This document shows positions 1 to 64,000 of a stretch of DNA of 64,000 bases, one piece after another. The notes below the pieces were generated by a model. It made no database searches, was not told the origin of the DNA, and saw only the letters and a list, made by a program, of their open reading frames with translations. Source of the stretch: Deltaproteobacteria bacterium (GTDB lineage: Bacteria > Desulfobacterota > Binatia > UBA9968 > JAJDTQ01); contig JAPPNE010000048.1 in the NCBI GenBank assembly GCA_028818775.1, positions 81,786 to 145,785 of the forward strand, read 5' to 3'. Within the stretch, counting starts at the first letter, position 1. Each line of letters opens with the position of its first letter. The translations under genes were made by a program, and so were the position numbers.

Positions 1-379
1 GGAAGACGTCGGCGATGGTGGGCTCGGGCCGGTAGCGCACGGTGCTGCCGAAGTGGCGCTGCGCGGCCATGTGGGTGAAGGTCGCCTCGGGACCGAAGAA
101 CGCCACCTTCATCTGCGCTTCGATGCCGCGGCAGGCGGACAGCACCTCGCGGAAAACCGCGCGCACCGACGCCGGCGGCAACGGCCCGTGATTGGCCTCG
201 CTGACCCGCCGGTACACCTCGCGCTCGCGGCTGGCCACGTAGACGCGTTCTCTGTTCAAATTCTTGTACTGCCCTATCTTCAGGGCGAGAGATGCTCTCT
301 CGTTGAGAAGCGCTACAATCCTGGAATCAACTCGGTCGATCTTTTTCCGGAGGGCATCTAGCGATTCTCGGCGGCTCAA
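1..379 (-). CDS. pheA: Chorismate mutase/prephenate dehydratase (P-protein), 5' part only
   Basis: The gene reads leftward off the window edge, so only the first 126 codons are present. Residues 8-75 form an AroQ-type chorismate mutase helix; ALLNERASLALKIGQYK carries the Arg and Lys expected in the active site. From residue 90, MKVAFFGPEATFTH is the start of the prephenate dehydratase domain. The enzyme would convert chorismate to phenylpyruvate for phenylalanine synthesis in the cytoplasm. I chose a TTG start at 379 because GAGG lies six bases upstream and no ATG or GTG lies nearby in frame. The C-terminal catalytic and ACT regulatory parts are outside the window. The gene is transcribed away from the DMT exporter at 520, so the 140-base gap should hold divergent promoters. 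Confidence 0.88.
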   Translation of the reverse strand, partial: MSRRESLDALRKKIDRVDSRIVALLNERASLALKIGQYKNLNRERVYVASREREVYRRVSEANHGPLPPASVRAVFREVLSACRGIEAQMKVAFFGPEATFTHMAAQRHFGSTVRYRPEPTIADVF

Positions 380-519
380 TGAAAACCTCGAGGGGAAGGA
401 TTCGGGACGGAAACCGCTACGTTAGCCCAAGAGCCGGGCAATTGCAAATCAGCGGCGGCTTCGCGCTCGTCGATGGCGAACGGCAATCATGATACCGTGG
501 TCGCGAGCGGCGACCTTCC

Positions 520-1395
520 ATGCAACGACAGACCCAGGCTTATCTCTACGCCGGCGCCACGGTGCTTTGCTGGTCCACGGTGGCGACGGCGTTCAAGCTT
601 TCCCTGCGCCACGTGACCGCCGACGCGCTGGTGTTCTACTCCTCTCTGGTTTCCGCCGGCGTGCTGTTGTGCATCAGCCTCGCCACCGGACGGCTCGGAC
701 AGCTCCGGGAGTGGCGCCCACGAGACCTGCGCACCTCCCTGGTCCTGGGCTTCCTGAACCCCTTTCTCTATTACGTCGTGCTCTTTCGCGCCTATGACCT
801 CCTGCCCGCCCAGGAAGCGCTCACGCTGAACTTCACCTGGCCCGTGGTGCTGGCGCTTTTCTCCATCCTCCTGCTGGGGCAGCCCATCAGCCTTCGCGCC
901 GTCCTGGCCATGGGCATCAGCTTCTCCGGCGTGGCCGTCATCGCCACCCGCGGCGACCTGCTCGGCCTCGACCTCGCCAACCCGCGGGGCGTGGCCCTGG
1001 CCCTCGGCAGCACGCTGATCTGGACGTTCTACTGGATCTATGGGGTCAAGGACCGGCGCGATCCGGTGACGCGCCTGCTGGTCAACTTCGTGTTCGGATG
1101 CCTTTTCTCGGGAGGCTTTCTGTGGCTCTCCGGCTCCATGGAGGTGCCCACACCACGGGGCCTCGTGGGCGCCGCCTACATCGGCACGTTCGAGATGGGC
1201 GTCGCCTTCGTCGCCTGGCTCCAGGCGCTCAAGCTCTCACGCACCACCGCACAAGTGGGACAACTGATCTACCTCACGCCCTTCCTCTCGCTGCTGGTCA
1301 TCGCGTTCGTCGTGGGAGAACCCATCTACCCGAGCACGCTGGCCGGGCTGGCGTTGATCATCGGCGGAATCGTCCTGCAGCGCCGGAGCGGCTGA
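520..1395 (+). CDS. EamA/DMT-family transporter
   Basis: This 291-residue, very hydrophobic protein has about ten membrane helices in two repeats, the layout of EamA drug/metabolite transporters (usual length 280-310). The N-terminal repeat begins YAGATVLCWSTVATAFKLSL, typical of the family. Such carriers move amino acids, nucleosides or other small metabolites across the inner membrane; the substrate cannot be read from sequence. The ATG at 520 is preceded only by a weak purine stretch. It stands alone on this strand, divergent from pheA and ending nine bases before the convergent amidohydrolase. Confidence 0.85.
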   Translation: MQRQTQAYLYAGATVLCWSTVATAFKLSLRHVTADALVFYSSLVSAGVLLCISLATGRLGQLREWRPRDLRTSLVLGFLNPFLYYVVLFRAYDLLPAQEALTLNFTWPVVLALFSILLLGQPISLRAVLAMGISFSGVAVIATRGDLLGLDLANPRGVALALGSTLIWTFYWIYGVKDRRDPVTRLLVNFVFGCLFSGGFLWLSGSMEVPTPRGLVGAAYIGTFEMGVAFVAWLQALKLSRTTAQVGQLIYLTPFLSLLVIAFVVGEPIYPSTLAGLALIIGGIVLQRRSG

Positions 1396-1404
1396 CCGGG
1401 ATCT

Positions 1405-2892
1405 CTACTTCATCAGCGGAAACGACCAGGGGCTCATCTCTTCCGCGGTGCGGCCCAGCGCGTCCCAGTCCTGCAGGTGGTCCCAGGCGTGCTCCCCTGC
1501 CTCCTGGGCCTGCGCCCGCAGCGCTTCCATGTCCACCCCGGGAATCTCGCCGTCCTCCACCCGCACCACGCCGTCGACAATGACCATCCGCACGTCGTCG
1601 CCGATGCCGCACTCGACCATGCTCTTGATGGGATCACGCACCGGGCCGTAGCGCAGGGTGCCGCGCCCGGAAATGTCGACGATGATGATGTCCGCGCGGG
1701 CTCCCGGAGCCAGCCGCCCGAGGTCGTCGCGCCCCAGCGCCCGGGCGCCCCCCAGGGTGGCGGCCTCGAAGACATCGGCGGCGCTGGCCGCGTGCAGGTT
1801 GCGTCCGATGACCTTGCCGAAGTAGGAGGCGATGCGCATCTGCATCATGAAATCGCGCGGATAGGTATCGCTGCCCAGGGCGATGTTCACTCCGGCCTTG
1901 CGGTAGCGCTCCCAGGAGTCGAGGCAGCGGCCGCGGCGGGCGATGTTCACCGGGCAGTGGGAGATGGACACGCCGTGTTCGCCCATGATCTCCAGGTCCC
2001 GGCCGCCCGCGAAGTTCATCTGCGGGTTCTCGGCCACCAGGTTGCCGTGGCCGATGGTGACGTCCGGGCCCAGAAGCCCGATGGACTCCAGCAGTTCCAC
2101 CGGGCTCATGCGGTGCTCCATTACGAGTTCGAAGAACTCGATGAAGTTGTAGGCCGCGTGGATCGAAATCGGCACCTTCAGCTCGTCCGCCGCCTTCCGG
2201 GTGGCCCGCAGCAGGTCCACCGTGCAGCTCTCGGACTCCCGTGGGATGAGGATCCCCCGCACCCGGTCGCCGCAACTGCCGTCGACGCGCTTGATGAAGT
2301 CCACGGCGCCTTCGAACTCCCGCCAGCCCCCCGCCTCATCCAGCGCGCGCTTGAGGCGGCCCTGGTCGTCCGCCACCCAGCGGCCGGAATCGAACCCCGG
2401 TCCCAGGTAGGCCCGCGCCCCGAGCCGTTCCACCTCCTTGAGGAGCCCCTCCTGGACCCGGAGCTGGCTGCCGATCTCCATGAACGTGGTGACGCCGTTG
2501 CGCAGCAGATCGGCCACCGTGAAGGTCGCGTGCAGGTCGGTGCCCTCGGTGGCGCCGGCCTGGTCCGGCCGGGTGTACCGCGGATCCCCGGTCGGCCGCT
2601 TCCCCTCCCGCGGCACGCTGATCTCCAGGAAAGGCTGGCCGAAGTAGTCCGGCCGCCCGGTGTCGGTGATGAGCCGGTGGGACGCGCGGTGCCCGCCGTG
2701 GACGTGCATGTCGATGAACCCCGGCGCCACCACCATGCCGCCGGCGTCGATCTCGCGGTCCACGGCACCGTCGAAACCAGCGCCCACGTGCACGATGCTC
2801 CGGCCCTCGAACACCACCACGCCGTCGCGCCAAAGCGTATGATGGCCGTCCTCATGGCCGACGATCCAACCCCCGCGAATCAACGTACGCAT
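1405..2892 (-). CDS. Amidohydrolase family protein (cytosine deaminase/chlorohydrolase type)
   Basis: This 495-residue protein has the layout of the ATZ/TRZ-like metal-dependent hydrolases: an N-terminal beta domain, then a TIM barrel opening with DMHVHGGH (His63 and His65, metal ligands). Further ligands appear as the His of SIHAAYN, the His of TIGHGNL and the Asp of ALGSDTYP. Such enzymes hydrolyse C-N or C-Cl bonds in cytosine-, guanine- or triazine-like rings; the substrate here is unknown. GGAGG six bases before the ATG supports the start. It lies at the downstream end of the leftward catabolic block, separated from it by a palindromic repeat, so co-transcription is uncertain. Acting on an N-containing ring or amide would fit the neighbourhood. 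Confidence 0.85.
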   Translation of the reverse strand: MRTLIRGGWIVGHEDGHHTLWRDGVVVFEGRSIVHVGAGFDGAVDREIDAGGMVVAPGFIDMHVHGGHRASHRLITDTGRPDYFGQPFLEISVPREGKRPTGDPRYTRPDQAGATEGTDLHATFTVADLLRNGVTTFMEIGSQLRVQEGLLKEVERLGARAYLGPGFDSGRWVADDQGRLKRALDEAGGWREFEGAVDFIKRVDGSCGDRVRGILIPRESESCTVDLLRATRKAADELKVPISIHAAYNFIEFFELVMEHRMSPVELLESIGLLGPDVTIGHGNLVAENPQMNFAGGRDLEIMGEHGVSISHCPVNIARRGRCLDSWERYRKAGVNIALGSDTYPRDFMMQMRIASYFGKVIGRNLHAASAADVFEAATLGGARALGRDDLGRLAPGARADIIIVDISGRGTLRYGPVRDPIKSMVECGIGDDVRMVIVDGVVRVEDGEIPGVDMEALRAQAQEAGEHAWDHLQDWDALGRTAEEMSPWSFPLMK

Positions 2893-2927
2893 GTCACGCC
2901 TCCGTCATGGATGCTCTGACAACTTCT

Positions 2928-3029
2928 GCGTCCTTCGACTTCGCTTCGCTACGCTCAGGACGAACGGTGAAGGCTGGCCGATCATTTTTCCGTTCGTCCT
3001 GAGCGTAGCGAAGCGAAGTCGAAGGACGC
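2928..3029. repeat. Palindromic repeat, family A (inverted pair)
   Basis: Two 40-base arms, 2928-2967 and 2990-3029, are reverse complements around a 22-base spacer. Each arm contains the unit CTTCGACTTCGCTTCGCTAC followed by GCTCAGGACGAACGG. The same unit occurs near 10754, 26917, 50329 and 63767. It lies between the amidohydrolase and the upstream ornithine-cyclodeaminase-like gene and could fold into a long hairpin in RNA of either strand. Confidence 0.93.
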
Positions 3030-3056
3030 CATCCCAACTAATCGGAGTTCCCCTAA

Positions 3057-4049
3057 CTAACCAGGCTCTTCCCCGAAGGGCAGCTCAGTTCCGAGCCCCT
3101 TCTCCCGCGCCAAGCCGTAGATCCAACTGGCGACGCCCACGTCGAGGATACCCATGCCCGGAGACTCGTAGAGGATGATCTCGTCGTCGCTCCGACGGCC
3201 GGGCTTCTTGCCGGCGACCACGTCGCAGAACTCGGCGGCCACATCATCCCGGCTGAACTTTCCACTGGCCAGCAGCGACGGAAACGGCTTGCGCGGCGGG
3301 CTGTCGCCCAGCACCTGGTCCGTGCCGGAGAGGAACACCCGAGACCCTTTCACCGTGGCCTCGTCGAACTCGCCCGGCGCCAGTGACATGACCAGGGCGC
3401 CGGGCTCGAGCCAGCTTCCTTCGAACACGATGGTGTTGCCCGAGGTGGCCAGCAGCATGATGTCGGTGTTGCGCACGGCCTCCCGGCCCGACTCCACCGC
3501 CACCACCTCGATGCCCAGTGCCGCCGTCATCTCGTCGCAGAAACGGCGCCGGTTGTCAGCGCTGCGGCTGTAGGCCTTGATGCGGCGGATGTCGCGCACC
3601 GAGCAGCACGCCTGCACGAAGCCCTTGGCGTAGCGCCCGGTTCCGATGACGCCGATGGTTTGCGCATCCGTCCGCGCCAGGTACTTGGCCGCCACCCCGT
3701 AGGGAGACGCGGTGCGAATGGCGTGCAGGTGGTAGTCCGAGATGATGGCCACCATCTCCATGTCCTTCCAGTCGAACAGGCAGATGACCTCCGAGCGGTT
3801 GGTGCCGTGGTATCCGGAGTAGACCCGCACCGCCGCGTAGCCCAGCTCCGGCACCATGCCCGGCAGGATGCGGATGTTGTGCCAGAGATGGCCCGGGTGG
3901 TCCGGGTGCTCCATGGTCAGCCGCTTGAGATGGAACGTGCTGCCCTCGGACTGCTGGCGCAGCACCTCCTCGATGACCGCGACCGCTTCGCCGCAGGCGT
4001 TGCGGCCCTCGATGGCCTTGAGGACGTCTTCTTCCGTCAGAAAGAGCAT
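3057..4049 (-). CDS. Ornithine cyclodeaminase/mu-crystallin family reductase (paralog 1)
   Basis: This 330-residue protein carries the NAD(P)-binding motif GVIGTGRYAKG near residues 133-143 and the OCD/mu-crystallin body. Members are ornithine cyclodeaminases, alanine dehydrogenases or ketimine reductases; the context favours an imine or amino-acid reductase in catabolism. I chose ATG 4049 because MLFLTEEDVLKAIE aligns with the start of the paralog at 47415 (MLFLTNEHIQEVLD). A TTG at 4082, overlapping the upstream amidohydrolase stop as TTGA, is an alternative that would add 11 residues and allow translational coupling. Neither start has a strong ribosome site. The gene lies just downstream of an ACMSD-type amidohydrolase. 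Confidence 0.85.
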   Translation of the reverse strand: MLFLTEEDVLKAIEGRNACGEAVAVIEEVLRQQSEGSTFHLKRLTMEHPDHPGHLWHNIRILPGMVPELGYAAVRVYSGYHGTNRSEVICLFDWKDMEMVAIISDYHLHAIRTASPYGVAAKYLARTDAQTIGVIGTGRYAKGFVQACCSVRDIRRIKAYSRSADNRRRFCDEMTAALGIEVVAVESGREAVRNTDIMLLATSGNTIVFEGSWLEPGALVMSLAPGEFDEATVKGSRVFLSGTDQVLGDSPPRKPFPSLLASGKFSRDDVAAEFCDVVAGKKPGRRSDDEIILYESPGMGILDVGVASWIYGLAREKGLGTELPFGEEPG

Positions 4050-4078
4050 GATGGCGTGGTGCGGCGGCGCGTGGACGG

Positions 4079-5167
4079 TCAATCGATGCCGTAGAGCCGG
4101 GCAGCGTTGCCTCCCAGGACCGCCTCCTTCTGCGCCTGGGTGAGATCGTCCCGCTCGATCAGTTCGTCGATCTCATGCCGGCACGACGCAGCATCGAAGA
4201 CCTCGTGAGGAAAATCGCTGGCGAACAGGAACGGCTCGGCGCCGGCCTGCTGCACGGCGAAGGCCAGCCCGGCGTCGTCGCAGTCGAAACCGACGAAGAT
4301 GCGCCCCTCCCGGACGTGGCGTTTGAAATGCTCGCTGGCCTTCTCTCCCGGCGCGGGACCGGGCACCGGGTTGCCCGCCAGGTCGATCTGCAGGTGCCCC
4401 TCGTTGTAGGAACGGTCGAGCCTGTCCATGAAGAACGGCACCCAGGTGGCGCCTCCTTCGAGAAACGCCACCCGCAAACCCGGAAAGCGCTCGAAGATCC
4501 CGTGGCTCAGCATCGCCGCCGCCTGCACCATGATCCCGAAGGGATGGCCCAGAGCATGCACCGGGTAGTAGACGCTGAAACCGTCGAGGCCCAGATGATG
4601 GTGCGCGCCGCCGTGCACGGTGAGGCAGCAGCCGAGCTTTTCCGCCTCCTCGTAGATGGGCCAGTAAGCCTTGGCGCCCAGGTGGCCCTTGATCCCCTCG
4701 CCGTTGGACGGCAGCATGGCGCCGACCATGCCGAGCTCCCGGACGCAGCGCCGCAGCTCCTCCACCGCGGCCTCCTCGTCCTGGATCGGGATGAGGCCGA
4801 CGCCCTTGAGGCGCGGCGTGACGCTGGTGAAACGATCGTGCAGCCAGTTGTTGTAGGCGCGGCAGGCCGCGATCGCCCACTCCACCGAGACGATGCGGCC
4901 GAACCCCAGACCGGCGCTGGGGTAGAGCACGCTCCAGGCGATGCCGGTCTCGTCGATGAACGCCAGCCACTCCTCCGGGCCGGGAGCGGTCTTCATGCTG
5001 CCGCCGACGTACTTGGGCACGCGGTTCTTCATCAGGTAGCGGAAGTGAAGGTGGTCGAAGACCGGAAACATCTGGCTGAACTGGTTCCCCTTGGGCATGT
5101 ACCTGGCGATCTCATCGCCGAAGAAATAGTCGTTGACGTGGCCGTCCGCGTCGTTGATGGTCGGCAT
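4079..5167 (-). CDS. Amidohydrolase 2 (ACMSD-like) family hydrolase or decarboxylase
   Basis: This 362-residue TIM-barrel protein belongs to the family of ACMSD, gamma-resorcylate decarboxylase and 5-carboxyvanillate decarboxylase. Metal ligands are visible in order: DADGH near the N-terminus (Asp/x/His in place of the usual HxH), His in LTVHGGAHHH, His in HALGHPFG and Asp in FASDFPHEV. Nonoxidative decarboxylation or hydrolysis of an aromatic acid or its ring-cleavage product is likely; the substrate is unknown. ATG 5167 is preferred over an upstream in-frame start at 5221 because AAGGAG stands seven bases before it and DxDGH then falls at the proper place. It is related to the tandem pair at 25803 and 26975. 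Confidence 0.85.
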   Translation of the reverse strand: MPTINDADGHVNDYFFGDEIARYMPKGNQFSQMFPVFDHLHFRYLMKNRVPKYVGGSMKTAPGPEEWLAFIDETGIAWSVLYPSAGLGFGRIVSVEWAIAACRAYNNWLHDRFTSVTPRLKGVGLIPIQDEEAAVEELRRCVRELGMVGAMLPSNGEGIKGHLGAKAYWPIYEEAEKLGCCLTVHGGAHHHLGLDGFSVYYPVHALGHPFGIMVQAAAMLSHGIFERFPGLRVAFLEGGATWVPFFMDRLDRSYNEGHLQIDLAGNPVPGPAPGEKASEHFKRHVREGRIFVGFDCDDAGLAFAVQQAGAEPFLFASDFPHEVFDAASCRHEIDELIERDDLTQAQKEAVLGGNAARLYGID

Positions 5168-5195
5168 CAAGCGTCTCCTTTCGAACCACAGGCTG

Positions 5196-6782
5196 TTATC
5201 GCAGCCCCTGGACGCTGTCAATCAGCCGGTAGCGCCCCTCGGCGTCCTGGTCGATCTCGCCGGCCGCGTGAAGCTCGCCCATGGCGCGCGCCACGGTCTG
5301 GAAATCCGCCTCGGTAATCTCGTGCGCGATGCCGCTGAAGTACCGGGGGCCGGCCGCGAGAAGCTCGCGTATCCGCGCGGCCGCGCCTTCAACGCCGGCT
5401 CCGCCGGAAACTTCCACGCCCTCCGAAACAGCCTCGGCGGTTTCCGCCTCGCCGAGGTAGGCGGCGAGGTGCAGCTCATCCGCGTACGGGTAGGTGATGC
5501 GCTGGTAGCGCGCCTTGGGGACGTCGTCGGGAATCGTGGCATCGATGCCGCACTTGGCGGTGGTGGGGATGCCGTCCGACAGCGGCAGGCTCGGGTCCAG
5601 GGGCTTGGACCGGGCATCCGAGAGGATGGTGATGTCGCGGTCGGCCTGCACCCGGGTGGCCATGGCCCATTCCACCTCCATGGCGTCGAAGACGTCGATG
5701 TCGTCGTCGACGATCACCACGTGCTTGAGGTCCGCCACCGACAGCGACGCCATGATGGCGTTCTGGGGATCACCCGGCTGTTTCCGGATCGCGACGATGG
5801 CGTGCCAGTGGCAGCAGCCTCCCGGGGTGACGTTGACAGCGGTCACGGTCACTCCGGCCGCGTCCAGGACCCGCTTGAGCGCCGCCTGGAAGCCGTGCTC
5901 CTTGATCCAGATGTTCTCCCAGGGCATGTGCAGCGCGTAGTAGATCGCGTCCTCGCGGCGCGAGACGGCCTTCACGCGCACGTGAGGGTTGTAGTGCACG
6001 TCGCCCATGAGGCGCGTCATCTCGCCGAAGCGGCCTTCCTGACGGGTCCATCCCGTGGGCAGGATCTCCGCCTCGAGCACGATCTCCGCGTCCGCCAGGC
6101 ACGGCGCATCCACGGTCCGGCAGGCGCCGAGGCGCACCGGCCGCCCCATCATGCCGCCGGCGATGCCCAGCTCGTTCACGCCCAGCGGGGCCTTGTAGAG
6201 CGACGCCATGAGCTCCACGGGATGGGTGCCGATGTTTATGGAGATGGGCAGCGGCGCGTTGGCCGCCAGCGCCTTCTCCGCCAGCTTGCGCAGGTTGTTC
6301 GGCGTGACGATGTCGATGCCGGTGAGGTTCCTTTCCTTCACCTGAAAGCGGTAGGTGCCGGCGTTCAGGCCGTATTCCGGGTCGCGGGCGAGCGTGACGC
6401 CGGCCGTAATGGTGGGACCGCCGTCGAACTCGGAAAAGACCGGCACCGGGAGGCTGAAAAGGTCCACGTCGGCCCCTTCCCGGAACCAACCCCGCACGCC
6501 TTCGTCGTCTACCTCCACCGGATCGACGGGGTGATCGAGGGCGCGGCTGAGCCGTTGGTCCAGCTGCGCGTAGTCGCAGCTCGCGGACAGCGCGATCCGC
6601 GTCCTGTCGTTCAACAGCCCGGAGACGACGGGCAGTTCGTAGCCGCGCACCCGGTGGAACAGCAGCGCGGTGGAGGACTGATCCACCAGCGCCGCGATAT
6701 GCCGCACGTCCACGGGCTTGCGGACATCGACGAGCTGGCCGGCGTTCCGTAGGTCATCCAGGAAGGTCCGGAAGGTCGCCAT
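5196..6782 (-). CDS. UbiD family decarboxylase (paralog 1)
   Basis: This 528-residue protein is a prenylated-FMN-dependent UbiD-type decarboxylase. The Arg-containing motif NAGTYRFQ and the Glu-Glu motif EGRFGE, equivalent to R173 and E277/E282 of Fdc1, are present; the usual Pro of EGPFGE is Arg here. VVIVDDDIDVFD and the following Ala-Thr-Arg segment are typical of the C-terminal half. UbiDs reversibly (de)carboxylate aromatic, heteroaromatic or acrylic acids. It starts four bases after the stop of the UbiD at 6787, so the two are co-transcribed; tandem UbiDs may form a hetero-oligomer or serve two substrates. No UbiX flavin prenyltransferase is in the window. Confidence 0.9.
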   Translation of the reverse strand: MATFRTFLDDLRNAGQLVDVRKPVDVRHIAALVDQSSTALLFHRVRGYELPVVSGLLNDRTRIALSASCDYAQLDQRLSRALDHPVDPVEVDDEGVRGWFREGADVDLFSLPVPVFSEFDGGPTITAGVTLARDPEYGLNAGTYRFQVKERNLTGIDIVTPNNLRKLAEKALAANAPLPISINIGTHPVELMASLYKAPLGVNELGIAGGMMGRPVRLGACRTVDAPCLADAEIVLEAEILPTGWTRQEGRFGEMTRLMGDVHYNPHVRVKAVSRREDAIYYALHMPWENIWIKEHGFQAALKRVLDAAGVTVTAVNVTPGGCCHWHAIVAIRKQPGDPQNAIMASLSVADLKHVVIVDDDIDVFDAMEVEWAMATRVQADRDITILSDARSKPLDPSLPLSDGIPTTAKCGIDATIPDDVPKARYQRITYPYADELHLAAYLGEAETAEAVSEGVEVSGGAGVEGAAARIRELLAAGPRYFSGIAHEITEADFQTVARAMGELHAAGEIDQDAEGRYRLIDSVQGLR

Positions 6783-6786
6783 GCGG

Positions 6787-8154
6787 CTATCCGGTCAGCT
6801 TGCCCATGAGCCGCCGCGCCCGCTCCACCGCGCCCGGCTCGATGGACAGGGTCGAGGCGAACTCGCCCAGGGGCTTGGTGGCGTCGATGCCCATCTTCGC
6901 GGTGATGGCATCGGTGGCCGACGGATCCAGCAGCGTGCCCATGGCCTCGTCGACGATGAAGACGTCCCGGTTGGCCTGCATCCGGGTGGCGATGGCCCAC
7001 AGCACCTGCTCCTCGTCGAAGATGTCGACGTCGTCGTCCACCACCACCACCAGCTTGACGTAGTGGTCGGCTCCCAGCACGCTAAAGATGGCCTGCTTGC
7101 CCTGCCCCTCGGCGGTCTTTCGCATGGAGACGTAGCAGTGGAAGCTGCCGATGCCCGAGCGCACCGGCACGTGCACCGCCTTGAGGTTGGGGATGGTCTT
7201 ACCCAGCACGTTGGTGAACTCCACCTCCCGGGGCATGGACAGGCAGCGGCAGTGCTCCATGCTGTCGCCGCCGTTGATGTCCTGGTAGACGGCGCCGTTG
7301 CGGTAGTGCAGCGCCGTGGCCTCGAAGACGTTCTCGGTGCTGCGGCTCGAGGCGTAACCGGTGAACTCGCCGAACGGCCCCTCCTTCTCGCGCACGTCCT
7401 TGAGAATCCGTCCCTCGATGACGATCTCCGACCACCGCGGCACGTCGACGTCCACGGTGGTGCAGCGCGCGAGCTCAAGGGGCTCTTGCAGCAGCCCGCC
7501 CTGGAGCGCGAATTTCTCGGTTCCGGCCGGCGGCAGCGTCAGCGCACCCAGAGAGACCAGCGGGTGCACGCCGATGCACACCGCCGCTTCCAGGGATTCG
7601 CCCTTCTCCTCCGACCGCCGGAAGTACTCGAACATGCGGCGCCGGGAGTGGAGGCTGACTCCCAGCTTGCGCGGCCCCTTGAGCTGCATCCGGTGGAAGC
7701 CCACGGTGCTCATGCCCGACTGCGGGTCCCGCGCCACCACCAGCCCCGCGGTCACGTAGGGGCCGCCGTCCTGCTCGAAATGGGTCAGGATCGGAAGCCG
7801 CCCCAGGTCCACGGAGTCGTCCAGTAGACTGTTCTCCTGAAAGGGGGCGTCCTCCATCACCTTGGGCGGCACCGGCTGCTGGATCCGTTCCTTGAACTCG
7901 TGTACCAGCCGTTCCCCGGACGTGCCGAAAGCCCAGGCCAGCCGCGGACGGTGCGCCAGCACGTTGGCCGCCATGGTGAAATCGCTCCCGGCAATGTCCC
8001 GGAACATCACCGCCGGGCAGGACGGCAACCGTTCGGCCTCCATGACCAGCGCGGTGGCCTCGAATTCCCTGGACACCGGCTCCTTGACCTCGAGGAACTG
8101 CTCAGGGCACTCCTTTTTCAATCGCTTCAAGAAACTCTGCAGGTCCTGTGACAC
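6787..8154 (-). CDS. UbiD family decarboxylase (paralog 2)
   Basis: This 455-residue UbiD has the canonical KEGPFGEFTGYASS motif (catalytic Glu pair) and VGFHRMQLKG, where the prFMN-site Arg sits. VVVVDDDVDIFDEEQ is diagnostic of the C-terminal domain. The start is GTG at 8154 with AAGGAG six bases upstream. It is the first gene of the UbiD pair and is preceded by a palindromic repeat of family B, so a promoter may lie in the 158-base gap from the PLP gene at 8313. The substrate is probably an aromatic or heteroaromatic carboxylic acid. Confidence 0.9.
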   Translation of the reverse strand: MSQDLQSFLKRLKKECPEQFLEVKEPVSREFEATALVMEAERLPSCPAVMFRDIAGSDFTMAANVLAHRPRLAWAFGTSGERLVHEFKERIQQPVPPKVMEDAPFQENSLLDDSVDLGRLPILTHFEQDGGPYVTAGLVVARDPQSGMSTVGFHRMQLKGPRKLGVSLHSRRRMFEYFRRSEEKGESLEAAVCIGVHPLVSLGALTLPPAGTEKFALQGGLLQEPLELARCTTVDVDVPRWSEIVIEGRILKDVREKEGPFGEFTGYASSRSTENVFEATALHYRNGAVYQDINGGDSMEHCRCLSMPREVEFTNVLGKTIPNLKAVHVPVRSGIGSFHCYVSMRKTAEGQGKQAIFSVLGADHYVKLVVVVDDDVDIFDEEQVLWAIATRMQANRDVFIVDEAMGTLLDPSATDAITAKMGIDATKPLGEFASTLSIEPGAVERARRLMGKLTG

Positions 8155-8188
8155 GAAAATCTCCTTACCTTCCTCATTCCCGTATCTC

Positions 8189-8288
8189 CGTCATTCCCGC
8201 GGAAGCGGGAATCCAGCACGGGTGAAGCGTGTGACCTAACGCGACATCCCTCCACCACCCCTGGATTCCCGCGTTCGCGGGAATGACG
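8189..8288. repeat. Palindromic repeat, family B (inverted pair)
   Basis: The unit CGTCATTCCCGCGGAAGCGG followed by GAATCCAG at 8189-8216 faces an inverted copy at 8255-8288 ending TTCGCGGGAATGACG. Each unit is itself a short hairpin. Related units occur at 35631, 42637, 48550, 48633 (partial) and 49740. The element lies between the UbiD pair and the threonine-synthase-like gene. Confidence 0.92.
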
Positions 8289-8312
8289 TTTCGAAGCGTC
8301 AGCGCCATAGAG

Positions 8313-9548
8313 TCACGGTCTACCAATTCTCTCCCGCACCGCATCAACGGAGCAGTCCAAAGGCTCCGGCGCCTCGACGGCCCGCAGCGCGGCATCCACG
8401 TCCTTGAGGCCGTGGCCCGTGGACAGGACGACGACGCGCTCCGCGGACGAGACGTCGCCGCGCTCCACGAGCTTCACCAGCGCGGCGACCGCGGCCGCGG
8501 CGGCGGGCTCGGCGAACAGTCCGGCGGTCCCGCCCAAAAGCGGCATCGCTTCCAGGATCTCTCCGTCCGACACCGTTACCGCGATCCCGCCGGAGGCGCG
8601 GAGGTCCTGCACCGCCATGGCCCCGTTGCGCGGCAGCGCCACGCTGATGCTGTCGGCCAGGGTGTCCTCGGTCACGGGTCTGATGGTGCCGTCGCCGTCG
8701 AAGGCCTGCTTGATGGCCTGGGAGCCCTCGGCCTGGGCCGCCACCAGCCGCGGCAGGCGCGGAATCCATCCCAGCCGGTGAAGATCCGTGAACCCCTTCC
8801 AGACGCCGCTCAGGATACAGCCGTCCCCGGTGGCGACGATGACGGTGTCGGGCGGCTCCCAGCCGAGCTGCTCGGTGATCTCCAGCGCCACCGTCTTCTT
8901 ACCCTCCACGGTATAGGGGTTGTAGCCGGTGTTGCGGTTGTACCACCCGAAGCGGTCGGCCGCCTCGACACAGAGGCTGAAGGCTTCGGAATAGCTGCCG
9001 CGAACGGAAAGAACGTCGGCGCCGAAGATCAGGAGTTGCGCCACCTTGGCCCGAGGTGCCGTCTCGGGCACGAAGATGTGACAGGGCAGTCCCAGGGCCG
9101 CGGCAAGGCACGCCAGCGACGCCCCCGCGTTGCCGGTGGAGGCGGCGGCGAACTCCCGCCGGCCCAACTCCTGCCCCTTGAGCAGCACCACGGAGCTGGC
9201 GCGGTCCTTGAGGGAAGCGGAGGGATTCGCCGTGTCGTCCTTCACCCACAGCCGTTCCAGACCCAGGGCCTTCCGCAGTCCCGGCACGGGATAGAGAGGC
9301 GTGCCGCCCACCGTCAAGGGGAACTCGACCCGGGCGGCCGCAAGTGGCAACAGCGGCAGATAGCGCCAGTGATCGAGGAACGGCGCGGCGGCCAAGTCCG
9401 AGAGAGTCACTGACGCCTTGATGCGATCGTAGTCGTAGGAAACCCGCAAGGTCCCCAACTCGCCGCACTTGGGGCAACTGTATCGGGTGGGACCTTCCCG
9501 GTAGGCGGCACCGCACAGAACGCAGGTCAGGCTTTCGGGAAGAGGCAT
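8313..9548 (-). CDS. Threonine synthase-like PLP enzyme with N-terminal zinc ribbon
   Basis: This 411-residue fold-type II PLP enzyme starts with a zinc-ribbon pair (CVLCGAAY, then YSCPKCGELG), as in many threonine synthases. The PLP lysine is in NPSASLKDRAS; a phosphate-binding Gly/Ser loop follows (ASTGNAGASLA). Threonine synthase converts O-phosphohomoserine to threonine. Because it sits in a catabolic block beside another PLP lyase, it may instead be a specialised beta-replacement or elimination enzyme; sequence alone does not decide. The ATG at 9548 has only a weak ribosome site. No homoserine kinase or dehydrogenase gene is nearby, which slightly favours a non-housekeeping role. Confidence 0.83.
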   Translation of the reverse strand: MPLPESLTCVLCGAAYREGPTRYSCPKCGELGTLRVSYDYDRIKASVTLSDLAAAPFLDHWRYLPLLPLAAARVEFPLTVGGTPLYPVPGLRKALGLERLWVKDDTANPSASLKDRASSVVLLKGQELGRREFAAASTGNAGASLACLAAALGLPCHIFVPETAPRAKVAQLLIFGADVLSVRGSYSEAFSLCVEAADRFGWYNRNTGYNPYTVEGKKTVALEITEQLGWEPPDTVIVATGDGCILSGVWKGFTDLHRLGWIPRLPRLVAAQAEGSQAIKQAFDGDGTIRPVTEDTLADSISVALPRNGAMAVQDLRASGGIAVTVSDGEILEAMPLLGGTAGLFAEPAAAAAVAALVKLVERGDVSSAERVVVLSTGHGLKDVDAALRAVEAPEPLDCSVDAVRERIGRP

Positions 9549-9560
9549 CTTCAGCAGGGA

Positions 9561-9653
9561 GTCGGGTTACGCCTTCGGCTAACCCGACCTACCTCCGAGT
9601 ACGGCGCTGTAACCTGCCGACCCGTAGGTCGGATTAGCGAAGCGTAATCCGAC
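9561..9653. repeat. Palindromic repeat, family C (imperfect inverted pair)
   Basis: GTCGGGTTACGCCTTCGGCT followed by AACCCGACCTAC at 9561-9592 is matched on the other strand by GTAGGTCGGATTAGCGAAGC followed by GTAATCCGAC at 9624-9653. Each arm is itself a hairpin around a short loop. The unit resembles the REP-type GTAGGTCGG elements common in proteobacteria. It lies between the threonine-synthase-like and cysteine-synthase-like genes and occurs once in this window. Confidence 0.85.
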
Positions 9654-9678
9654 ACTTTCATGTCAATGACGAATTATC

Positions 9679-10713
9679 CTACCGTACGATGTGCAGGTTC
9701 CGGCGCGCCAGGTTGGCGCGGTCTTCCTCGCGGATGGGATGCTCGCGGTCGGGAATATCCACGCCCTCGTCCTTGCCGAACAGCGGCGTGGAGAAGTAGC
9801 GCATGCCGGTGTCGTTGATCATGGTCACGATCATCTTCGTGGACGGGAGCGCCGCCGACAGCTTGTTGGCCGCGGCCACGTTGCAGCCGGACGAGATGCC
9901 GCACAGGACGCCCTCTTCCCGGGCCAGGCGCCGGGCCATGGCGATGGAGTCCTCGGAGGAGACCGTCACCACGCCGTCCACGAAGTCCAGGTCCAGGTTC
10001 TCCGGGATGAAGCCGTCGCCGATGCCCTCGATGGCGTGAGGGCCCCAGGTGCCGCCGGACAGGATCGGACACTCCTCCGGCTCCACGGCGTAGATCTTCG
10101 CTTCCGGGTTCTGCTCCTTCAGGAACTTGCCGACCCCGGACACCGTGCCGCCGCTGCCCTGGGAAGCCACGAACACGTCCACTTGGCCGGCGGTCTGGTG
10201 CCAGATCTCCGGCCCGGTGGTTTCGTAGTGGGCGGCGATGTTGTCCCGGTTGGAGAACTGGCCGGGCTCCCAGTAGCGGTCCGGCTCTGCGCGCTTCAAC
10301 TCCTCCACCTTCTCCAAACACAGGTCCACGTCGCTCTCCGCCCCGGGCGTCAGCACCAGCTCCGCGCCGTAGGCGCGCATGGAGGCCTTGCGCTCCTCGC
10401 TCATACCCTCGGGCATCACCACCACCACCGGGTAGCCGCACACCGCGCCGATCATGGAGGTGGCGATGCCGGTGCTGCCGGTGGAGGCCTCCAGGATGGT
10501 CATGCCGGGCTTGAGGTCGCCGCGTTCCTCCGCGCTCCGCACCATGCGCCGCAGGATGCGGTCCTTGAGGCTCGACGACGGGTTCATGAACTCCAGCTTG
10601 CCGCACAGGGTCTGCGGCCCCGCCGCCACCTTGCGCAACCGCAGCAGCGGCGTCAGTCCCGCCGCCTCGGTGATGTCCTCCGCGATCCGTCCCCGGGATG
10701 CCCAGTCCGTCAT
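9679..10713 (-). CDS. Cysteine synthase/cystathionine beta-synthase family PLP enzyme
   Basis: This 344-residue fold-type II PLP protein has the lysine motif NPSSSLKDRIL and the substrate loop EASTGSTGIATS, as in CysK, CysM and CBS. The phosphate loop SQGSGGTVSG and SSGCN near the C-terminus complete the site. CBS regulatory domains are absent. It may make cysteine or another beta-substituted alanine. I chose ATG 10713 because AAGGA lies seven bases upstream; an in-frame start at 10731 has none. It is followed by repeat family C and preceded by repeat family A, so it may be an independent unit within the leftward block. A second PLP gene (8313) follows. Confidence 0.87.
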   Translation of the reverse strand: MTDWASRGRIAEDITEAAGLTPLLRLRKVAAGPQTLCGKLEFMNPSSSLKDRILRRMVRSAEERGDLKPGMTILEASTGSTGIATSMIGAVCGYPVVVVMPEGMSEERKASMRAYGAELVLTPGAESDVDLCLEKVEELKRAEPDRYWEPGQFSNRDNIAAHYETTGPEIWHQTAGQVDVFVASQGSGGTVSGVGKFLKEQNPEAKIYAVEPEECPILSGGTWGPHAIEGIGDGFIPENLDLDFVDGVVTVSSEDSIAMARRLAREEGVLCGISSGCNVAAANKLSAALPSTKMIVTMINDTGMRYFSTPLFGKDEGVDIPDREHPIREEDRANLARRNLHIVR

Positions 10714-10753
10714 GGCTGTCCTTTCCGACACATTTCCCGATAATTCCGAGCTT

Positions 10754-10858
10754 GCGTCCTTCGACTTCGCTCGGTGGCCCTCGCTACGCTCAGGACGAGC
10801 GGTTGTGACAGCCTTTCTCCGTTCGTCCTGAGCGTAGCGAAGCGAAGTCGAAGGACGC
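10754..10858. repeat. Palindromic repeat, family A (inverted pair, one arm interrupted)
   Basis: The right arm at 10819-10858 is a near-perfect family A unit. The left arm at 10754-10802 is its inverted copy but carries nine extra bases (CGGTGGCCC) in the middle, replacing the usual TTCGCTTCGC continuity, and has GAGCGG instead of GAACGG at its end. The element sits between the DUF6282 gene and the cysteine-synthase-like gene. Confidence 0.9.
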
Positions 10859-10878
10859 CATCCGACTAGAGACTAGGG

Positions 10879-11751
10879 TCAGATGCCGAGCATCGCCCGC
10901 GGGTTGTCGACGATGAGCTTCTCCACGTTGCGCGGCGAGACTCCCTTCTCGTACAGGCCCTGGGCGTACAGCCACAGGGCCTCGGGCGGCAGCGGGTTGT
11001 GGGACTGGCCGGTGTCGCTCATGACCACGCAGTTGTCGAAGCCCATGGAGTCCATGATGCCCTTGGTGAACTCCAGGTTCACGTACGCCCACATGGGCGA
11101 GATGGTGCAATAGCCGAACTCGCCGAGGGCGCCGTAGCGCATCATCTGCTTGAGGAAGTCGAGGTTCATGCCCGCGGGCACGCGGAAATAGGGATGGGTG
11201 ATGAGTATCTTCTTGACGCCGCGCTCGTGGGCCGCCTTCACGAGCAGTTCGATCTCCCCGAGTGAAAGGTGCGCGGTGCCGAGGATGGCGTCGTACTTGG
11301 CGATGAGCTCCAGCACCACCAGGGCTTCCTCCACCACCTTGCCGTCCTTGACCGCGGAGATGGGCTCGCCCCACACGAAGTCCGCGCCGCTGGTCTGGGT
11401 GTCGTAGCTGCCGCGGGCGCCATGGACGTCGACGTGATGCGCCGCGTCGATGGTGGGCATCCAGATCTCCTTGGCGCCGAGCCGCAGCCCCACCTCGGCC
11501 GCGGCCGGATTGATGCCGCCGACGAACTGGTTCATCACGACGCCGCCGAACACCTTGATGTCCGGGAACTCCTGCTGGATGAGATAGGCGCGGCTTACCG
11601 TGCTCTCGTGATGACACTTCAGCACAATGGCCCCCATGCCCGCGTCCGAGGCCGCCTTGACGGCCTCACGGTCGTCCACCCGCCGCTGGAACACGCAGGG
11701 ATACGAGTGCACGTGCAAGTCCACGGCGCCGTCGAGCTTCATGAATTCCAT
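10879..11751 (-). CDS. DUF6282 family putative metal-dependent hydrolase
   Basis: This 290-residue protein begins MEFMKLDGAVDLHVHSYPC, an HxH metal-site motif of an amidohydrolase-like TIM barrel, and continues with GMGAIVLKCHHESTVSRA and IWMPTIDAAHHVDVH, which I associate with the DUF6282 family. The function of that family is not established as far as I know; it is often found in catabolic clusters, which suggests hydrolysis of an amide, lactone or imide intermediate. ATG 11751 was chosen because GGAGG is six bases upstream; a TTG at 11766 in the same frame has no such site. The gene is 11 bases downstream of the maleate-isomerase-like gene and is surely co-transcribed with it. Confidence 0.75.
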   Translation of the reverse strand: MEFMKLDGAVDLHVHSYPCVFQRRVDDREAVKAASDAGMGAIVLKCHHESTVSRAYLIQQEFPDIKVFGGVVMNQFVGGINPAAAEVGLRLGAKEIWMPTIDAAHHVDVHGARGSYDTQTSGADFVWGEPISAVKDGKVVEEALVVLELIAKYDAILGTAHLSLGEIELLVKAAHERGVKKILITHPYFRVPAGMNLDFLKQMMRYGALGEFGYCTISPMWAYVNLEFTKGIMDSMGFDNCVVMSDTGQSHNPLPPEALWLYAQGLYEKGVSPRNVEKLIVDNPRAMLGI

Positions 11752-11762
11752 GTCATTCCTCC

Positions 11763-12452
11763 TCAACCCATGTCCACCAGCTCCAGGCCCAGTTCGCGGC
11801 CCACGGCCTCGAGGGCGGCCTGGTTGCTGGTGACGATGGGCATGTCATACGCCGCCTTGAGTTGCGGCAGCGTCGCCACCGCCTGGAAGTTGGTGCAGGA
11901 GATGAACAGTGCGTCCACGGCCGGGGTCGCGCCGAGCTTCTCCCGGGCGAAGGCCAGGATCTCCGGCGGCTCCACCAGCGCCAAGTTGAAGTTGACGCTG
12001 ATGCCCATGCCGTGGATCGACGCCACCTCGATGCCGTCGTCTTCCACGCTGGCCTTGATGCGCACGTTGAGGTCCTCGATGTAGGGCGTGATCACCGCCA
12101 CCCGCCGCACCTCCAGCCCCATGAGCTTGCGCCGCACCGACTCGATGACGCTGACGGTGGGCTTGCCGGTGACCTCCGAGATCCGGCGGCACAGATCGGC
12201 GTCGTAATCGTTGCCCCGGAGCGCCCCGGCGCTGGTGCAGCCGAAGACCACCACGTCCGGCTTGGCGGTGGCCACGTCGCCGGCGGTGGGCAGGCAGTGA
12301 TCGTCGAGCATCTCTTCCTCGCCCTTCACGGTGGTGGCCTCCATGTACATCCGTCCCGGGTGCACCGTGGCCGATGCCGGCAGGTGGCGGTAGAAGTCCA
12401 CCTCCATGACCGTGTTCGACGATGGGATGAGCAATCCTACCCGTTGCGCCAA
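11763..12452 (-). CDS. Maleate cis-trans isomerase/Asp-Glu racemase family protein
   Basis: This 229-residue protein opens AQRVGLLIPSSNTVMEVDFY, typical of maleate isomerases and arylmalonate decarboxylases. The two catalytic cysteines of the superfamily are visible in VVVFGCTSAGA and ALFISCTNFQAV. Maleate isomerase converts maleate to fumarate and is the last step (NicE) of aerobic nicotinate degradation. The start is TTG 12452 with AAGGAGA about eight bases upstream; the longer open frame to 13013 only shadows the Mo-subunit gene. Its place directly downstream of a Mo-hydroxylase supports a pyridine-ring or related catabolic pathway, an inference from context. Confidence 0.85.
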   Translation of the reverse strand: MAQRVGLLIPSSNTVMEVDFYRHLPASATVHPGRMYMEATTVKGEEEMLDDHCLPTAGDVATAKPDVVVFGCTSAGALRGNDYDADLCRRISEVTGKPTVSVIESVRRKLMGLEVRRVAVITPYIEDLNVRIKASVEDDGIEVASIHGMGISVNFNLALVEPPEILAFAREKLGATPAVDALFISCTNFQAVATLPQLKAAYDMPIVTSNQAALEAVGRELGLELVDMG

Positions 12453-12484
12453 TGTGCCGTCTCCTTGTCCCGCCTGTCCGCCTG

Positions 12485-13498
12485 TCAGTCTTCCTCGAAC
12501 TCGCCCCGGGCCCGGGCCTCCTGGATGGCGAAGAAGACCCGCTCGGGCGTGATGGGGGTTTCGGTGATGCGGATGCCGATGGCGTCGTGGATGGCGTTCA
12601 GGATCGCCGGCGTGGTGGGGATGGTGGCCGGCTCGGCCACGCCCTTGGCGCCGAACGGCCCCCGGGGATCGGGCACCTCCACGATCTCGCACTCGATGTC
12701 GGGAACGTCCATGGCGGTGGGCACGAGGTAGAATGCCAGCGAGTTCGTGCGCGGGATGCCGCCCTCCAGGATGTGCTGCTCGTAGAGGCCGTAGCCCAGC
12801 CCCATGGTGGCGCCGCCTTCGATCTGCCCTTCCACCGCCACCGGGTTGATGGCCTTGCCCGCGTCGGTGGCCGACACCAGCTTGGTGAGGCGCACGCGCC
12901 CGGTCTCGGTGTCCACCTCCACCTCGGCCAGTTGGGTCGCCCAGCCGTAGGTGGCATAGGCGTCCCCCTGGGAGGTCTCCGGGTCCACGTCCGCGGTGGT
13001 GTTGTCGTGCCACCCCCAGGCGGCCGCACGCCGGCCGTGGAAGTGGAGTTGGTGCGCCACCTTGCCCACGGACACCATCTCGCTACCCGATTCGATCTCG
13101 CATACCTGCCCGCGCCGCACCACGAGGTTCTCCTTCGGGCACTCCAGCATGCGCGACGCCATGTCGAGGATCTGCTCCCGCAGCTCCGCCGCGGCGTTCT
13201 GCACCGCCACCCCCTGGACGAAGGTGGCGCGGCTGCCCGAGGTGGGACCGGCGTCGGGTGTGCTGCCGGTGTCCGCCGCCACCACGCGGATCTGGTCGGG
13301 CTCGATGCCCAGCTCTTCCGCGGCCACCTGGGTGACCACGGTCATGACCCCCTGGCCCATGTCGCAGGCGCCCGAGTACACCGTGGTGGTGCCGTCCTCG
13401 GCCATTTCGATCTCGGCCGAGCCGATGTCGGCCCGGCTGAAACCGTAGCCGATGCCGTAGTACATGGAGCCGATGCCCAAGCCTTTTCTGATTGCCAT
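12485..13498 (-). CDS. Mo-hydroxylase molybdopterin subunit, C-terminal half (NdhM-like)
   Basis: This 337-residue protein corresponds to the second MoCo-binding domain of xanthine dehydrogenase-type enzymes: it begins IRKGLGIGSMYYGIGYG, has the CDMGQGVMTVVTQ loop and ends with GAKGVAEPA, carrying the catalytic Glu. The first half is the preceding gene at 13519. The 20 bases between them hold stop codons in both reading frames, so the break is not one sequencing slip. Two Mo-subunit genes of these sizes, in the order F-S-L-M, are known from nicotinate dehydrogenase of Eubacterium barkeri. The protein would sit in a cytoplasmic heterotetramer hydroxylating an N-heterocycle or similar compound. 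ATG 13498 has no clear ribosome site, so coupling to the upstream gene is likely. Confidence 0.87.
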   Translation of the reverse strand: MAIRKGLGIGSMYYGIGYGFSRADIGSAEIEMAEDGTTTVYSGACDMGQGVMTVVTQVAAEELGIEPDQIRVVAADTGSTPDAGPTSGSRATFVQGVAVQNAAAELREQILDMASRMLECPKENLVVRRGQVCEIESGSEMVSVGKVAHQLHFHGRRAAAWGWHDNTTADVDPETSQGDAYATYGWATQLAEVEVDTETGRVRLTKLVSATDAGKAINPVAVEGQIEGGATMGLGYGLYEQHILEGGIPRTNSLAFYLVPTAMDVPDIECEIVEVPDPRGPFGAKGVAEPATIPTTPAILNAIHDAIGIRITETPITPERVFFAIQEARARGEFEED

Positions 13499-13518
13499 GG
13501 CCGTTCAACCCATCCGTC

Positions 13519-14844
13519 TCACGACGCGGCCTCGGGCCGGTTGAAGCGCAGGTCGTGCGCGCCCATGTAGTCCTTGATCCGCTGCAGCGTCGCCTCGATG
13601 CCGCAACCCTCGTTCATCACCTGTCCGGTGGAGGAGGCCAGGCCCGGCTTGAGGCAGTTCTTCAAGCGGAACTCCAGCGGCGACATGCCCAGCTTGTGGG
13701 CCAACTGATCCATCTGGGACTCGTGAGCCACCGCCGCCTGCATCACCCCGAAGCCGCGCATGGCCCCGGAGGTGAGGTTGTTGGTGTAGAGCGTGTAGGT
13801 GTCCACGCGGATGTTGGGCACGTCGTAGGGGCCGGTGGCGTGGATGCCCGCCTTCTTGATGACGTACGCGCCCAGGGAAACTCCCGCGCCGGTGTCGCCG
13901 TAGATGTCGGCGTCGAGGAAGGTGAGCCGTCCGTCGGCGTCGGCGCCGGTGCGGAAGTTCATGGCCATGGGGTGGCGCTTGGTGTTGGCGACGAGCGACT
14001 CCTCGCGGGTGTAGACCAGGCGCACCGGGCGGCGCGTCTTGAGCGCCAGCAGCCCCACGTGGATCTCGGCGGTGATGTCGTCCTTGCGCCCGAAGCCGCC
14101 GCCGATGGGCGCCTGGACCACGCGCACCTTGTTCATGGGCAGCCCCAGCGCGGGCGCGATCTGCCGGCGGTCGCGGTACGGGTACTGGGTCCCCACCAGG
14201 ATGTTGAGCACGCCCGACGGATCGACGTAGGCCAGTCCCGCTTCGGGCTCCATCGGGACATGGTCCATGCGGTGCGTGTGGTAGGCGTTCTCCACGATCA
14301 CGGCGGACTCCCGGACGCCCTTGTCCAGGTCGCCCTTGCGCACCGTCGTGTGCTGGAAGACGTTGCCGCCTTCGTGGATCTTGGGCGCATCGGGGTCCAG
14401 CGCGTCCGCGTAGGTGAGGATCGGCCGCAGGTGCTCTATGTGCACCTTGATCTTCGACACCGCCTCTTCCGCCGCCTCCTCGTCCTCGGCCGCCACCAGC
14501 GCCACGGCGTCCCCCACCGAGCGCACCTTTTCTTCCGCCAGCGCGCACTGGTCCAGCACCGCCAGTCCGAAGCGGTTGCTGCCCGGCACGTCCTTGGAGG
14601 TGAGCACGGCATGGACCCCGGGAACCCGCGCGGCCTCCTCGGTCTCGATGCGCTTGATCACCGCGTGCGGCGTGTCCGCCCACAGGATCTTGCCGTGGAG
14701 CATGCCTGGCACCACCATGTCGCCCACGTACTCGGTGGCGCCAAGGGCCTTTTCGAGGGCGTCGGGCTTGGTGACGTTCTTGCCGATCCAGTGATACGCG
14801 TCCCGGGTCTCTTCCGCGGTCTCCGTGGAGGGGTCTTCGCTCAT
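13519..14844 (-). CDS. Mo-hydroxylase molybdopterin subunit, N-terminal half (NdhL-like)
   Basis: This 441-residue protein contains the a/b hammerhead domain (about residues 15-150) and the first MoCo-binding domain. QAPIGGGFGRKDDITAE is the classic pterin-binding loop, and SGAMRGFGVMQAAVAHE the loop facing the Mo centre. It stops (TGA) where single-chain homologs, such as the one at 42694, run on into the second MoCo domain. It overlaps the iron-sulfur gene by ATGA at 14841-14844. With the FAD (15335), Fe-S (14841) and C-half (12485) genes it forms a complete four-gene hydroxylase. Maturation would need MoCo genes and an XdhC-like chaperone, none of which is in view. The substrate is unknown. 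Confidence 0.9.
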   Translation of the reverse strand: MSEDPSTETAEETRDAYHWIGKNVTKPDALEKALGATEYVGDMVVPGMLHGKILWADTPHAVIKRIETEEAARVPGVHAVLTSKDVPGSNRFGLAVLDQCALAEEKVRSVGDAVALVAAEDEEAAEEAVSKIKVHIEHLRPILTYADALDPDAPKIHEGGNVFQHTTVRKGDLDKGVRESAVIVENAYHTHRMDHVPMEPEAGLAYVDPSGVLNILVGTQYPYRDRRQIAPALGLPMNKVRVVQAPIGGGFGRKDDITAEIHVGLLALKTRRPVRLVYTREESLVANTKRHPMAMNFRTGADADGRLTFLDADIYGDTGAGVSLGAYVIKKAGIHATGPYDVPNIRVDTYTLYTNNLTSGAMRGFGVMQAAVAHESQMDQLAHKLGMSPLEFRLKNCLKPGLASSTGQVMNEGCGIEATLQRIKDYMGAHDLRFNRPEAAS

Positions 14845-15338
14845 GACGCAGCACCTCCGTTCCCTGACTGTTCCTTCATTTCGAGGGCCGCCGCCCGCAC
14901 GGCCTTGACGATCTTGCCGTATCCCGTGCAGCGGCAAATGTTGCCGGAGATGGCGAAACGGATCTCCTCGTCGGTGGGGTCCGGGTTGTCCCGCAGCAAG
15001 GCATACGCGCTCATGATCATGCCGGGGGTGCAGTAGCCGCACTGAACGCCGCCCTGCTCCACCATCTGGCGTTGGATCGGGTGCGGAACGCCTTCCTCGG
15101 CCAGCGCCTCGACGGTGACGATGTCCCGGTCCGCCGCGTCGGGCACGAGCACCAGGCAGGAAACCACCGGCCGGCCGTCCAGCAGCACCGTGCACGATCC
15201 GCACTCGGCCTCGTTGCAGCCCTTCTTGCTGCCGGTGAGCCGAAGGTTTTCGCGCAGCACGTCCAGCAGAGACTCGTGGGCGCCGGCTTCCGCTTCCAGG
15301 TCCCGGCCGTTCACCCGGAAAACATACCGCTGTTTCAT
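14841..15338 (-). CDS. Mo-hydroxylase [2Fe-2S] subunit (NdhS/CoxS-like)
   Basis: This 165-residue protein holds both [2Fe-2S] clusters of the family: the plant-ferredoxin type in GCNEAECGSCTVLLDG plus a later Cys (VVSCLV), and the all-helical type in QCGYCTPGMIMSA and NICRCTGYGKI. It passes electrons from the Mo centre to FAD. ATG 15338 overlaps the stop of the FAD gene by four bases (ATGA at 15335-15338), and its own stop overlaps the next start in the same way, indicating translational coupling and equal stoichiometry. The length is normal (150-170). Confidence 0.95.
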   Translation of the reverse strand: MKQRYVFRVNGRDLEAEAGAHESLLDVLRENLRLTGSKKGCNEAECGSCTVLLDGRPVVSCLVLVPDAADRDIVTVEALAEEGVPHPIQRQMVEQGGVQCGYCTPGMIMSAYALLRDNPDPTDEEIRFAISGNICRCTGYGKIVKAVRAAALEMKEQSGNGGAAS

Positions 15339-16228
15339 GGCGTCTCCGTCCCGCCGTCGCCGCGCGCCCTCTCCACCGCCCGGCGCAGCACCCGCCCGAC
15401 GAGGATGCGCACCAACTCCTTTCGGTACGCCGCCGTGCCGCGGATGTCGTCGATGGGGTTGCATTCCTCCATGGCGGCGTTACCGGCCTGTTGCAACAGC
15501 TCCGGCGTGGGCTCCTTCTCGCGTACCAGTTCCTCCGCTCGCACCGCGCGGATGGGCGTGGGCGCCACCGCCCCCAGTGCGATGCGCACCGCCTCCACCC
15601 GCTGGCCGTCCGTGTCCAGGGTCACCGCGGCCGCCGCACTGGCGATGGCGATGTCCATGGCCGAGCGCGGCGTGAAGCGCTCGAAGGCGTCACCGCTATG
15701 CGGCGCCGGCTCGGGCACGTCCACCGACAGCAGCAGCCCCGCGTTCCCCAGCACCGAGGCCCCCGGTCCCGCGAAGAAGTCCTCCACCGGCACGCTCTGC
15801 TCGGCGCCATCATCCGTCCGGTAGCTTGCCATCGCATCCAGCACCATCAGCGGCGGCGCCGTGTCGGCCGACGGCGAGGCGTTGCACAGGTTGCCGCCCA
15901 CGCTCGCGATGTTTCTCAACTGCAACGATCCCACCACTCGAATCGCCTCGAACAGCGAGGGATAGCCGCCCGCCACGGCCGCCGCGGTCTCCAGGTCGCG
16001 CATGGGCGTGCACGCGCCGATGTGCAGACCGCCGTCGCGCGCGCAACACCAGTCGGCGAGACCGGGTATGCGCTTGAGGTTCACCAGCCCCTGGCATTGC
16101 GCCGCGCGGCGGCGCAACTGTATGACGATATCGGTGCCTCCGGCAAGGGGCTTGCGCGCCCCCCCTCCCTCGCGCAGGAGGGCGCCCGCTTCGTCGAGCG
16201 AGGTCGGCTCGAAGTAGTCGAAACGCAT
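15335..16228 (-). CDS. Mo-hydroxylase FAD-binding subunit (NdhF/CoxM-like)
   Basis: This 297-residue protein is the medium FAD subunit of the xanthine dehydrogenase/CO dehydrogenase family. It begins MRFDYFEPTSLDEAGALL and carries FAD motifs KPLAGGTDIVIQ and IASVGGNLCNASPSADT. The C-terminal CO-dehydrogenase flavoprotein domain follows. It receives electrons from the [2Fe-2S] subunit and passes them to NAD or another acceptor. ATG 16228 lies two bases after the stop of the LLM flavoenzyme gene, so both are in one transcript. I rejected the longer frame to 17071, which only shadows that gene. Confidence 0.94.
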   Translation of the reverse strand: MRFDYFEPTSLDEAGALLREGGGARKPLAGGTDIVIQLRRRAAQCQGLVNLKRIPGLADWCCARDGGLHIGACTPMRDLETAAAVAGGYPSLFEAIRVVGSLQLRNIASVGGNLCNASPSADTAPPLMVLDAMASYRTDDGAEQSVPVEDFFAGPGASVLGNAGLLLSVDVPEPAPHSGDAFERFTPRSAMDIAIASAAAAVTLDTDGQRVEAVRIALGAVAPTPIRAVRAEELVREKEPTPELLQQAGNAAMEECNPIDDIRGTAAYRKELVRILVGRVLRRAVERARGDGGTETP

Positions 16229-16230
16229 GG

Positions 16231-17187
16231 TCAGGTCCCCGGGCGATCGGTCAGCTTGGGGATCACCTCCGAGGCGATGATCTCCACCTGCTCCGGCTGG
16301 TACCGGTACGGGATCAGGATGATCCGGTGCACGCCCGCGTCCACGTGGGCCTGGAGCTGCTCCACGCATTCGTCCACGGTGCCGCGGATGGCGTGCTCGA
16401 TGGTCGAGTCGCTCCACTTGGCGATGTCCCACTCGGTGGAGAGCCAGTGGCGCATGGGCGCGTCGGCTTCCTCGCGGGGCGGCCCGACATAGATGGCCAA
16501 CTGGTTGGTGGCCGTGAGCTTCGAGGGATCGCGGCCGGCCTTCTCGGCGGCGTCCAGTACCTTGGCCCAGCTCTTGGTGAAACCCTCGGGCGTGTAGAAG
16601 TAGGTCAGCCAGCCGTCGCCCTTGCGCCCGGCGCGCCGCAGCACGCGGTCGATGTAGCCGCCGATCAGGATGGGCGGATGGGGCTTCTGCACCGGCTTGG
16701 GCAGGAGCACGGCCGAGCGCAGGTTCAACTCGTCCACCTGCTCGGTGACGAAATCCTCGGTCCACAGCCGCACCAGCAGGTCGAGGTTGCGCTCGAAGAT
16801 ACGGCCGCGGTCCTTGAAGGAGATGCCCACCGCGTCGAACTCGCGCGCGTACCAGCCGGAGGCGGCCCCCAGGAGCAGGCGCCCGTTGGAGATCTGGTCC
16901 AGGCTGCCCAACACCTTGGCCGCCACCACCGGGTTGCGCAGCGGCAGCACCATCACGCCGGTGCCCAGGCGAACGCGCTTGGTGCGCACCGCGATGGCCG
17001 TAAGGATGGTCAGGGAGTCCAGCACCGGGAAGCTCGGGTCCACGCCCAGCAGGATATGGTCCCAGGCCCACAGCGACTCGAAGCCCAGTTCCTCGGCGCG
17101 CTCCGCGTAGCGCAGCAACCCCTCCACGTCCGGGGTCTCGCCCGGACCGACGAAATTTCGAATGGCGACGCCAAACTGTACCGGCAT
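16231..17187 (-). CDS. LLM class flavin-dependent (F420 or FMN) oxidoreductase
   Basis: This 318-residue protein has the bacterial-luciferase-like TIM barrel: an N-terminal strand with QFGVAIRNFVGPGETPD, the segment RAEELGFESLWAWDHIL, then RLGTGVMVLPLRNPVVAAK and RLLLGAASGWYAREFDAVG. LLM enzymes act as FMN-dependent monooxygenases or F420-dependent dehydrogenases; sequence does not separate the two here. In this operon it could hydroxylate or open the ring produced by the Mo-hydroxylase (inference). AGGAG lies about ten bases before ATG 17187. It sits between the CoA-transferase and Mo-hydroxylase genes, with 12 and 2 base gaps. Confidence 0.87.
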   Translation of the reverse strand: MPVQFGVAIRNFVGPGETPDVEGLLRYAERAEELGFESLWAWDHILLGVDPSFPVLDSLTILTAIAVRTKRVRLGTGVMVLPLRNPVVAAKVLGSLDQISNGRLLLGAASGWYAREFDAVGISFKDRGRIFERNLDLLVRLWTEDFVTEQVDELNLRSAVLLPKPVQKPHPPILIGGYIDRVLRRAGRKGDGWLTYFYTPEGFTKSWAKVLDAAEKAGRDPSKLTATNQLAIYVGPPREEADAPMRHWLSTEWDIAKWSDSTIEHAIRGTVDECVEQLQAHVDAGVHRIILIPYRYQPEQVEIIASEVIPKLTDRPGT

Positions 17188-17199
17188 GCGTTGTTTCTC

Positions 17200-17961
17200 C
17201 TACCCGAGGAAATTCCTCTCGGGGTCGATGCTGCGAAGGGTCTCCAGTTCCTCGGCGCTGGGCGGCTCGGTCACCGGGACGTGCTCGGGCGCCGGCAGCT
17301 CGAAACCTGTATTGTCCCGCACCTGCTGGACGGTGACCCCGGGGTGGAGGCTCTCCAGTTGCAGGCGCCGGCTCTGCGGATCGAACGCCAGGGTGCCCAG
17401 GTGGGTGACGATGCGGCTCACGGTGCCGAAGACGAGCCCGGCGTCACGGCGCGAGTCGCCGCCCGACAGAAAGCCCGGACTGGTCACGAAGTCCACCTTC
17501 GGTACGAAGCGGCGCCGCTCGTGCATGGTCACCACCATGACCCGGCGGCACAACGAGATGATATCGTTGGCGCCGCCGCTGCCGGGCAGGCGCACCTTGG
17601 GACGCTCGTAGCCGCCGATGACGCTGGAGTTGAGGTTGCCGTAGGGGTCGATCTGCGCGCCGCCCACGAAACCCACGTCGAGGAACCCCCGCTGCGCGAA
17701 CAGGAACGTGTCGGTGATGCCCGGCAGCATCTGCGCCCGCGGCGCGGTGCGCATCTCGTTGGTGGAGTACGGCAGCCGTCCGGGCACCATGCGCGGCCCC
17801 ATGCTGCCGCCTTCCACCACGATGACGAGCTGCGGCGCACGCGTCTTCTGCGCCAGCACCGCGGCCACCAGGGGCACGCCCACTCCGGCGAACACGGAGG
17901 TGACGCCGGCGAGCTGGCGCGCCGCGACCACGGCCAGAAGCTCGGTGTCCGAGTAGCTCAT
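17200..17961 (-). CDS. CoA-transferase beta subunit (glutaconate CoA-transferase B-like)
   Basis: This 253-residue protein matches the B subunit of family I CoA-transferases. VIVVEGGSMGPR contains the glutamate expected to form the acyl-CoA thioester, and GFVGGAQIDPYGNLNSS and LPGSGGANDIISLCRR are typical. It would transfer CoA from a donor such as acetyl- or succinyl-CoA to a dicarboxylic or oxo acid product of the pathway. ATG 17961 overlaps the stop of the A subunit (ATGA, 17958-17961). The substrate is not readable from sequence. Confidence 0.9.
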   Translation of the reverse strand: MSYSDTELLAVVAARQLAGVTSVFAGVGVPLVAAVLAQKTRAPQLVIVVEGGSMGPRMVPGRLPYSTNEMRTAPRAQMLPGITDTFLFAQRGFLDVGFVGGAQIDPYGNLNSSVIGGYERPKVRLPGSGGANDIISLCRRVMVVTMHERRRFVPKVDFVTSPGFLSGGDSRRDAGLVFGTVSRIVTHLGTLAFDPQSRRLQLESLHPGVTVQQVRDNTGFELPAPEHVPVTEPPSAEELETLRSIDPERNFLG

Positions 17962-18914
17962 CGCGGCCCCAGAAGCTCCTCGGCGCAGCGCCGTTGGCGT
18001 TCCAGCGCCTCTTCGCCGAAGAGCGCCAGATACTGCTCGTGGCCGGAAACGCCGTGGACGTAGCGCTCCAGGTAGTCGTTGACGGCGCCGGTGCCGCGCG
18101 CCTTGACGGCGTCGGTATAGGCCTCGAAGTGGGCGAAGTCGGCCTCGTAGAGGCCGTAGCATTCGTGCGGGAAGGAACCGTAGGCCATCTCCACCACCGC
18201 GTCCACCACGAGCCCCGGGATCACCGTGCGGTCCGGCTGGCGGCGGATCTCCTCCTCGTCGACGATCTCCTCGGCCGTGACGATGACGGTGGCGGCGGCC
18301 TTGGCGATATCCGTGTCCATGTGCGGATAGCCGTCGATCTGGCAGTTGCCGAAGCGGTCGGCGCGGTGCACGTGGAGCAACGCCACCTCCGGGAACAGGG
18401 CCGGCACCAGGCACAAGGTCTCCCCGGTGAACGGGCACTCCATGGTCTTGGTATCGGTCACGCCCATGAGGTCCGAGCCCAGCATGGTGAGGGTGGGCAG
18501 GAACGGCACCCCCATGGCGCCGGCGCGGTAGCGCAGCCCGAGCCCCAGATGGCTCCATTCCTCGAAGCGGATGCGTCCGCCTTCCACCTCCTCGCGCAGC
18601 TTGAGGGACAGGCCCCAAGGTAGCGCGATGTCGAACCAACTGGTCATGAGGCCGTCCACGGCCTTGGACGCCATGAACAGCTCGCCCTCGTAACACATGA
18701 GGTTGCGCGACAGGGTGAGGCCGCGCCGTCCCTGGCGGAGGACCTCCATGAGCGCCGCCAGCGGGCTGCGCGAGAAGAGGCAGCCGCCGATGGCGATATG
18801 GTCGCCGTCGCGGACCTTTCGGACCGCCTCTGTCAGGGTGGTGCGCTTGTCGCCCGTGGACTGGGGCTTCGCCTCGAGCCGCCTCCGGGCTTCCACGAAA
18901 TCAGCCGACTTCAT
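17958..18914 (-). CDS. CoA-transferase alpha subunit (glutaconate CoA-transferase A-like)
   Basis: This 318-residue protein is the A subunit: VRDGDHIAIGGCLFSRSPLA is the CoA-binding glycine loop, and VALLHVHRADRFGNCQIDGY is a strongly conserved segment. It pairs with the B subunit encoded by the overlapping downstream gene. It appears to be the first gene of the operon that runs through the LLM, Mo-hydroxylase, maleate-isomerase-like and DUF6282 genes, so its promoter should lie in 18915-19124. GAGGAGG stands about twelve bases upstream of ATG 18914, a rather long spacing. Confidence 0.9.
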   Translation of the reverse strand: MKSADFVEARRRLEAKPQSTGDKRTTLTEAVRKVRDGDHIAIGGCLFSRSPLAALMEVLRQGRRGLTLSRNLMCYEGELFMASKAVDGLMTSWFDIALPWGLSLKLREEVEGGRIRFEEWSHLGLGLRYRAGAMGVPFLPTLTMLGSDLMGVTDTKTMECPFTGETLCLVPALFPEVALLHVHRADRFGNCQIDGYPHMDTDIAKAAATVIVTAEEIVDEEEIRRQPDRTVIPGLVVDAVVEMAYGSFPHECYGLYEADFAHFEAYTDAVKARGTGAVNDYLERYVHGVSGHEQYLALFGEEALERQRRCAEELLGPR

Positions 18915-19124
18915 AAGGAGAGAGCGCCTCCTCGCGACCCTCCGGTGAGGCTGTCGGAGCCGGGATAATCAGGAGTCTGCATCGTGTCCGTTGTGCGCTC
19001 CGCCATGCTCACGGCTGCTAACACCTTACCCGGATTCAGTCAACTCTACCGGGACGCTGATCCATGCGGACGAGCACGACGCTCCAGGGATGGCTTGGTC
19101 CAATTGGTGGCCTGTAACAGGCCA
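18915..19124. other. Intergenic region upstream of the CoA-transferase/Mo-hydroxylase operon
   Basis: These 210 bases separate miaA from the catabolic operon, both transcribed leftward. I see no convincing open frame, hairpin terminator or strong promoter consensus. It should contain the operon promoter and any regulator site. Confidence 0.5.
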
Positions 19125-20054
19125 CTAATGCCCGACCAGAAAGCGAGCGCAAAGCTCGCCGATGGCGTCGGTGCGTTCGGGGTGAAGCCATTTGAGACCA
19201 GGGTCGGCGCGAAACCACGTGAGCTGGCGCTTGGCCAGACGCCGGGTCGCCTGCTGCATGGCGGCCAGCATGGCGGACTCGTCGAGATGGCCGGCGAGAC
19301 ACTGCACCGCCTGGCGGTAGCCGACGCTCTGCATGCTGCGCAGGCCCGCGTGATAGCCTCGCTCCAGCAGCACCCGTGTCTCGTCGAGCAGGCCGGCCGC
19401 CAGCATCTCGGCACAGCGCCGGTCGATGCGCTCGTAGAGTTCCGTGCGCGGCCGCTCCAGCGCCACTCCGAGCACGTCGAAGGGACGGTCGCCAAAACCA
19501 TGGGCGCGCTGCCATTCGCTCAACGGCCGGCCCGTGTGCGCGTGAACCTCCAACGCGCGCACGATGCGCACCCGGTCCCGCGGCTCAATGCGCCGCGCCG
19601 CTTCCGGGTCCACGCGTTCGAGCCGCTCGAAGAGGTGGCCGACGCCGTGCTCTGCCGCGGCCCGTTCCAGGTCGGCGCGGAGCGCCGCATCCCGGGCCGG
19701 CCCCTCGAAGAGGCCCCGCGTCAGCGCCTTCACGTACAGTCCGGTGCCGCCGGCCACCAACACGTTGCGCCCGCGCGCGTGTATGCCCTCGATGGCAGCC
19801 AGAGCGCGCTCCCTGAACAGCGCCGCGTTGAAGTCCTCGTCCGGGTCCACCACGTCCAGCAGGTGGTGCGGCACCCGCCGCCGCTGCTCCGACGTGGGCT
19901 TGGCCGTGCCGATGTCCATGTAGCGGTACACCTGCATGGAGTCGGCGCTGACGATCTCCGCATCGAGACGCTCCGCAACATCCAGGGCCACGTCGGTCTT
20001 GCCCACGCCGGTGGCGCCCACGATGCACACGATCCTGGGTTTGGCGGCCGTCAT
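19125..20054 (-). CDS. miaA: tRNA dimethylallyltransferase
   Basis: This 309-residue protein has the P-loop IVGATGVGKTDVALDVA, the DMAPP/tRNA-site segment SADSMQVYRYMDIGTAKPT and VAGGTGLYVKALTRG, all diagnostic of MiaA. It transfers a dimethylallyl group to N6 of A37 in tRNAs reading U-initial codons. It follows mutL on the same strand with a 34-base gap, the widely conserved mutL-miaA order; hfq, which often follows, is not present. The length is normal. Confidence 0.96.
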   Translation of the reverse strand: MTAAKPRIVCIVGATGVGKTDVALDVAERLDAEIVSADSMQVYRYMDIGTAKPTSEQRRRVPHHLLDVVDPDEDFNAALFRERALAAIEGIHARGRNVLVAGGTGLYVKALTRGLFEGPARDAALRADLERAAAEHGVGHLFERLERVDPEAARRIEPRDRVRIVRALEVHAHTGRPLSEWQRAHGFGDRPFDVLGVALERPRTELYERIDRRCAEMLAAGLLDETRVLLERGYHAGLRSMQSVGYRQAVQCLAGHLDESAMLAAMQQATRRLAKRQLTWFRADPGLKWLHPERTDAIGELCARFLVGH

Positions 20055-20088
20055 GATGGCATTGCGGCGGGCACGATGCCCGGCCCGG

Positions 20089-21843
20089 TCAGGCTCGGCG
20101 GAACATGCGCTCCAACTGGCCGCGGCTGAACTGCACCATGACCGGGCGGCCGTGGGGGCACTGGGTGGCGAACTCGGTGCGGTCGAGCTCGCGCAGCAGC
20201 GCCTCCATCTCTTCCTTTTCGAGCGCGCGGTTGGCGCGGATGACGCTGTGGCACGCGATGGTCATCAGCCGCTCCTGGAAGCCCCGGTGCAATTCCGCCG
20301 AGTGGCCGGTCTCGGCGAGGTCGCTGACGATGGCGCGCACGGCGTCGCGGTAGTCGCCCTGGGCCAGGAGCGCCGGCACCGCCCTGAGCGAGAAGGTGTT
20401 GCGGCCGAACGGCTCCAGCGTGAACCCCGCACGCTCCAGCGTGCCCAGGTGCTCCTCCAGCACCAAGGCCTCGGTAACCGGCAACTCCAGGATCTGCGGC
20501 ATCAGCAGTTCCTGGCGTTCGATGCGTCCCTGCTCCAGATCCTCGTGCATGCGCTGGTAGGCGATGCGCTCGTGCGCGGCGTGCTGGTCGATAAGCACCA
20601 TTCCCGGGCCGCCCTGGCACAGGATGTAGCAACCCAGCACCTGCCCCACCACGGTCAGCGACGCAAAGGGGCCGGGCTCCGCGGCCGTCGGCGGCGCGGG
20701 CGTCGAGAGTCCGGCCGCGTCCTGAAGGGCGCGGCGCGGGCCCAGCGGCAGCACCGGTTGGTTCTTGCCCGCGTGGTAGGGTAGCGGCGATTCGTTGACG
20801 CCACCGACGGGAGGCAGCGCCGGCCGCGCTTCGCCGGGCGGCGCCGGCACCACGCCTTCAGCCGCCTCCCTCAAACCCCCGCGCACCGCGTGCAGCACGG
20901 TTTCGTAAAGCTCGGACTGGCGCCGGAAGCGCACCTCGGTCTTGGCCGGGTGCACGTTCACGTCCACGTATGCGTGGGGGATCTCCAGGTAGAGGATCGT
21001 CGCCGGGTAGCGCCCCTTCATGAGCAGCGTGTCGTAGGCCTTGAGCATGGCGTGGTTCAACAGCCGGTCGCGCACGAAGCGGCGGTTGACGAAGCTCACC
21101 ATGTAGCGGGAGTTGCCGAAGGATTTGGGCGCCTGGCTGGCGAAACCGGTGCAGAGCACGTGCTCGCCGTTCAGCGAGAACGGGGCCAGATCACTTCCGG
21201 CGTCGCCGAACACTTGGCGCACGCGGTCCTGGAGACGCGTCGTGGCGACGTAGTCCGCCAGGCGCTTGCCGCCGTGATGCAGGCGGAAGTGCACCGACGG
21301 GTGCGCCAGCGCCGTGCGGTTGACCACGTCGGTCACGTACTTGATCTCGGTGCGCGGCGCCTTCATGAACTTGAGGCGCGCGGGCACGTGGAAGAAGAGG
21401 TCGCGCACCTCGACCGTGGTGCCCACGGGACAGCCGGCGGCCGTGGGAACGCCCTTGCGGCCGTTCTCCACCCGGTAGCGGCAGCCCGCCTCCTCGGACG
21501 CGGGGCGCGAAACCATCTCCACCGAGGCCACCGAGGCGATGCTGGGCAGCGCCTCGCCGCGGAAGCCCATGGTGGCGATGGCCGCGAGGTCGGCCTCGTC
21601 CCTGATCTTGCTGGTGGAATGGCGCTCGAAGGCCAGGGAAACGTCTTCCGCGGCCACCCCCTCGCCGTCGTCGCTCACCCGGATGAGGGAGGTGCCGTTG
21701 CCTTCCACGAGCACGGAGATTTCCGTGGCCCCGGCGTCAAGGGCGTTGTCCAACAGTTCCTTCACCACGGACGCCGGCCGTTCCACCACTTCGCCGGCGG
21801 CGATGCGGTCGATCAGGTTGTCGGGCAGCACCGCGATCTTCAT
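20089..21843 (-). CDS. mutL: DNA mismatch repair protein MutL
   Basis: This 584-residue protein has the GHKL ATPase motifs at the N-terminus: VVKELLDNALDAGAT, VSDDGEGV and GFRGEALPSIASV. The C-terminal dimerisation domain includes LIDQHAAHERIAYQ, ACHSVIRAN and CPHGRP, the set seen in MutL proteins with latent endonuclease activity. In the DQHA(x)2E(x)4E motif the second Glu is Gln here, which may weaken nicking. The ATG at 21843 gives the canonical start MKIAVLPDNLIDRIAAGEVV. It lies nine bases downstream of the maleylacetate-reductase-like gene. Confidence 0.96.
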   Translation of the reverse strand: MKIAVLPDNLIDRIAAGEVVERPASVVKELLDNALDAGATEISVLVEGNGTSLIRVSDDGEGVAAEDVSLAFERHSTSKIRDEADLAAIATMGFRGEALPSIASVASVEMVSRPASEEAGCRYRVENGRKGVPTAAGCPVGTTVEVRDLFFHVPARLKFMKAPRTEIKYVTDVVNRTALAHPSVHFRLHHGGKRLADYVATTRLQDRVRQVFGDAGSDLAPFSLNGEHVLCTGFASQAPKSFGNSRYMVSFVNRRFVRDRLLNHAMLKAYDTLLMKGRYPATILYLEIPHAYVDVNVHPAKTEVRFRRQSELYETVLHAVRGGLREAAEGVVPAPPGEARPALPPVGGVNESPLPYHAGKNQPVLPLGPRRALQDAAGLSTPAPPTAAEPGPFASLTVVGQVLGCYILCQGGPGMVLIDQHAAHERIAYQRMHEDLEQGRIERQELLMPQILELPVTEALVLEEHLGTLERAGFTLEPFGRNTFSLRAVPALLAQGDYRDAVRAIVSDLAETGHSAELHRGFQERLMTIACHSVIRANRALEKEEMEALLRELDRTEFATQCPHGRPVMVQFSRGQLERMFRRA

Positions 21844-21852
21844 GACACGCGC

Positions 21853-23025
21853 CTACCAGGCCATCTCCAGGCACTCCAGCACCTGCGACGCCGAGTGGAT
21901 CTTCTTGGGGTTGTTGTGGGTGCTGATGTCGTCCAGGGCCGCCTCGGCCAGCGACGGCAGTGCGTCGCGCGGGATCTCCAGGTCCCGGAGCCGCAGCGGC
22001 AGTCCCATGTCGACGTTCATACGGTACACCACCTCGGGGGCCTCGGCCGCGGCCTTGAGGTCGTCGGGCTCGTTGACCCCCATGACCCGGGCCATGCGCG
22101 CCATGGCGTCGGTGGTGCCGTCGAGGTTCCAGCGCATGGCGTAGGGCAGCATCAAGGCGTGGATGTTGGCGTGGGGCACGGTGAAGCGGCCGCCGATCAC
22201 ATGGACGATGCCGTGGTGAATGCCGGTCCAGGCGCTGTAGACCCCCAAGCTGGAAAGAGTTGCCGCCACCTGCATTTCGCCGATGGCCTCCAAGTCGTTC
22301 ATGTCCGCCACCAGCCGAGGCAGGTAGGTGGTAATGGGTCCGATGGCCGCCAGGCAGTAGGCTTGGCTCAGAATCTGGGTCTGGGTCGAGTATACGGCCT
22401 CCACGCAGTGCGCCAGCGCGTTCATTCCGGACGCCGCCAGGAGCTTGGGCGGGGCCGTCTGCGCCGCCTCCGGGTCCAGCATGACCGTCCGCGGCGACAT
22501 CTTGGGATCGGCCAGGATGAGCTTGTGGCCTCCTTCCGCCAGCCCCGCCGAATAGCTGTACTCGCCGCCGGAAAAGGTCGTCGGGATGGCGATGTGCGGC
22601 AGCTTGGGCGCCGGCATGGGCGGCACTTCCTTCTTGTCCGGCGGGATGAAGTGAGTGGCCAAGTCCTTCAGCGGACGGCCTTCCGAAATGAGCGCGGCCA
22701 TGCCCTTGGCGGTGTCGATGGAGCTGCCGCCGCCGACGCTGACGAAGGCGTCGGCCGCAGCATCCGTCGCCTCTTTCGCCGCCACCGCGATGGAGTCCGT
22801 GGGCGAATGGGGCTGCACGGTATCGAAGACGCCCACGCAAAGGTCGCCTAATGCCGACCGGACCGCGTCCAGCAGGTAGGATCTGGCGATGGAAGGCGAA
22901 GTCACAACGAACACGCGTTCCGCGCCCAGGCGCCGTACCTCGTCCGCCAATTGTTTCACGACCCCGCGGCCGAAAACGATGCGCTCCACGCGCGGATTGC
23001 TGTACTCGAACGGGAAAACCGCCAT
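21853..23025 (-). CDS. Iron-containing alcohol dehydrogenase, maleylacetate reductase-like
   Basis: This 390-residue protein is a group III Fe-dependent dehydrogenase. The N-terminus FEYSNPRVERIVFGRGVV is typical of maleylacetate reductases. VGGGSSIDTAKGMA binds NAD(P), and metal ligands are in GMNALAHCVEAV and IHHGIVHVIGGRF followed by PHANIHALMLP. Maleylacetate reductase makes 3-oxoadipate from ring-cleavage products of hydroxyquinol or chlorocatechols. Its position upstream of mutL is unusual, but aromatic-catabolic genes surround it. The exact substrate is uncertain because related enzymes reduce aldehydes or oxidise alcohols. Confidence 0.83.
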   Translation of the reverse strand: MAVFPFEYSNPRVERIVFGRGVVKQLADEVRRLGAERVFVVTSPSIARSYLLDAVRSALGDLCVGVFDTVQPHSPTDSIAVAAKEATDAAADAFVSVGGGSSIDTAKGMAALISEGRPLKDLATHFIPPDKKEVPPMPAPKLPHIAIPTTFSGGEYSYSAGLAEGGHKLILADPKMSPRTVMLDPEAAQTAPPKLLAASGMNALAHCVEAVYSTQTQILSQAYCLAAIGPITTYLPRLVADMNDLEAIGEMQVAATLSSLGVYSAWTGIHHGIVHVIGGRFTVPHANIHALMLPYAMRWNLDGTTDAMARMARVMGVNEPDDLKAAAEAPEVVYRMNVDMGLPLRLRDLEIPRDALPSLAEAALDDISTHNNPKKIHSASQVLECLEMAW

Positions 23026-23115
23026 CCGTTACCTCCTCGCTGATCCGTCAGGTGTGGGGTACCGAGCCGGGTTTGTCAACGGCGCCGCGTGCACATGTCC
23101 AACAGAATGCTTCGG

Positions 23116-24003
23116 TCAACCCCCGTGACTCAGCACCCAGACCCCGCCGACGATGCAAGCCGCGGCCAGCCCGTCCCGCAGCGTCACGGTTTCCAGGGCC
23201 CTGAGGGTGAAGTGGGACAGCGCGAAGGTGATGAGCGGGGAGATGCGCCAGATGGGCGCCACCAGGACCGCGGGGGCCAGCAGGAGCGCATGGTAGGTGC
23301 AGAGCGAGGCGAGGGCCTCCGTGACGCCGCCAATGGCGAAGAGCACTCCACTCTTGAACGGCACCCGTTCCTGCCGCCAAGCCTGGATGCCCAACCAGGG
23401 GCCGGCCGTGAACAGCAGCACCGTGGACGTTATGTGGTTGATCAGGGTCGCGAAGGCCGGCACCCCGGCTGCCAGCAAGCCCCATTTCTTGAAGACCGGA
23501 TTAATGCCGAAGGCCAACGAGGACAACAGCGGGTACATGAAGTAGACCAGCCGGTTGGGAGCGCCCTCTTCTTCGAGCGGACTGACCGTCAGGAACAGCA
23601 CGCCGGCCACGATCACCACTACCCCGACGAGGATTTCCCAGCCCACGTGCTCGCTCAGGAACACCCATCCGAGCAGCACGGTGACGAGCGGCGAGGAGTT
23701 CTTGACCGTCACCGACTTCGACGCTCCGACACTGTCGATGCCGAGGTTCAGAAAGACCTTCCCAAGGCACGCCGCCACGCCGGTGAGCGTGAAGGAGAGC
23801 ACCGGGAGCCAGTCCAGCGTCACGAACTCCCCGCGCCAAGCCGTCGCCGCCACCAGGGTCGCCAGGGACCAGTACTGGGTCCAGAGCGTCGCCATGGTGA
23901 CGTTCGACTCCGCCATGCCCTTTTTGATCAAGGTCGGGACCACGCCCCAGATGATGCCGGCGGCGAGAGCGTAGAGGATGGCCAGGGTGAGGTCGTCGAT
24001 CAT
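23116..24003 (-). CDS. EamA/DMT-family transporter
   Basis: This 295-residue hydrophobic protein has about ten membrane helices in two halves, as in EamA carriers. It begins MIDDLTLAILYALAAGIIWG, and the second half has LSSLAFGINPVFKKWG. ATG 24003 is preferred; the frame extends farther upstream, but that part is hydrophilic and unrelated to the family. It is transcribed divergently from the carboxyltransferase operon at 24258, suggesting a shared regulatory region and perhaps a shared substrate. Not closely similar by eye to the DMT gene at 520. Confidence 0.83.
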   Translation of the reverse strand: MIDDLTLAILYALAAGIIWGVVPTLIKKGMAESNVTMATLWTQYWSLATLVAATAWRGEFVTLDWLPVLSFTLTGVAACLGKVFLNLGIDSVGASKSVTVKNSSPLVTVLLGWVFLSEHVGWEILVGVVVIVAGVLFLTVSPLEEEGAPNRLVYFMYPLLSSLAFGINPVFKKWGLLAAGVPAFATLINHITSTVLLFTAGPWLGIQAWRQERVPFKSGVLFAIGGVTEALASLCTYHALLLAPAVLVAPIWRISPLITFALSHFTLRALETVTLRDGLAAACIVGGVWVLSHGG

Positions 24004-24156
24004 GGAAGAGGCTGGGCGTGTCGCTGGAGGCACGCAAGCGCGGGCAGTTCTGGAGATAGACCAAGTCCATGAGTAAATCAATTGACTCGGGCCGCGAAGA
24101 GCGTGGACATCCTGCGTCGACCCGGCTAGCGTCCTGTCTGGCGGATTCGCTCCAAG

Positions 24157-24185
24157 TTGACACCTCCGGACCCTGCGGGCATCAT
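24157..24185 (+). promoter_or_regulatory. Candidate sigma-70 promoter of the carboxyltransferase operon
   Basis: TTGACA at 24157-24162 is a perfect -35 box, followed after 17 bases by CATCAT at 24180-24185, four of six bases of the -10 consensus. Transcription would start near 24192, about 66 bases before the ATG at 24258. It lies in the 254-base divergent gap with the DMT exporter; no operator was recognised. Confidence 0.45.
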
Positions 24186-24257
24186 TCTGGAAACCGACAC
24201 ACTCCGTATCGGAACACCCTAAGTATCGAACCGCACTGAAGGAGCCGGGGACCAACC

Positions 24258-25718
24258 ATGAGCGACGTCCGTTTTGTCGACACCACCGTGCGCGACGGCA
24301 ACCAGAGCCTTTGGGCGCTGAACATGCGCACCGACGCGATGCTTGCGGTGGCGGAGCACATCGACGAGGCCGGGTTCGAGTCGGCCGAGTTCTTCGTCAC
24401 GGTGATGTTCAAGAAGCTGGTGCGCGAGCAGAAGGAGGACGCCTGGGACTGGTTCCGGCTGGGCACCAAGCGCTTCCGCAAGACCCCGCTCCGGCTCCAC
24501 GGCGGCCTCAAGCTCATCGAGAAGATCCCGGTGTGCGTGTTCGAGCTGATGATCCAGCGCATCATGGACTACGGCATCACGCTGACGCGCACCTCGAACT
24601 CGTGGAACAACTACGACGAGTTCGACGTGGAGAAGACCGGGCTCAAGAAGCTCGGCATGGACACGGTGGTGAACCTGATCTACTCGGTGTCGCCGCGCCA
24701 CACCGACGAATACTACGCGCAAAAGGCGCGGGAGGCCGCGGCCATCAACCCGGTGCGGATCTGCTTCAAGGACGTGGGCGGGCTGCTGACCCTGGAGCGG
24801 GCGCGCACGCTGATCCCCATCGTGCTGGAGAACATCGGCGACACGCCGGTGGAGTTCCACGCCCACTGCAACAACGGGCTGGCGCCCTTATGCTACCTGG
24901 AGGCCGTGGACATGGGCCTGACCACGCTGCACACGGGCATCCCGCCGCTGGCCAACGGCTCGGCGCAGCCGTCGATCTTCAACGTGGCGCGCAACCTCCG
25001 GGCCATGGGGCACAACCCGCTCATCGACGAGGAGGTGCTGCGGCCGGTGACGGAGAAGCTCCAGTACATCGCCCGGCGGGACAACCTGCCGGTGGGCCGG
25101 GTGGTGGAGTACGACGAGTCCCAGTACACGCACCAGGTGCCCGGCGGCATGATCTCCAACTTCCGCCACCAGCTCGCGCTCATCGACATGCGCGACCGGC
25201 TCGACGCCATCCTTGAGGAATGCGTCCGGGTGCGCGAGGAGTGGGGCTATCCCATCATGGTGACGCCGCTGTCCCAGTTCGTGGGCACCCAGGCGGCCAT
25301 CAACGTCATCTGCGGCGAGCGCTACAAGGAGGTCACCGACCAGGCCATCCAGTACGCCCTGGGCTACTGGGGCAAGGAAGGCGCCGAGTACATGGACCCG
25401 GAGGTCAAGGACAAGATCCTGGGCCGCCCACGCGCCAAGGAGTGGGAACACTGGGAGCTGCCCACGCCGTCGATCCAGGAGGTGCGCCGCCAGATCGGCG
25501 CCACCCACGTGTCCGACGAGGAGTTCCTGCTGTGGGTCTTCGCCGGCGAGGAGGCGGTCAAGGCCCTGCCCGACGGCGGCCGCCCCAAGGAGTACCTGAG
25601 CGCGAGCACGCCCCTGGTCCGGCTGGTGGGCGAGCTGACCCGCCAGGACAAGGCCAACCACATCTACATCCGCAAACCCGACTTCTCGCTGACCCTCGGC
25701 CGGGCCGGCGCAGATTGA
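24258..25718 (+). CDS. Carboxyltransferase (pyruvate/oxaloacetate PYC-OADA type), stand-alone
   Basis: This 486-residue TIM-barrel protein belongs to the HMGL-like/carboxyltransferase family. RFVDTTVRDGNQSLWALNM is the metal-site opening; RICFKDVGGLLT resembles the segment with the carbamylated Lys; VEFHAHCNNGLAP gives the HxH metal ligands; QVPGGMISNFRHQL is typical of biotin-dependent carboxyltransferases. The length and C-terminal helical part match OadA/PycB without a biotinyl domain, and no biotin carboxylase or carrier is nearby. It may therefore use another carboxyl donor, work with a distant carrier, or act as a lyase. GGAG precedes ATG 24258. It is the first gene of a rightward operon with two amidohydrolases, an MFS carrier and a MetE-like gene. 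Confidence 0.82.
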   Translation: MSDVRFVDTTVRDGNQSLWALNMRTDAMLAVAEHIDEAGFESAEFFVTVMFKKLVREQKEDAWDWFRLGTKRFRKTPLRLHGGLKLIEKIPVCVFELMIQRIMDYGITLTRTSNSWNNYDEFDVEKTGLKKLGMDTVVNLIYSVSPRHTDEYYAQKAREAAAINPVRICFKDVGGLLTLERARTLIPIVLENIGDTPVEFHAHCNNGLAPLCYLEAVDMGLTTLHTGIPPLANGSAQPSIFNVARNLRAMGHNPLIDEEVLRPVTEKLQYIARRDNLPVGRVVEYDESQYTHQVPGGMISNFRHQLALIDMRDRLDAILEECVRVREEWGYPIMVTPLSQFVGTQAAINVICGERYKEVTDQAIQYALGYWGKEGAEYMDPEVKDKILGRPRAKEWEHWELPTPSIQEVRRQIGATHVSDEEFLLWVFAGEEAVKALPDGGRPKEYLSASTPLVRLVGELTRQDKANHIYIRKPDFSLTLGRAGAD

Positions 25719-25802
25719 CACGCTGCCGCCGATCGGATAATCCCGAAGGACGGTCTTCCGCCATCCGCGACCGCTCCATTCCAGTACCAGGGAGGGAACC
25801 CA

Positions 25803-26915
25803 GTGACCTCAACCAGTCCCCGACGCATCATCGACGGCGACGGCCACGTGGTCGAAGACATTGCGGCCATCATCGACAACATGCCGCCGGAGTACATCGG
25901 CAAGACCTTTTCGGAGGCACGCGCCAAGAGCCCGTTTCCGCCCATCGACCACCTGCACTCGGCCAACCGCCACTACGTCCCGGAAGGGGCCTTCGCCAAC
26001 GTCGGGCCGGAGGGCTGGGAAGTGTTCCTGGAGGACGTGCGCATCGACGCCACGGTGCTCTACACCAGCGCCGGGCTGGCCTTCGGCAAGATCGTGAGCC
26101 GCGACTGGGCCATCGAGCTGGCGCGGGCCTACAACAACTGGATCCACGAGACCTACGTGGCCCGGAGCCCGCGCTTCCAGGCCATGGGGCTGCTGCCGCT
26201 GCAGGAGCCCAAGGCCGCGGCCGCGGAACTGCGGCGCATGGTCACGGAGCTGGGCCTGTGCGGCGCCATGCTGCCGTCCACCGGCGCCAACATGCCGCAC
26301 CTGGGCTCCGAGCGCTACTGGCCCATCTACGAGGAGGCGGAGCGGCTGGGATGCGCCATCGGCATCCACGGCGGCGCGCACGAGGGCATGCTCATGGACG
26401 ACATGACGCCGTACGCGCCGGTGAACGCCCTGGGTCACCCCATGGGGCAGATGATCTGCTTCGCCGGCGTCATCTTCAACGGCGTCCTGGACAAGTTCCC
26501 GGGGCTCCGCATCGGCTTCCTGGAGGCCGGCTGCGCCTGGCTGCTCACCTGCCTTGAACGGTTCAGCGGCTCATGGGCGAGCCACGTGCAGTACGACCCG
26601 CGCGGGCGCTTCCTCAAGCTCGACGACGGCATGAGCATCACCGACTACGTCTGCCGCCACATCGACGAGGACCGCATCTTCGTGGGCGTGGAGGGCGACG
26701 AGCTGTCCATCGCCGAGGCGGTGCGCGTGGTGGGCAACAAGCCGTTCCTGTTCTCGTCCGACTACCCCCACGAGGTGGACGCGGCCACGTGCAAGCACGA
26801 GCTGCAGGAGCTGGAGGAGAACGAGGAGCTGAGCGACGACGACAAGGACGCCATCCTCTTCCGCAACGCCCAGCGGTTCTACCGGCTGGGCGAGGGCGCG
26901 GCGCAGGGCGCGTAG
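25803..26915 (+). CDS. Amidohydrolase 2 (ACMSD-like) family protein, tandem copy 1
   Basis: This 370-residue protein is a metal-dependent TIM barrel of the ACMSD/resorcylate decarboxylase family. Visible ligands are IIDGDGHVVED (Asp-x-His), His of IGIHGGAHEG, His of NALGHPMGQ and Asp of FSSDYPHEVD. Nonoxidative decarboxylation or hydrolysis of an aromatic acid or related compound is likely. The start is GTG 25803 with AGGGAGG about seven bases upstream. The next gene is a close paralog; long shared blocks such as SRDWAIELARAYN show a tandem duplication. Both resemble the gene at 4079. A CoA- or carboxyl-transfer partner upstream is suggested by operon structure only. Confidence 0.87.
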   Translation: MTSTSPRRIIDGDGHVVEDIAAIIDNMPPEYIGKTFSEARAKSPFPPIDHLHSANRHYVPEGAFANVGPEGWEVFLEDVRIDATVLYTSAGLAFGKIVSRDWAIELARAYNNWIHETYVARSPRFQAMGLLPLQEPKAAAAELRRMVTELGLCGAMLPSTGANMPHLGSERYWPIYEEAERLGCAIGIHGGAHEGMLMDDMTPYAPVNALGHPMGQMICFAGVIFNGVLDKFPGLRIGFLEAGCAWLLTCLERFSGSWASHVQYDPRGRFLKLDDGMSITDYVCRHIDEDRIFVGVEGDELSIAEAVRVVGNKPFLFSSDYPHEVDAATCKHELQELEENEELSDDDKDAILFRNAQRFYRLGEGAAQGA

Positions 26916-26916
26916 G

Positions 26917-26953
26917 CCCTTCGACTTCGCTTCGCTACGCTCAGGACGAATGG
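26917..26953. repeat. Palindromic repeat unit, family A (single arm)
   Basis: A single copy of the family A unit, CCCTTCGACTTCGCTTCGCT followed by ACGCTCAGGACGAATGG, starts two bases after the stop of amidohydrolase copy 1 and ends 21 bases before the GTG of copy 2. The partner arm is missing. Its place between duplicated genes may relate to the duplication. Confidence 0.88.
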
Positions 26954-26974
26954 AGAATGAACGGGAGGCCAACC

Positions 26975-28063
26975 GTGAGCACGTTGCAAGATCAGATGAT
27001 CGTGGACGGCGACGGCCATGTGGTGGAGGACCACGAGGCCATCTGGGCGCGGATGCCCGAGGCGTACCGCGGGAAGAACTGGTCCGTGCGCAGTCCCTTC
27101 GCGCCCAACGACCACCTGCACGCGGCCAACCGCCACTTCGTTCCCGAGGGCGCGTTCGCCAACGTTGGCCTCGAGGGGTGGGTGGAGTTCCTGGAAGACG
27201 TAGGGGTCGAAAGCACGGTGCTCTACCCTTCCAACGGCCTCACCTTCGGCCGGATCGTGAGCCGCGACTGGGCCATCGAGCTGGCGCGGGCCTACAACGA
27301 CTGGATCCACGACGAGTACACCGCCCGGAATCCGCGCTTCCAGGCCGTGGGACTGATCCCGCTGCAGGAACCGGAAGCCGCGGCGGAGGAGTTGCGGCGC
27401 ATCGTCGAGGAGCTTCACTTCACCGGCGCCATGCTGCCGGGCACCGGCGCGGCCCAGCTTCAGAACCACCTGGGAGACGAGCGCTACTGGCCCATTTACG
27501 AAGAGGCGGACCGGCTCGGCTGCGCCATCGCCGTCCACGGCGGCATCCACGACAACATGGGGCTGGACGACATGAGCCCCTATGCGCCAGTGAACGCCCT
27601 GGGGCACCCGTTCGGGCAGATGGTGAACTTCGCCGGCATCGTCTTCAACGGTGTGCTGGACCGCTGCCCCAACGCCCGCTTCGGCTTCCTGGAGGCCGGA
27701 GCCGCGTGGTTCATCAACTGCCTGGAGCGCTTCGAACGTTCCTGGAGCAGCCACGTCCAGTACGATCCCAACGGGCGCTTTCTCCGGCTCGGGGACAATG
27801 AATCCGTCACGGACTACGTCCTCAAGCACGTGGACGCGGGCCGGATCTTCGTGGGCGTGGAGGGCGGCGAGCTGACCCTTCCCTTCGCCGTGCGCATCGC
27901 GGGCAACAAGCCGTTCCTCTACTCGTCCGACTTTCCGCACGAGGTGAACCACGCGACCGCGAAGGAAGAGATCCAGGAACTGCGGGAGAACCCCAAGCTC
28001 ACCGACGACGACAAGGCGGCGATCCTCCACGGCAACGCCCGGCGCTTCTACCAACTCGGATAG
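26975..28063 (+). CDS. Amidohydrolase 2 (ACMSD-like) family protein, tandem copy 2
   Basis: This 362-residue paralog of the preceding gene has the same ligands: IVDGDGHVVEDHEA, His of IAVHGGIHDNMG, His of NALGHPFGQM and Asp of YSSDFPHEVN. The start is GTG 26975 with GGGAGG upstream; translated sequence further upstream is repeat DNA. Differences from copy 1 cluster in the segment after GAMLPGTGAAQLQNHLG, near the active-site mouth, which suggests altered substrate preference rather than simple dosage (inference). It is co-transcribed with the MFS carrier that follows after 21 bases. Confidence 0.87.
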   Translation: MSTLQDQMIVDGDGHVVEDHEAIWARMPEAYRGKNWSVRSPFAPNDHLHAANRHFVPEGAFANVGLEGWVEFLEDVGVESTVLYPSNGLTFGRIVSRDWAIELARAYNDWIHDEYTARNPRFQAVGLIPLQEPEAAAEELRRIVEELHFTGAMLPGTGAAQLQNHLGDERYWPIYEEADRLGCAIAVHGGIHDNMGLDDMSPYAPVNALGHPFGQMVNFAGIVFNGVLDRCPNARFGFLEAGAAWFINCLERFERSWSSHVQYDPNGRFLRLGDNESVTDYVLKHVDAGRIFVGVEGGELTLPFAVRIAGNKPFLYSSDFPHEVNHATAKEEIQELRENPKLTDDDKAAILHGNARRFYQLG

Positions 28064-28084
28064 GGTGCCGCCGGGCTTCTCACC

Positions 28085-29362
28085 GTGACGCAGCGCCGCC
28101 CTCCCCTCTCGGTCCCCTTCTTCTACGGCTGGGTCGTCGTGGCGCTGACCTTCTGCGTCAACCTCACCGCGGCCGGCACCCGCTCCGCCGCAACGCTGCT
28201 GATCAAGCCGCTGGAAGCCGAGTTCGGCTGGAGCCGCACCCTGGTCTCCGTGCCGGGCGCCATGAACCTCCTCCTGTTCGGCATCGGCGCACCGTTGGCG
28301 GGCTGGCTGGTGGACCGCTACGGCTCCCGCCGGGTGGTGTACTATTCGCTCGCCATGGTGACGGTGGGGCTGGTGGCAACGGCCTTCATCCAGCAATGGT
28401 GGCAGCTCCTGTTCTTCTGGGGCCTGGTGGTGGGCGTCGGCACCAGCGCCACCCCGGTGCTCGCCGCGTCCGTGGCCAACCACTGGTTCGTGCGGCACCG
28501 CGGCGTCACCATCGGCATCCTCACCAACGGCAACGCCGCCGGGCAGATGGTCTTTCTGCCGCTGCTCACCATCATCATCGCCGCCAGCGGCTGGCGCGGC
28601 AGCATGTTGTTCCTGGGCGTCATCGCCTTCGGGCTGATGATACTGGTGTCCATGTGGATGCGCGACGAACCGGCGGACGTGGGCCTGGAACCCTTGGGCC
28701 AGCATGACACCGGTAGCGTCGCCGCGGCCGCCCGGCGCGACGTGCCGGCGTCGGCCACCCCGGTGCGCGACGCCTTCCGCAGCTCCACCTTCTGGCTCCT
28801 GAGCGCGGGCTTCTTCGTCTGCGGCGTCACCGCCAACGGGCTCATCGGCCTGCACCTCATACCCCATGTCGTCGAGGACCTCGGCATCGCCGCGGTCGTC
28901 GCCAGCCTCATCGTGGGGGTCATGGGGGGCATCAGCTTCATCGGCACCATCGGCGCCGGCTGGCTGGTGGACCGGGTGGACGCGCGCAAGGTCCTGGCCC
29001 TGGCCTACTTCCTGCGCGGCTGTGCGCTGTTCCTGCTGCCCTTCGTCGACAGCCTGCCGGGATTGATCGTGTTCGCCACGGTGTACGGCATCGACTGGTA
29101 CGCCACCGGCCCCGCCACCACGGCCATCGCCGCGGACACCTTCGGCCGGCACGCGGTGGCGCGCATCTTCGGCTGGATCTTCCTGGCGCACCAGCTTGGC
29201 GCCGCCTCGGCGGGCAATATCGCCGGCGTGGTGTACGACGCGTTCGGCGAGTACCAGTACGCGTTCCTCGCCGGCGCCACCATGGCGCTCATCGCCGCCG
29301 CATTGGTGTTGCAGATCACGCCGCGGGCGGCCCGCCTGACCCCGGCGGCGGGCACCGCGTAA
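28085..29362 (+). CDS. Major facilitator superfamily transporter (monocarboxylate/oxalate-formate type)
   Basis: This 425-residue protein has about twelve membrane helices. PFFYGWVVVALTFCVN at the start and AGWLVDRYGSRRVV between helices 2 and 3 are typical of MFS carriers of the oxalate/formate and monocarboxylate groups. The start is GTG 28085, 21 bases after the amidohydrolase stop. As part of a catabolic operon it probably imports the acid degraded by its neighbours. It is related to the MFS gene at 50398, which shares the FFYGW opening. Confidence 0.88.
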   Translation: MTQRRPPLSVPFFYGWVVVALTFCVNLTAAGTRSAATLLIKPLEAEFGWSRTLVSVPGAMNLLLFGIGAPLAGWLVDRYGSRRVVYYSLAMVTVGLVATAFIQQWWQLLFFWGLVVGVGTSATPVLAASVANHWFVRHRGVTIGILTNGNAAGQMVFLPLLTIIIAASGWRGSMLFLGVIAFGLMILVSMWMRDEPADVGLEPLGQHDTGSVAAAARRDVPASATPVRDAFRSSTFWLLSAGFFVCGVTANGLIGLHLIPHVVEDLGIAAVVASLIVGVMGGISFIGTIGAGWLVDRVDARKVLALAYFLRGCALFLLPFVDSLPGLIVFATVYGIDWYATGPATTAIAADTFGRHAVARIFGWIFLAHQLGAASAGNIAGVVYDAFGEYQYAFLAGATMALIAAALVLQITPRAARLTPAAGTA

Positions 29363-29374
29363 ACGGAGACTCTC

Positions 29375-30388
29375 ATGCAGCTACCACCCATCGCCGCCAC
29401 CACCATCGGCAGCTTTCCCCGGCCCGGTTGGCTGGCCAGCGCCGTCCGCAGCACGGTCACCTTCAACCTGGAGGGAGACCTCTTGCAGGAAGGCCTGGAC
29501 GACGCCACCGCCCTCGCCATCCGCGGCCAGGAACTGGCCGGTCTCGACCTCGTCACCGACGGGGAGCAGCGCCGTCCCCACTTCATCGACCACGTCCTGA
29601 ACTCCATGGAGGGCGTGGACACGGTGAACCGCGTGCCCAAGGGCCTGTACCGGCGGCGCGAGGAGGTGCACCAGGTGCCGCGCGTGTACGGCCCCATCAG
29701 CCGGCGGGTCCCGGCCGTGGTGGAGGACCTGCGCTTCGCCAAGTCGCGCACGGACCGGCCCGTGAAGATGGCAGTGCCCGGACCCATGACGGTTATTGAC
29801 AGCACCCTGGACGAACACTACGGCGGGGACGAGGCCGCCATGGCCATGGACGTGGCCGCGGTCCTGAACGCCGAGTTGCGCGACCTTCAGGCGGCCGGGG
29901 CGGACGTGGTGCAGATCGATGAGCCCGCCATGACCCGCTACCACGAGAAGGTGGCCGACTACGGCGCCCGCGCCCTGGACCGCTGCATCGAAGGCATCAC
30001 CATCCCCACCATCGTGCACCTGTGCTACGGCTATCCCGGCGGCAAGAGCCTGCAGCACGAGTACGAGTACCCGGAACTCTTCCCGCTGTTGCTCGAAACC
30101 AACATCGGCGGATTGGCCGTGGAATTCGCGCGCAGCAACTACGACCCGGCCATCCTCGAACCGTGCAAGGAGCGCCTTGTCCTGTTCGGCGCCGTGGACC
30201 CCAGCGACACCCCCGTGCCCCCGGTGGACACCGTGGTGACGCGCGTCCGTGACGCCCTCCGCTACCTCGACGCCGACAAGCTCCTGCTGGCTCCCGACTG
30301 CGGCCTCATGACCGTGAGCCGCGAACTGGCGTTCGCCAAGGCGAAACTTCTGGCGGATGCCGCCGCGGAGTTGCGCCGGACGCTGTGA
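29375..30388 (+). CDS. MetE-like cobalamin-independent methyltransferase family protein
   Basis: This 337-residue protein corresponds to the C-terminal catalytic domain of methionine synthase MetE alone. TTIGSFPRP, LDLVTDGEQRRP, VPGPMTVID, VQIDEPAMTRY, IVHLCYGYPGG and LAPDCGLMTV are conserved; His and Cys of HLCYG and the Cys of PDCGL are the zinc ligands. The folate/triglutamate-binding N-terminal domain is absent. Short homologs may methylate homocysteine from other donors or demethylate substrates. It closes the operon with the amidohydrolases and MFS carrier, so a role in removing a methyl group from an imported compound is possible but unproven. Confidence 0.84.
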   Translation: MQLPPIAATTIGSFPRPGWLASAVRSTVTFNLEGDLLQEGLDDATALAIRGQELAGLDLVTDGEQRRPHFIDHVLNSMEGVDTVNRVPKGLYRRREEVHQVPRVYGPISRRVPAVVEDLRFAKSRTDRPVKMAVPGPMTVIDSTLDEHYGGDEAAMAMDVAAVLNAELRDLQAAGADVVQIDEPAMTRYHEKVADYGARALDRCIEGITIPTIVHLCYGYPGGKSLQHEYEYPELFPLLLETNIGGLAVEFARSNYDPAILEPCKERLVLFGAVDPSDTPVPPVDTVVTRVRDALRYLDADKLLLAPDCGLMTVSRELAFAKAKLLADAAAELRRTL

Positions 30389-30469
30389 CCGTACGGCGAG
30401 TGCCGCCTACCCACTATGATCGGGCAAATTATCCGGACAGGATACTGACATCACCACGAACCATCACCG

Positions 30470-30976
30470 ATGTATCGCCTCGTGAAACTGCCTGAAGGTG
30501 TCGCCGGCCGTCTCTACGTCGGCAGCATGCCCGGCCGCTACGAGGTGTTCGAGGAGGCGTGGCGCGCCATCATCGACCACGGCGTCACCCGCGTCATCTG
30601 CCTCGTGCCCTCGGAAGAACTGCGCGACAAGTCGCCGCTCTACGCCCGCGCCGTCGATGAGGCGCGGATGCCGTGGGTGCACGAGAGCTTTCCCATCGAG
30701 GACTTCGAGGCCCCCACCGACCGTAAAGCATTCTGGGCCATGGCCCGCAAAGCCGCGCGCCTGCTCGACGAAGGAGAGACCCTGCTGGTTCACTGTGCAG
30801 CAGGGATCGGCCGCACAGGCACCTTCTCCGTGTGCGTGCTGCTGGCCCTGGGCCTGGCCCCGGCCGCTGCGCGCGCGGCCGTGCGCAAGGTCGGCTCCGC
30901 CCCCGAGAACGCCGCCCAGGACGACGTGATCCGGTGGGCGGCGGGCCTGCTGAACGGGTCGGAAAAGGCGAGTTGA
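30470..30976 (+). CDS. Dual-specificity/tyrosine protein phosphatase-like protein
   Basis: This 168-residue protein carries the signature VHCAAGIGRTGTFS, with catalytic Cys109 and Arg115 and a candidate general acid Asp78 in PIEDFEAP. It belongs to the cysteine-based dual-specificity phosphatase fold. Bacterial members dephosphorylate proteins, phosphoinositides or nucleotides; the substrate is unknown. It is a short soluble protein, 81 bases after the MetE-like gene and 64 before the 3-hydroxyanthranilate dioxygenase. A CDP-alcohol phosphatidyltransferase follows two genes on, so a lipid-phosphate phosphatase role, like PTPMT1-type enzymes, is worth considering (inference). Confidence 0.83.
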   Translation: MYRLVKLPEGVAGRLYVGSMPGRYEVFEEAWRAIIDHGVTRVICLVPSEELRDKSPLYARAVDEARMPWVHESFPIEDFEAPTDRKAFWAMARKAARLLDEGETLLVHCAAGIGRTGTFSVCVLLALGLAPAAARAAVRKVGSAPENAAQDDVIRWAAGLLNGSEKAS

Positions 30977-31040
30977 CAGGTCCCAGGGCTAGGGGCATCA
31001 TTCAATCGTCCGGAATGGATATCGAGCTTCAAGGGAGGAC

Positions 31041-31565
31041 ATGAAGATGAGCCGCATCACACCCCCTCTCAACTTCTCCAAGTGGATCGATGAGCACCGT
31101 CACCTGCTCAAGCCGCCCGTGGGCAATCAGGTGGTCTACAAGGACACCGAGTTCACGATCATGGTGGTTGGGGGACCCAACACCCGCAAGGATTACCACG
31201 TGGACGAGGGCGAGGAGTTCTTCTACCAGCTCGAAGGCGACATGACGCTGCGCATCATGGAGGACGGAGCGCCGCGGGACATCCCCATCCGCGCGGGCGA
31301 GATCTTCCTGCTGCCGCCCAAGGTGCCGCACTCGCCGCAACGGAGGGCCAACACCGTCGGGCTCGTCGTCGAGCGCCAGCGGCGTGAAGGCGAGCTGGAC
31401 TGGTTCCAGTGGTACTGCGACGACTGCAACGCCAAGATCTACGAGGAATCGGTGCAGCTCACCGACATCGTTGCCCAACTCCCGCCCATCTTCGAGCGCT
31501 TCTGGAAGAACGAGGCCAACCGCAAGTGTGACGGCTGCGGCACCGTCATGGAGCCGCTCAACTGA
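31041..31565 (+). CDS. nbaC: 3-hydroxyanthranilate 3,4-dioxygenase
   Basis: This 174-residue cupin matches bacterial 3-hydroxyanthranilate dioxygenases. Catalytic iron ligands are in DYHVDEGEEFFYQ (His, Glu) and PPKVPHSPQRR (His). The second, rubredoxin-like iron site is complete: CDDC and, near the C-terminus, CDGC. The enzyme opens the ring of 3-hydroxyanthranilate to 2-amino-3-carboxymuconate semialdehyde, the substrate of ACMSD. ACMSD-family genes lie at 25803 and 26975, but kynureninase and other pathway genes are absent. AGGGAGG precedes the ATG at 31041. Its stop overlaps the next gene. Confidence 0.93.
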   Translation: MKMSRITPPLNFSKWIDEHRHLLKPPVGNQVVYKDTEFTIMVVGGPNTRKDYHVDEGEEFFYQLEGDMTLRIMEDGAPRDIPIRAGEIFLLPPKVPHSPQRRANTVGLVVERQRREGELDWFQWYCDDCNAKIYEESVQLTDIVAQLPPIFERFWKNEANRKCDGCGTVMEPLN

Positions 31566-32149
31566 GCCGCGACCCGCGCGCACCCACTTCCAGGCTCTAC
31601 CGCGGCCTCGCCAACGCGCTGACCCTGGGGCGCTTCGCCGCCCCGGTCCCCTTCATCTACCTGATGGTCGAAACCTACCGGGGAGCCCCAGGCTCCCCCG
31701 GTGCGCTACTGTTCGCCCTGTACGTCGTCACTGCGTCTTCAGACCTCGCCGACGGCTACTTCGCCCGCCGCTCCGGCGCCCCGAGCGCACGCTGGGCCCG
31801 TCTCGACGCCTCGGCGGACGTGCTCTTCAACACGACGGCCCTTCTGGCGGCCGCATGGCTCGAACTCGTGGGCTACTGGGTACCCTTGGGCATCGCCGCC
31901 CTCGCGGCGCAGTTCCTGTACCGCAACAGGACGGCGCACGCCGACACCGGGCCGCAACTCCTGGAGGACCTCCCCGGAAAGGCCGCCGGCGTCATCTACT
32001 ACCTGCTGGTGGGCGCCGTTGTGTTGGGAATCTGGCTGGACCGGGATCGGGCACCCGTGTGGCTCGGTTGGGCGGGGAACGCGGTGTTCGTTTACACGGC
32101 GCTGGTCTTTGCACGCAATCTTCGGCGGTCCGACTCATCCGGCGACTAG
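31562..32149 (+). CDS. CDP-alcohol phosphatidyltransferase family membrane protein
   Basis: The frame encodes a multi-helix membrane protein with DLADGYFAR and then RLDASAD, the DG(x2)AR...D(x3)D motif of CDP-alcohol phosphatidyltransferases, which make phospholipids from CDP-diacylglycerol. No ATG, GTG or TTG precedes 31664 in frame, yet the typical first helix (RGLANALTLGRFAAPVPF) is encoded upstream. I therefore propose CTG 31562, which overlaps the dioxygenase stop as CTGA and gives 195 residues, a normal length. The conserved Gly before the third Asp is Trp78 here, so activity is uncertain. The gene ends convergent with the MFS gene, sharing four bases. Confidence 0.72.
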   Translation: MSRDPRAPTSRLYRGLANALTLGRFAAPVPFIYLMVETYRGAPGSPGALLFALYVVTASSDLADGYFARRSGAPSARWARLDASADVLFNTTALLAAAWLELVGYWVPLGIAALAAQFLYRNRTAHADTGPQLLEDLPGKAAGVIYYLLVGAVVLGIWLDRDRAPVWLGWAGNAVFVYTALVFARNLRRSDSSGD

Positions 32150-33399
32150 CGATCGCCGCCATACAGCTTGAGCGGCATCAAACAAGCCGCGGCAACGAAG
32201 ACGAAAACCCCCGCGAGCACGAAGGCCGAGCCGAGGCCGTAGAGATCGGCCAGGTAGCCGGCGATGATGGGCGTGGGCAGGACCGCGATCTGGGCGATTA
32301 CCGTGGTCAGGCCTTGGGACGACGCCTGCACGTTGGCGCCGGAGACGTCGGCGATGACCGCAGTGAGCACGTTCATCAGGGTGTAGAAGAAGGTGCCGAT
32401 GGCGGTGATGACGAGGGTCAAGCCCAGCACGGGGGGCGCCACGGCGAGCAGCATGTAGAGGACCGCGAGGACAAGCATCGAGGGGACCAGCACGAGCTTC
32501 CGGCCGTAGCGGTCGGAGAGATAGCCCAGCGGGGTCTGAGAGAAGATGCCGACGACGTGGAGCAGCATCCAGTAGACACCCAGCAGACTTGCCGAAAGCT
32601 TCAACTCCTCCACGAGGTAGATGGGCAGAAAGGTCAGGACCACGACCCGGCCCATGGTGAGGAGGCCTCGGGAGGCGGATATCGCCACAAAGGTGCCGTC
32701 CCTGAGCAGCGCCATCATCTCGCCGAAGCGTCCGATGCGCGACCGGGGGACTTCATCCTGCCGGAACAACCCGAGGAGCCCGCGAAGGACCAGAAAACCG
32801 AAGAGGATCCCGGGAACGATCTGCCACCAGAGAATACCCTCCCACGGCAACGCCGCCAGCAGCACGCCCTGGGCCAGGGGCGACAGGCTGTCGCTCACCG
32901 TGGCGCCGGTGCCGTGGACCGAGATGGCCGTGCCCCGCCGTTCCGGGAACTTGGACGTGAGTGTCGCCGCGGCCGTCGGATGCCATAAGGCGGTGCCGAA
33001 GCCGATGAGCACGCTGGCGGCGAAAGCGACACCGAAGCCGCCGCGGCTTCCGAAAAGCAGGTACGCCAGCCCCATCATGACCAGGGAGGAGGCCAGTATC
33101 ATGTCCCGGTACCGGTGCAGGGCGTCTGCGAGGATTCCGGCGGGAAGGTTGAGGGTACCCTGCCCGAATTGGCGCGCGGCCCCCAGCGCCCCTGCCTGCA
33201 CCGCGTTGAGACCGAGCCCGGCCTTGATGAACGGCAACGCCACCGGAAACAACTGCTGGAACCAGTGGATCACGATGTGTCCGCCGGTCACGACGGCCAG
33301 CAGACGGAGCCGTTCCTGTCCCAGGTCGCGGGCGGCGTCTACGAGACGCTGGGTGCGGGAACGGACGAGCGGACTATGGTCGGGAGCGATCATCGACAT
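32146..33399 (-). CDS. Major facilitator superfamily transporter
   Basis: This 417-residue protein has about twelve membrane helices, with LSDRYGRKLVLVPS as the MFS signature loop between helices in the C-terminal half and GILADALHRYRD in the N-terminal half. The substrate is unknown. ATG 33399 lies inside the end of the antitoxin gene, so the two are probably co-transcribed, although they make an odd pair. The stop overlaps by four bases with the convergent CDP-alcohol phosphatidyltransferase gene. Confidence 0.85.
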   Translation of the reverse strand: MSMIAPDHSPLVRSRTQRLVDAARDLGQERLRLLAVVTGGHIVIHWFQQLFPVALPFIKAGLGLNAVQAGALGAARQFGQGTLNLPAGILADALHRYRDMILASSLVMMGLAYLLFGSRGGFGVAFAASVLIGFGTALWHPTAAATLTSKFPERRGTAISVHGTGATVSDSLSPLAQGVLLAALPWEGILWWQIVPGILFGFLVLRGLLGLFRQDEVPRSRIGRFGEMMALLRDGTFVAISASRGLLTMGRVVVLTFLPIYLVEELKLSASLLGVYWMLLHVVGIFSQTPLGYLSDRYGRKLVLVPSMLVLAVLYMLLAVAPPVLGLTLVITAIGTFFYTLMNVLTAVIADVSGANVQASSQGLTTVIAQIAVLPTPIIAGYLADLYGLGSAFVLAGVFVFVAAACLMPLKLYGGDR

Positions 33400-33662
33400 G
33401 CCAAACCGCCCGTCGCCCTGTTGCTTCGCGGCCGTGACTTGTCGCGCTTGATGTTGAGATCGACTCCCACCAAGGAAGATTTTTTCAAAAATTCGGCCGT
33501 CGACAGTTCCGACCGCGCCATGCGGTCGTAGTCGTCCGCGGACAGTACCACCGCCGTCCTGCGGCCATTCACCATGATGGTCTGCGGACCCGACTCCATG
33601 GCATCATGCACCACCTGTTCGAGGCGGGTCTTTGCTTGCTCGAGCTTCCAGATGTTGATCAT
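33390..33662 (-). CDS. Phd/YefM-type antitoxin, no partner toxin
   Basis: This 90-residue protein has the Phd/YefM outline: an N-terminal DNA-binding part (NIWKLEQAKTRLEQVVHDA), TIMVNGRRTAVVLSADDYDR and a C-terminal FLKKSSLVGVDLNIKRDKSR, where toxins normally bind. GGAGG six bases before ATG 33662 supports the start. Downstream there is no PIN, RelE or Doc gene; instead the MFS gene starts ten bases before this gene ends. It may be a relic, a regulator of a distant toxin, or a transcription factor for the carrier. Confidence 0.8.
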   Translation of the reverse strand: MINIWKLEQAKTRLEQVVHDAMESGPQTIMVNGRRTAVVLSADDYDRMARSELSTAEFLKKSSLVGVDLNIKRDKSRPRSNRATGGLACR

Positions 33663-33718
33663 GTGCTCCTCCCCTGCCGTCCTCACCAGATAACACGCAA
33701 CTCCCCGAAGCCCAAAGG

Positions 33719-34681
33719 TCAGTCCTGTACGGTCCTCTTCCCGAACAAATCCGCGTACACCCGCGGCAGGAAGATCAGGCCGAAGGAACCGTTGGCGAGC
33801 ATGAACGTGAGGTGGGCGGCGAGGCTGTAGGCGAGGAGGTCGGCCTCGGCGGCGTAGCCGCCGAAGAAGAAGATCCAGGCGGCCTGGGAGGTGCCGAGGT
33901 GGGCCACGGTGACGGGCAGCGCGGCCACCAGGTAGACGATGGGCAGGAAGGCCAGCAGCGGCAGCACGGGGATCTCGATGCCGAAGAACGTGAGTGCCCG
34001 GTAATGGACCAGCAATGACAGGAAGAACACCGAGCCCTTGAGGACGAGGATCGCCAGGGACTGTCGTAAGCGCACCCGGCGGAACGTGGACAGCAGTACG
34101 TTGCCGCCGAAACGCCGTCCCAGCGCCCCAAGCCGGCCGCGGGCGATGCCGACCACGGTGAGCCAGATCAGTGCCAGCAGCACCGGCAGGACGAAGAAGA
34201 CCGCCGGCGTACCGCCGGGGAAAGCGGCCGAGCCCACGGTGGCGAAGAAGATGAGGTTGGTGGCTTCCAGCAGGATGAGCAGCACCACGGTGCTGGTGAT
34301 CTCGCCCAGGGGCGTGCGGAAGCGACGGTTCAGGTAAAGCGCCAGCGCCGCTTGGGCAAGCTGCGTGTTGATGATGGCCACGACGTAGGTGGACGCGCGC
34401 ACCGGCAGCAGCTCCCGGTAACGGATCGGTCCGTGAAACCAGCGAATCAAAGCGGTGAGCACCGCCGAGTCCGCCAGGAAGAAACAGAGCGAGAACGAGC
34501 CCATGACGGCGAAGAACGGCAGCAGGCGCGCGCCGGAAACGGCCTGCCAGAAGGCCTCGAAGGGGATGCGCCAAAAGATGATGCCGAAGATGATGATGGT
34601 CAGCGCGACCGGCACGAGGCGAGCCAGGAGGCTCTGTTCCTTCGGCGAAGCCGTTGTTCCACGAGTCGCTGAATCGTTCAC
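33719..34681 (-). CDS. Lysylphosphatidylglycerol synthase TM-region (UPF0104)-like membrane protein
   Basis: This 320-residue protein has about eight membrane helices and resembles the flippase/synthase membrane domain of MprF and UPF0104 proteins. VVAIINTQLAQAALALYLNRR and LVAALPVTVAHLGTSQAAW are the clearest conserved stretches. The cytosolic aminoacyl-transferase domain is missing, so a lipid or polyisoprenoid-flipping role is more likely than synthesis. The start is GTG 34681, overlapping the stop of the upstream SDR gene (GTGA at 34678-34681). Confidence 0.72.
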   Translation of the reverse strand: MNDSATRGTTASPKEQSLLARLVPVALTIIIFGIIFWRIPFEAFWQAVSGARLLPFFAVMGSFSLCFFLADSAVLTALIRWFHGPIRYRELLPVRASTYVVAIINTQLAQAALALYLNRRFRTPLGEITSTVVLLILLEATNLIFFATVGSAAFPGGTPAVFFVLPVLLALIWLTVVGIARGRLGALGRRFGGNVLLSTFRRVRLRQSLAILVLKGSVFFLSLLVHYRALTFFGIEIPVLPLLAFLPIVYLVAALPVTVAHLGTSQAAWIFFFGGYAAEADLLAYSLAAHLTFMLANGSFGLIFLPRVYADLFGKRTVQD

Positions 34682-35607
34682 GTTCCTTGTCCGTGTTGGG
34701 TAGCCTGCCTGTGAGCCTGCGCCGACAGTTCATCCAGCAGTTCGTCCACCGGGGTCAACGGAAACGGCAGAAGCTCGCGCGTTTCCGTGGCGTCCCCGAG
34801 ATGCTCGTTGAACAGCGTGTCGAAGAGGGTCGGGTTCCAGCCCCACCCCAGCCGTCCGCCCATGACGGCGGTTGCCTTTGCCAGCCAGCCGGGCACACCC
34901 ACCACCAGCGGACGGCGGTCCATGCGGGCCGCGGCCCGGCGCAGCAGTTCGGCGTAGGTCAGGGTGTCGGGACCCACAAGGTCCAGCACGTGGACCGGGG
35001 CGGTCTCCACCGTGAGCGCCCACTGGATGGCGCGGGTCACGTCCGCGAGCGCCACCGGCTGGATGCGCACCTTGCCGCCGCGCACCAGGGGTACCACCCG
35101 TCTCGCTGCCAGATGGAACAGAGTGCGCGTCGACGGCGTTCCCCCGCCCAGCACCATGGGGACGCGGAACACCACGGTCTCGAATCCCGCGCGGCGGATG
35201 GCCGATTCGGCCTGAGCCTTGGAACGCAGGTACTCGTTGGGCGAGTTCAACTTCGCGCCCGGCGCGCTCAGGTAGACGAACCTACCAACGCCGGCGGACT
35301 TGGCGGCGGACAGCACGGTTCGGGTGGTCGCGGTATTGGCATCCTGGAGCCGCTCGCCACGCCGAGGCTGGAGTGCCCCGGCCAAGTGCGCCACGGCGGC
35401 AGCACCTGCAACCGCGTCCGCCAACGATCCGGAATCGCCGTAGTCGACTTGGCGGACTTCGACCGGGAGACCGTCGAGGACGGCGGCCTGGGCGGGTCCT
35501 CTCACCAGCGCACTCACACGTTCACCCGGTGGACGAGCGGATTCCGCCAGAAGACGGATCAGCGCGACTCCCACCACACCGTTGGCCCCAGTGACTACGA
35601 TATCGAT
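34678..35607 (-). CDS. NAD(P)-dependent epimerase/complex I NDUFA9-like SDR protein
   Basis: The frame encodes an extended SDR protein; the Rossmann motif is VVTGANGVVGVALIRLL. Downstream are FVYLSAPGA and NEYLRSKAQAESAIRRAGFE (modified YxxxK) and VALADVTRAIQWAL. The nearest usual start, GTG 35577, would cut away the first beta strand and part of the motif. No ATG, GTG or TTG occurs farther upstream in frame before the repeat, so I propose ATC 35607, with GGGAG seven bases upstream, giving 309 residues. The protein probably modifies quinones, sterols or sugar-like groups, or acts as a chaperone. It overlaps the flippase-like gene, suggesting an envelope-lipid role (inference). Confidence 0.78.
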   Translation of the reverse strand: MDIVVTGANGVVGVALIRLLAESARPPGERVSALVRGPAQAAVLDGLPVEVRQVDYGDSGSLADAVAGAAAVAHLAGALQPRRGERLQDANTATTRTVLSAAKSAGVGRFVYLSAPGAKLNSPNEYLRSKAQAESAIRRAGFETVVFRVPMVLGGGTPSTRTLFHLAARRVVPLVRGGKVRIQPVALADVTRAIQWALTVETAPVHVLDLVGPDTLTYAELLRRAAARMDRRPLVVGVPGWLAKATAVMGGRLGWGWNPTLFDTLFNEHLGDATETRELLPFPLTPVDELLDELSAQAHRQATQHGQGT

Positions 35608-35630
35608 GGCAGGACTCCCAGCCCCACCGC

Positions 35631-35660
35631 TCCTGGATTCCCGCGTTCGCGGGAATGACG
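35631..35660. repeat. Palindromic repeat unit, family B
   Basis: TCCTGGATTCCCGCGTTCGC followed by GGGAATGACG is one unit of family B and folds into a perfect short hairpin. It lies 24 bases upstream of the proposed ATC start of the SDR gene, so it is in the leader of that mRNA. Confidence 0.88.
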
Positions 35661-35730
35661 GTTCCGGGGTCTCAGCCGCATATTGGTGCCAACAGCGTCG
35701 TGCGGGGCCGGCGTTTCGGTTGGAACGGCG

Positions 35731-36975
35731 TCAGCTCAGCATCCGGTGCGTCGGTGCCAGCAGTTTCTCCACCGGAAGCCCGTGCGTGCATGAGCCGGCG
35801 CACGCCTGGGTCGGGCAGGTGAGGCAGGCCTCGGCGCCTCGGCCGAGGAGGGCGTATTCGCTGCGCGCCAGCTTCTCGTCCTGGTAGTCGCGGGCGTACA
35901 TGCGCGTGCGCAGCACGTCGGCGATGGGGACGCCGTAGGGACAGGCGCCCTCGCAGTCGTTGCACGCGTGGCGGCAGTAGGAGGCGCCGTTCATGGCCGC
36001 GTAGCCCTTGAGCAGCTCGAAGTCACCGCGCGCCGCGGTGGTCCAGCCGGAGGCGCCCAGGTATTCCTTGATGCCGCCCGCGTCGGTCATGGAGATGATC
36101 AGCGCGTGCACGTCGGGATTGGACAGCACCCAGCGGAACGCCGCCTGGGCGTAGGTCGCGCCGTCCTTCTCGAACGGGCGCATGTCGTTCAAGCGAGCGC
36201 CCATGAGGGTCTTCATGGCGATGACGCCCACGTTCTTGGTCTTGGCTTTCTGGAGCACCCGCGGGAGATCGGGCTGGCGCGCGATGAAGTCGAACCCGCG
36301 CGTAAAACGTTCGTAGAACTTCGGGTCCATGCCGAAGTTGTAGGACACCAGGAGGACGTCCATCATGTCCCGGTCCAGCGCATAGTCCAGACACTGGATC
36401 AGCCGGCCGGCGTGACCGGACATGCCGGTGAAGCGGATCTTGCCCTGCTTCCTCGCCTGGTCCACGAAGGCGTGCCACTCGGGGTTCTCGAGCCGGCCGA
36501 CGTCGTTGACCGCGTGGGTGAAGTACACGTCCACGTAGTCGGTCTGAAGGCGCCGCAGGCTGGCTTCCAGGGAACGCATCATCGACGCCCTGCCCTCGCT
36601 CGAACTGGTGTGGGTCTTGGAGGCGATGAAAACCTTGTCGCGCTTGCCCCGGAGCGCGTTGCCGATGGTGATCTCGGAATCGCCGCCGCGATAGCTCTCG
36701 GCGGTGTCGAAGTAGTTGATGCCGCGGTCCAGGGCGTCCAGCACCAGGTGCTCCTCGCCGGCGTCGAGGCGGCTGGAGCCGAACGAGATGTCGGAGATCT
36801 CGAGTCCGGTGCGGCCAAGGGTGACGTAGCGCTTCACCTCGGCACGGGTTGCGGCGCGCGCCGTCCCGGCCGCGTTCCCGGTGAAAGGCAGCAGCCCCGC
36901 GGCTACCCCTGCCAGAGCACCCCGGCGGAAAAGCTCGCGCCGGCCCAGCTTCTCAGCTTCGTCGGACTTCTTCAT
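35731..36975 (-). CDS. Tat-exported aldo/keto reductase with C-terminal Fe-S domain
   Basis: This 414-residue protein begins with a twin-arginine signal (GRRELFRRGALAGVAAGLL, then AGTARAA), so it is likely folded with cofactors and exported. The aldo/keto reductase barrel has the tetrad in YFDTAESY (Asp, Tyr), VFIASKTH (Lys) and YFTHAVN (His). The C-terminus has CRHACNDCEGACPYG, a [4Fe-4S]-type motif, plus CLTCPTQACAGSC. Such predicted Fe-S oxidoreductases are widespread but poorly characterised. It is flanked by 123- and 150-base gaps and seems monocistronic. Confidence 0.87.
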   Translation of the reverse strand: MKKSDEAEKLGRRELFRRGALAGVAAGLLPFTGNAAGTARAATRAEVKRYVTLGRTGLEISDISFGSSRLDAGEEHLVLDALDRGINYFDTAESYRGGDSEITIGNALRGKRDKVFIASKTHTSSSEGRASMMRSLEASLRRLQTDYVDVYFTHAVNDVGRLENPEWHAFVDQARKQGKIRFTGMSGHAGRLIQCLDYALDRDMMDVLLVSYNFGMDPKFYERFTRGFDFIARQPDLPRVLQKAKTKNVGVIAMKTLMGARLNDMRPFEKDGATYAQAAFRWVLSNPDVHALIISMTDAGGIKEYLGASGWTTAARGDFELLKGYAAMNGASYCRHACNDCEGACPYGVPIADVLRTRMYARDYQDEKLARSEYALLGRGAEACLTCPTQACAGSCTHGLPVEKLLAPTHRMLS

Positions 36976-37125
36976 GGCGGCTCCTCGAGTCTTGCGCCGA
37001 TCTCACCGAAAGACTCATGCACAATACGTTATGGAAAGAGTAGACCTGAAACGACACCGATTGTCCAACGAGCATTTCCGGAATTCACATCCACATGCCC
37101 GCACCCGAACACGCGCGCTGACGGA

Positions 37126-37875
37126 TCAGGCCTCATCCCCGGCGACGCCCACCAGCGAGTTTAGCAGTGCCTCGTCGGCGGCGAGGGCGGCGCTGGGGCC
37201 GTCGTAGACGATGCGGCCGCGGTTCATGACCACGGTGCGGTCGGAGAACTCCAGGGCGATGCCGGTGTGTTGCTCCACCAGGATAATGGTGAGCCCTTCC
37301 TGGGCGCGCAGGGTGTGCATGGCGTCCACAAGCTGCTCGATGATGACCGGGGCCAGGCCCTCGGTGGGCTCGTCCATGAGCAGCACCGCCGGGTTTCCCA
37401 CCAGCGCCCGGGCGATGGCAAGCATCTGCTGCTCGCCGCCGGAGAGTTGGTTGCCCTTGTGGGTGGTGCGCGAGCCCAGTTGCGGGAACAGCTCGTAGAC
37501 CTGCTCGAAGGTCCAGCCGCCGGCGCGGCGCGCCACCGCCAGGTTCTCGTACACGCTCAGTGACGGGAACACCTCGCGTTCCTGGGGCACGAGCCCCAGG
37601 CCGGCGCGCACGCGGTCGTAGGTCCTGGCATTGGAGATGTCGCGCCCCGCCAGCTCGATGCGCCCGGAGTGGAGCGTGGTGTAGCCCAGGACGGTGCCCA
37701 GAAGCGTGGTCTTGCCCACGCCGTTGCGGCCGATGATGCTCACACGTTCGCCGCGGTCGAGGGCCAGGTCGATGTCCTCCAGCACCACGGTCCGGCCGTA
37801 GCCGGCATGGACGCCGGCGAGGGCGAGGGCCTTGTCCGGAGCCGCGCCCGGGGCCTGGCTTTCGGGAGCGTTCAA
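37126..37875 (-). CDS. livF: Branched-chain/aromatic-acid ABC transporter ATPase LivF
   Basis: This 249-residue ATPase has Walker A GRNGVGKTTL, signature LSGGEQQMLAIARAL and Walker B VLLMDEPTEGL. The order LivK-H-M-G-F and the LivF-like C-terminus (VLVEQHTGIALEFSDR type) identify it as one of the two ATPases of a HAAT-family importer. It is at the downstream end of the operon. The start is TTG 37875, overlapping the LivG stop as TTGA. It powers uptake of the ligand bound by the periplasmic protein at 40568. Confidence 0.92.
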   Translation of the reverse strand: MNAPESQAPGAAPDKALALAGVHAGYGRTVVLEDIDLALDRGERVSIIGRNGVGKTTLLGTVLGYTTLHSGRIELAGRDISNARTYDRVRAGLGLVPQEREVFPSLSVYENLAVARRAGGWTFEQVYELFPQLGSRTTHKGNQLSGGEQQMLAIARALVGNPAVLLMDEPTEGLAPVIIEQLVDAMHTLRAQEGLTIILVEQHTGIALEFSDRTVVMNRGRIVYDGPSAALAADEALLNSLVGVAGDEA

Positions 37876-38642
37876 CGCCTTCCTCCGTGCAACTCGGCGT
37901 TCTCGCCCAGGTACACCTCCCGGACGCGCGGGTCCGCGCCCACCTCGGCGGGAGTGCCTTCGGTGAGAATCGCGCCGGCAACCAGCACCGTGATCCTTTG
38001 CGCGAAGCGGAAGACGATGTCCATGTCGTGCTCGATCATCAGCACGGCGATGGACTCGGGCAAGGCTTCGACCGCCTCCAGAAGCACGTGGCTCTCGGTG
38101 GACGGCACCCCGGCGGCCGGCTCGTCCAGCAGGAGCACCTTGGGGTGGAGGCCCAGGGCGATGGCCAGCTCCACCAGCCGCTGCCGGCCGTAGGGAAGCT
38201 CGCGCACCTGCCTTTGGGCGTCGTCGTCGAGCTTCACCGATTCAAGGAGCGTCATGGCCTCCGCGATCACATCGCCGCGCGCGTCGGCGCGCCGCCACAG
38301 CCTGGCCGAAAGGGAACGCCGCTCGCTGACGGCCATGCAGACGTTTTCAAGGACGCTCAAGCCGCGGAACAGTGTGTTGATCTGGAAGGTGCGCGCGAGC
38401 CCGCGCTTCACCCGGCGCGCCTGAGGCCAGTAGGTGATGTCCTGGCCGTCCAGCAGGATGACGCCGCCGGAGGGCTCGACGGTGCCGGTGATGAGGTTCA
38501 CCAGGGTGGTCTTGCCCGCGCCATTGGGGCCGATGAGGGCGTGCCGGGCGCCGGGCCGCAGGGCCAGGGAAACCGCGTCCGCCACCACCAGGGCGCCGAA
38601 GCTCTTGGACAGGTCGCGGACCTCCAGCAGGGGGGCGCTCAC
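37872..38642 (-). CDS. livG: Branched-chain/aromatic-acid ABC transporter ATPase LivG
   Basis: This 256-residue ATPase has Walker A GPNGAGKTTLVNLITG, signature PYGRQRLVELAIAL and Walker B VLLLDEPAAGV. ARTFQINTLFRGLSVLENV is typical of LivG. The signature is PYGRQ rather than LSGGQ, common in this subfamily. The start is GTG 38642, overlapping the LivM stop (GTGA). It forms a heterodimer with LivF on the LivH-LivM permease. Confidence 0.93.
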   Translation of the reverse strand: MSAPLLEVRDLSKSFGALVVADAVSLALRPGARHALIGPNGAGKTTLVNLITGTVEPSGGVILLDGQDITYWPQARRVKRGLARTFQINTLFRGLSVLENVCMAVSERRSLSARLWRRADARGDVIAEAMTLLESVKLDDDAQRQVRELPYGRQRLVELAIALGLHPKVLLLDEPAAGVPSTESHVLLEAVEALPESIAVLMIEHDMDIVFRFAQRITVLVAGAILTEGTPAEVGADPRVREVYLGENAELHGGRR

Positions 38643-39622
38643 GGTCCCTCCCGCCTGACCCACGCACGCAGGCGCTCCGTCAGCCCCAGCATGCCCTCGG
38701 GGGCGTACAGGATGGTGGCCACAAGCAGCGCGCCGATGCCGAAGAGCCAGTATTCCGGGCTCAGCTTGGCGAGCTGGTCCTGCAGGATCATGTACAGCGG
38801 CGCGCCGATAAACGCGCCGTACAGCCGGCCGGTGCCGCCGAGGATCAGCATGATCATCACGTCGCCCGAACGTTCGAAGCTGAGCACGTCCAGGGCCACG
38901 AACTCCGTGGTCTGCGCCAACAAGGCGCCGGCGACGCCGGCCATGACCGCGGCGATGGTATAGGCGCGCAGCATCTGACGGTACACCGGACAGCCGATGG
39001 CGTGCATGCGCCGTTCGTTTTCCCGGATGCCGCGCAGCGACTGCCCGAAGGACGAGTTCACGATGGCGCGGGCGGCGAGGAACATGACGAACAGCACCGC
39101 CAGGGCGTACAGGTACGCGGTCTGGCCGTAGAGATCGAACTCGAAGACGCCGAACAGCGGTTCCATCACCACGCCCTGCAGACCGTCGTCGCCGCCGGTC
39201 CAGTGCTCCTGCTCGTTGGCCAGCTCCTGCAACAGGATCGTCACCGCCAGCGTCAGCATCAGCAGGGTGAGCCCGCGCGTGTAGAGGATCACGGCGCCGC
39301 ACACGAAGCCCACGGCGCCCGCCACCAGGCCCGCGATCACCAACCCGCTCAGGGGTTCGCTCCAGCCCACGTGCGCCGACAGGATGCCGGCGGTGTACGC
39401 CCCGGTGCCGAACAAGGCCGCGTGGCCCAGGGACACGATGCCCGCGTAACCCAGGATCATGTCCAGCGACATGGCGAAGAGCACCATGATGAGGATCTGG
39501 GAACCCAGTTGCAGGTAGTCGGGGAACAGGAAGAACCCCAGACCCGCCGCCAGCCAGGGGAGCATCTCCGCCGGACGGACGGCGGCGGTTCGAAGCGCGT
39601 TCTGGTAAGCCGGCTGTTCCAT
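38639..39622 (-). CDS. livM: Branched-chain/aromatic-acid ABC transporter permease LivM
   Basis: This 327-residue permease has about ten membrane helices and the LivM core MILGYAGIVSLGHAALFGTG and GRLYGAFIGAPLYMIL. It pairs with LivH to form the channel of the importer. ATG 39622 lies 25 bases after the LivH stop. The length is normal for the short form of LivM. Confidence 0.92.
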   Translation of the reverse strand: MEQPAYQNALRTAAVRPAEMLPWLAAGLGFFLFPDYLQLGSQILIMVLFAMSLDMILGYAGIVSLGHAALFGTGAYTAGILSAHVGWSEPLSGLVIAGLVAGAVGFVCGAVILYTRGLTLLMLTLAVTILLQELANEQEHWTGGDDGLQGVVMEPLFGVFEFDLYGQTAYLYALAVLFVMFLAARAIVNSSFGQSLRGIRENERRMHAIGCPVYRQMLRAYTIAAVMAGVAGALLAQTTEFVALDVLSFERSGDVMIMLILGGTGRLYGAFIGAPLYMILQDQLAKLSPEYWLFGIGALLVATILYAPEGMLGLTERLRAWVRREGP

Positions 39623-39646
39623 ACCGGACCCTGCGCGGCGCGGCCC

Positions 39647-40507
39647 CTATCGGGCGTAAAACCCCTGCGGGCGCCACAGGAGCAGAATGATGGTCACCGC
39701 GAAGATGAAGAACGCGCCGAAGGCGGGCAGATAGTATTTTCCCGCGGTGTCCACGATGCCGAGGATCAGGGAGGCGGCGAAGGCCCCCCGCAGGCTCCCG
39801 AGGCCGCCCACCGCCACCACGATGAGGAAGTAGACCAGGTATTCGAGCGCGTAGGTGGGGGTCAGACCCAGGATCTCCGTGCCCAGGGCGCCCCCCAGTG
39901 CCGCCAGGGCGCTCCCCAAGGCGAAGGTCAGCGTGAACAGCCGCCGGATGTTGATGCCCACGGTCTCGGCCATGCGCTGGTTGTCCACGGCGGCGCGCAC
40001 CTTGGCGCCCAGCAGCGTGCGTTCGAACCCGTACCAGAGGCCGATGATCACCGTAACGCTCACCAGGATGATGAACGTGCGGTAGGTGGGGAAGTCCCGG
40101 AACCCGAGGTCCACTTGGCCCTTGAGGTAGGACGGGACATCGAGCTGCACGTTCAACGGACCCCAGAGGAACGTGCACACGGCGATGCCCATGAACACCA
40201 GGCCGATGGTCAGGAGCACCTGCTGCAGTTCGTCGGCGCCGTAGAGGCGGCGGTAGAGCGTACGCTCCAGCACGATGCTGATGAGCGCCACCGCCACGCA
40301 GCCCAGGGGCGCGCCAAGGAGGAACGGCACCCCCCACTCCCGGATGAAGGACACCGCGATGTACCCGCCCAGCATGGCGAACATGCCGTGGGCCAAGTTC
40401 ACGAAACCCATGAGGCCCATGGTCACGGAGAGCCCCACCGAGATGATGAACAGGACCATTGCGAACGCGAGGCCGTCGAACGCAATGCTGACGAGGGAGT
40501 TGATCAC
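39647..40507 (-). CDS. livH: Branched-chain/aromatic-acid ABC transporter permease LivH
   Basis: This 286-residue permease has about eight membrane helices, with GLMGFVNLAHGMFAMLGGYI and VVAVGGLGSLRGAFAAS, both diagnostic of LivH. I chose GTG 40507 because the alternative GTG at 40528 falls inside a strong hairpin between this gene and the binding-protein gene; neither has a clear ribosome site. Expression may therefore be reduced relative to the binding protein. Confidence 0.9.
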   Translation of the reverse strand: MINSLVSIAFDGLAFAMVLFIISVGLSVTMGLMGFVNLAHGMFAMLGGYIAVSFIREWGVPFLLGAPLGCVAVALISIVLERTLYRRLYGADELQQVLLTIGLVFMGIAVCTFLWGPLNVQLDVPSYLKGQVDLGFRDFPTYRTFIILVSVTVIIGLWYGFERTLLGAKVRAAVDNQRMAETVGINIRRLFTLTFALGSALAALGGALGTEILGLTPTYALEYLVYFLIVVAVGGLGSLRGAFAASLILGIVDTAGKYYLPAFGAFFIFAVTIILLLWRPQGFYAR

Positions 40508-40515
40508 GGGTACGG

Positions 40516-40547
40516 CGCGCCGCCCCACGTTATCGCGGGGCGGCGCG
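40516..40547 (-). terminator. Strong intercistronic hairpin between the binding-protein gene and livH
   Basis: CGCGCCGCCCC at 40516-40526 and GGGGCGGCGCG at 40537-40547 form a perfect 11-bp G+C-rich stem with a 10-base loop. No T-run follows in the direction of transcription, so it is more likely an attenuating or mRNA-protecting structure than a full terminator. Such hairpins often let the binding protein be made in excess of the membrane parts. Confidence 0.7.
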
Positions 40548-40567
40548 ATACCTTGCGAGCACGCACG

Positions 40568-41758
40568 CTACTTCTTGCTCTCCAGCTCCTTCCACGGGTC
40601 CTTGATCATCTCGAGCGTGTCGGTCTCGACGTTGGCGAGGGCGCCGTCACGCTTCTCGACCTTGCGCAGATACTGGTTCTGCACGATGTCGCGCGTCTCG
40701 GGATCGATCATGATGGGGCCGCGCGGACTGTTGAACTTCCACCCCTTCCACACCGCCAGGGCCTTGTCGGCGTCGATCTTGCCGTTCAGGCGCCGCACCG
40801 CCTCATGGATCGCGGCCATGCCGTCCCAGCCCTGGACGCCGAAGAAGTCCGGCGTACTGTCGGCGCCGTAGGTATCCTTCCATGCCTTCACGAAGGCTTT
40901 GTTCTCGGCCCGGTCCGCGGCCGCCGAATAGTGATGCATGGTGACGACGCCAAGGGGAACCTCTCCCATGTTGGGCAACTCCGAGTCCTGGGTGATGTCG
41001 CCCGGGCCGATCAGCTCGATGCCCGCCGCCCTCATGCCCAGGTCGTCGTAAGTCTTCATGACGCCGGTGGCCCATTTGCCCGCCGGGATGAACACGTACA
41101 GCGCATCGGGCTTGGCATCCTTCACCGACTGCAGGAACGGCGTGAAGTCCGGGATCTTAGGAAACGGGAACGGGATGTCCGCCACGACCTTGCCGCCGGC
41201 GGCGGTGAACGCCTTGGTGAACGCCGTCTTGCTGTCCTTGCCCGGCGAGTAGTTGGCGTAGGCCACGGCGGCGGTGCGGATGTTCATCTTCTCGTAGGCG
41301 TGCCTCCCCAACGGGTACGCCGCCTGCCACATGGTGAACGACACACGGGCGGTGTATGGAGAACGCGTGGTGATCGCCGAGGTCCCGGCGTTCATGATGA
41401 GGAACGGCACCTTGGCCTTGCGCGTCACGTCGGAGATGGCGAAGGCGTTGTTGGAGTAGACGACGCCCGCGAGGATATCGATCTTGTCGCGGGTGATGAG
41501 CTCGGTGGCCAGGCGCTTGGCCACGTCGGCCTTGGGGCCGGTGCTGTCGCGCTTGATGATCTCGATCTTGTGGTCGCCCGTCCCCTTGGGGTGGAGCTTC
41601 TGGTAAAGCTCGAAGCCCCGGTCCACCTGCTGTCCCAGTTGCGCGTTGGGGCCAGAGTACGGAAGGATCACGCCCACCTTGACCGTCTCGGCCCATGCAA
41701 CCCCGGTCACGATCAACAAAGCCGCGAACAATGCGGCCGGAAGTCTTATAGTCTTCAT
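40568..41758 (-). CDS. Periplasmic substrate-binding protein of a Liv/HAAT-type ABC transporter
   Basis: This 396-residue protein starts with a signal peptide (MKTIRLPAALFAALLIVTG, cleavage probably after VAWA) and has the type I periplasmic-binding fold: VKVGVILPYSGPNAQLGQQ, then VYSNNAFAISDVTRKAKVPF and FFGVQGWDGMAAIHEAVR. This class binds branched-chain amino acids, amides, urea or aromatic acids; given the neighbours, an aromatic or carboxylic ligand is plausible. A near-perfect ribosome site (AGGAGGTGA) precedes ATG 41758, as expected for a highly made protein. It is the first gene of the livKHMGF operon. Confidence 0.9.
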   Translation of the reverse strand: MKTIRLPAALFAALLIVTGVAWAETVKVGVILPYSGPNAQLGQQVDRGFELYQKLHPKGTGDHKIEIIKRDSTGPKADVAKRLATELITRDKIDILAGVVYSNNAFAISDVTRKAKVPFLIMNAGTSAITTRSPYTARVSFTMWQAAYPLGRHAYEKMNIRTAAVAYANYSPGKDSKTAFTKAFTAAGGKVVADIPFPFPKIPDFTPFLQSVKDAKPDALYVFIPAGKWATGVMKTYDDLGMRAAGIELIGPGDITQDSELPNMGEVPLGVVTMHHYSAAADRAENKAFVKAWKDTYGADSTPDFFGVQGWDGMAAIHEAVRRLNGKIDADKALAVWKGWKFNSPRGPIMIDPETRDIVQNQYLRKVEKRDGALANVETDTLEMIKDPWKELESKK

Positions 41759-41915
41759 GGTGTCACCTCCTTCGAGTCTGCTGGCGCCCGCGAGCGCGGA
41801 TCGATCTTAACACCCCTGTCGTTGACACGGCAATGGCCCCGGGCCAACTCGCATTCCTGCGGCAAAGCCGATAGCCTTACGCGTACCTCAACCCTTCGTC
41901 ACAGGAGGCAAGCGC
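41759..41915. other. Divergent regulatory gap between liv and TenA-like genes
   Basis: These 157 bases should contain two back-to-back promoters. A TTGACA occurs at about 41823 on the + strand without a convincing -10 box at the right distance. No operator was identified. Confidence 0.4.
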
Positions 41916-42599
41916 ATGAGCAGCACGACCCTGTCGTCCAACGAGTTCGTCGAGCAACTCAAGAAAGAGATCGCCGCGTTCCACAAGCTGCGCATCAACC
42001 ACCCGTTCGTGAAAGCCATATGCGAGGGCACGGCTTCCATGGACCTGATCCGCACCTGGGCGATACAGGACTACCAGTTCCGCGCCGCCGTGCCGCGCAT
42101 CGCCCTGCTGCGCTACGTGGCGTGCAGCGACCCCGAGTTCGCCCCCAAGCTGTTCGAGGTTGCGGAGGAGGAAACCCGCGGCCTGCTGCCGGGCGCCTCC
42201 GGCCATCCGGACATGTTCGTGGAGTTCGCCGAGGCCATCGGACTCACGCGGGCGGACCTGGAGAACCCGCAGTTGCTGCCGGCCACCGCCGCGCACCTCT
42301 ACTTCGCCGAGCTGGTGATCCACACGCATCCGTGGTTCGTGGTGATGGCGGCCCAGATAGGCGCCGAGGGCACGTTCGGACCGGCCGCGGCGTTGCTGGG
42401 CAAGGGGTTCATGAAGAGCTACGGCATGTCGCCCGAGTCGGTGCGCTTCTTCACCGTGCACGTGGAGGCCGACGAGGAGCACGGCTCCCTGGCGGAAGAG
42501 ATCGCGCGCCGCTACCTCACCTCGACCAACCTGCAGCAGCAGACGCGGGAGATGATGTTCCGGCGCATGGAGCTGCTGTACGACATCTGGACGATCTAG
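41916..42599 (+). CDS. TenA/PqqC-like iron-containing redox enzyme family protein
   Basis: This 227-residue all-helical protein resembles the TenA/PqqC/heme-oxygenase-like group. HVEADEEHGSLAEE (residues near 185-200) looks like the Glu-x2-Asp-x2-His ligand pattern of heme-oxygenase-like diiron oxidases, and EVAEEETRGLLPG is a second acidic segment. The Cys of thiaminase TenA is not at the expected position, which argues against thiaminase. The reaction is unknown. GGAGG precedes ATG 41916. It may be co-transcribed with the Mo subunit at 42694, although a family B repeat separates them. Confidence 0.72.
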   Translation: MSSTTLSSNEFVEQLKKEIAAFHKLRINHPFVKAICEGTASMDLIRTWAIQDYQFRAAVPRIALLRYVACSDPEFAPKLFEVAEEETRGLLPGASGHPDMFVEFAEAIGLTRADLENPQLLPATAAHLYFAELVIHTHPWFVVMAAQIGAEGTFGPAAALLGKGFMKSYGMSPESVRFFTVHVEADEEHGSLAEEIARRYLTSTNLQQQTREMMFRRMELLYDIWTI

Positions 42600-42636
42600 G
42601 GTCGAGTCACCTGCGTCCGTCATTACTGCACCCCTC

Positions 42637-42670
42637 CGTCATTCCCGCGAAAGCGGGAATCCAGGGGTGG
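42637..42670. repeat. Palindromic repeat unit, family B
   Basis: CGTCATTCCCGCGAAAGCGG followed by GAATCCAGGGGTGG is a single family B unit between the TenA-like and Mo-subunit genes. It contains a GTG at 42667 that extends the Mo-subunit frame artificially. Confidence 0.9.
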
Positions 42671-42693
42671 AGGGGCAACTCGGAAGTGAAACC

Positions 42694-45060
42694 ATGAAGG
42701 ATCAGGGCGCCATACGCCACATGGGGCGCAGCGTTCCCATGCGCGAGGCGGAGCCGCTGCTGCGGGGCCAGGGAGCTTACGTGGCCGACCTGCGGTTTCC
42801 GGGGATGCTGCACGCGGCGGTGCTGCGGAGCCCCCATGCCCACGCCACGATTCGGAGCATCGACGTGAGCGCGGCGCTGGCGATGCCGGGAGTGGTGCGG
42901 GTGCTCACGGGCGCGGACGTGCGCGACGCCGTCGCGCCCTTCCCATCGAGCTTCGAGTTCCACCCGCCCCCGTGGCTCAACGCCATCAAGCCCGTGCTCA
43001 AGGGACCGCGCGCCCGGGTGCTGGCCCTGGACAAGGTGCGCTACGTGGGCGAGCCCGTGGCCATGGTCGTGGCCGAGGACCGCTACAAGGCCGAGGACGC
43101 GCTCGACGGCATCGCCGTCGACTACGAGGAGCTGCCGCCGGTGGTGGATCCGGAGGCGGCGCTCGCGCCGGACGCGGTACCGATCCACGACGATGCCGAT
43201 GACAACGTGGTGTTCCACTTCAGCATCGCCAAGGGCGACGTGGAGCGGGCCTTCGCGGATGCGCCCCACCGCATCGAGGAGCGGCTGCACCACCGGCGCC
43301 ACGGCGGCATTCCCATGGAGGGACGGGGCGTCGTGGCCATGGCCGAGGTCAAGCCGCGCCGCCTGACCGTGTGGTCTTCCACCCAGGTGCCTCACAGCGT
43401 GCGCCGGCAGATCGCCTCCCAGCTCGGACTGGCCGAGGAGACCATCCGCGTGGTGGCGCCCCACGTGGGCGGCGGATTTGGTCCCAAGGTGGTGGTGTAT
43501 CCCGAGGAGGTGCTGGTTCCCTACCTTGCTTTGGAGCTGGGCCGGCCGGTGCAGTGGATCGAGGACCGGCGCGAGCACTTCATCAGCACCGCTCACGCCC
43601 GGGACCAGATCCACTACATGGAGCTGGCCTTCGACGGCGACGGCCGCATCCTGGCCCTCAGGGACCGCTTCCTGCTGGACAACGGCGCCTACAACCCCAT
43701 GGGCCTCACCGACGCCTACAACACCTCGGCGCACCTGCAGGGGCCGTACCGGATCCCCAACCTCGCGGTCACCGGCACCTGCGTGACCACCAACAAGGTG
43801 CCCAACGCGCCTTACCGCGGCGCCGGCCGGCCCGAGGCCGTGTTCGTCATGGAGCGCTGCATCGACCGCATCGCGGGCGAACTGGACCTCGACCCGGCGG
43901 AGGTGCGCTTCCGCAACTTCGTGCAACCCGAGGAGATCCCGTACGACGCCGGCGTCCTCTACCGCGACGGCATGCCCGTGCGCTACGACAACGGCGACTT
44001 TCCGGCCACGCTGCGCAAGGCCCTGGACGCGTGCGGGTACGAGGAGGTGCGCGCGCGGCAGAAGGAGGCTCCGCGCGACGGCCGCTACGTGGGCGTCGGT
44101 ATCGGCTTCTACACCGAGGGGACCGGCGTGGGCTCCTTCGAGGGCGCCCGGGTGGAGGTGGACTCGTCCGGCGGACTGCTGGTCTCGGTGGGCGCCAGCG
44201 GCCACGGACAGGGACACGAGACCGTGTTCGCCCAGCTCACCGCCGACCTCTGGGGCGTGGCGCCGGAGGACGTCACCGTGGTGGGGGGCGATACGGACGC
44301 CATTCGCTACGGCTGCGGCACTTTCGCCAGCCGCAGCACCGTCAACGCGGGCACCGCCATCCACGAGGCCACCCGGCGCCTCAAGGCCAAGGTGTTCGAA
44401 CTGGCCGGTCATCTGTTGGAAGCCAACCCCGACGACCTGACCACGCGCGGCGGCCGGGTCTTCGTGGCGGAGCGGCCGGACCATGGCGTCTCTCTGGCCG
44501 AGTTGGCCGGCGCTGCCGTGCCCGGCTGGGCTTCAAGGATGCCCGAGGGCATGGAGCCCAATCTGGAGGCGAGCTACTACTACGTGCCGCAGACCGTGAC
44601 GTGGGCCCACGCCGCCCACGTGGCCGTGGTGGAGGTGGACGCGGGAACCGGCGAGGTGACGCTGCTGGATTACGCGGTGGCGCACGACTCGGGACCGGCC
44701 ATCAACCCCCTGTTCGTCGAGGGGCAGGTACGCGGCGGCGTCGCTCAGGGGATCGGCGGGGCGCTCTACGAGGAGTTCGTCTACGACGACCTGGGCCAGC
44801 TCCTTACCGGCACCTTCCTGGACTACCTGATGCCCACCTGCGGCGAGGTGCCCGCCATCAAGCAGGTGCACCTGGAGACCCCCTCCCCCCTCAACCCCCT
44901 CGGCCTCAAGGGCATCGGCGAGGGCGGCGCCATCGCCCCGCCGGTGGCCGTGGCCAATGCCGTGGTGGACGCCCTGCGGCCCATCGCCAGGATAGAGATA
45001 TCCGAGACCCCGGTGACCCCCGAGCGGGTGCTGGCGCTGATACGCAGTCACCGTGATTGA
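42694..45060 (+). CDS. Orphan xanthine dehydrogenase/CoxL-family molybdopterin subunit, single chain
   Basis: This 788-residue protein contains in one chain the a/b hammerhead and both MoCo-binding domains: VAPHVGGGFGPKVVVYPEE, APYRGAGRPEAVFVMER, GASGHGQGHET and GLKGIGEGGAIAPP with the catalytic Glu. The loop lacks the CSFR motif of true form I CO dehydrogenase, so another hydroxylase activity is expected. No Fe-S or FAD subunit is adjacent; it must borrow them or have them elsewhere. I chose ATG 42694 because an upstream GTG lies inside repeat B. The stop is 56 bases before the UbiD gene, suggesting joint hydroxylation and decarboxylation (inference). Confidence 0.9.
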   Translation: MKDQGAIRHMGRSVPMREAEPLLRGQGAYVADLRFPGMLHAAVLRSPHAHATIRSIDVSAALAMPGVVRVLTGADVRDAVAPFPSSFEFHPPPWLNAIKPVLKGPRARVLALDKVRYVGEPVAMVVAEDRYKAEDALDGIAVDYEELPPVVDPEAALAPDAVPIHDDADDNVVFHFSIAKGDVERAFADAPHRIEERLHHRRHGGIPMEGRGVVAMAEVKPRRLTVWSSTQVPHSVRRQIASQLGLAEETIRVVAPHVGGGFGPKVVVYPEEVLVPYLALELGRPVQWIEDRREHFISTAHARDQIHYMELAFDGDGRILALRDRFLLDNGAYNPMGLTDAYNTSAHLQGPYRIPNLAVTGTCVTTNKVPNAPYRGAGRPEAVFVMERCIDRIAGELDLDPAEVRFRNFVQPEEIPYDAGVLYRDGMPVRYDNGDFPATLRKALDACGYEEVRARQKEAPRDGRYVGVGIGFYTEGTGVGSFEGARVEVDSSGGLLVSVGASGHGQGHETVFAQLTADLWGVAPEDVTVVGGDTDAIRYGCGTFASRSTVNAGTAIHEATRRLKAKVFELAGHLLEANPDDLTTRGGRVFVAERPDHGVSLAELAGAAVPGWASRMPEGMEPNLEASYYYVPQTVTWAHAAHVAVVEVDAGTGEVTLLDYAVAHDSGPAINPLFVEGQVRGGVAQGIGGALYEEFVYDDLGQLLTGTFLDYLMPTCGEVPAIKQVHLETPSPLNPLGLKGIGEGGAIAPPVAVANAVVDALRPIARIEISETPVTPERVLALIRSHRD

Positions 45061-45116
45061 CCCCCCCTGGGTCCCGCTTGCGGCGAAAAAACCCGCATGC
45101 TAAGCCGTCCGCCACT

Positions 45117-46523
45117 ATGGCAGCATCAACCAATGGCATGGGGGATACCCTCGGGGAAGCCATCGACTTTCTCGAGGCCAATTATCCGGACGAGGTGATC
45201 CGGGTCACCCGCGAGGTGGACCCGATCTTCGAGGTGACGGGGATCCTGGCGAAGCTGGAGCGGCAGCAGCAGTTTCCGTGCGTGATCTTCGAGAACGTCA
45301 AAGGGTCCTCCATCCCCCTCGTCACCAACATGCACGCGAGCTTCCCGCGGCTGGCCATGGCCATCGGGCTGCCCTACAACGCCACGCCCGCGGACTTCAT
45401 CCATGAGTACGGCAGGCGCGAGGCCAACCCGTTGCCGCCGGTGGAGGTGGAGAGCGGGCCGTGCCAGGAGGTGGTGCTCACCGGGGACGACGTGGACGTC
45501 ACCATGTTCCCGATCCTGCAGTACCATGAGCTCGACGCCGGCCGTTACATCACGCTGGCCTTCGACGTCATGAAGGAACCGGACAGCGGCATCCGCAACG
45601 CCGGCATCTACCGGTTGCAGCTCAAGGGCAAGAACCGCTTCGGCATCCAGATCTCCGAGACCGCCCACGGCCACTACATCCTCAAGAAGAACAAGTCCCG
45701 GGGCCTGCCCACGCAGATGGCGGCGGTCATCGGCGGCCACCCGGCCATGAACATCGGCAACCTGAGCTTCACCTCCATCGACACCGACGAGTTCAGCATC
45801 GCCGGCTCCATGCTGGGCCGGCCGGTGGAGTTGGTGAAGTGCAAGACCATCGACGTCGAGGTGCCGGCCACGGCCGAAATCGTGCTTGAGTGCGAGATCC
45901 ACCCCACCGAGATGGAGGAAGAGGCGCCCTTCGGCGAGTATCCGGGCACCTACGGCCCTCAGCGCATCAACCCGGTGGTGTACGTGAAGGCCATCACCAT
46001 GAAGAAGAACGCGCTCTACCAGAGCTCGTTCGTGGGGCACGCCGACAACCTGCTGCTGTCGGGGGTGACGCGGAACAGCTACATCTACCACACCTGCCGC
46101 ATCGCCAGCGCCGGGGTGAAGGCGGTCTACGTGCCGCCCTGCGGGCGTTCCCGCTACATCTGCTACATCCAGATGGAGTCCATGATCGACGGCGACGCCA
46201 AGAACGCGGCCATGGCCGCCTTCGCCGCCGATCCGTTCCTCAAGTTCGTCATCTGCGTGGACGACGACGTGGACATCAGCAACGACAGCGACGTGATGCA
46301 CGCCATCGCCACCCGCGTGCGCGCGGACCGCGACGTGTTCATGATCACCCACTCCCGTGGGTCCCCGCTTGACCCGGCGTCCTACGACCCGGCCGGCGGA
46401 TCCCACCTGGTCACCAAGGTCGGCGTGGACGCCACCCGCAAGTCCGATTACCCGCTGGAGATCAAGGTCCCGGGGACGGACGGCATCGACCTGTCGAAGT
46501 ATTTCGGCGCGCGTTTCAAGTAG
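45117..46523 (+). CDS. UbiD family decarboxylase (paralog 3)
   Basis: This 468-residue UbiD has IRNAGIYRLQLKGKNRFG with the prFMN-site Arg, EEAPFGEYPGTYGPQR with the Glu pair (EAPFGE in place of EGPFGE), and FVICVDDDVDISNDSD. The start is uncertain: ATG 45117 has no clear ribosome site, ATG 45138 is also possible, and TTG 45057 would overlap the Mo-subunit stop. Its partner is probably the Mo-hydroxylase just upstream: one enzyme hydroxylates the ring, the other removes a carboxyl group. The substrate is unknown. Confidence 0.88.
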   Translation: MAASTNGMGDTLGEAIDFLEANYPDEVIRVTREVDPIFEVTGILAKLERQQQFPCVIFENVKGSSIPLVTNMHASFPRLAMAIGLPYNATPADFIHEYGRREANPLPPVEVESGPCQEVVLTGDDVDVTMFPILQYHELDAGRYITLAFDVMKEPDSGIRNAGIYRLQLKGKNRFGIQISETAHGHYILKKNKSRGLPTQMAAVIGGHPAMNIGNLSFTSIDTDEFSIAGSMLGRPVELVKCKTIDVEVPATAEIVLECEIHPTEMEEEAPFGEYPGTYGPQRINPVVYVKAITMKKNALYQSSFVGHADNLLLSGVTRNSYIYHTCRIASAGVKAVYVPPCGRSRYICYIQMESMIDGDAKNAAMAAFAADPFLKFVICVDDDVDISNDSDVMHAIATRVRADRDVFMITHSRGSPLDPASYDPAGGSHLVTKVGVDATRKSDYPLEIKVPGTDGIDLSKYFGARFK

Positions 46524-46615
46524 CGCGTACGGGCTTGCGGCCGGGCACGCCCACGGCCCTGCCAAGCGACACCGCCACCGCAATGAAGCCAGACCCGTAT
46601 GGTCCGGGACCCGCC

Positions 46616-47434
46616 ATGCTGATCGACGCCCACGCCCATCTCGATCACTACGACGACCCGCAGGAGGCGCTGACGCGTATCGAGGACCGGCGCATCCTTA
46701 CGCTGGCCAACGCCATGGACCCCGACTCGTACCGGCGCAATCTCGCGCTGGCGAAAGACTCGGCTTTCGTCCTTCCCAGCTTCGGCGTTCATCCCCGGCG
46801 GGCGACCGAACACTCCCGCAATCTGTCGGACCTGCGGCCGATGGCGGAGCAGAGCCCCATGCTCGGCGAACTGGGGCTCGACTTCCACTGGGTACGGGAC
46901 ACGGAAACGTATCCGCACCAGATCCGGGTTTTCGAGTTCCTGATCCGGGAGGCAGCGGAGCGGGACAAAGTCGTCAACCTGCACACCAAGGGCGCCGAAC
47001 GCCGCATCCTCGATACCCTGCGTGCGTTCGGCGTGAAGAAGGCCATCATCCACTGGTACTCCGGACCCATGGACGTGCTCGACGAAATGATCGGCGAAGG
47101 GTACCTCTTCACCGTGGGGGTCGAAGTGTTGTATTCGGAGAAGATACGGGACGTGGCGCGGGCCGTGCCGCCCCGGCAACTGCTTTCCGAAACCGACAAT
47201 CCCGGCGGCCACCGCTGGCTCGCGGGCGAGGTGGCGCCGCCGGATATCATCGCCGACGTGGTGGCCGAGGTGGCGCGGCTCAAGGGGCTGCCCCCGGAGA
47301 AGATGGAGGCCGTGATCCAGGCTAATTTCCTGAGGCTCATCAGCGGCGATCCGAGGCTCGCGGGAGCGCAGGCACTACTGGAACGACAGAACGACAACGC
47401 AACAAGGAGGAGCAATGCTGTTTCTGACCAATGA
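46616..47434 (+). CDS. TatD-like metal-dependent hydrolase
   Basis: This 272-residue TIM-barrel protein has all ligands of the TatD family: MLIDAHAHLDHY (HxH), MLGELGLDFHW (Glu), VVNLHTKGAE (His), IIHWYSG (His) and LSETDNPGG (Asp). TatD proteins are deoxyribonucleases or related hydrolases; lone catabolic homologs may cleave lactones or amides. I chose ATG 46616; upstream ATG 46583 and TTG 46535 are poor in family similarity. Its 3' end overlaps the next gene by 20 bases, implying coupling. Confidence 0.84.
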   Translation: MLIDAHAHLDHYDDPQEALTRIEDRRILTLANAMDPDSYRRNLALAKDSAFVLPSFGVHPRRATEHSRNLSDLRPMAEQSPMLGELGLDFHWVRDTETYPHQIRVFEFLIREAAERDKVVNLHTKGAERRILDTLRAFGVKKAIIHWYSGPMDVLDEMIGEGYLFTVGVEVLYSEKIRDVARAVPPRQLLSETDNPGGHRWLAGEVAPPDIIADVVAEVARLKGLPPEKMEAVIQANFLRLISGDPRLAGAQALLERQNDNATRRSNAVSDQ

Positions 47435-48512
47435 GCACATCCAGGAAGTCCTGGACATGAAGACCTGCCTTGACGCCATGGAGGATGCCTACCGCGACCT
47501 CTCGAAGAACGAGGCGGCGTACCGGCCGAGGATCGACTTCTACGTGCCGCAGGAGCCCCACTACTATCGCTGGGGCACCATGGAGGGGGCCACCCGGTCG
47601 CTGGGCTATCTGGCCATCCGCATGAAGTCCGACATGCTCGTCTGGGAGAAGGACGGAGAGTTCGAGACCGAGGACAAGTACTGCATCGAGCCGGGCACCT
47701 ACTGCGGTCTCATCTTCCTCCTGAGCGTGCGCAACGGCGAGCCGCTGGCGTTGATGAACGACGGCTACCTCCAGCACATGCGCGTGGGCGCCTGCGCCGG
47801 CCTCGGGGTCAAGTACCTGTCGCGGGAGAACTCCAAGGTGCTGGGAATGCTGGGCTCCGGCGGCATGGCGCGCACCTACACCCAGGCCATCCACGAGGTG
47901 CGCGACATCGAGCTGCTGCGCGTGTTCAGCCCCACCAAGGCCAACCGGGAGGCCTTCGCCGCGGAGATGCGGGAGCAGCTCGGTCTCGACGTCGAGACCT
48001 GCGACGACGCCGAGACGGTGTGCCGCGGCGCGGACATCGTGGCGCTGGCCACGGACTCGCTGGTCCAGGTGATGAAGCCCGAGTGGGTGGAGCCCGGCAT
48101 GCACATCACCAACGTCCGTTCCAACGAGGCCGGACCGGAGATCCTCGCCAGGTGCGACATCCAGGCGCGCCTGGGAGCCTCCACCATGGTGCTGGACAGT
48201 CCCCCGCCGGGAACCGTCCACGGCAGCGACGGCATGTTCGCCTACATCGCCGGCACCGAGGACGAGATGAAGAAGATCCCGCCCTCGCCCATCCGCGAGA
48301 TCGACAACGCGAGCATCGGCACCATCCCGGACCTCATGGCCGGCCGCTGGCCCGGACGCACCAGCGACGAGCAGGTGACCTTCCTCAACAACCAGGGCAC
48401 CCAGGGACTCCAGTTCGCCGCCGTGGGCGGCACCGCCTACGAGATGGCCAAGTCCAAGGGCCTGGGCCACCCGCTGCCGCGGGAGTGGTTCCTGCAGGAT
48501 ATCCGGGATTAG
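47415..48512 (+). CDS. Ornithine cyclodeaminase/mu-crystallin family reductase (paralog 2)
   Basis: This 365-residue protein starts MLFLTNEHIQEVLDM and has the NAD(P)-binding LGMLGSGGMARTYTQAI. VRSNEAGPEILARCD and the later loop are typical of the family. It is clearly related to the gene at 3057, and both lie with UbiD and amidohydrolase genes. An imine/amino-acid reductase or dehydrogenase role is probable. AAGGAGGAGC directly before ATG 47415 is a strong ribosome site inside the TatD-like gene. Confidence 0.88.
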   Translation: MLFLTNEHIQEVLDMKTCLDAMEDAYRDLSKNEAAYRPRIDFYVPQEPHYYRWGTMEGATRSLGYLAIRMKSDMLVWEKDGEFETEDKYCIEPGTYCGLIFLLSVRNGEPLALMNDGYLQHMRVGACAGLGVKYLSRENSKVLGMLGSGGMARTYTQAIHEVRDIELLRVFSPTKANREAFAAEMREQLGLDVETCDDAETVCRGADIVALATDSLVQVMKPEWVEPGMHITNVRSNEAGPEILARCDIQARLGASTMVLDSPPPGTVHGSDGMFAYIAGTEDEMKKIPPSPIREIDNASIGTIPDLMAGRWPGRTSDEQVTFLNNQGTQGLQFAAVGGTAYEMAKSKGLGHPLPREWFLQDIRD

Positions 48513-48549
48513 TTGGGGAGCTGACACCGGACCGCGTCGTCCCCGCCTC

Positions 48550-48583
48550 CCACCCCTGGATTCCCGCTTCCGCGGGAATGACG
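48550..48583. repeat. Palindromic repeat unit, family B, with a partial copy at 48632-48646
   Basis: CCACCCCTGGATTCCCGCTT followed by CCGCGGGAATGACG is a full unit in the orientation opposite to 42637. A truncated copy, TTCCGCGGGAATGACG, begins near 48631. Both lie in the 155-base gap between the ornithine-cyclodeaminase-like gene and mutY. Confidence 0.87.
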
Positions 48584-48667
48584 TTTCAGGGGGTTGGTGC
48601 CGTTCTCAGATGGTGTTTTGACACGGCCTGTTCCGCGGGAATGACGTATTCGTAATGTTTCTGCGCC

Positions 48668-49717
48668 ATGCCCGAGAACGCAGACTCCCCCAACCTGCGC
48701 GCGCGCATGCGCGCCGCCCTGCTGCGCTGGTATGACCGCAACCGGCGCAACCTGCCCTGGCGCCGAACCAGGGACCCCTACGCCATCTGGGTCTCCGAGA
48801 CCATGTTGCAGCAGACCCAGGTGGCCACGGTGCTGCCCTACTACCACCGCTTCATGGAGGCGTTCCCATCGGTGGAAGCCCTGGACCAAGCGCCGCTGGA
48901 CGCGGTCCGTAGCGTCTGGAGCGGTCTGGGATACTACCGGCGGGCTGCCAACCTGAAACAGGCGGCGCGGCTACTGGCGAGCCGGCACGGCGGCCGACTG
49001 CCCGGGGACTACCAGACGTTGTTGCGTCTGCCCGGGGTCGGCCGGTACACGGCGGGAGCGATCATGAGCATCGCCTTCCAGCGGCCCTACCCCGCGGTGG
49101 ACGGGAACGTCCGGCGGGTCTATGCGCGGCTCTTCGGTCTCACCGACGCGAAGGCCGTGGACGGAACCGCCGAGCGGATGGTTTCCCGCTCGCGTCCCGG
49201 AGATTTTAACCAAGCGCTGATGGAGTTAGGCGCCACCGTCTGTCTGCCCGCCGCACCGCTGTGCGAGCGCTGTCCCCTGGCACACTGGTGTCGGGCTCGC
49301 GCATCCGGCTCCTTCGAACTGCCGCGCAGGCGGCGCGGCGAGACCAAGGCGGTGGAATGGCCGCTGGTCATCATCGAGTCGAAATCGGGAATCCTGCTGC
49401 ACCGCCGGCCGGAGGACGGGCTTCTGGCCGGGCTGTGGGAACTGCCCGCGCCCGAGACGCTGCCGCCGGAGGTGGCGGAAGACAGCCTCGCCACGCCACC
49501 CATCGCCGTCATCCGCCATGCCATCACCGACAAGCGCATCACCGCTCCGGTCTACCTGCTGCGCCGGGAAGCCCGTGTGCGGGGCAAGGCCTGGCGTTGG
49601 GTCGAGACGGCCGGCCTGTCCTCCTATCCCCTGTCCTCCCTCTGCACCAAGGCCCTGGCCGCCGCGCGGCCCCGACTGGCGGCGCGTCTGTCCAGCGACG
49701 ACATTGAAAATCCTTGA
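48668..49717 (+). CDS. mutY: A/G-specific adenine DNA glycosylase
   Basis: This 349-residue protein has WVSETMLQQTQVATVLPYY, the helix-hairpin-helix RLPGVGRYTAGAIMSIAF, catalytic Asp in PAVDGNVRRVYARLF and the [4Fe-4S] motif C(x6)C(x2)C(x5)C in CLPAAPLCERCPLAHWC. A NUDIX-like C-terminal domain recognises 8-oxoG. It removes A mispaired with 8-oxoG, complementing MutL in genome maintenance. The length is normal. ATG 48668 is set by similarity. Confidence 0.96.
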   Translation: MPENADSPNLRARMRAALLRWYDRNRRNLPWRRTRDPYAIWVSETMLQQTQVATVLPYYHRFMEAFPSVEALDQAPLDAVRSVWSGLGYYRRAANLKQAARLLASRHGGRLPGDYQTLLRLPGVGRYTAGAIMSIAFQRPYPAVDGNVRRVYARLFGLTDAKAVDGTAERMVSRSRPGDFNQALMELGATVCLPAAPLCERCPLAHWCRARASGSFELPRRRRGETKAVEWPLVIIESKSGILLHRRPEDGLLAGLWELPAPETLPPEVAEDSLATPPIAVIRHAITDKRITAPVYLLRREARVRGKAWRWVETAGLSSYPLSSLCTKALAAARPRLAARLSSDDIENP

Positions 49718-49739
49718 GCGAGGCACAGCCGCCCCATAC

Positions 49740-49773
49740 CGTCATTCCCGCGGAAGCGGGAATCCAGGGGTGG
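49740..49773. repeat. Palindromic repeat unit, family B
   Basis: CGTCATTCCCGCGGAAGCGG followed by GAATCCAGGGGTGG lies between mutY and the MOSC gene. It reads open in the MOSC frame but is not coding. Confidence 0.9.
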
Positions 49774-49851
49774 AGCGGGGCCTTGCTCGGTGCGTTGACG
49801 GTCCGCCACCTGCCGCATATAGTCTCCGAAAACCAGCGCCGCGGGAGCACC

Positions 49852-50304
49852 ATGGGTACGGTACACGAGATCTACATCGCGCCGGAAGGCAGCGCGCACA
49901 TGCGCAAGGTGGACGAGGCCGAGGCGGTCGCCAGCATGGGGCTGAAGGGGGACCGCTACTGCGAGTCGACCGGATATTACAGCGGTTGGGACGAGTGCCA
50001 GGTGACCCTGATCGAAGCCGAGGACCTGGAGGAAATCGCCGCCGCGGCAGGCCTCCAGGTGCTCAACGGCGAGCACCGGCGCAACATCGTCACTCGCGAC
50101 ACCCGCTTGGACGACCTGGTGGGCCACGCCTTTCGTGTCGGCGAGGCCGTGCTGGCGTTCGACCGGCCGCGCCCCCCGTGCGCCTACATCCAGTCCATCA
50201 CCGAGCCAGGCATGACCCGAGCCCTCATGGGCAAGAGCGGGATATGCGCGCTGGTGGTGCAGGGCGGCGTCATCCGGCCCGGCGACGAAATAGCCGTTCT
50301 ATAG
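49852..50304 (+). CDS. MOSC domain protein
   Basis: This 150-residue protein is a single MOSC domain: KGDRYCESTGYY, VTLIEAEDLEEIA, HRRNIVTRDTRLDDLVGH, and RPRPPCAYIQS with the conserved Cys. MOSC domains bind the molybdenum cofactor and carry sulfur, as in YiiM and molybdenum cofactor sulfurase tails. It could deliver sulfur or MoCo to the hydroxylases encoded nearby, or reduce N-hydroxylated compounds (both inferences). ATG 49852 has GGGAG upstream. The open frame reaches back to 49714 only through repeat B and is rejected. Confidence 0.86.
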   Translation: MGTVHEIYIAPEGSAHMRKVDEAEAVASMGLKGDRYCESTGYYSGWDECQVTLIEAEDLEEIAAAAGLQVLNGEHRRNIVTRDTRLDDLVGHAFRVGEAVLAFDRPRPPCAYIQSITEPGMTRALMGKSGICALVVQGGVIRPGDEIAVL

Positions 50305-50317
50305 GGAGACTCTGAAC

Positions 50318-50367
50318 AAGATGGCGCCGTTCGCCCTGAGCGTAGCGAAGTCGAAGGGCGCCATCTT
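50318..50367. repeat. Variant family A unit within a longer perfect palindrome
   Basis: AAGATGGCGCC at 50318-50328 and GGCGCCATCTT at 50357-50367 are exact inverted arms around CCCTGAGCGTAGCGAAGTCG, a shortened family A unit. It begins 14 bases after the MOSC stop and ends 31 bases before the MFS start, so it may act as a transcription or mRNA-processing barrier. Confidence 0.8.
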
Positions 50368-50397
50368 GCCCGGCGGCAACGAATCAGGGCTTCCCTA

Positions 50398-51690
50398 GTG
50401 TCCACTCCCGTCCCCACGCCGGCCCCGGCCGGCTCGCAGTCCACGTTCTTCTACGGCTGGTTCATCCTCCTCGGCGGTTTCCTCATACTCGTGGTGGACG
50501 GCGGCGTGCGCTTCTCCTTCGGCGTGCTGGTGAAGCCCCTGGCGGCGGAGTTCGGCTGGGACCGAGGCGCCATCACCTTCGCCTACACCCTGAACATGCT
50601 CGTGTTTGGCTTCAGCCAGATGATGGCGGGGAGGATGCTGGACCGTTACGGCCCGCGCCTGCTTTTCTCCGTCTCGGCGCTGTTGGCTTCCGCCGGCATC
50701 TTCCTCACCTCCCGCACCAGCTCCATCCCGGAGTTCTACTTCTACTACGGCGTGGTCACCGCGGTGGGCGTATCCGGGACCACCATCGGCGTGGTGTCGT
50801 CCACGGTCTCCCGCTGGTTCCTGAGCCTGCGCGGCGTCATCGGCGGCATCGCGGTGACGGGCACGGCCTTCGGACACTTCGTCGTCATCCCCGCCCTGGC
50901 CTACTCCTTGGCGCGCTTCGGCTGGCGCGGCTCGTGGGTCGGCCTGGGCGTCCTGGTGTCCGTGGTGGTGGTGCCGGTGGCGCTGGCGCTGATGAAGAAG
51001 GAACCCGCCGACATGGGTCTTTCGCCCTACGAACGCGGCGGCACCGCCCGGGGCTGGCGCCTCGCCCCGGCCGCGGACCTCGCGCCGCGGGAAGCATTCC
51101 TTTCGCGGAGCTTTCTCTTCGTCGTCCTGGCCTACGGGCTGTGCGGCTTCCAGGACTTTTTCTTCGTGACCCAGTTCATCCCCTTCGCCACCGACGCCGG
51201 CCTCACCAGCCAGCACGCCTCGAACATCCAGGGTCTGTCCGGACTGTTCGCCATGGCGGGCGTTCTCGCCTTCCCGGCGGTAACGGAGAAGTTCGGACAC
51301 GGCCTTCCGCTGTCCTTCATGTTCCTCCTGCGCATAGTCTGCTTCGGGTTGCTGGTGTTCTCGTCCGCGGAACCGGCCATACTCACGGCCGCGCTGCTGA
51401 TGGGCTTCACGCTGATGGCCACGGCACCCCTGGCCGCGGCCATGACCGGGGACTACTTCGGCGTCCGCAACATCGGCCTCATCACCGGCGCCATTCTGTG
51501 GGTGCATCACACCGGCGGGGCGCTCGGCGCCCTGCTGGGAGGTCTCGTCTACGACGCCACCGGCTCGTACGGAGGCATGTTCCTGGCCTGCCTCGTCATG
51601 GCGTTCACGGGCGCGGCCGTTTGCGTGGGCATCCGTCCCCCCGGAGGTCCGCTGGTGCCGCGACGCCGTCGTGGCAGGTTCATCCCTTGA
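50398..51690 (+). CDS. Major facilitator superfamily transporter
   Basis: This 430-residue protein has about twelve membrane helices. FFYGWFILLGGFLILVVDGG and AGRMLDRYGPRLLFSVSAL place it in the oxalate/formate or monocarboxylate-like MFS group, as for the gene at 28085. It probably moves a carboxylate. The start is GTG 50398. The gene is followed, 28 bases on, by the convergent pspF. Confidence 0.87.
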   Translation: MSTPVPTPAPAGSQSTFFYGWFILLGGFLILVVDGGVRFSFGVLVKPLAAEFGWDRGAITFAYTLNMLVFGFSQMMAGRMLDRYGPRLLFSVSALLASAGIFLTSRTSSIPEFYFYYGVVTAVGVSGTTIGVVSSTVSRWFLSLRGVIGGIAVTGTAFGHFVVIPALAYSLARFGWRGSWVGLGVLVSVVVVPVALALMKKEPADMGLSPYERGGTARGWRLAPAADLAPREAFLSRSFLFVVLAYGLCGFQDFFFVTQFIPFATDAGLTSQHASNIQGLSGLFAMAGVLAFPAVTEKFGHGLPLSFMFLLRIVCFGLLVFSSAEPAILTAALLMGFTLMATAPLAAAMTGDYFGVRNIGLITGAILWVHHTGGALGALLGGLVYDATGSYGGMFLACLVMAFTGAAVCVGIRPPGGPLVPRRRRGRFIP

Positions 51691-51717
51691 GCGGACCGGG
51701 CATCGGTCTCCCCTTTC

Positions 51718-52743
51718 TCACTCATCCTCGGCGGCCAACTCTTCCCGGTACTTTCGCCACCGGCCGCGGAACTGGTGGTAGGTCAGACCGAGCGCCTTTG
51801 CCGCCTGGCGCTGGTTGTACCTCGCGTCCGCAAGGCTCTCGCGGATCATTCGCACCTCCAGCTCTCTCACCGCCTCCTCCAGGGATATTTCCGGCCCTTC
51901 GGGGACACGGGCCGTGGGGGCCGGGTCCGGCGCCGGCGCCTCGATTCCATCGCCCGCGCCCGTGCCGAAAGGCGGGACGAAAGGATCGAAGACGAGCTCG
52001 TCGACCGTGGGCGTGTCGGATCGATACACCGCGCGCTCCACCACGTTCCTGAGCTCGCGCACGTTGCCCGGCCAAGGGTAGCGTTCCATCTGCGCCACCG
52101 CGCTACGGCTGAACCGGGGAAGCGCTTCCCGACCCAATTCGTGCGCCATGCGCGCGGCAAAGTGGTTGGCCAGCAACAGGATGTCGTCACCGCGAGCCCG
52201 CAAGGGTGGAACGAAGAGGACGTCGAACGACAGCCTGTCGAGCAGGTCGCGCTTGAAACGGCCCTGACGGGCCAGCGAGGGCAGGTCTGCGTTGGTCGCG
52301 CCGATGATTCTCGTGTCCACTTGAACGGGTTCCGAAGATCCCACCCTTTCAAAACTGCCGTACTCCACCACCCGAAGGATCTTCTCCTGGACCTCCGTGG
52401 GGATCTGAGCGATTTCATCCAGGAACAGTGTCCCGTCCGTTGCCGCCTCGAACCGCCCGGTGCGCCGTTGATGCGCGCCCGTGAAGGCGCCCTCCTCGTG
52501 GCCGAACAGCTCCGACTCCAGCAGCGTCGGCGCCAGCGCGGCGCAGTTCAGGGCAACGAGCGGCCCCCGCCAACGCTGTGACAGATAGTGCAGCTTGGCC
52601 GCGGCCAGTTCCTTGCCGGTGCCGCGTTCACCGATCAGCAGGATCGGACGATCGACCTCGGCGGCACGGGACAGCGTTTCCTGGAAGTCCAGGAAGGCGT
52701 TGGACTGTCCCAGCGGCTCCGTGTAGGATTCGGGCATGGACAT
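51718..52743 (-). CDS. pspF: PspF, sigma-54-dependent activator of the phage shock operon
   Basis: This 341-residue AAA+ enhancer-binding protein has no N-terminal receiver domain, like PspF. Walker A GERGTGKE is at 38-45, the sigma-54 loop GAFTGA at 85-90, Walker B is in GTLFLDEIAQIP, and a Fis-type helix-turn-helix is at the C-terminus (NQRQAAKALGLTYHQFRG). It hydrolyses ATP to activate sigma-54 polymerase and is normally held off by PspA. Start 52743 is possible; ATG 52737, six bases after GGGAG, may be the real one. It is divergent from pspABC, as in enterobacteria. Confidence 0.94.
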   Translation of the reverse strand: MSMPESYTEPLGQSNAFLDFQETLSRAAEVDRPILLIGERGTGKELAAAKLHYLSQRWRGPLVALNCAALAPTLLESELFGHEEGAFTGAHQRRTGRFEAATDGTLFLDEIAQIPTEVQEKILRVVEYGSFERVGSSEPVQVDTRIIGATNADLPSLARQGRFKRDLLDRLSFDVLFVPPLRARGDDILLLANHFAARMAHELGREALPRFSRSAVAQMERYPWPGNVRELRNVVERAVYRSDTPTVDELVFDPFVPPFGTGAGDGIEAPAPDPAPTARVPEGPEISLEEAVRELEVRMIRESLADARYNQRQAAKALGLTYHQFRGRWRKYREELAAEDE

Positions 52744-52951
52744 CTCCCGTGGATAGTAGAAAATACCACATAATAGTTATTTTCACCAAGAATACATAAA
52801 TTTTGCCAACATGATGAGATGCCTCGGCATTACAAAAACTCAATAAAAACAGCACCTTGGAAATCCCGACCGCGGTTGGCACTCTTCGTGCTTTCTCCAG
52901 GGCACAGCGGCACGGACACGTTCTCCGCGAAACTCCGAGGGAGGAAGTCAA
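52744..52951. promoter_or_regulatory. Divergent psp control region, A+T-rich
   Basis: These 208 bases separate pspF from pspA. The stretch 52755-52855 is strikingly A+T-rich compared with the rest of the window, suitable for IHF-type bending and PspF binding, but no exact binding site can be asserted. The sigma-54 promoter for pspA is at its right end. Confidence 0.65.
52877..52892 (+). promoter_or_regulatory. Sigma-54 (-24/-12) promoter of pspABC
   Basis: TTGGCACTCTTCGTGCTT contains TGGCAC (GG at 52878-52879) and TGC (GC at 52890-52891) with the exact GG-to-GC spacing of the consensus TGGCACG-N4-TTGCA. Transcription would start near 52903, about 49 bases before ATG 52952. Its location between pspF and pspA fits PspF control. 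Confidence 0.85.
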
Positions 52952-53620
52952 ATGGGAATCTTTACACGCTTGAGCGACATCATCAGCTCGAACATCAACT
53001 CGATGCTTGACAAGGCAGAGGACCCGGAAAAGCTCATCCGGCTGATGATACAGGAGATGGAGGACACACTGGTCGAGATCAAGGTGGCTTGCGCCCAAGC
53101 GATGGCGACGCACAAGAAGGTCGAGCGCGAACTCGACGAAGCGCGACGGCGCCACGACCAGTGGGAGGACAAGGCCACCCTCGCCGTGGACAAGGGACGT
53201 GAAGACCTGGCGCGGGAGGCGCTGATGGAAAAGCGGCGCTATCGGGAACGCTCGGAAACTCTGGAGAGCGAGGCGATCCAGTGCTCCGCCATCATTGAAC
53301 AATACCAGTCGGACATGGCCCAATTGGAAGACAAGCTGGCGAAAGCGAAGGAAAAGCAACGCATCCTGGTGCAGCGCCACATTCAGGCGCACGAGCGCAA
53401 GCGCGCCCAGAGCGGGATCCGCAAGATGGGCAGCGCGGACACGATGCTGCGTTTCGAGCAGTTCGAAAACCGTATCGAGCGCATGGAGGCCGAGGCCGAG
53501 CTTGTCAACTTTGCGCGGAAACCGGATCTCGATGAAGAGTTCGCCCGCCTCGGACAGGACGAAGAGATCGAAGCCGAACTGCGGGCGCTCAAGGATGCCG
53601 CCCGGCGGTCCGATACCTGA
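52952..53620 (+). CDS. pspA: Phage shock protein A
   Basis: This 222-residue protein starts MGIFTRLSDIISSNINSMLD, an amphipathic membrane-binding helix as in E. coli PspA, followed by KAEDPEKLIRLMIQEMEDTL and long coiled coils to about residue 190. PspA binds and inhibits PspF in calm cells, and assembles ESCRT-III-like scaffolds on stressed inner membrane. GGGAGGAAG precedes the ATG. It is the first gene of the pspABC operon. Confidence 0.96.
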   Translation: MGIFTRLSDIISSNINSMLDKAEDPEKLIRLMIQEMEDTLVEIKVACAQAMATHKKVERELDEARRRHDQWEDKATLAVDKGREDLAREALMEKRRYRERSETLESEAIQCSAIIEQYQSDMAQLEDKLAKAKEKQRILVQRHIQAHERKRAQSGIRKMGSADTMLRFEQFENRIERMEAEAELVNFARKPDLDEEFARLGQDEEIEAELRALKDAARRSDT

Positions 53621-53665
53621 GATGCGGCGGCGGCCTGTCCGGCTGATGCGCATGGGTGAGCGAGG

Positions 53666-53899
53666 ATGGCACCGGAAAGCATCGTGGGAATAGTGTTGGG
53701 CGTGCTCGGGGTCCTCTTGATCCTGGGTGCGGCATTGATAGTCATGGTGGTGTGGGCGATCAAGTCGCTACGGGGCAACGGAGCCGGTGGCGAAGAGGCC
53801 AAACTGATGCAAGAGCTCTACCAGGGGCTGAGCCGGCTCGAAGACCGCGTGGAATCCCTGGAGACCATTCTACTCGACAGAAAGGACAGAAACCCATGA
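53666..53899 (+). CDS. pspB: PspB-like membrane protein
   Basis: This 77-residue protein has one N-terminal membrane helix (IVGIVLGVLGVLLILGAALI) and a C-terminal coiled coil, LMQELYQGLSRLEDRVESLE, like the C-terminus of E. coli PspB (about 74 residues). With PspC it senses membrane stress and releases PspF from PspA. Its stop overlaps the PspC start (ATGA, 53896-53899). Confidence 0.85.
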   Translation: MAPESIVGIVLGVLGVLLILGAALIVMVVWAIKSLRGNGAGGEEAKLMQELYQGLSRLEDRVESLETILLDRKDRNP

Positions 53900-54288
53900 T
53901 TCGAGGCTATTCGAGGACTACCCGCATCTATCGCTCGCGTCGCGGTGTCATTCTGGGCGTGTGCCGCGGTCTCGCGGAACATCTGGACGTGCGGGTGTTG
54001 TGGATCCGCGTGATCGCCGTCGTCCTGTTGATCAGCACCGGATTCTGGCCGTTTGCCGGTCTCTATCTGCTCGCCGCCTTGGTCCTCAAGCCGGAGCCCG
54101 TGCTGCCCTTGCAGACGGAAGGAGATCAGGACTTCTACAACAGCTACGCGCACTCGCGTACGATTGCGCTAAATCGCCTGCGCCGCACCTTCGGTCAACT
54201 CGACCGCCGTATTCGCCGCATGGAGAACATGGTTACCAACCGCGAGTACGATTGGGAACGAAGGCTGCGGACCGGAGAAAGGGACTAG
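53896..54288 (+). CDS. pspC: Phage shock protein C
   Basis: This 130-residue protein has the PspC domain: RGVILGVCRGLAEHLDVRVL, then a membrane helix (VIAVVLLISTGFWPFAGLYL), then a C-terminal charged region with coiled-coil character (LDRRIRRMENMVTNREYDW). It acts with PspB as membrane-stress sensor. ATG 53896 overlaps the pspB stop. The GST gene follows five bases after the stop. Confidence 0.92.
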   Translation: MIRGYSRTTRIYRSRRGVILGVCRGLAEHLDVRVLWIRVIAVVLLISTGFWPFAGLYLLAALVLKPEPVLPLQTEGDQDFYNSYAHSRTIALNRLRRTFGQLDRRIRRMENMVTNREYDWERRLRTGERD

Positions 54289-54292
54289 CGTC

Positions 54293-54979
54293 GTGATCGA
54301 GGCATACTCGTGGCGGACCAGCAACGGCCGCAAGCTGCACATTGCGCTGGAGGAGCTGGAGCTCGAATACCACATACACCCCATCGACATCCGCAAGGGC
54401 GACCAGTTCGAGCCGGAGTTCCTGAAGATCAGCCCCAACAACAAGATCCCGGCCATCGTCGACCAGGACGGACCCGGCGGACGACCCTACGCCGTGTTCG
54501 AGTCTGGCGCCATCCTCATGTACCTCGCCGAGAAGACCGGCAGGCTCATGCCCACGGTCGTGGAACGCCGCTACACGGTGATCCAGTGGCTCATGTTCCA
54601 GATGGGCGGCATCGGCCCGATGCTGGGACAAGCCAACCACTTCCGCGGCCAGGCGCCCGACAACGAGTACGGCGTCCGGCGCTACACCAACGAGGCCGGC
54701 CGCCTCTACGGCGTCATGGACAAGCGCCTGGCGGACCACGAGTATCTCGCCGACGAGTACTCCATCGCCGACATCGCCTGCTATCCCTGGCTGCAAGGCC
54801 ACGAGAAACAGGGCCAGAACCTGGACGACTTTCCCCACGTGAAGCGCTGGTTCGAAGCCGTCACCGCCCGCCCGGGCGTGCAGCGCGGTCTCCAGGTCAT
54901 GGCCGACGTGCCCGTCACCCCCATGGACGACAAGGCGCGGGAGATCATGTACGGGGCGAAGCAGTACGAGAGACGCTAG
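54293..54979 (+). CDS. Glutathione S-transferase family protein (YghU/Ure2-like)
   Basis: This 228-residue protein has an N-terminal thioredoxin fold (IEAYSWRTSNGRKLHIALEE, then NNKIPAIVDQDG and FESGAILMYLAEKTG) and an all-helical C-terminal domain (SIADIACYPWLQGHEKQ). The TxN motif in place of Ser or Cys is typical of the YghU/YfcG nu-class, which has disulfide reductase activity with glutathione. The start is GTG 54293, five bases from pspC, so it is probably part of the Psp operon, an unusual association that could link redox and membrane stress. Confidence 0.87.
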   Translation: MIEAYSWRTSNGRKLHIALEELELEYHIHPIDIRKGDQFEPEFLKISPNNKIPAIVDQDGPGGRPYAVFESGAILMYLAEKTGRLMPTVVERRYTVIQWLMFQMGGIGPMLGQANHFRGQAPDNEYGVRRYTNEAGRLYGVMDKRLADHEYLADEYSIADIACYPWLQGHEKQGQNLDDFPHVKRWFEAVTARPGVQRGLQVMADVPVTPMDDKAREIMYGAKQYERR

Positions 54980-55075
54980 GTGGGCAAGTCCTCGTCGTCC
55001 TCCTTCCAGCACCGGGGCTGGAGCTTGCCCTCGGCGTGCGGCGCGGCGGCGTCAGGCTCTCATCTGGTCTTCGAG

Positions 55076-55104
55076 TTGACAAGCTCTACCCTCGCCACCA
55101 TACT
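55076..55104 (+). promoter_or_regulatory. Candidate sigma-70 promoter of the HEPN operon
   Basis: TTGACA at 55076-55081 and CATACT at 55099-55104 are separated by exactly 17 bases. The -35 box is perfect; the -10 box matches four of six bases. Transcription would start near 55111, about 68 bases before ATG 55179. Confidence 0.55.
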
Positions 55105-55178
55105 CGTCTTGAGACGTAGCGCGGGTCTACCGACATGCCACCTGCAGCGCTAAACAGACCGGCCAAGAGGTGACCGAC

Positions 55179-55451
55179 ATGGACATCAATGCGAACGCCA
55201 TCGAAGCCGCGCTTCGGCAACTCCCTGAACTGCCTACCCCCGTCAGCCGCTGGCACGTAGAAACCGGGCACGACTCCACCGACGACCCCGCCGTATGGGT
55301 TTGGGCGATGCTGATAGACGATGACGTTGAATTCACCAAACGATCGCGATTGCGTTCGATAATCCGCGACCTCGTGCAGGAAAAGACGGACTCCTCCATA
55401 CTCGTGTATGTTCGATTTCGCGGCGCATCCGAGGTGGCGCAGGAAACATGA
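55179..55451 (+). CDS. Small protein of unknown function paired with HEPN protein
   Basis: This 90-residue protein is acidic and soluble. Its clearest segment is HDSTDDPAVWVWAMLIDDD followed by a basic helix (RSRLRSIIRDLVQ) and VYVRFRGASE. I do not recognise a characterised family; the GS..R motif of minimal nucleotidyltransferases is absent, so it is not a standard MNT partner. ATG 55179 has AGAGG eight bases upstream and is preferred over GTG 55170. It overlaps the HEPN gene by four bases (ATGA), so the two proteins are probably made together and may interact. Confidence 0.75.
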   Translation: MDINANAIEAALRQLPELPTPVSRWHVETGHDSTDDPAVWVWAMLIDDDVEFTKRSRLRSIIRDLVQEKTDSSILVYVRFRGASEVAQET

Positions 55452-55957
55452 GCCTTCACTCGGAGCTGTTGAAACAGGCACGTTTCCTTGCCCAGAAGGA
55501 ACCGAAGAAGCCGACCCAAGCCAGTCTTCGCCGCTCGGTTTCGGCTTCCTACTACGCGCTCTTTCACCTTCTGGTCGATGAAGCGACCAAACTCATGCTG
55601 TCGGGCCATGCCCGCGGGCCGCTGCGCGACTGTCTCTCACGTGCGTTTCATCACGCTGCCATGAAACAAATCGCGGTCCAATTCACCAACAAGGCGGTGT
55701 CCCCCAAGCTGGCGTCAGGGTTCCACCAACAACCGCTCCAACAGGAGTTGATAGACGTCGCGTCTTCCTTCGTCCAACTTCAGGAAGCCCGTCATGAGGC
55801 AGACTATAATCGCGCGCTCCGATTCACCCGACGGGAGGCCCTTGATCTGGCCGACCTGACGGACCAAGCATTTCGAGACTGGGAGCGAGTACGCGGTAGC
55901 CTGCAGGCCGACACTTTCCTCACCGGACTACTTGCGTACAGACACATGCAAGGATGA
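55448..55957 (+). CDS. HEPN-domain protein
   Basis: This 169-residue helical protein has the HEPN/UPF0332-like core RRSVSASYYALFHLLVDEA and QEARHEADYNRALRFTRREA. HEPN proteins are often RNases in toxin systems; the usual R(x4-6)H motif is not obvious here, so it may be non-catalytic or use different residues. It lies between the small acidic protein gene and the 159-residue protein gene, overlapping each (4 and 26 bases), which points to a single functional unit. Base composition looks lower in G+C than the neighbours, consistent with transfer. Confidence 0.78.
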   Translation: MSLHSELLKQARFLAQKEPKKPTQASLRRSVSASYYALFHLLVDEATKLMLSGHARGPLRDCLSRAFHHAAMKQIAVQFTNKAVSPKLASGFHQQPLQQELIDVASSFVQLQEARHEADYNRALRFTRREALDLADLTDQAFRDWERVRGSLQADTFLTGLLAYRHMQG

Positions 55958-56411
55958 ACCGTCGTTCACGAAGAAACGACATCTTCCGTCGACGGCATTC
56001 CAAGAGCTGCCTGTTTTCACGCGCGTTGGTGAGGCAAGGGCGCTTGTCGTCCAAGAAGCTCCATCGTATGAAGGGGACCTTGTGGCTGACTTGACCACCA
56101 TGGACGAGGAAATAGTTGACGAGGGACTGCCCGCGATCTTTTCGGGCACGAAGGACTTGGCCAGAAGAATCCTTGTCGCCTTGGCCAATCAACCAATCGC
56201 CCCGACTGTATATCCTACGGAAGACGGAGAAATTGCTCTGTATTTCAAGTCGCCGGTCGCGAAGTCCTCGGTGTTGGTACTGGTGGGCAACGACGGACGA
56301 GGCGCCTGTTTCGCATACGTTAACGGGAAGAACTGTCGTGCTCGTTACGAGGATGCATTGGACCTCCTGGAGTTCGTAAGGGAGCAATTGCGGCAAATGG
56401 TGGGCGCTTGA
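55932..56411 (+). CDS. Protein of unknown function in HEPN operon
   Basis: This 159-residue protein is soluble with no signal peptide. Its middle and C-terminal parts are the most family-like: TVYPTEDGEIALYFKSP, then VLVLVGNDGRGACFAYVNGK and NCRARYEDALDLLEFVREQL. I recall similar uncharacterised proteins but cannot name a function. It overlaps the HEPN gene by 26 bases; a later start such as ATG 56100 is possible but would shorten it to 104 residues. It ends about 217 bases before a hairpin terminator. Confidence 0.68.
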   Translation: MRTDTCKDEPSFTKKRHLPSTAFQELPVFTRVGEARALVVQEAPSYEGDLVADLTTMDEEIVDEGLPAIFSGTKDLARRILVALANQPIAPTVYPTEDGEIALYFKSPVAKSSVLVLVGNDGRGACFAYVNGKNCRARYEDALDLLEFVREQLRQMVGA

Positions 56412-56686
56412 ACCTACCACCCCCGACCTCCACGAGTCCGAAACGCTGGGACCGAACGTCTTCTCCAGTGGACATGAGCAGCGCCGTGAGGGAACCTGCG
56501 TAGCCACCTCTCGGCCGGTTTGTTTTGGCGAAAGTTTCGCCAAGACGATAGACAAATGCCGAGCGTTCCGATACCGTATTTGCGTTGATGTACCCTCATG
56601 TCCCACCGGCACGTGGGGATCTTCATGAACGGGGCTGTGTTTCACACGGCCCCGTTTCTGTTTTGGGGACAAATGGTGGCGCTCGA
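56412..56686. other. Intergenic region with operator-like palindrome and terminator
   Basis: These 275 bases hold a 19-base perfect palindrome TTGGCGAAAGTTTCGCCAA at 56525-56543 (central G) and, at 56628-56664, a hairpin terminator. No protein-coding frame of interest was seen between. The stretch 56544-56664 could encode a short RNA ending at the terminator. Confidence 0.5.
56628..56664 (+). terminator. Intrinsic terminator-like hairpin
   Basis: AACGGGGC (56628-56635) pairs with GCCCCGTT (56649-56656), extended by TGTG with CACA around a small loop, and is followed by TCTGTTTT on the + strand. It would end the HEPN operon transcript or a small RNA, and separates it from the leftward gene ending at 56687. 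Confidence 0.75.
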
Positions 56687-57829
56687 TTAGCGCCGGATGA
56701 CCCGGAAGCGCGCCATGAAGCGGCTGTCGAGGTAGTCCTTGAAACGCCAGCACCAGCGGGCGTGGGCGGACCATCCCTTGTAGTCCATCAGCGCCTTGCC
56801 GTCGCCGGTGTTGAGGAGCCGCAGGAAGTCGTGTTGGGGTTCGTAGGGGGAGAGGGGCTCGCCGCGCGCCAGCGCGCCGATGTTGCGCCACAGGACCGGG
56901 CCCTGGCGCACGGCGTACACGCCGGCCTTGGGGACGGCGGCGTTGGCCATGGTGCCGCTGTCTCCCACGGCGAAGACACTCTCCGAGCCGGTGGACTGGA
57001 GGGTTTCGCGGGTCAGGAGGAACCCCCTGGCGTCCTTCGGCAAGGCGGTGTTCTCCAGCACCGGAGGCGGCGCCGCTCCCGCGGCCAGGATCACGAGGTC
57101 CGCGGGAATGCGGCGGCCATCGGCGCACACCGTTTCGTGCGCGTCGACACGGGTGACACGGGCGCCCGTGATCACCTCCACGCCGCGGGCCTCCAGCAGC
57201 GCCTCCGCCCGCGGCAGCGCCCGTGGCGACAGGCCGCCGCCGATGCGCTCTCCCGCGTCGACGATGGTGATGGCGTGGCGCACTTCCCCCAGCACGCGGT
57301 GCAGGTATGAAGGCAGGCAGAGGCTGATCTCGATGCCGCCGACGCCGCCGCCGATGACCAATACCCGCAGTTCCCCACCATTCTGCGGTGCGATCTCCTG
57401 GAGCCGTTCGTAGAGGCGCATGAGGAACGTCTGCATGGGTTTGATGGGAACCCACGTTCCGGGGTCGGCGTCAATGCCTGCGCGGTTGGGCACCGAGCCG
57501 GCGCCCACGGACAGGATGTCGTAGGGGACAGGCTCGTGCTTCTCGAATAGGACGGTTCGCGCCTCCACGTCCACGCCCAGCGCGGGCTCCACCACCAGCT
57601 CGGCCCGGGCCGCTTGGGCGAGGCTCCGGAGGTCTATCTCCAACCTGCCGGGGGGGTACTGGCCCGACAGGGTGCCGGGCAGCATGCCGGAATAGGTGGA
57701 CGCGGCAAAGCTCGAAACGCACACCAGCCGGGCGCCCGCGATGGGCTCCCGGCGCCACAGGTCGAGGACATGGGCGTTGGTGTGGCCGATGCCGAGGAGG
57801 ACGATTCGCGGTTCTTTAGAGGATTGCAC
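56687..57829 (-). CDS. FAD-dependent pyridine nucleotide-disulfide oxidoreductase (SelD N-domain/NDH-2-like)
   Basis: This 380-residue protein has two Rossmann folds: IVLLGIGHTNAHVLDLW at the N-terminus and VLVIGGGVGGIEISLCLPSY in the middle. The segment STYSGMLPGTLSGQYPP is typical of the NADH-dehydrogenase-like domain found fused to selenophosphate synthetase (SelD), and SVFAVGDSGTMAN is the FAD-binding C-terminal motif. Here it is free-standing with no SelD. It may pass electrons from NADH to quinone or act in selenium or sulfur metabolism. ATG 57829 overlaps the end of the GST gene by 14 bases. Confidence 0.84.
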   Translation of the reverse strand: MQSSKEPRIVLLGIGHTNAHVLDLWRREPIAGARLVCVSSFAASTYSGMLPGTLSGQYPPGRLEIDLRSLAQAARAELVVEPALGVDVEARTVLFEKHEPVPYDILSVGAGSVPNRAGIDADPGTWVPIKPMQTFLMRLYERLQEIAPQNGGELRVLVIGGGVGGIEISLCLPSYLHRVLGEVRHAITIVDAGERIGGGLSPRALPRAEALLEARGVEVITGARVTRVDAHETVCADGRRIPADLVILAAGAAPPPVLENTALPKDARGFLLTRETLQSTGSESVFAVGDSGTMANAAVPKAGVYAVRQGPVLWRNIGALARGEPLSPYEPQHDFLRLLNTGDGKALMDYKGWSAHARWCWRFKDYLDSRFMARFRVIRR

Positions 57830-58427
57830 GGACGGACGGGCGCGCCGTCATGCGCTGGTACCACGCGTCAAGCAGCGGCAGGCCCGGGTCCGGCAGGATG
57901 CCCCACTGGACGTGGCGCATGACCCGCGGGAAGTGGGCGGCGTCGAGCAGCGAGAAGCCGCCGGCCATGTAGTCGCGGCCTTCGAGCTCCTTCTCAAGCG
58001 GTTGCAGTTCCTCGATGAAACGGGCCTTGGCCGCGGCCAGCGCATCGGCGTCGCGCTCGCCCTCGGGCTTCATCATCTCGGCGCGGATGGCCTGGTGACT
58101 GTCGTTGGTGTGGACGATGCCGTAGTCGATGAGGATGCGTATCCGTGCCCGTGCCGAGGGGTCGGCGGGCAGCAATGACGGGTCCGGGTACTTCTCTTCC
58201 AGGTACTCGTTGATGATGCAGGACTCGTAGAGCACCGTGTCGCCGTCCACCAGCACCGGCACCTTGCCGTAGGGGTTCATGGCGAGGTACTCGGGCGCCT
58301 TCTGCTCGCGTTTGCGCAGGTCTACGGGGACCGTCTCGTAGGCAAGGCCCTTCTCTTCCAGCACCACCTTCACCCGCTGGCAGTTGGGCGAGGTGGTGAA
58401 GTCGTACAGCTTGATGGCGTCGCTCAT
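57816..58427 (-). CDS. Glutathione S-transferase family protein (maleylpyruvate isomerase candidate)
   Basis: This 203-residue protein is a two-domain GST: LYDFTTSPNCQRVKVVLEE, NPYGKVPVLVDGDTVLYES and CIINEYLEEKYPDP form the thioredoxin-like domain; helices follow. The Ser-Pro-x-Cys site resembles catalytic Ser/Cys classes including zeta and beta. Next to a gentisate-dioxygenase-like cupin, glutathione-dependent maleylpyruvate isomerase is a reasonable guess, not proven by motif. AGAGGAG precedes ATG 58427. Confidence 0.85.
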   Translation of the reverse strand: MSDAIKLYDFTTSPNCQRVKVVLEEKGLAYETVPVDLRKREQKAPEYLAMNPYGKVPVLVDGDTVLYESCIINEYLEEKYPDPSLLPADPSARARIRILIDYGIVHTNDSHQAIRAEMMKPEGERDADALAAAKARFIEELQPLEKELEGRDYMAGGFSLLDAAHFPRVMRHVQWGILPDPGLPLLDAWYQRMTARPSVRAIL

Positions 58428-58453
58428 TGCAGGCTCCTCTTGTCTAGCGTCCT

Positions 58454-59932
58454 CTACGGCCGGTGCCCCCGCACCACCCGCTCCAGCTCGTCCTTCCACT
58501 TGGCGGACACGGTCTCGTGGGTGTCCTTGTCGATCTCGCTCACCGCCGGGAACTGGTCTCTCCACTCGAAGGGCCGGGTGGCGTCGATGATGGCGCGGGA
58601 GTTGAGGCCCTTCTTGTCGCGTGGGATGATCGGGTCCAGCGGCCCGCTCCAGGTGCGGCGGATGATGTCGATGGACTCCTCGGGGTTGGAGCGGGTGCAC
58701 ATGGCCCACACCACCTCGTTCAGGTTGGTGATGTCCACGTCGTCGTCCACCACCACCACGTAGCGGCCGAGGTAGGCGCCGGCGTGACACTGGGCCGCCA
58801 TCATCGCCGCTTGCTTGGCATGGCCCGGGTAACGCTGCCGGATGGCGATGACGATCATGAAGCGCTGGGCCGGCGGCGGCACGTACACGCCCACCACGTC
58901 CGGCACCCCGCCCCTCTCCACACCGTTCCAGATCATGGCCGAGCGCAGCATCGAGCGGTACATGCCGTGGATGGTGGGACGGAACGGCGGCGCGCCGGTG
59001 AGGATCGGGTCGTCCCGGTGGTAGAGGGCCTTCAACTGCACCACCGGCTCGGCCCGGCGGGCGCTGGCGTAGTAGCCGGTCCATTCGCCGAAGGGGCCCT
59101 CGGGGCGGGTGTCGCCCGGCACGATCTCCCCTTCCACCACGATCTCCGCCGCGGCCGGCACGCGGAGCCCGGTAATCGGCGCCTCGATGACGCTCAGTGG
59201 CTGCTCCACCAGACCGCCGGCCCAAGCGTACTCGCTCACGCCGGGCGGGACCGCCTGGGAGGCGGCCACGAACATCAGCGGGTGCTGACCGAAGGCCATG
59301 GCCACCTGCACCGGCTTGCCCGCCCGGAGCGTCTTCTCCATGTGCATGCGGCCGTGCTTGCCGGGCGAGATGTAGAGCGCCAGCTTGTCCCCCTCGTGCA
59401 CCATGACGCGGTAGCAGCCGACGTTCTCTTCGCCGGTCTCGGGGTCCCGCGTGACCACCAGGTGCGCGGTGCCCAGATAGCGGCCGCCGTCGCCCGAGTG
59501 CCAGCGCGGCACCGGGATGTCGAGGATGTTGATGTCGTCGCCCGTCAAGCGGTTCTCCATGACAGGACCCGTCGCCAAGACGCGCGGCTCCACCGGCTCC
59601 AGGGCGCTCAGGCGCGTGCGCAGCCGGTCGATGACCTCGAGGGTGCCGAGGTCCGGCGGCAGGTTCAGGGCGAGCGCGGTGCGCTCCATGGTCTCCATCA
59701 TGTTGGCCAGGACGCGCCCCTTGCCCTCGTGGCCGACGACGTCCTCGAACAGCAGCGCCGGCGGGGTCGGCGTGCGTTCGCAGATGATCTCGTTCAGAGC
59801 GCCCACCTCCAGGTCCCAGTGGGCGCCGGAGATGCGCTCCAACTGGCCCTTCTCCTCCACCTGCGCGAGCCACACGCGAAGGTCGTCGAAGGGAGTCATC
59901 TCGGCGTCCTGTATCCGTTGTGGTCTGGCCAT
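58454..59932 (-). CDS. UbiD family decarboxylase (paralog 4)
   Basis: This 492-residue UbiD has NVGCYRVMVHEGDKLAL (prFMN-site Arg), PEGPFGEWTGYYASARR (canonical Glu pair) and VVVVDDDVDITNLNEVVW. Ribosome site GAGAGG precedes ATG 59932; an internal ATG at 59899 is possible. It lies 26 bases upstream of the GST gene and 44 bases downstream of the Pht5-like gene, inside a module with a second UbiD (60996) and a gentisate-dioxygenase-like cupin. A hydroxybenzoate or phthalate-type carboxylate is a plausible substrate (inference). Confidence 0.92.
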   Translation of the reverse strand: MARPQRIQDAEMTPFDDLRVWLAQVEEKGQLERISGAHWDLEVGALNEIICERTPTPPALLFEDVVGHEGKGRVLANMMETMERTALALNLPPDLGTLEVIDRLRTRLSALEPVEPRVLATGPVMENRLTGDDINILDIPVPRWHSGDGGRYLGTAHLVVTRDPETGEENVGCYRVMVHEGDKLALYISPGKHGRMHMEKTLRAGKPVQVAMAFGQHPLMFVAASQAVPPGVSEYAWAGGLVEQPLSVIEAPITGLRVPAAAEIVVEGEIVPGDTRPEGPFGEWTGYYASARRAEPVVQLKALYHRDDPILTGAPPFRPTIHGMYRSMLRSAMIWNGVERGGVPDVVGVYVPPPAQRFMIVIAIRQRYPGHAKQAAMMAAQCHAGAYLGRYVVVVDDDVDITNLNEVVWAMCTRSNPEESIDIIRRTWSGPLDPIIPRDKKGLNSRAIIDATRPFEWRDQFPAVSEIDKDTHETVSAKWKDELERVVRGHRP

Positions 59933-59976
59933 GGGTCACCTCTCGTCGATTATACGCCTTACACACCTACGAAACG

Positions 59977-60984
59977 TCATTCCTGCTCCGTCAGATCCCA
60001 GGTGTCGGGCGCGAACAGTTCCTCGGGCGAAAGGTTGCGCTCGCAGATGCCCTGGAACTCGCAGTACTCGATGAACGTGTTGATGGCGTGGCGGTTGGCG
60101 TCGAGTCCGAAGGGACACGGGTCGCCGCCAAACACCGCGCGTTCCTCGTCCAGCGCGTGCTCGCGCCAGGCCACCACCATGCTCGGGATGTTCGCGTACC
60201 ACTGCCGCGCCTGCCGCTTGGCCCGGCTGAACAGCTCGAAGAGGGCCGGCGCGACCTCCGGGTGTTGCTCCAGCACCGATTTCTTGACCGCGAGCACGTG
60301 CATGATGGGGAAGAGGCGGGTCTTGGCGAAGTATTGCGCCTCCACTTCCCGGTAGTCCTCGAACAGCCGTTTCAGCGCCGGGTCGGCCAGCAGCGGCGGG
60401 AGCTGCGTTTCCGTCACCCCGAGCATGTCCAGCCGTCCCTCGCGCAGGGCGCGCATGGCCCGTTCGGCGGCGTTCCCCTCCCCTTGCAGCACCTCGATTA
60501 CGGCGCCGCCCGGGAGCTTTACCGAGGTGTCGGTGACGCCGTCGTCCCAATGGTGCAGCGAGGCGGCGTGCCACTGGGAATTCTTCGGCGTCACGCCGTA
60601 CTCGTCCGTCAGCATGCCGCGGATCCACACCGCGGCGGTCTGCACCCAGCGCAGGAAACCCAGGCGCTTGCCCACGAGGTCCTGGGGCGTGTCGATGCCG
60701 GCGTCGCGCCGCACCACGATGAAGCCGTGCCGGAACATGCGGGACGGGAACACCGGGATGCCGACGAAGTCGTTCTGGTTACGCGACGTGTAGTAGATCA
60801 GCTCGGCCAGGGACATCTCCGAGACGTCGAACTCGCCCCGGTACATGGCCGCGAACATGCCCTGCACGCTCACCTGCTCCACCGGCTCCAGCTCGATGCC
60901 CGGAGCGCTCAAGGTGCCGCGGAGGATGGCGTTGGTGCCGTCGTAGTTGCGGCACGCGAGACGGAGGTGGCAGGGGTCGGACAT
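59977..60984 (-). CDS. 4,5-dihydroxyphthalate decarboxylase (Pht5) homolog
   Basis: This 335-residue protein matches Pht5-type proteins, which look like type 2 periplasmic-binding proteins: LRLACRNYDGTNAILRGTL, GEFDVSEMSLAELIYY, IPVFPSRMFRHGFIVV and KRLGFLRWVQTAAVWIRGML. There is no signal peptide, so it should act in the cytoplasm. Pht5 removes one carboxyl from 4,5-dihydroxyphthalate to give protocatechuate. Homologs are often misannotated as ABC-transporter proteins; no permease lies nearby, which supports an enzyme. It sits between two UbiD genes. Confidence 0.85.
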   Translation of the reverse strand: MSDPCHLRLACRNYDGTNAILRGTLSAPGIELEPVEQVSVQGMFAAMYRGEFDVSEMSLAELIYYTSRNQNDFVGIPVFPSRMFRHGFIVVRRDAGIDTPQDLVGKRLGFLRWVQTAAVWIRGMLTDEYGVTPKNSQWHAASLHHWDDGVTDTSVKLPGGAVIEVLQGEGNAAERAMRALREGRLDMLGVTETQLPPLLADPALKRLFEDYREVEAQYFAKTRLFPIMHVLAVKKSVLEQHPEVAPALFELFSRAKRQARQWYANIPSMVVAWREHALDEERAVFGGDPCPFGLDANRHAINTFIEYCEFQGICERNLSPEELFAPDTWDLTEQE

Positions 60985-60995
60985 GGCGAAGGATC

Positions 60996-62600
60996 TCAGG
61001 TGGGCTTGACCCTGCGTTGGGCTAGCTTGGCGCCGGTCTGGAGGTAGTCGCTCTTCACCGCGGCCTGCGCCTCCTCCTCCCACTCGTCGTCCCATTGGCC
61101 CAGCGAGTAGCCGTACCACGGCGCCTGGGGCTTGAGCGGCGGCAGCTCCAGCCGGTTCCACAGCTCCAGGGCGTGCTCCATGAACTCGCGCTTCGGCAGC
61201 GAGATGGGCGGGAACGGCTCCTTCAGGATGGCGTTGATGAGCATGCCGGAGTCGGTGGCCGGCTGGTAGAAGAGCTCCTTGGCGGTGATCAGGTGGCCTT
61301 CGTCCTCGAACGGCGGCGAGTGGCCCTTGACCCGTCCGGGCAGGATCAGCACGTCCTGGTGCGGCTTGGAGCGGTAGCAGATGGCCCACCACACCGCGTC
61401 CAGGTTGTGGGGGTCGATGTCGTCGTCCACCGCGATGGCGATCTTGCCGACGCCGTGCTGGTAGTTGGCGATGCTGTTCAGGGCGCGCCAGACGTCCCCT
61501 TCCGCGGGCTTGCTCATCTGCACGATGACGAGCTTGCGCAGGTTGGTGAGGGGCTCGTGCATGGCCACCTGGGTCACGCTCTTGATGCCCACGGTGTCGC
61601 GCAGGTAGCGGCGCAAGAGCGGCTCGTAGCCCACCTTCTTGATGACGCTGGACTCGCTGGGGGTCACCTGGCTGATGAACGAGCACAGCACCGGCTTGCG
61701 CTTCATGGTGATTGCGGTCACTTCCATGAACGGCGACACCGTGCGCGGGTGCAGATAGCCGTGGGATTCGCCGAAGGGGCCCTCCGGCTCCACGAAATCC
61801 GTGTTGATGAGCCCCTCGATGACGATCTCGGCGTTGTCGGGGACCTCGATGTCCACGGTCTTGCAGCGCACTAGCCGGACCGGCTCCCCGGCCAGACCGC
61901 CGGCAATTCCCATCTCGTCCACACCGGGCGGCACCTTCTGCACCGTGCCGTAGGAGACCACCGGCGGCGCCCCCACCACCAGCGCGGCGTGCAGCGGCTC
62001 GCCCCGCTCGCGGCACTTGTCCCAGTGCGGGAAGATGTGCTGGTGCATGCCGGCGTACATGCCCACGCGCTTCTGGCTCTTGATCTGGCCGCGGTAGTTG
62101 CCCTGGTTGCGAATGCCGGTATCGGGGTCCTTGGTGAACCAGTGGGAACAGGTGGTATAGGGGGCGTTGTCGAACCCCGGCGTGGAGATGGGCACCGGAA
62201 GCTGCAGCAGCCCGCCGCCCTCGACGTCGAGGTCGGCGCCCTGCAGCACCACGTCGTGCACGGGACCGGACTCGACGATGGCCGGCTCGATGGGGTTGGC
62301 CAGCGCGTGCGCCCAAAGCTCGGGGATCTCGTCCACCGGGCGCTGCAGCCCTACGGAGTACACCTGCGGCGAGGCAGCAAGCGCGGCCACCGCCACCGGC
62401 ATGTCGTAGGTGCGCCCGTGGCTGTCCACCACGTTCTCGAACAGGAATGCCTTGCGCTCCGCCTCGGGCAGGCCGCCGCGGAACTGCCAGCGCACCAGCG
62501 GGTGCATCTCCGTGTCCTTGTTGATGGGGTGGCGGACGCGCAGCAGGAGTCCGGCGGACTCCAGGTTGGACAGGTGCTCTTGAAGGTCGGGATAGGACAT
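60996..62600 (-). CDS. UbiD family decarboxylase (paralog 5)
   Basis: This 534-residue UbiD has IRNQGNYRGQIKSQKRVG (prFMN-site Arg), PEGPFGESHGYLHPRT (Glu pair) and IAIAVDDDIDPHNLDAVWW. It carries a longer C-terminal tail (QAPWYGYSLGQWDDEWEEEA) than the other paralogs, which resembles gallate or phenol-type decarboxylase tails only in general. ATG 62600 has a weak ribosome site. It follows the gentisate-dioxygenase-like gene by 30 bases and precedes the Pht5 homolog by 11, so all are one transcript. Confidence 0.91.
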   Translation of the reverse strand: MSYPDLQEHLSNLESAGLLLRVRHPINKDTEMHPLVRWQFRGGLPEAERKAFLFENVVDSHGRTYDMPVAVAALAASPQVYSVGLQRPVDEIPELWAHALANPIEPAIVESGPVHDVVLQGADLDVEGGGLLQLPVPISTPGFDNAPYTTCSHWFTKDPDTGIRNQGNYRGQIKSQKRVGMYAGMHQHIFPHWDKCRERGEPLHAALVVGAPPVVSYGTVQKVPPGVDEMGIAGGLAGEPVRLVRCKTVDIEVPDNAEIVIEGLINTDFVEPEGPFGESHGYLHPRTVSPFMEVTAITMKRKPVLCSFISQVTPSESSVIKKVGYEPLLRRYLRDTVGIKSVTQVAMHEPLTNLRKLVIVQMSKPAEGDVWRALNSIANYQHGVGKIAIAVDDDIDPHNLDAVWWAICYRSKPHQDVLILPGRVKGHSPPFEDEGHLITAKELFYQPATDSGMLINAILKEPFPPISLPKREFMEHALELWNRLELPPLKPQAPWYGYSLGQWDDEWEEEAQAAVKSDYLQTGAKLAQRRVKPT

Positions 62601-62630
62601 AGCCGGGTTCGCGTTCTCTACCGAGTGCCG

Positions 62631-63650
62631 TTACGCGCCGTTGCCGGCGGGACGCTGCTCCTCGCGGTACAGCTCCAACGCTTCCAGCACCGGCCGGTCG
62701 TTCATGGAGAAGAGCACCGCCTCCTCGTCGAAAGGGTTCTCGTGGCGGTGCCACTGCCAGTTGGGGATCATGAAGGAATCGCCCTTCTCCCATTCCAGGA
62801 ACCCTTCGCCCACGGCGGTGCGGCCGCGGCCGCGGAACACGTGGTACAGCGAGGTGCTGGTGTGGCGGTGGGTGCCGGTGACCCAGCCCGGCTTCAGCAT
62901 CTGCGCCTCGCAGGACAGGGTCGCCATGGTGTAGCCGCCGGTCACCGGGTTGATGTAGCGCACCAGGTGGCCGTCGAAGGGGTCAGCCTCGGCATCGGCG
63001 ATGTTGTGGAGCGACGCGTCGGTGTCCTGCCAGCGGTAGCGGAACGGCAGGCCCCGGCCCGGCGATTCCGCGTTGGCCGGCGGGCGGGCGAAACCGAAAC
63101 GCATCTGCGCGTCGCCGTCGGCGCGGCTCACGCCCTGGGTGTCCTTGTCGTAGTTCTCGAAGAACAGCACGTTCAGCGCGTTGATGAGCGGGCCGTCGAG
63201 GCCGTCGAGCCACACGATGGGCTCGTCGGACTCGTTGTGATGCTCGTGCCAGGTCCAGTTGGGCGTGAGGATCAGGTCCCCCTCGTGCATGGGGAAGCGC
63301 TCTCCCTCCACCAGCGTGAAGGCGCCGCTCCCCTTCACCACGAAGCGGATGGCCGCCATGTTGTGGCGGTGGGGCCGCGCGATCTCGCCGGGGTTCACCA
63401 CCGAGAAGGTGAACAGCAGCGTCCGGGAGGTGGCGCGGGTGGGGTTCTGCGGGTTCACCAGCCGTATGGCACGGCGCTCCGCCAGCTCCAGCCCCACCGA
63501 CTCCCTGGCGTCCATCAGGCACGGGTACACCTCGCGCCACTTCCACAGGTACGGCGCCTCGTCCTTGTGCTCGGGCGTGCGCGTGTTCCAGAACCCCGAG
63601 AGGTCGTGCTCGGCCAGCGACTCGTTGAGGTCCTTGAGCTCCATCTTCAT
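62631..63650 (-). CDS. Gentisate 1,2-dioxygenase-like bicupin protein
   Basis: This 339-residue protein has two cupin domains: the first with PHRHNMAAIRFVVKGSGAF and TWHEHHNESDEPIVWLDGLD, the second with GTHRHTSTSLYHVFRGRG and WQWHRHENPF. The WLDGLD segment is characteristic of gentisate dioxygenases, which cleave gentisate, 1-hydroxy-2-naphthoate or salicylate to maleylpyruvate-type products. Metal-binding His residues are present in both cupins. The length is close to the family norm (340-370). GAGG nine bases upstream supports ATG 63650. It appears to be the first gene of the leftward catabolic module down to 56687. Confidence 0.9.
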   Translation of the reverse strand: MKMELKDLNESLAEHDLSGFWNTRTPEHKDEAPYLWKWREVYPCLMDARESVGLELAERRAIRLVNPQNPTRATSRTLLFTFSVVNPGEIARPHRHNMAAIRFVVKGSGAFTLVEGERFPMHEGDLILTPNWTWHEHHNESDEPIVWLDGLDGPLINALNVLFFENYDKDTQGVSRADGDAQMRFGFARPPANAESPGRGLPFRYRWQDTDASLHNIADAEADPFDGHLVRYINPVTGGYTMATLSCEAQMLKPGWVTGTHRHTSTSLYHVFRGRGRTAVGEGFLEWEKGDSFMIPNWQWHRHENPFDEEAVLFSMNDRPVLEALELYREEQRPAGNGA

Positions 63651-63766
63651 GGGAGAATTCCTCGGGATGCGGCGTCGGCTCGCCGGCCCGGGCGGCTCCG
63701 AAACCGCCCGCCGGCTATGGTCGCAAAGAAACCCGGCGTGTCTGTCGGATTTGGTTTGTCCTGTTT

Positions 63767-63873
63767 GTCCTTCGACTTCGCTTCGCTACGCTCAGGACGA
63801 ACGGTGACAAGTTTACGATTCATCAATTACTATTTACGTTCGTCCTGAGCGTAGCGAAGCGAAGTCGAAGGAC
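63767..63873. repeat. Palindromic repeat, family A (inverted pair)
   Basis: GTCCTTCGACTTCGCTTCGC followed by TACGCTCAGGACGAACGG at 63767-63804 is inverted at 63837-63873, around a 32-base A+T-rich spacer. It separates the partial gene at the window edge from the gentisate-dioxygenase-like gene and could be part of the leader of that operon. Confidence 0.92.
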
Positions 63874-63878
63874 GCCGT

Positions 63879-64000
63879 CTAAGGAAGACGGCTCATGGCC
63901 GTTGCCATGCCGCCGAAGTAGGCCCGGTGGAGATCCATGGACTCCCTGGCGGTGTTCAGCACGCCGTCCTCGCCGCCCTTGGGAACGTAGCGCTCCAGGA
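63879..64000 (-). CDS. Unidentified gene, 3' end only
   Basis: The last 39 codons of a leftward gene enter from the right edge, ending in TAG at 63879-63881. The peptide LERYVPKGGEDGVLNTARE continues with SMDLHRAYFGGMATAMSRLP. The codon usage is like its neighbours. I cannot assign a family from so short a piece. It could belong to the same catabolic module, though repeat A lies between. Confidence 0.6.
   Translation of the reverse strand, partial: LERYVPKGGEDGVLNTARESMDLHRAYFGGMATAMSRLP

Follow-up and report, generated by a model that had tools for sequence, protein, structure and literature searches.

A conserved Binatia gene cluster with a split molybdenum hydroxylase, probably for heteroaromatic-acid catabolism

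Four genes in the window (the whole stretch of 64,000 nucleotides that was analysed) encode the subunits of a molybdenum hydroxylase in the order FAD, Fe-S, N-half of the Mo subunit (MoN) and C-half of the Mo subunit (MoC). They are tightly packed, all on the minus strand, and belong to a cluster of 11 to 15 minus-strand genes that spans the window between about 18.9 and 3.1 kb, with many 2–30 bp gaps or overlaps between genes. A sequence-only reading had placed an operon at 11763–16228, preceded by LLM flavoenzyme and CoA-transferase genes, containing the four subunits and a gene of the maleate-isomerase/racemase family directly after MoC, and followed by a DUF6282 gene. This gene content stands, subunit sizes included; the borders do not, since the unit continues on both sides. 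The genes are as follows.

17958–18914, minus strand: CoA-transferase subunit A, GctA type (1POI_A 143 bits, AibA 106, IpdA 64); ortholog in all cluster genomes
17200–17961, minus strand: CoA-transferase subunit B, GctB type (1POI_B 150 bits; Glu kept)
16231–17187, minus strand: LLM flavoenzyme, F420-dependent TIGR03619 (198.1 bits, curated cut-off 166.9)
15335–16228, minus strand: FAD subunit of the Mo-hydroxylase, 297 aa (FAD_binding_5 and CO_deh_flav_C)
14841–15338, minus strand: 2x[2Fe-2S] subunit, 165 aa, ATG at 15338; conserved in the cluster
13519–14844, minus strand: MoN, NdhL-like, 441 aa (3HRD_A 381 bits, MoCoBD_1; TQ, GGGFGRK, AMRGFG)
12485–13498, minus strand: MoC, NdhM-like, 337 aa (3HRD_B 238 bits, MoCoBD_2; GQG, GPFGAKGVAE)
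11763–12452, minus strand: maleate-isomerase/arylmalonate-decarboxylase-type enzyme, 229 aa, TTG start (Pfam Amdase 89 bits; Cys72, Cys186)
10879–11751, minus strand: DUF6282 protein, possible metal-dependent hydrolase (PF19799 221 bits; HxH, HH, THP and D conserved)
9679–10731, minus strand: cysteine-synthase-like PLP enzyme (PALP; CysK 356 bits)
8313–9548, minus strand: threonine-synthase-like PLP enzyme (PALP; thrC 179 bits)
6787–8154, minus strand: UbiD2 decarboxylase, His type (HmfF 6H6V 297 bits, next family 169; R-E-E kept)
5196–6782, minus strand: UbiD1 decarboxylase, Asn type (HmfF 6H6V 284 bits, next 171; R-E-E kept)
4079–5167, minus strand: Amidohydrolase_2 family enzyme (PF04909; start codon uncertain)
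3057–4082, minus strand: ornithine-cyclodeaminase (OCD)-like dehydrogenase (best NCBIfam match 154 bits, below cut-off; start codon uncertain)

The FAD and Mo genes were assigned by Pfam, and the Fe-S gene from its resemblance to orthologs in the cluster and to further Mo-hydroxylases. Ald_Xan_dh_C and MoCoBD_1 are found in MoN only and MoCoBD_2 in MoC only, indicating that a standard large subunit has been divided cleanly at a domain boundary. The FAD/Fe-S and Fe-S/MoN pairs overlap by 4 bp, and MoN and MoC are separated by a 20-bp gap with a genuine TGA stop and a fresh ATG. An alignment of orthologs shows that every catalytic motif is retained: the Mo-site Gln, GGGFG and the AMRGFG loop in MoN, and GQG and the catalytic Glu (Glu289) in MoC. 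Together with the FAD, 2x[2Fe-2S] and Mo domains, these residues place the enzyme in the xanthine oxidase family. The same split recurs in ten further genomes and both halves are under strong purifying selection (dN/dS 0.11–0.17), which rules out a sequencing frameshift, a pseudogene or decay as its cause.

The closest structurally characterized enzyme is NdhFSLM of Eubacterium barkeri (3HRD), which hydroxylates nicotinate and carries a labile selenido ligand. NdhL is the best PDB match of MoN (381 bits, runner-up 209) and NdhM that of MoC (238 bits, runner-up 169). The two systems share four subunits, the gene order F-S-L-M and an identical split point between MoCoBD_1 and MoCoBD_2, and the NdhFSLM halves are of similar size (425/330 aa), so the likeness in layout noted from the sequence is borne out. 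The phylogeny of the halves tells a different story. NdhFSLM falls in a separate clade, and its neighbour genes are entirely different; the Binatia split enzyme is no closer to NdhLM than many single-chain enzymes are. A joint clade is disfavoured by the AU test, a modest rejection under one model (p-AU 0.034, or 0.020 with the split locus L056 included). Further differences are one residue of extra length in the GSMYYGIGYG loop, and a substrate-facing position after GGGFG(G/S)K that is Leu in NdhL and its single-chain kin but Asp in all cluster orthologs examined. Neither the trees nor the AU test support a descent that MoN/MoC and NdhL/NdhM would share without single-chain enzymes, and both disfavour orthology with NdhLM. 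The Binatia enzyme would work like NdhFSLM; descent from, or membership in, the NdhLM group is unsupported.

Genome contigs were scanned with MoN as the query, and the analysis found other split enzymes. The sister of the Binatia enzyme, L055 (G265), is 51–52% identical. L056 (G224) and L057 (G369) have Mo subunits likewise split into MoN and MoC, and plasmid pS26_248 of Phaeobacter piscinae encodes a fusion of the Fe-S subunit with MoN beside a separate MoC; all three are placed elsewhere in the tree. Division of the Mo subunit at this same domain boundary has probably occurred more than once.

Upstream, the catalytic Glu of CoA-transferase subunit B (VVEGG) aligns with VESG of 1POI_B and with the AibB residue mutated in 5N00–5N03, which places the pair in the GctAB family. 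The match to IpdAB-type ring-opening hydrolases is far weaker, and that identity was rejected. CofD of F420 biosynthesis is encoded in the host genome. The LLM protein is 54% identical to the LLM enzyme of the F420 cluster on pSymA of Sinorhizobium meliloti, compared with 36% to its best paralog in its own genome. The pSymA cluster comprises cofC/D/H, npdG, GctAB, LLM, ArgE, PntAB and a Mo-hydroxylase; GctAB (48/55% identical) and LLM stand in the same order and adjoin the hydroxylase. That hydroxylase differs in being single-chain and only 30% identical, and the cluster is without UbiD, isomerase or DUF6282 genes.

At the other end of the cluster, both UbiD proteins are nearest HmfF, and UbiX is encoded in the host genome. 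In HmfF, FDCA is bound by His296-Arg304-Arg331. A residue comparison at 296/304/331 gives H/R/S for UbiD2 and N/F/H for UbiD1; the trio is incomplete in both. We considered whether the cluster encodes an hmf-like route for a furan- or pyrrole-carboxylate, in which UbiD decarboxylates a ring dicarboxylate, CoA activation follows, and the Mo-hydroxylase acts on furoyl- or pyrroyl-CoA before hydrolytic opening. There is precedent for the combination of UbiD, Mo-hydroxylase and CoA chemistry: the hmf cluster joins HmfF with the Mo-type furoyl-CoA oxidase HmfABC (PMC12064950). Moreover, the presence of one His-type and one Asn-type enzyme matches the position that separates furan (His) from pyrrole (Asn) UbiD enzymes (PMC7976604). 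Against this, residues 304 and 331 are not kept jointly, the cluster genes include neither an HmfD-type ligase nor an HmfE-type hydrolase, and the PLP and OCD-like enzymes suggest nitrogen. Compared with the hmf pathway, the Binatia cluster has two residue-altered UbiDs, a CoA-transferase instead of a ligase, a split Mo subunit, and extra LLM, isomerase, DUF6282 and PLP genes. We consider the hmf-like route unlikely.

Catabolism of a purine, pyrimidine or hydantoin-type ring by a xanthine-dehydrogenase-like split hydroxylase is suggested by the sister locus L055, which adjoins an ArgE/DapE deacylase, a PreA-like dihydropyrimidine dehydrogenase and a CysK-like PLP enzyme. The substrate-facing Asp stands where bovine XDH has Glu802, and the isomerase-type neighbour belongs to the racemase superfamily. 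However, no hydantoinase, allantoinase or ureidase family was recognised among the genes of the cluster, UbiD and GctAB are out of place in such a route, and few further genes are common to the sister cluster, which makes this assignment quite improbable.

The isomerase-type gene bears on a third alternative. Within the Asp/Glu racemase superfamily, its product falls in the arylmalonate-decarboxylase/maleate-isomerase branch. The predicted model (pLDDT 85) shares the fold of maleate cis-trans isomerase of the NicE type (2XEC/4FQ7; TM 0.89 to the Pseudomonas putida enzyme) and of arylmalonate decarboxylase (2VLB; TM 0.83), and sequence identity to these proteins is only 22–26%. N13, C72, Y124, N154 and C186, invariant in nine orthologs, align with N14, C76, Y133, N163 and C194 of 2XEC, so that both catalytic cysteines are present. 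A CTSxxxxRG motif resembles arylmalonate decarboxylase, and the only NCBIfam matches, far under cut-off, are to arylmalonate decarboxylase (92 bits) and EutA (83 bits). At the site of Cys72, wild-type arylmalonate decarboxylase carries Gly (the Gly74Cys mutant is 3IXM); the two proteins have no more than the general branch in common, and that identity was rejected. The protein thus keeps the maleate-isomerase residues; a racemase or a decarboxylase is also conceivable. Homologs at 43% identity likewise adjoin Mo-hydroxylases.

The sequence-only reading had proposed an undescribed pathway for an N-heteroaromatic acid in which an anaerobic-type hydroxylase is combined with an aerobic-type lower route. 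Read as a nicotinate dehydrogenase, the split enzyme would make 6-hydroxynicotinate and the route would end with maleate to fumarate. The NdhL/NdhM matches, the shared split site and gene order, and the maleate-isomerase residues are all consistent with nicotinate. The AU test and the replacement of the NdhL Leu by Asp argue against it, and the UbiD pair and GctAB fit neither nicotinate pathway. The lower route has a single counterpart, the isomerase; Pfam and NCBIfam recognised no 6-hydroxynicotinate reductase, NicC, NicX, NicD or NicF among the cluster genes. Nicotinate is therefore very unlikely. The UbiD pair, GctAB and the F420-type LLM, to which that reading had given no weight, point instead to another heteroaromatic acid or to a CoA-thioester route.

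The neighbourhood is strongly conserved in two families and partly in Dehalococcoidia. Each of the nine genomes of the genus has the cluster with the split enzyme. In a second Binatia family (G033) it recurs at 55–82% identity with GctAB-LLM relocated to the far end; there it spans two contigs joined by an exact 58-bp overlap inside the OCD-like gene, a homolog (41% over the short piece compared) that ends the cluster. The Amidohydrolase_2 gene is present in the same-genus clusters and was not found in that of the other family. In a Dehalococcoidia genome (L030), GctAB, LLM and the split Mo-hydroxylase are adjacent; no DUF6282 relative was found in that genome at the threshold used, so the lower part of the pathway is not obligatory. 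Elsewhere, GctAB together with LLM or a UbiD pair is again found next to unrelated Mo-hydroxylases, as in G015, where GctAB and a His-type/Asn-type UbiD pair accompany a single-chain enzyme. With about 37 MoCoBD_2 loci in this 4.1-Mb genome, we estimate a chance of roughly 18% that any given gene has a Mo-hydroxylase no more than 10 kb away, which makes the G015 and S. meliloti cases only moderately informative. It is nevertheless highly improbable that a broad-range Mo-hydroxylase merely lies beside unrelated operons in a paralog-rich genome (22 LLM matches add to the MoCoBD_2 loci), as eleven genes stay together across two families on differing chromosomal backgrounds at 41–82% identity, with many short gaps or overlaps.

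Based on gene content, gene order, conservation, the intact catalytic residues, and the presence of UbiX and CofD in the genome, we suggest that the four genes probably encode one active xanthine-oxidase-family Mo-hydroxylase within a catabolic cluster for a heteroaromatic acid. For the assembly of the halves, the substrate class and the order of steps, we infer the following. As in NdhFSLM, MoN and MoC would jointly form the usual large subunit that surrounds the molybdopterin cofactor. The GctAB-type CoA-transferase would activate a carboxylate, and the prFMN-dependent UbiD pair would remove (or add) a ring carboxylate. The Mo-hydroxylase would most likely act on an N- or O-heteroaromatic carboxylic acid, as such or as its CoA thioester, and hydroxylate a ring carbon beside the heteroatom. 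The ring, once hydroxylated, may be reduced or opened by the F420-dependent LLM enzyme. DUF6282 and the amidohydrolase could hydrolyse a ring-opened amide or lactone; DUF6282 has invariant H13, H15, H47, H48, H186 and D246, its structure prediction is poor (pLDDT 47), and a sequence search of the PDB gave no match. The maleate-isomerase-type enzyme would isomerise the resulting cis-ene-dioate, and the PLP and OCD-like enzymes may handle nitrogen. The cluster genes leave the substrate unfixed, and two adjacent pathways within the cluster are conceivable.

Among the publications searched, none was found to describe the cluster, which most likely represents an undescribed heteroaromatic-acid pathway; this part of the earlier proposal is retained, and its nicotinate-type route is not. 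More tentatively, the pathway may join CoA activation by GctAB, a prFMN UbiD pair and the split Mo-hydroxylase with a ring reduction that depends on F420H2; it would be conserved in Binatia, and Dehalococcoidia would share it through horizontal transfer. If true, it would represent an F420-based counterpart to the reductive nicotinate route of E. barkeri. Binatia and SAR202-type Dehalococcoidia encode dozens of Mo-hydroxylases and LLM enzymes without known substrates. Here, one such Mo-hydroxylase is tied to partners of known chemistry by a gene order conserved across families and partly across phyla, which makes its function testable. GctAB-LLM and the His/Asn UbiD pair would serve as markers for related pathways, one of them plasmid-borne in a culturable Sinorhizobium.

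The four subunit genes of the Mo-hydroxylase lie in the order that the sequence-only reading had proposed, and their coordinates and Pfam domains agree with it:

16228–15335, minus strand: FAD subunit gene
15338–14841, minus strand: Fe-S subunit gene
14844–13519, minus strand: N-half of the Mo subunit (MoN), 441 aa, Pfam Ald_Xan_dh_C and MoCoBD_1
13498–12485, minus strand: C-half of the Mo subunit (MoC), 337 aa, Pfam MoCoBD_2
12452–11763, minus strand: isomerase gene, first after MoC, with a TTG start preceded by an AAGGAGA box
11751–10879, minus strand: DUF6282 gene, next after the isomerase gene

On the same strand, CoA-transferase A and B (CoAA, CoAB) and LLM flavoenzyme genes lie upstream of FAD; CysK-like, ThrS-like, two UbiD, amidohydrolase and ornithine-cyclodeaminase-like (OCD-like) genes follow DUF6282, the run reaching about 3.06 kb. 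Several adjacent genes overlap by 4 bp or are 2–30 bp apart. The host is a 4.1 Mb MAG whose close relatives are labelled Candidatus Binatia or Deltaproteobacteria; the window has a GC content of 67%. Elsewhere in the window (24258–26915, plus strand), a second amidohydrolase_2-type gene stands beside a DRE-TIM aldolase-like gene (by eye), as also at locus L017.

Cluster order across genomes was mapped by tblastn. As far as contigs reach, the genus shares the order CoAA-CoAB-LLM-FAD-FeS-MoN-MoC-isomerase-DUF6282-CysK-ThrS-UbiD2-UbiD1, with additional DNA before ThrS in three contigs and only a fragment of UbiD1 in one genome (G001). In a second Binatia family (G033), FAD to UbiD1 follow the same order at 55–82% identity, and the CoAA-CoAB-LLM trio (71–74%) is on a separate contig. 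The start of that contig matches the end of the first in an exact 58 bp overlap, in frame, inside the OCD-like gene, indicating that the trio is the opposite end of the same cluster. The flanks differ: the genus has MiaA/MutL, and G033 has genes that look CarB- and RecG-like by eye, together with GrdB/GrdE-like ones, so what is conserved is the cluster as a whole. The latter genes (L029, 4171–7844), encoding GrdB-like (PF07355) and GrdE-like (PF09338) glycine/sarcosine/betaine reductase components, are directly upstream of FAD. In a Dehalococcoidia genome (L030), the trio adjoins FAD-FeS-MoN-MoC in a different arrangement, and no DUF6282 gene was found at the search threshold used. The neighbourhood is conserved in the genus and G033, and partly in L030.

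MoN and MoC are separate genes in all nine genus genomes, in G033 and in L030, where they are about 1 kb apart. Both have dN/dS of 0.11–0.17; the Mo-site motifs TQ, GGGFGRK, AMRGFG and GQG are kept, as is the catalytic Glu in GPFGAKGVAE. From these sequence features we conclude that the split is real and functional. A further split form, with Fe-S fused to MoN and MoC apart, occurs on the Phaeobacter piscinae plasmid pS26_248 (L031), beside genes encoding a TTT transporter, a TPP enzyme, an aldehyde dehydrogenase and an IlvD/Edd dehydratase.

The proposed likeness to the nicotinate dehydrogenase NdhFSLM of Eubacterium barkeri holds for layout: ndhF, S, L and M are four coupled genes (PMC10331938), the best PDB matches are 3HRD_A for MoN (381 bits; runner-up 209) and 3HRD_B for MoC (238 bits; runner-up 169), and the break point is identical. 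It is not supported by phylogeny. Among Mo-hydroxylases of the same phylum, single-chain enzymes of 760–800 aa equal or beat the window enzyme against NdhL (up to 410 versus about 350 bits). In trees of 64 and 30 rows, the window enzyme groups only with another split enzyme, L055 (51–52% identity, support 100/100), and NdhLM groups with split L056 (93/90), beside single-chain enzymes. Constraining the window enzyme, L055 and NdhLM to one clade carries a penalty of 17.6 log units (p-AU 0.034); when L056 is included, the penalty is 15.3 (p-AU 0.020). Splitting therefore probably happened more than once, or re-fusion occurred in between, both being compatible with the data. At the site aligned with Glu802 of bovine XDH, the residue is Asp in the cluster, Leu in the NdhL group and Glu in Se-dependent XDH. 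This difference argues for a different substrate, and nicotinate is possible but not favoured.

L055 (8472–16162, in G265) has the order MoN-MoC-FAD-FeS, with ArgE/DapE deacylase, PreA-like, CysK-like and branched-chain ABC importer genes. On a Sulfitobacter sp. S190 plasmid (L062), a Mo-hydroxylase immediately precedes a gene annotated as 6-hydroxynicotinate reductase; a UPF0280 gene and two members of the 'amino acid synthesis' family accompany them. This may be a reductive N-heteroaromatic pathway in an alphaproteobacterium.

Pfam assigns the isomerase gene to PF17645 (Amdase); NCBIfam matches to arylmalonate decarboxylase and EutA are both below cut-off. Alignment to 2XEC shows that the Asn, Cys, Tyr, Asn and Cys of the maleate-isomerase active site are all retained, and these are invariant in nine orthologs. 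A predicted model (pLDDT 85) has TM 0.89 to P. putida maleate isomerase and 0.83 to arylmalonate decarboxylase. The putative product is more likely a cis-trans isomerase or racemase than a decarboxylase. Residues and fold agree with the initial maleate-isomerase/racemase assignment, with maleate itself a candidate substrate. Homologs with 43% identity in Shinella and Mesorhizobium adjoin three-subunit Mo-hydroxylases.

CoAA/CoAB are of the glutaconate CoA-transferase type (GctAB), with the catalytic Glu present. The LLM scores above the TIGR03619 cut-off, and the host genome has F420 CofD. The trio is 48, 55 and 54% identical (CoAA, CoAB, LLM) to that of S. meliloti pSymA; the window LLM is thus nearer to its pSymA counterpart than to its best paralog in the host genome (36%). 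The uncharacterised pSymA cluster (L113; CP130049.1, 44–68 kb) contains F420 biosynthesis, NpdG (F420 reductase), GctAB, F420-LLM, ArgE/DapE deacylase, PntAB, Mo-hydroxylase and branched-chain ABC importer genes; the trio is shared, but its Mo-hydroxylase differs from the split enzyme. Genes of this cluster were also flagged by a nodule-competitiveness GWAS (PMC8407117).

For both UbiDs the closest match is PtHmfF (6H6V; PMC8988006); each keeps Arg-Glu-Glu, and the host genome encodes UbiX. They differ at residues 296/304/331, which are H/R/S in UbiD2 and N/F/H in UbiD1; the His at the first of these reportedly determines furan specificity in HmfF, with Asn as its counterpart in a pyrrole-2-carboxylate decarboxylase (PMC7976604). 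In G015, of the same order, one run holds GctAB, a His-type and an Asn-type UbiD, a single-chain three-gene Mo-hydroxylase and a gene that looks CoA-ligase-like by eye. The combination of GctAB, a UbiD pair and a Mo-hydroxylase thus recurs even where the Mo enzyme is unrelated. UbiD genes also adjoin GctAB on four contigs of the Binatia order (L125–L127, L129); the His-type/Asn-type pairing in L125–L127 suggests a heteromeric decarboxylase.

What is observed is the content and order of the genes, the residues and the presence of the cofactor genes. The pathway most likely acts on a candidate heteroaromatic acid, in an order of steps that we infer: the UbiD pair would decarboxylate or carboxylate the acid, GctAB would activate it, and the split Mo enzyme would hydroxylate the ring beside the heteroatom. 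F420-dependent reduction or ring opening would follow, DUF6282 and/or the amidohydrolase would hydrolyse the product, isomerisation would occur at the cis-ene-dioate stage, and the PLP (CysK-like, ThrS-like) and OCD-like enzymes would handle nitrogen. The host genome has about 37 MoCoBD_2 matches, among them a further one in the window near 44017–44853, and by our estimate a Mo-hydroxylase is expected within 10 kb of any given gene in roughly 18% of cases; single co-occurrences therefore carry little weight. What counts most is the conservation of the whole gene set across families. Judged by its genes, the window holds a real, conserved and undescribed cluster, predicted to be catabolic and centred on a split Mo-hydroxylase.
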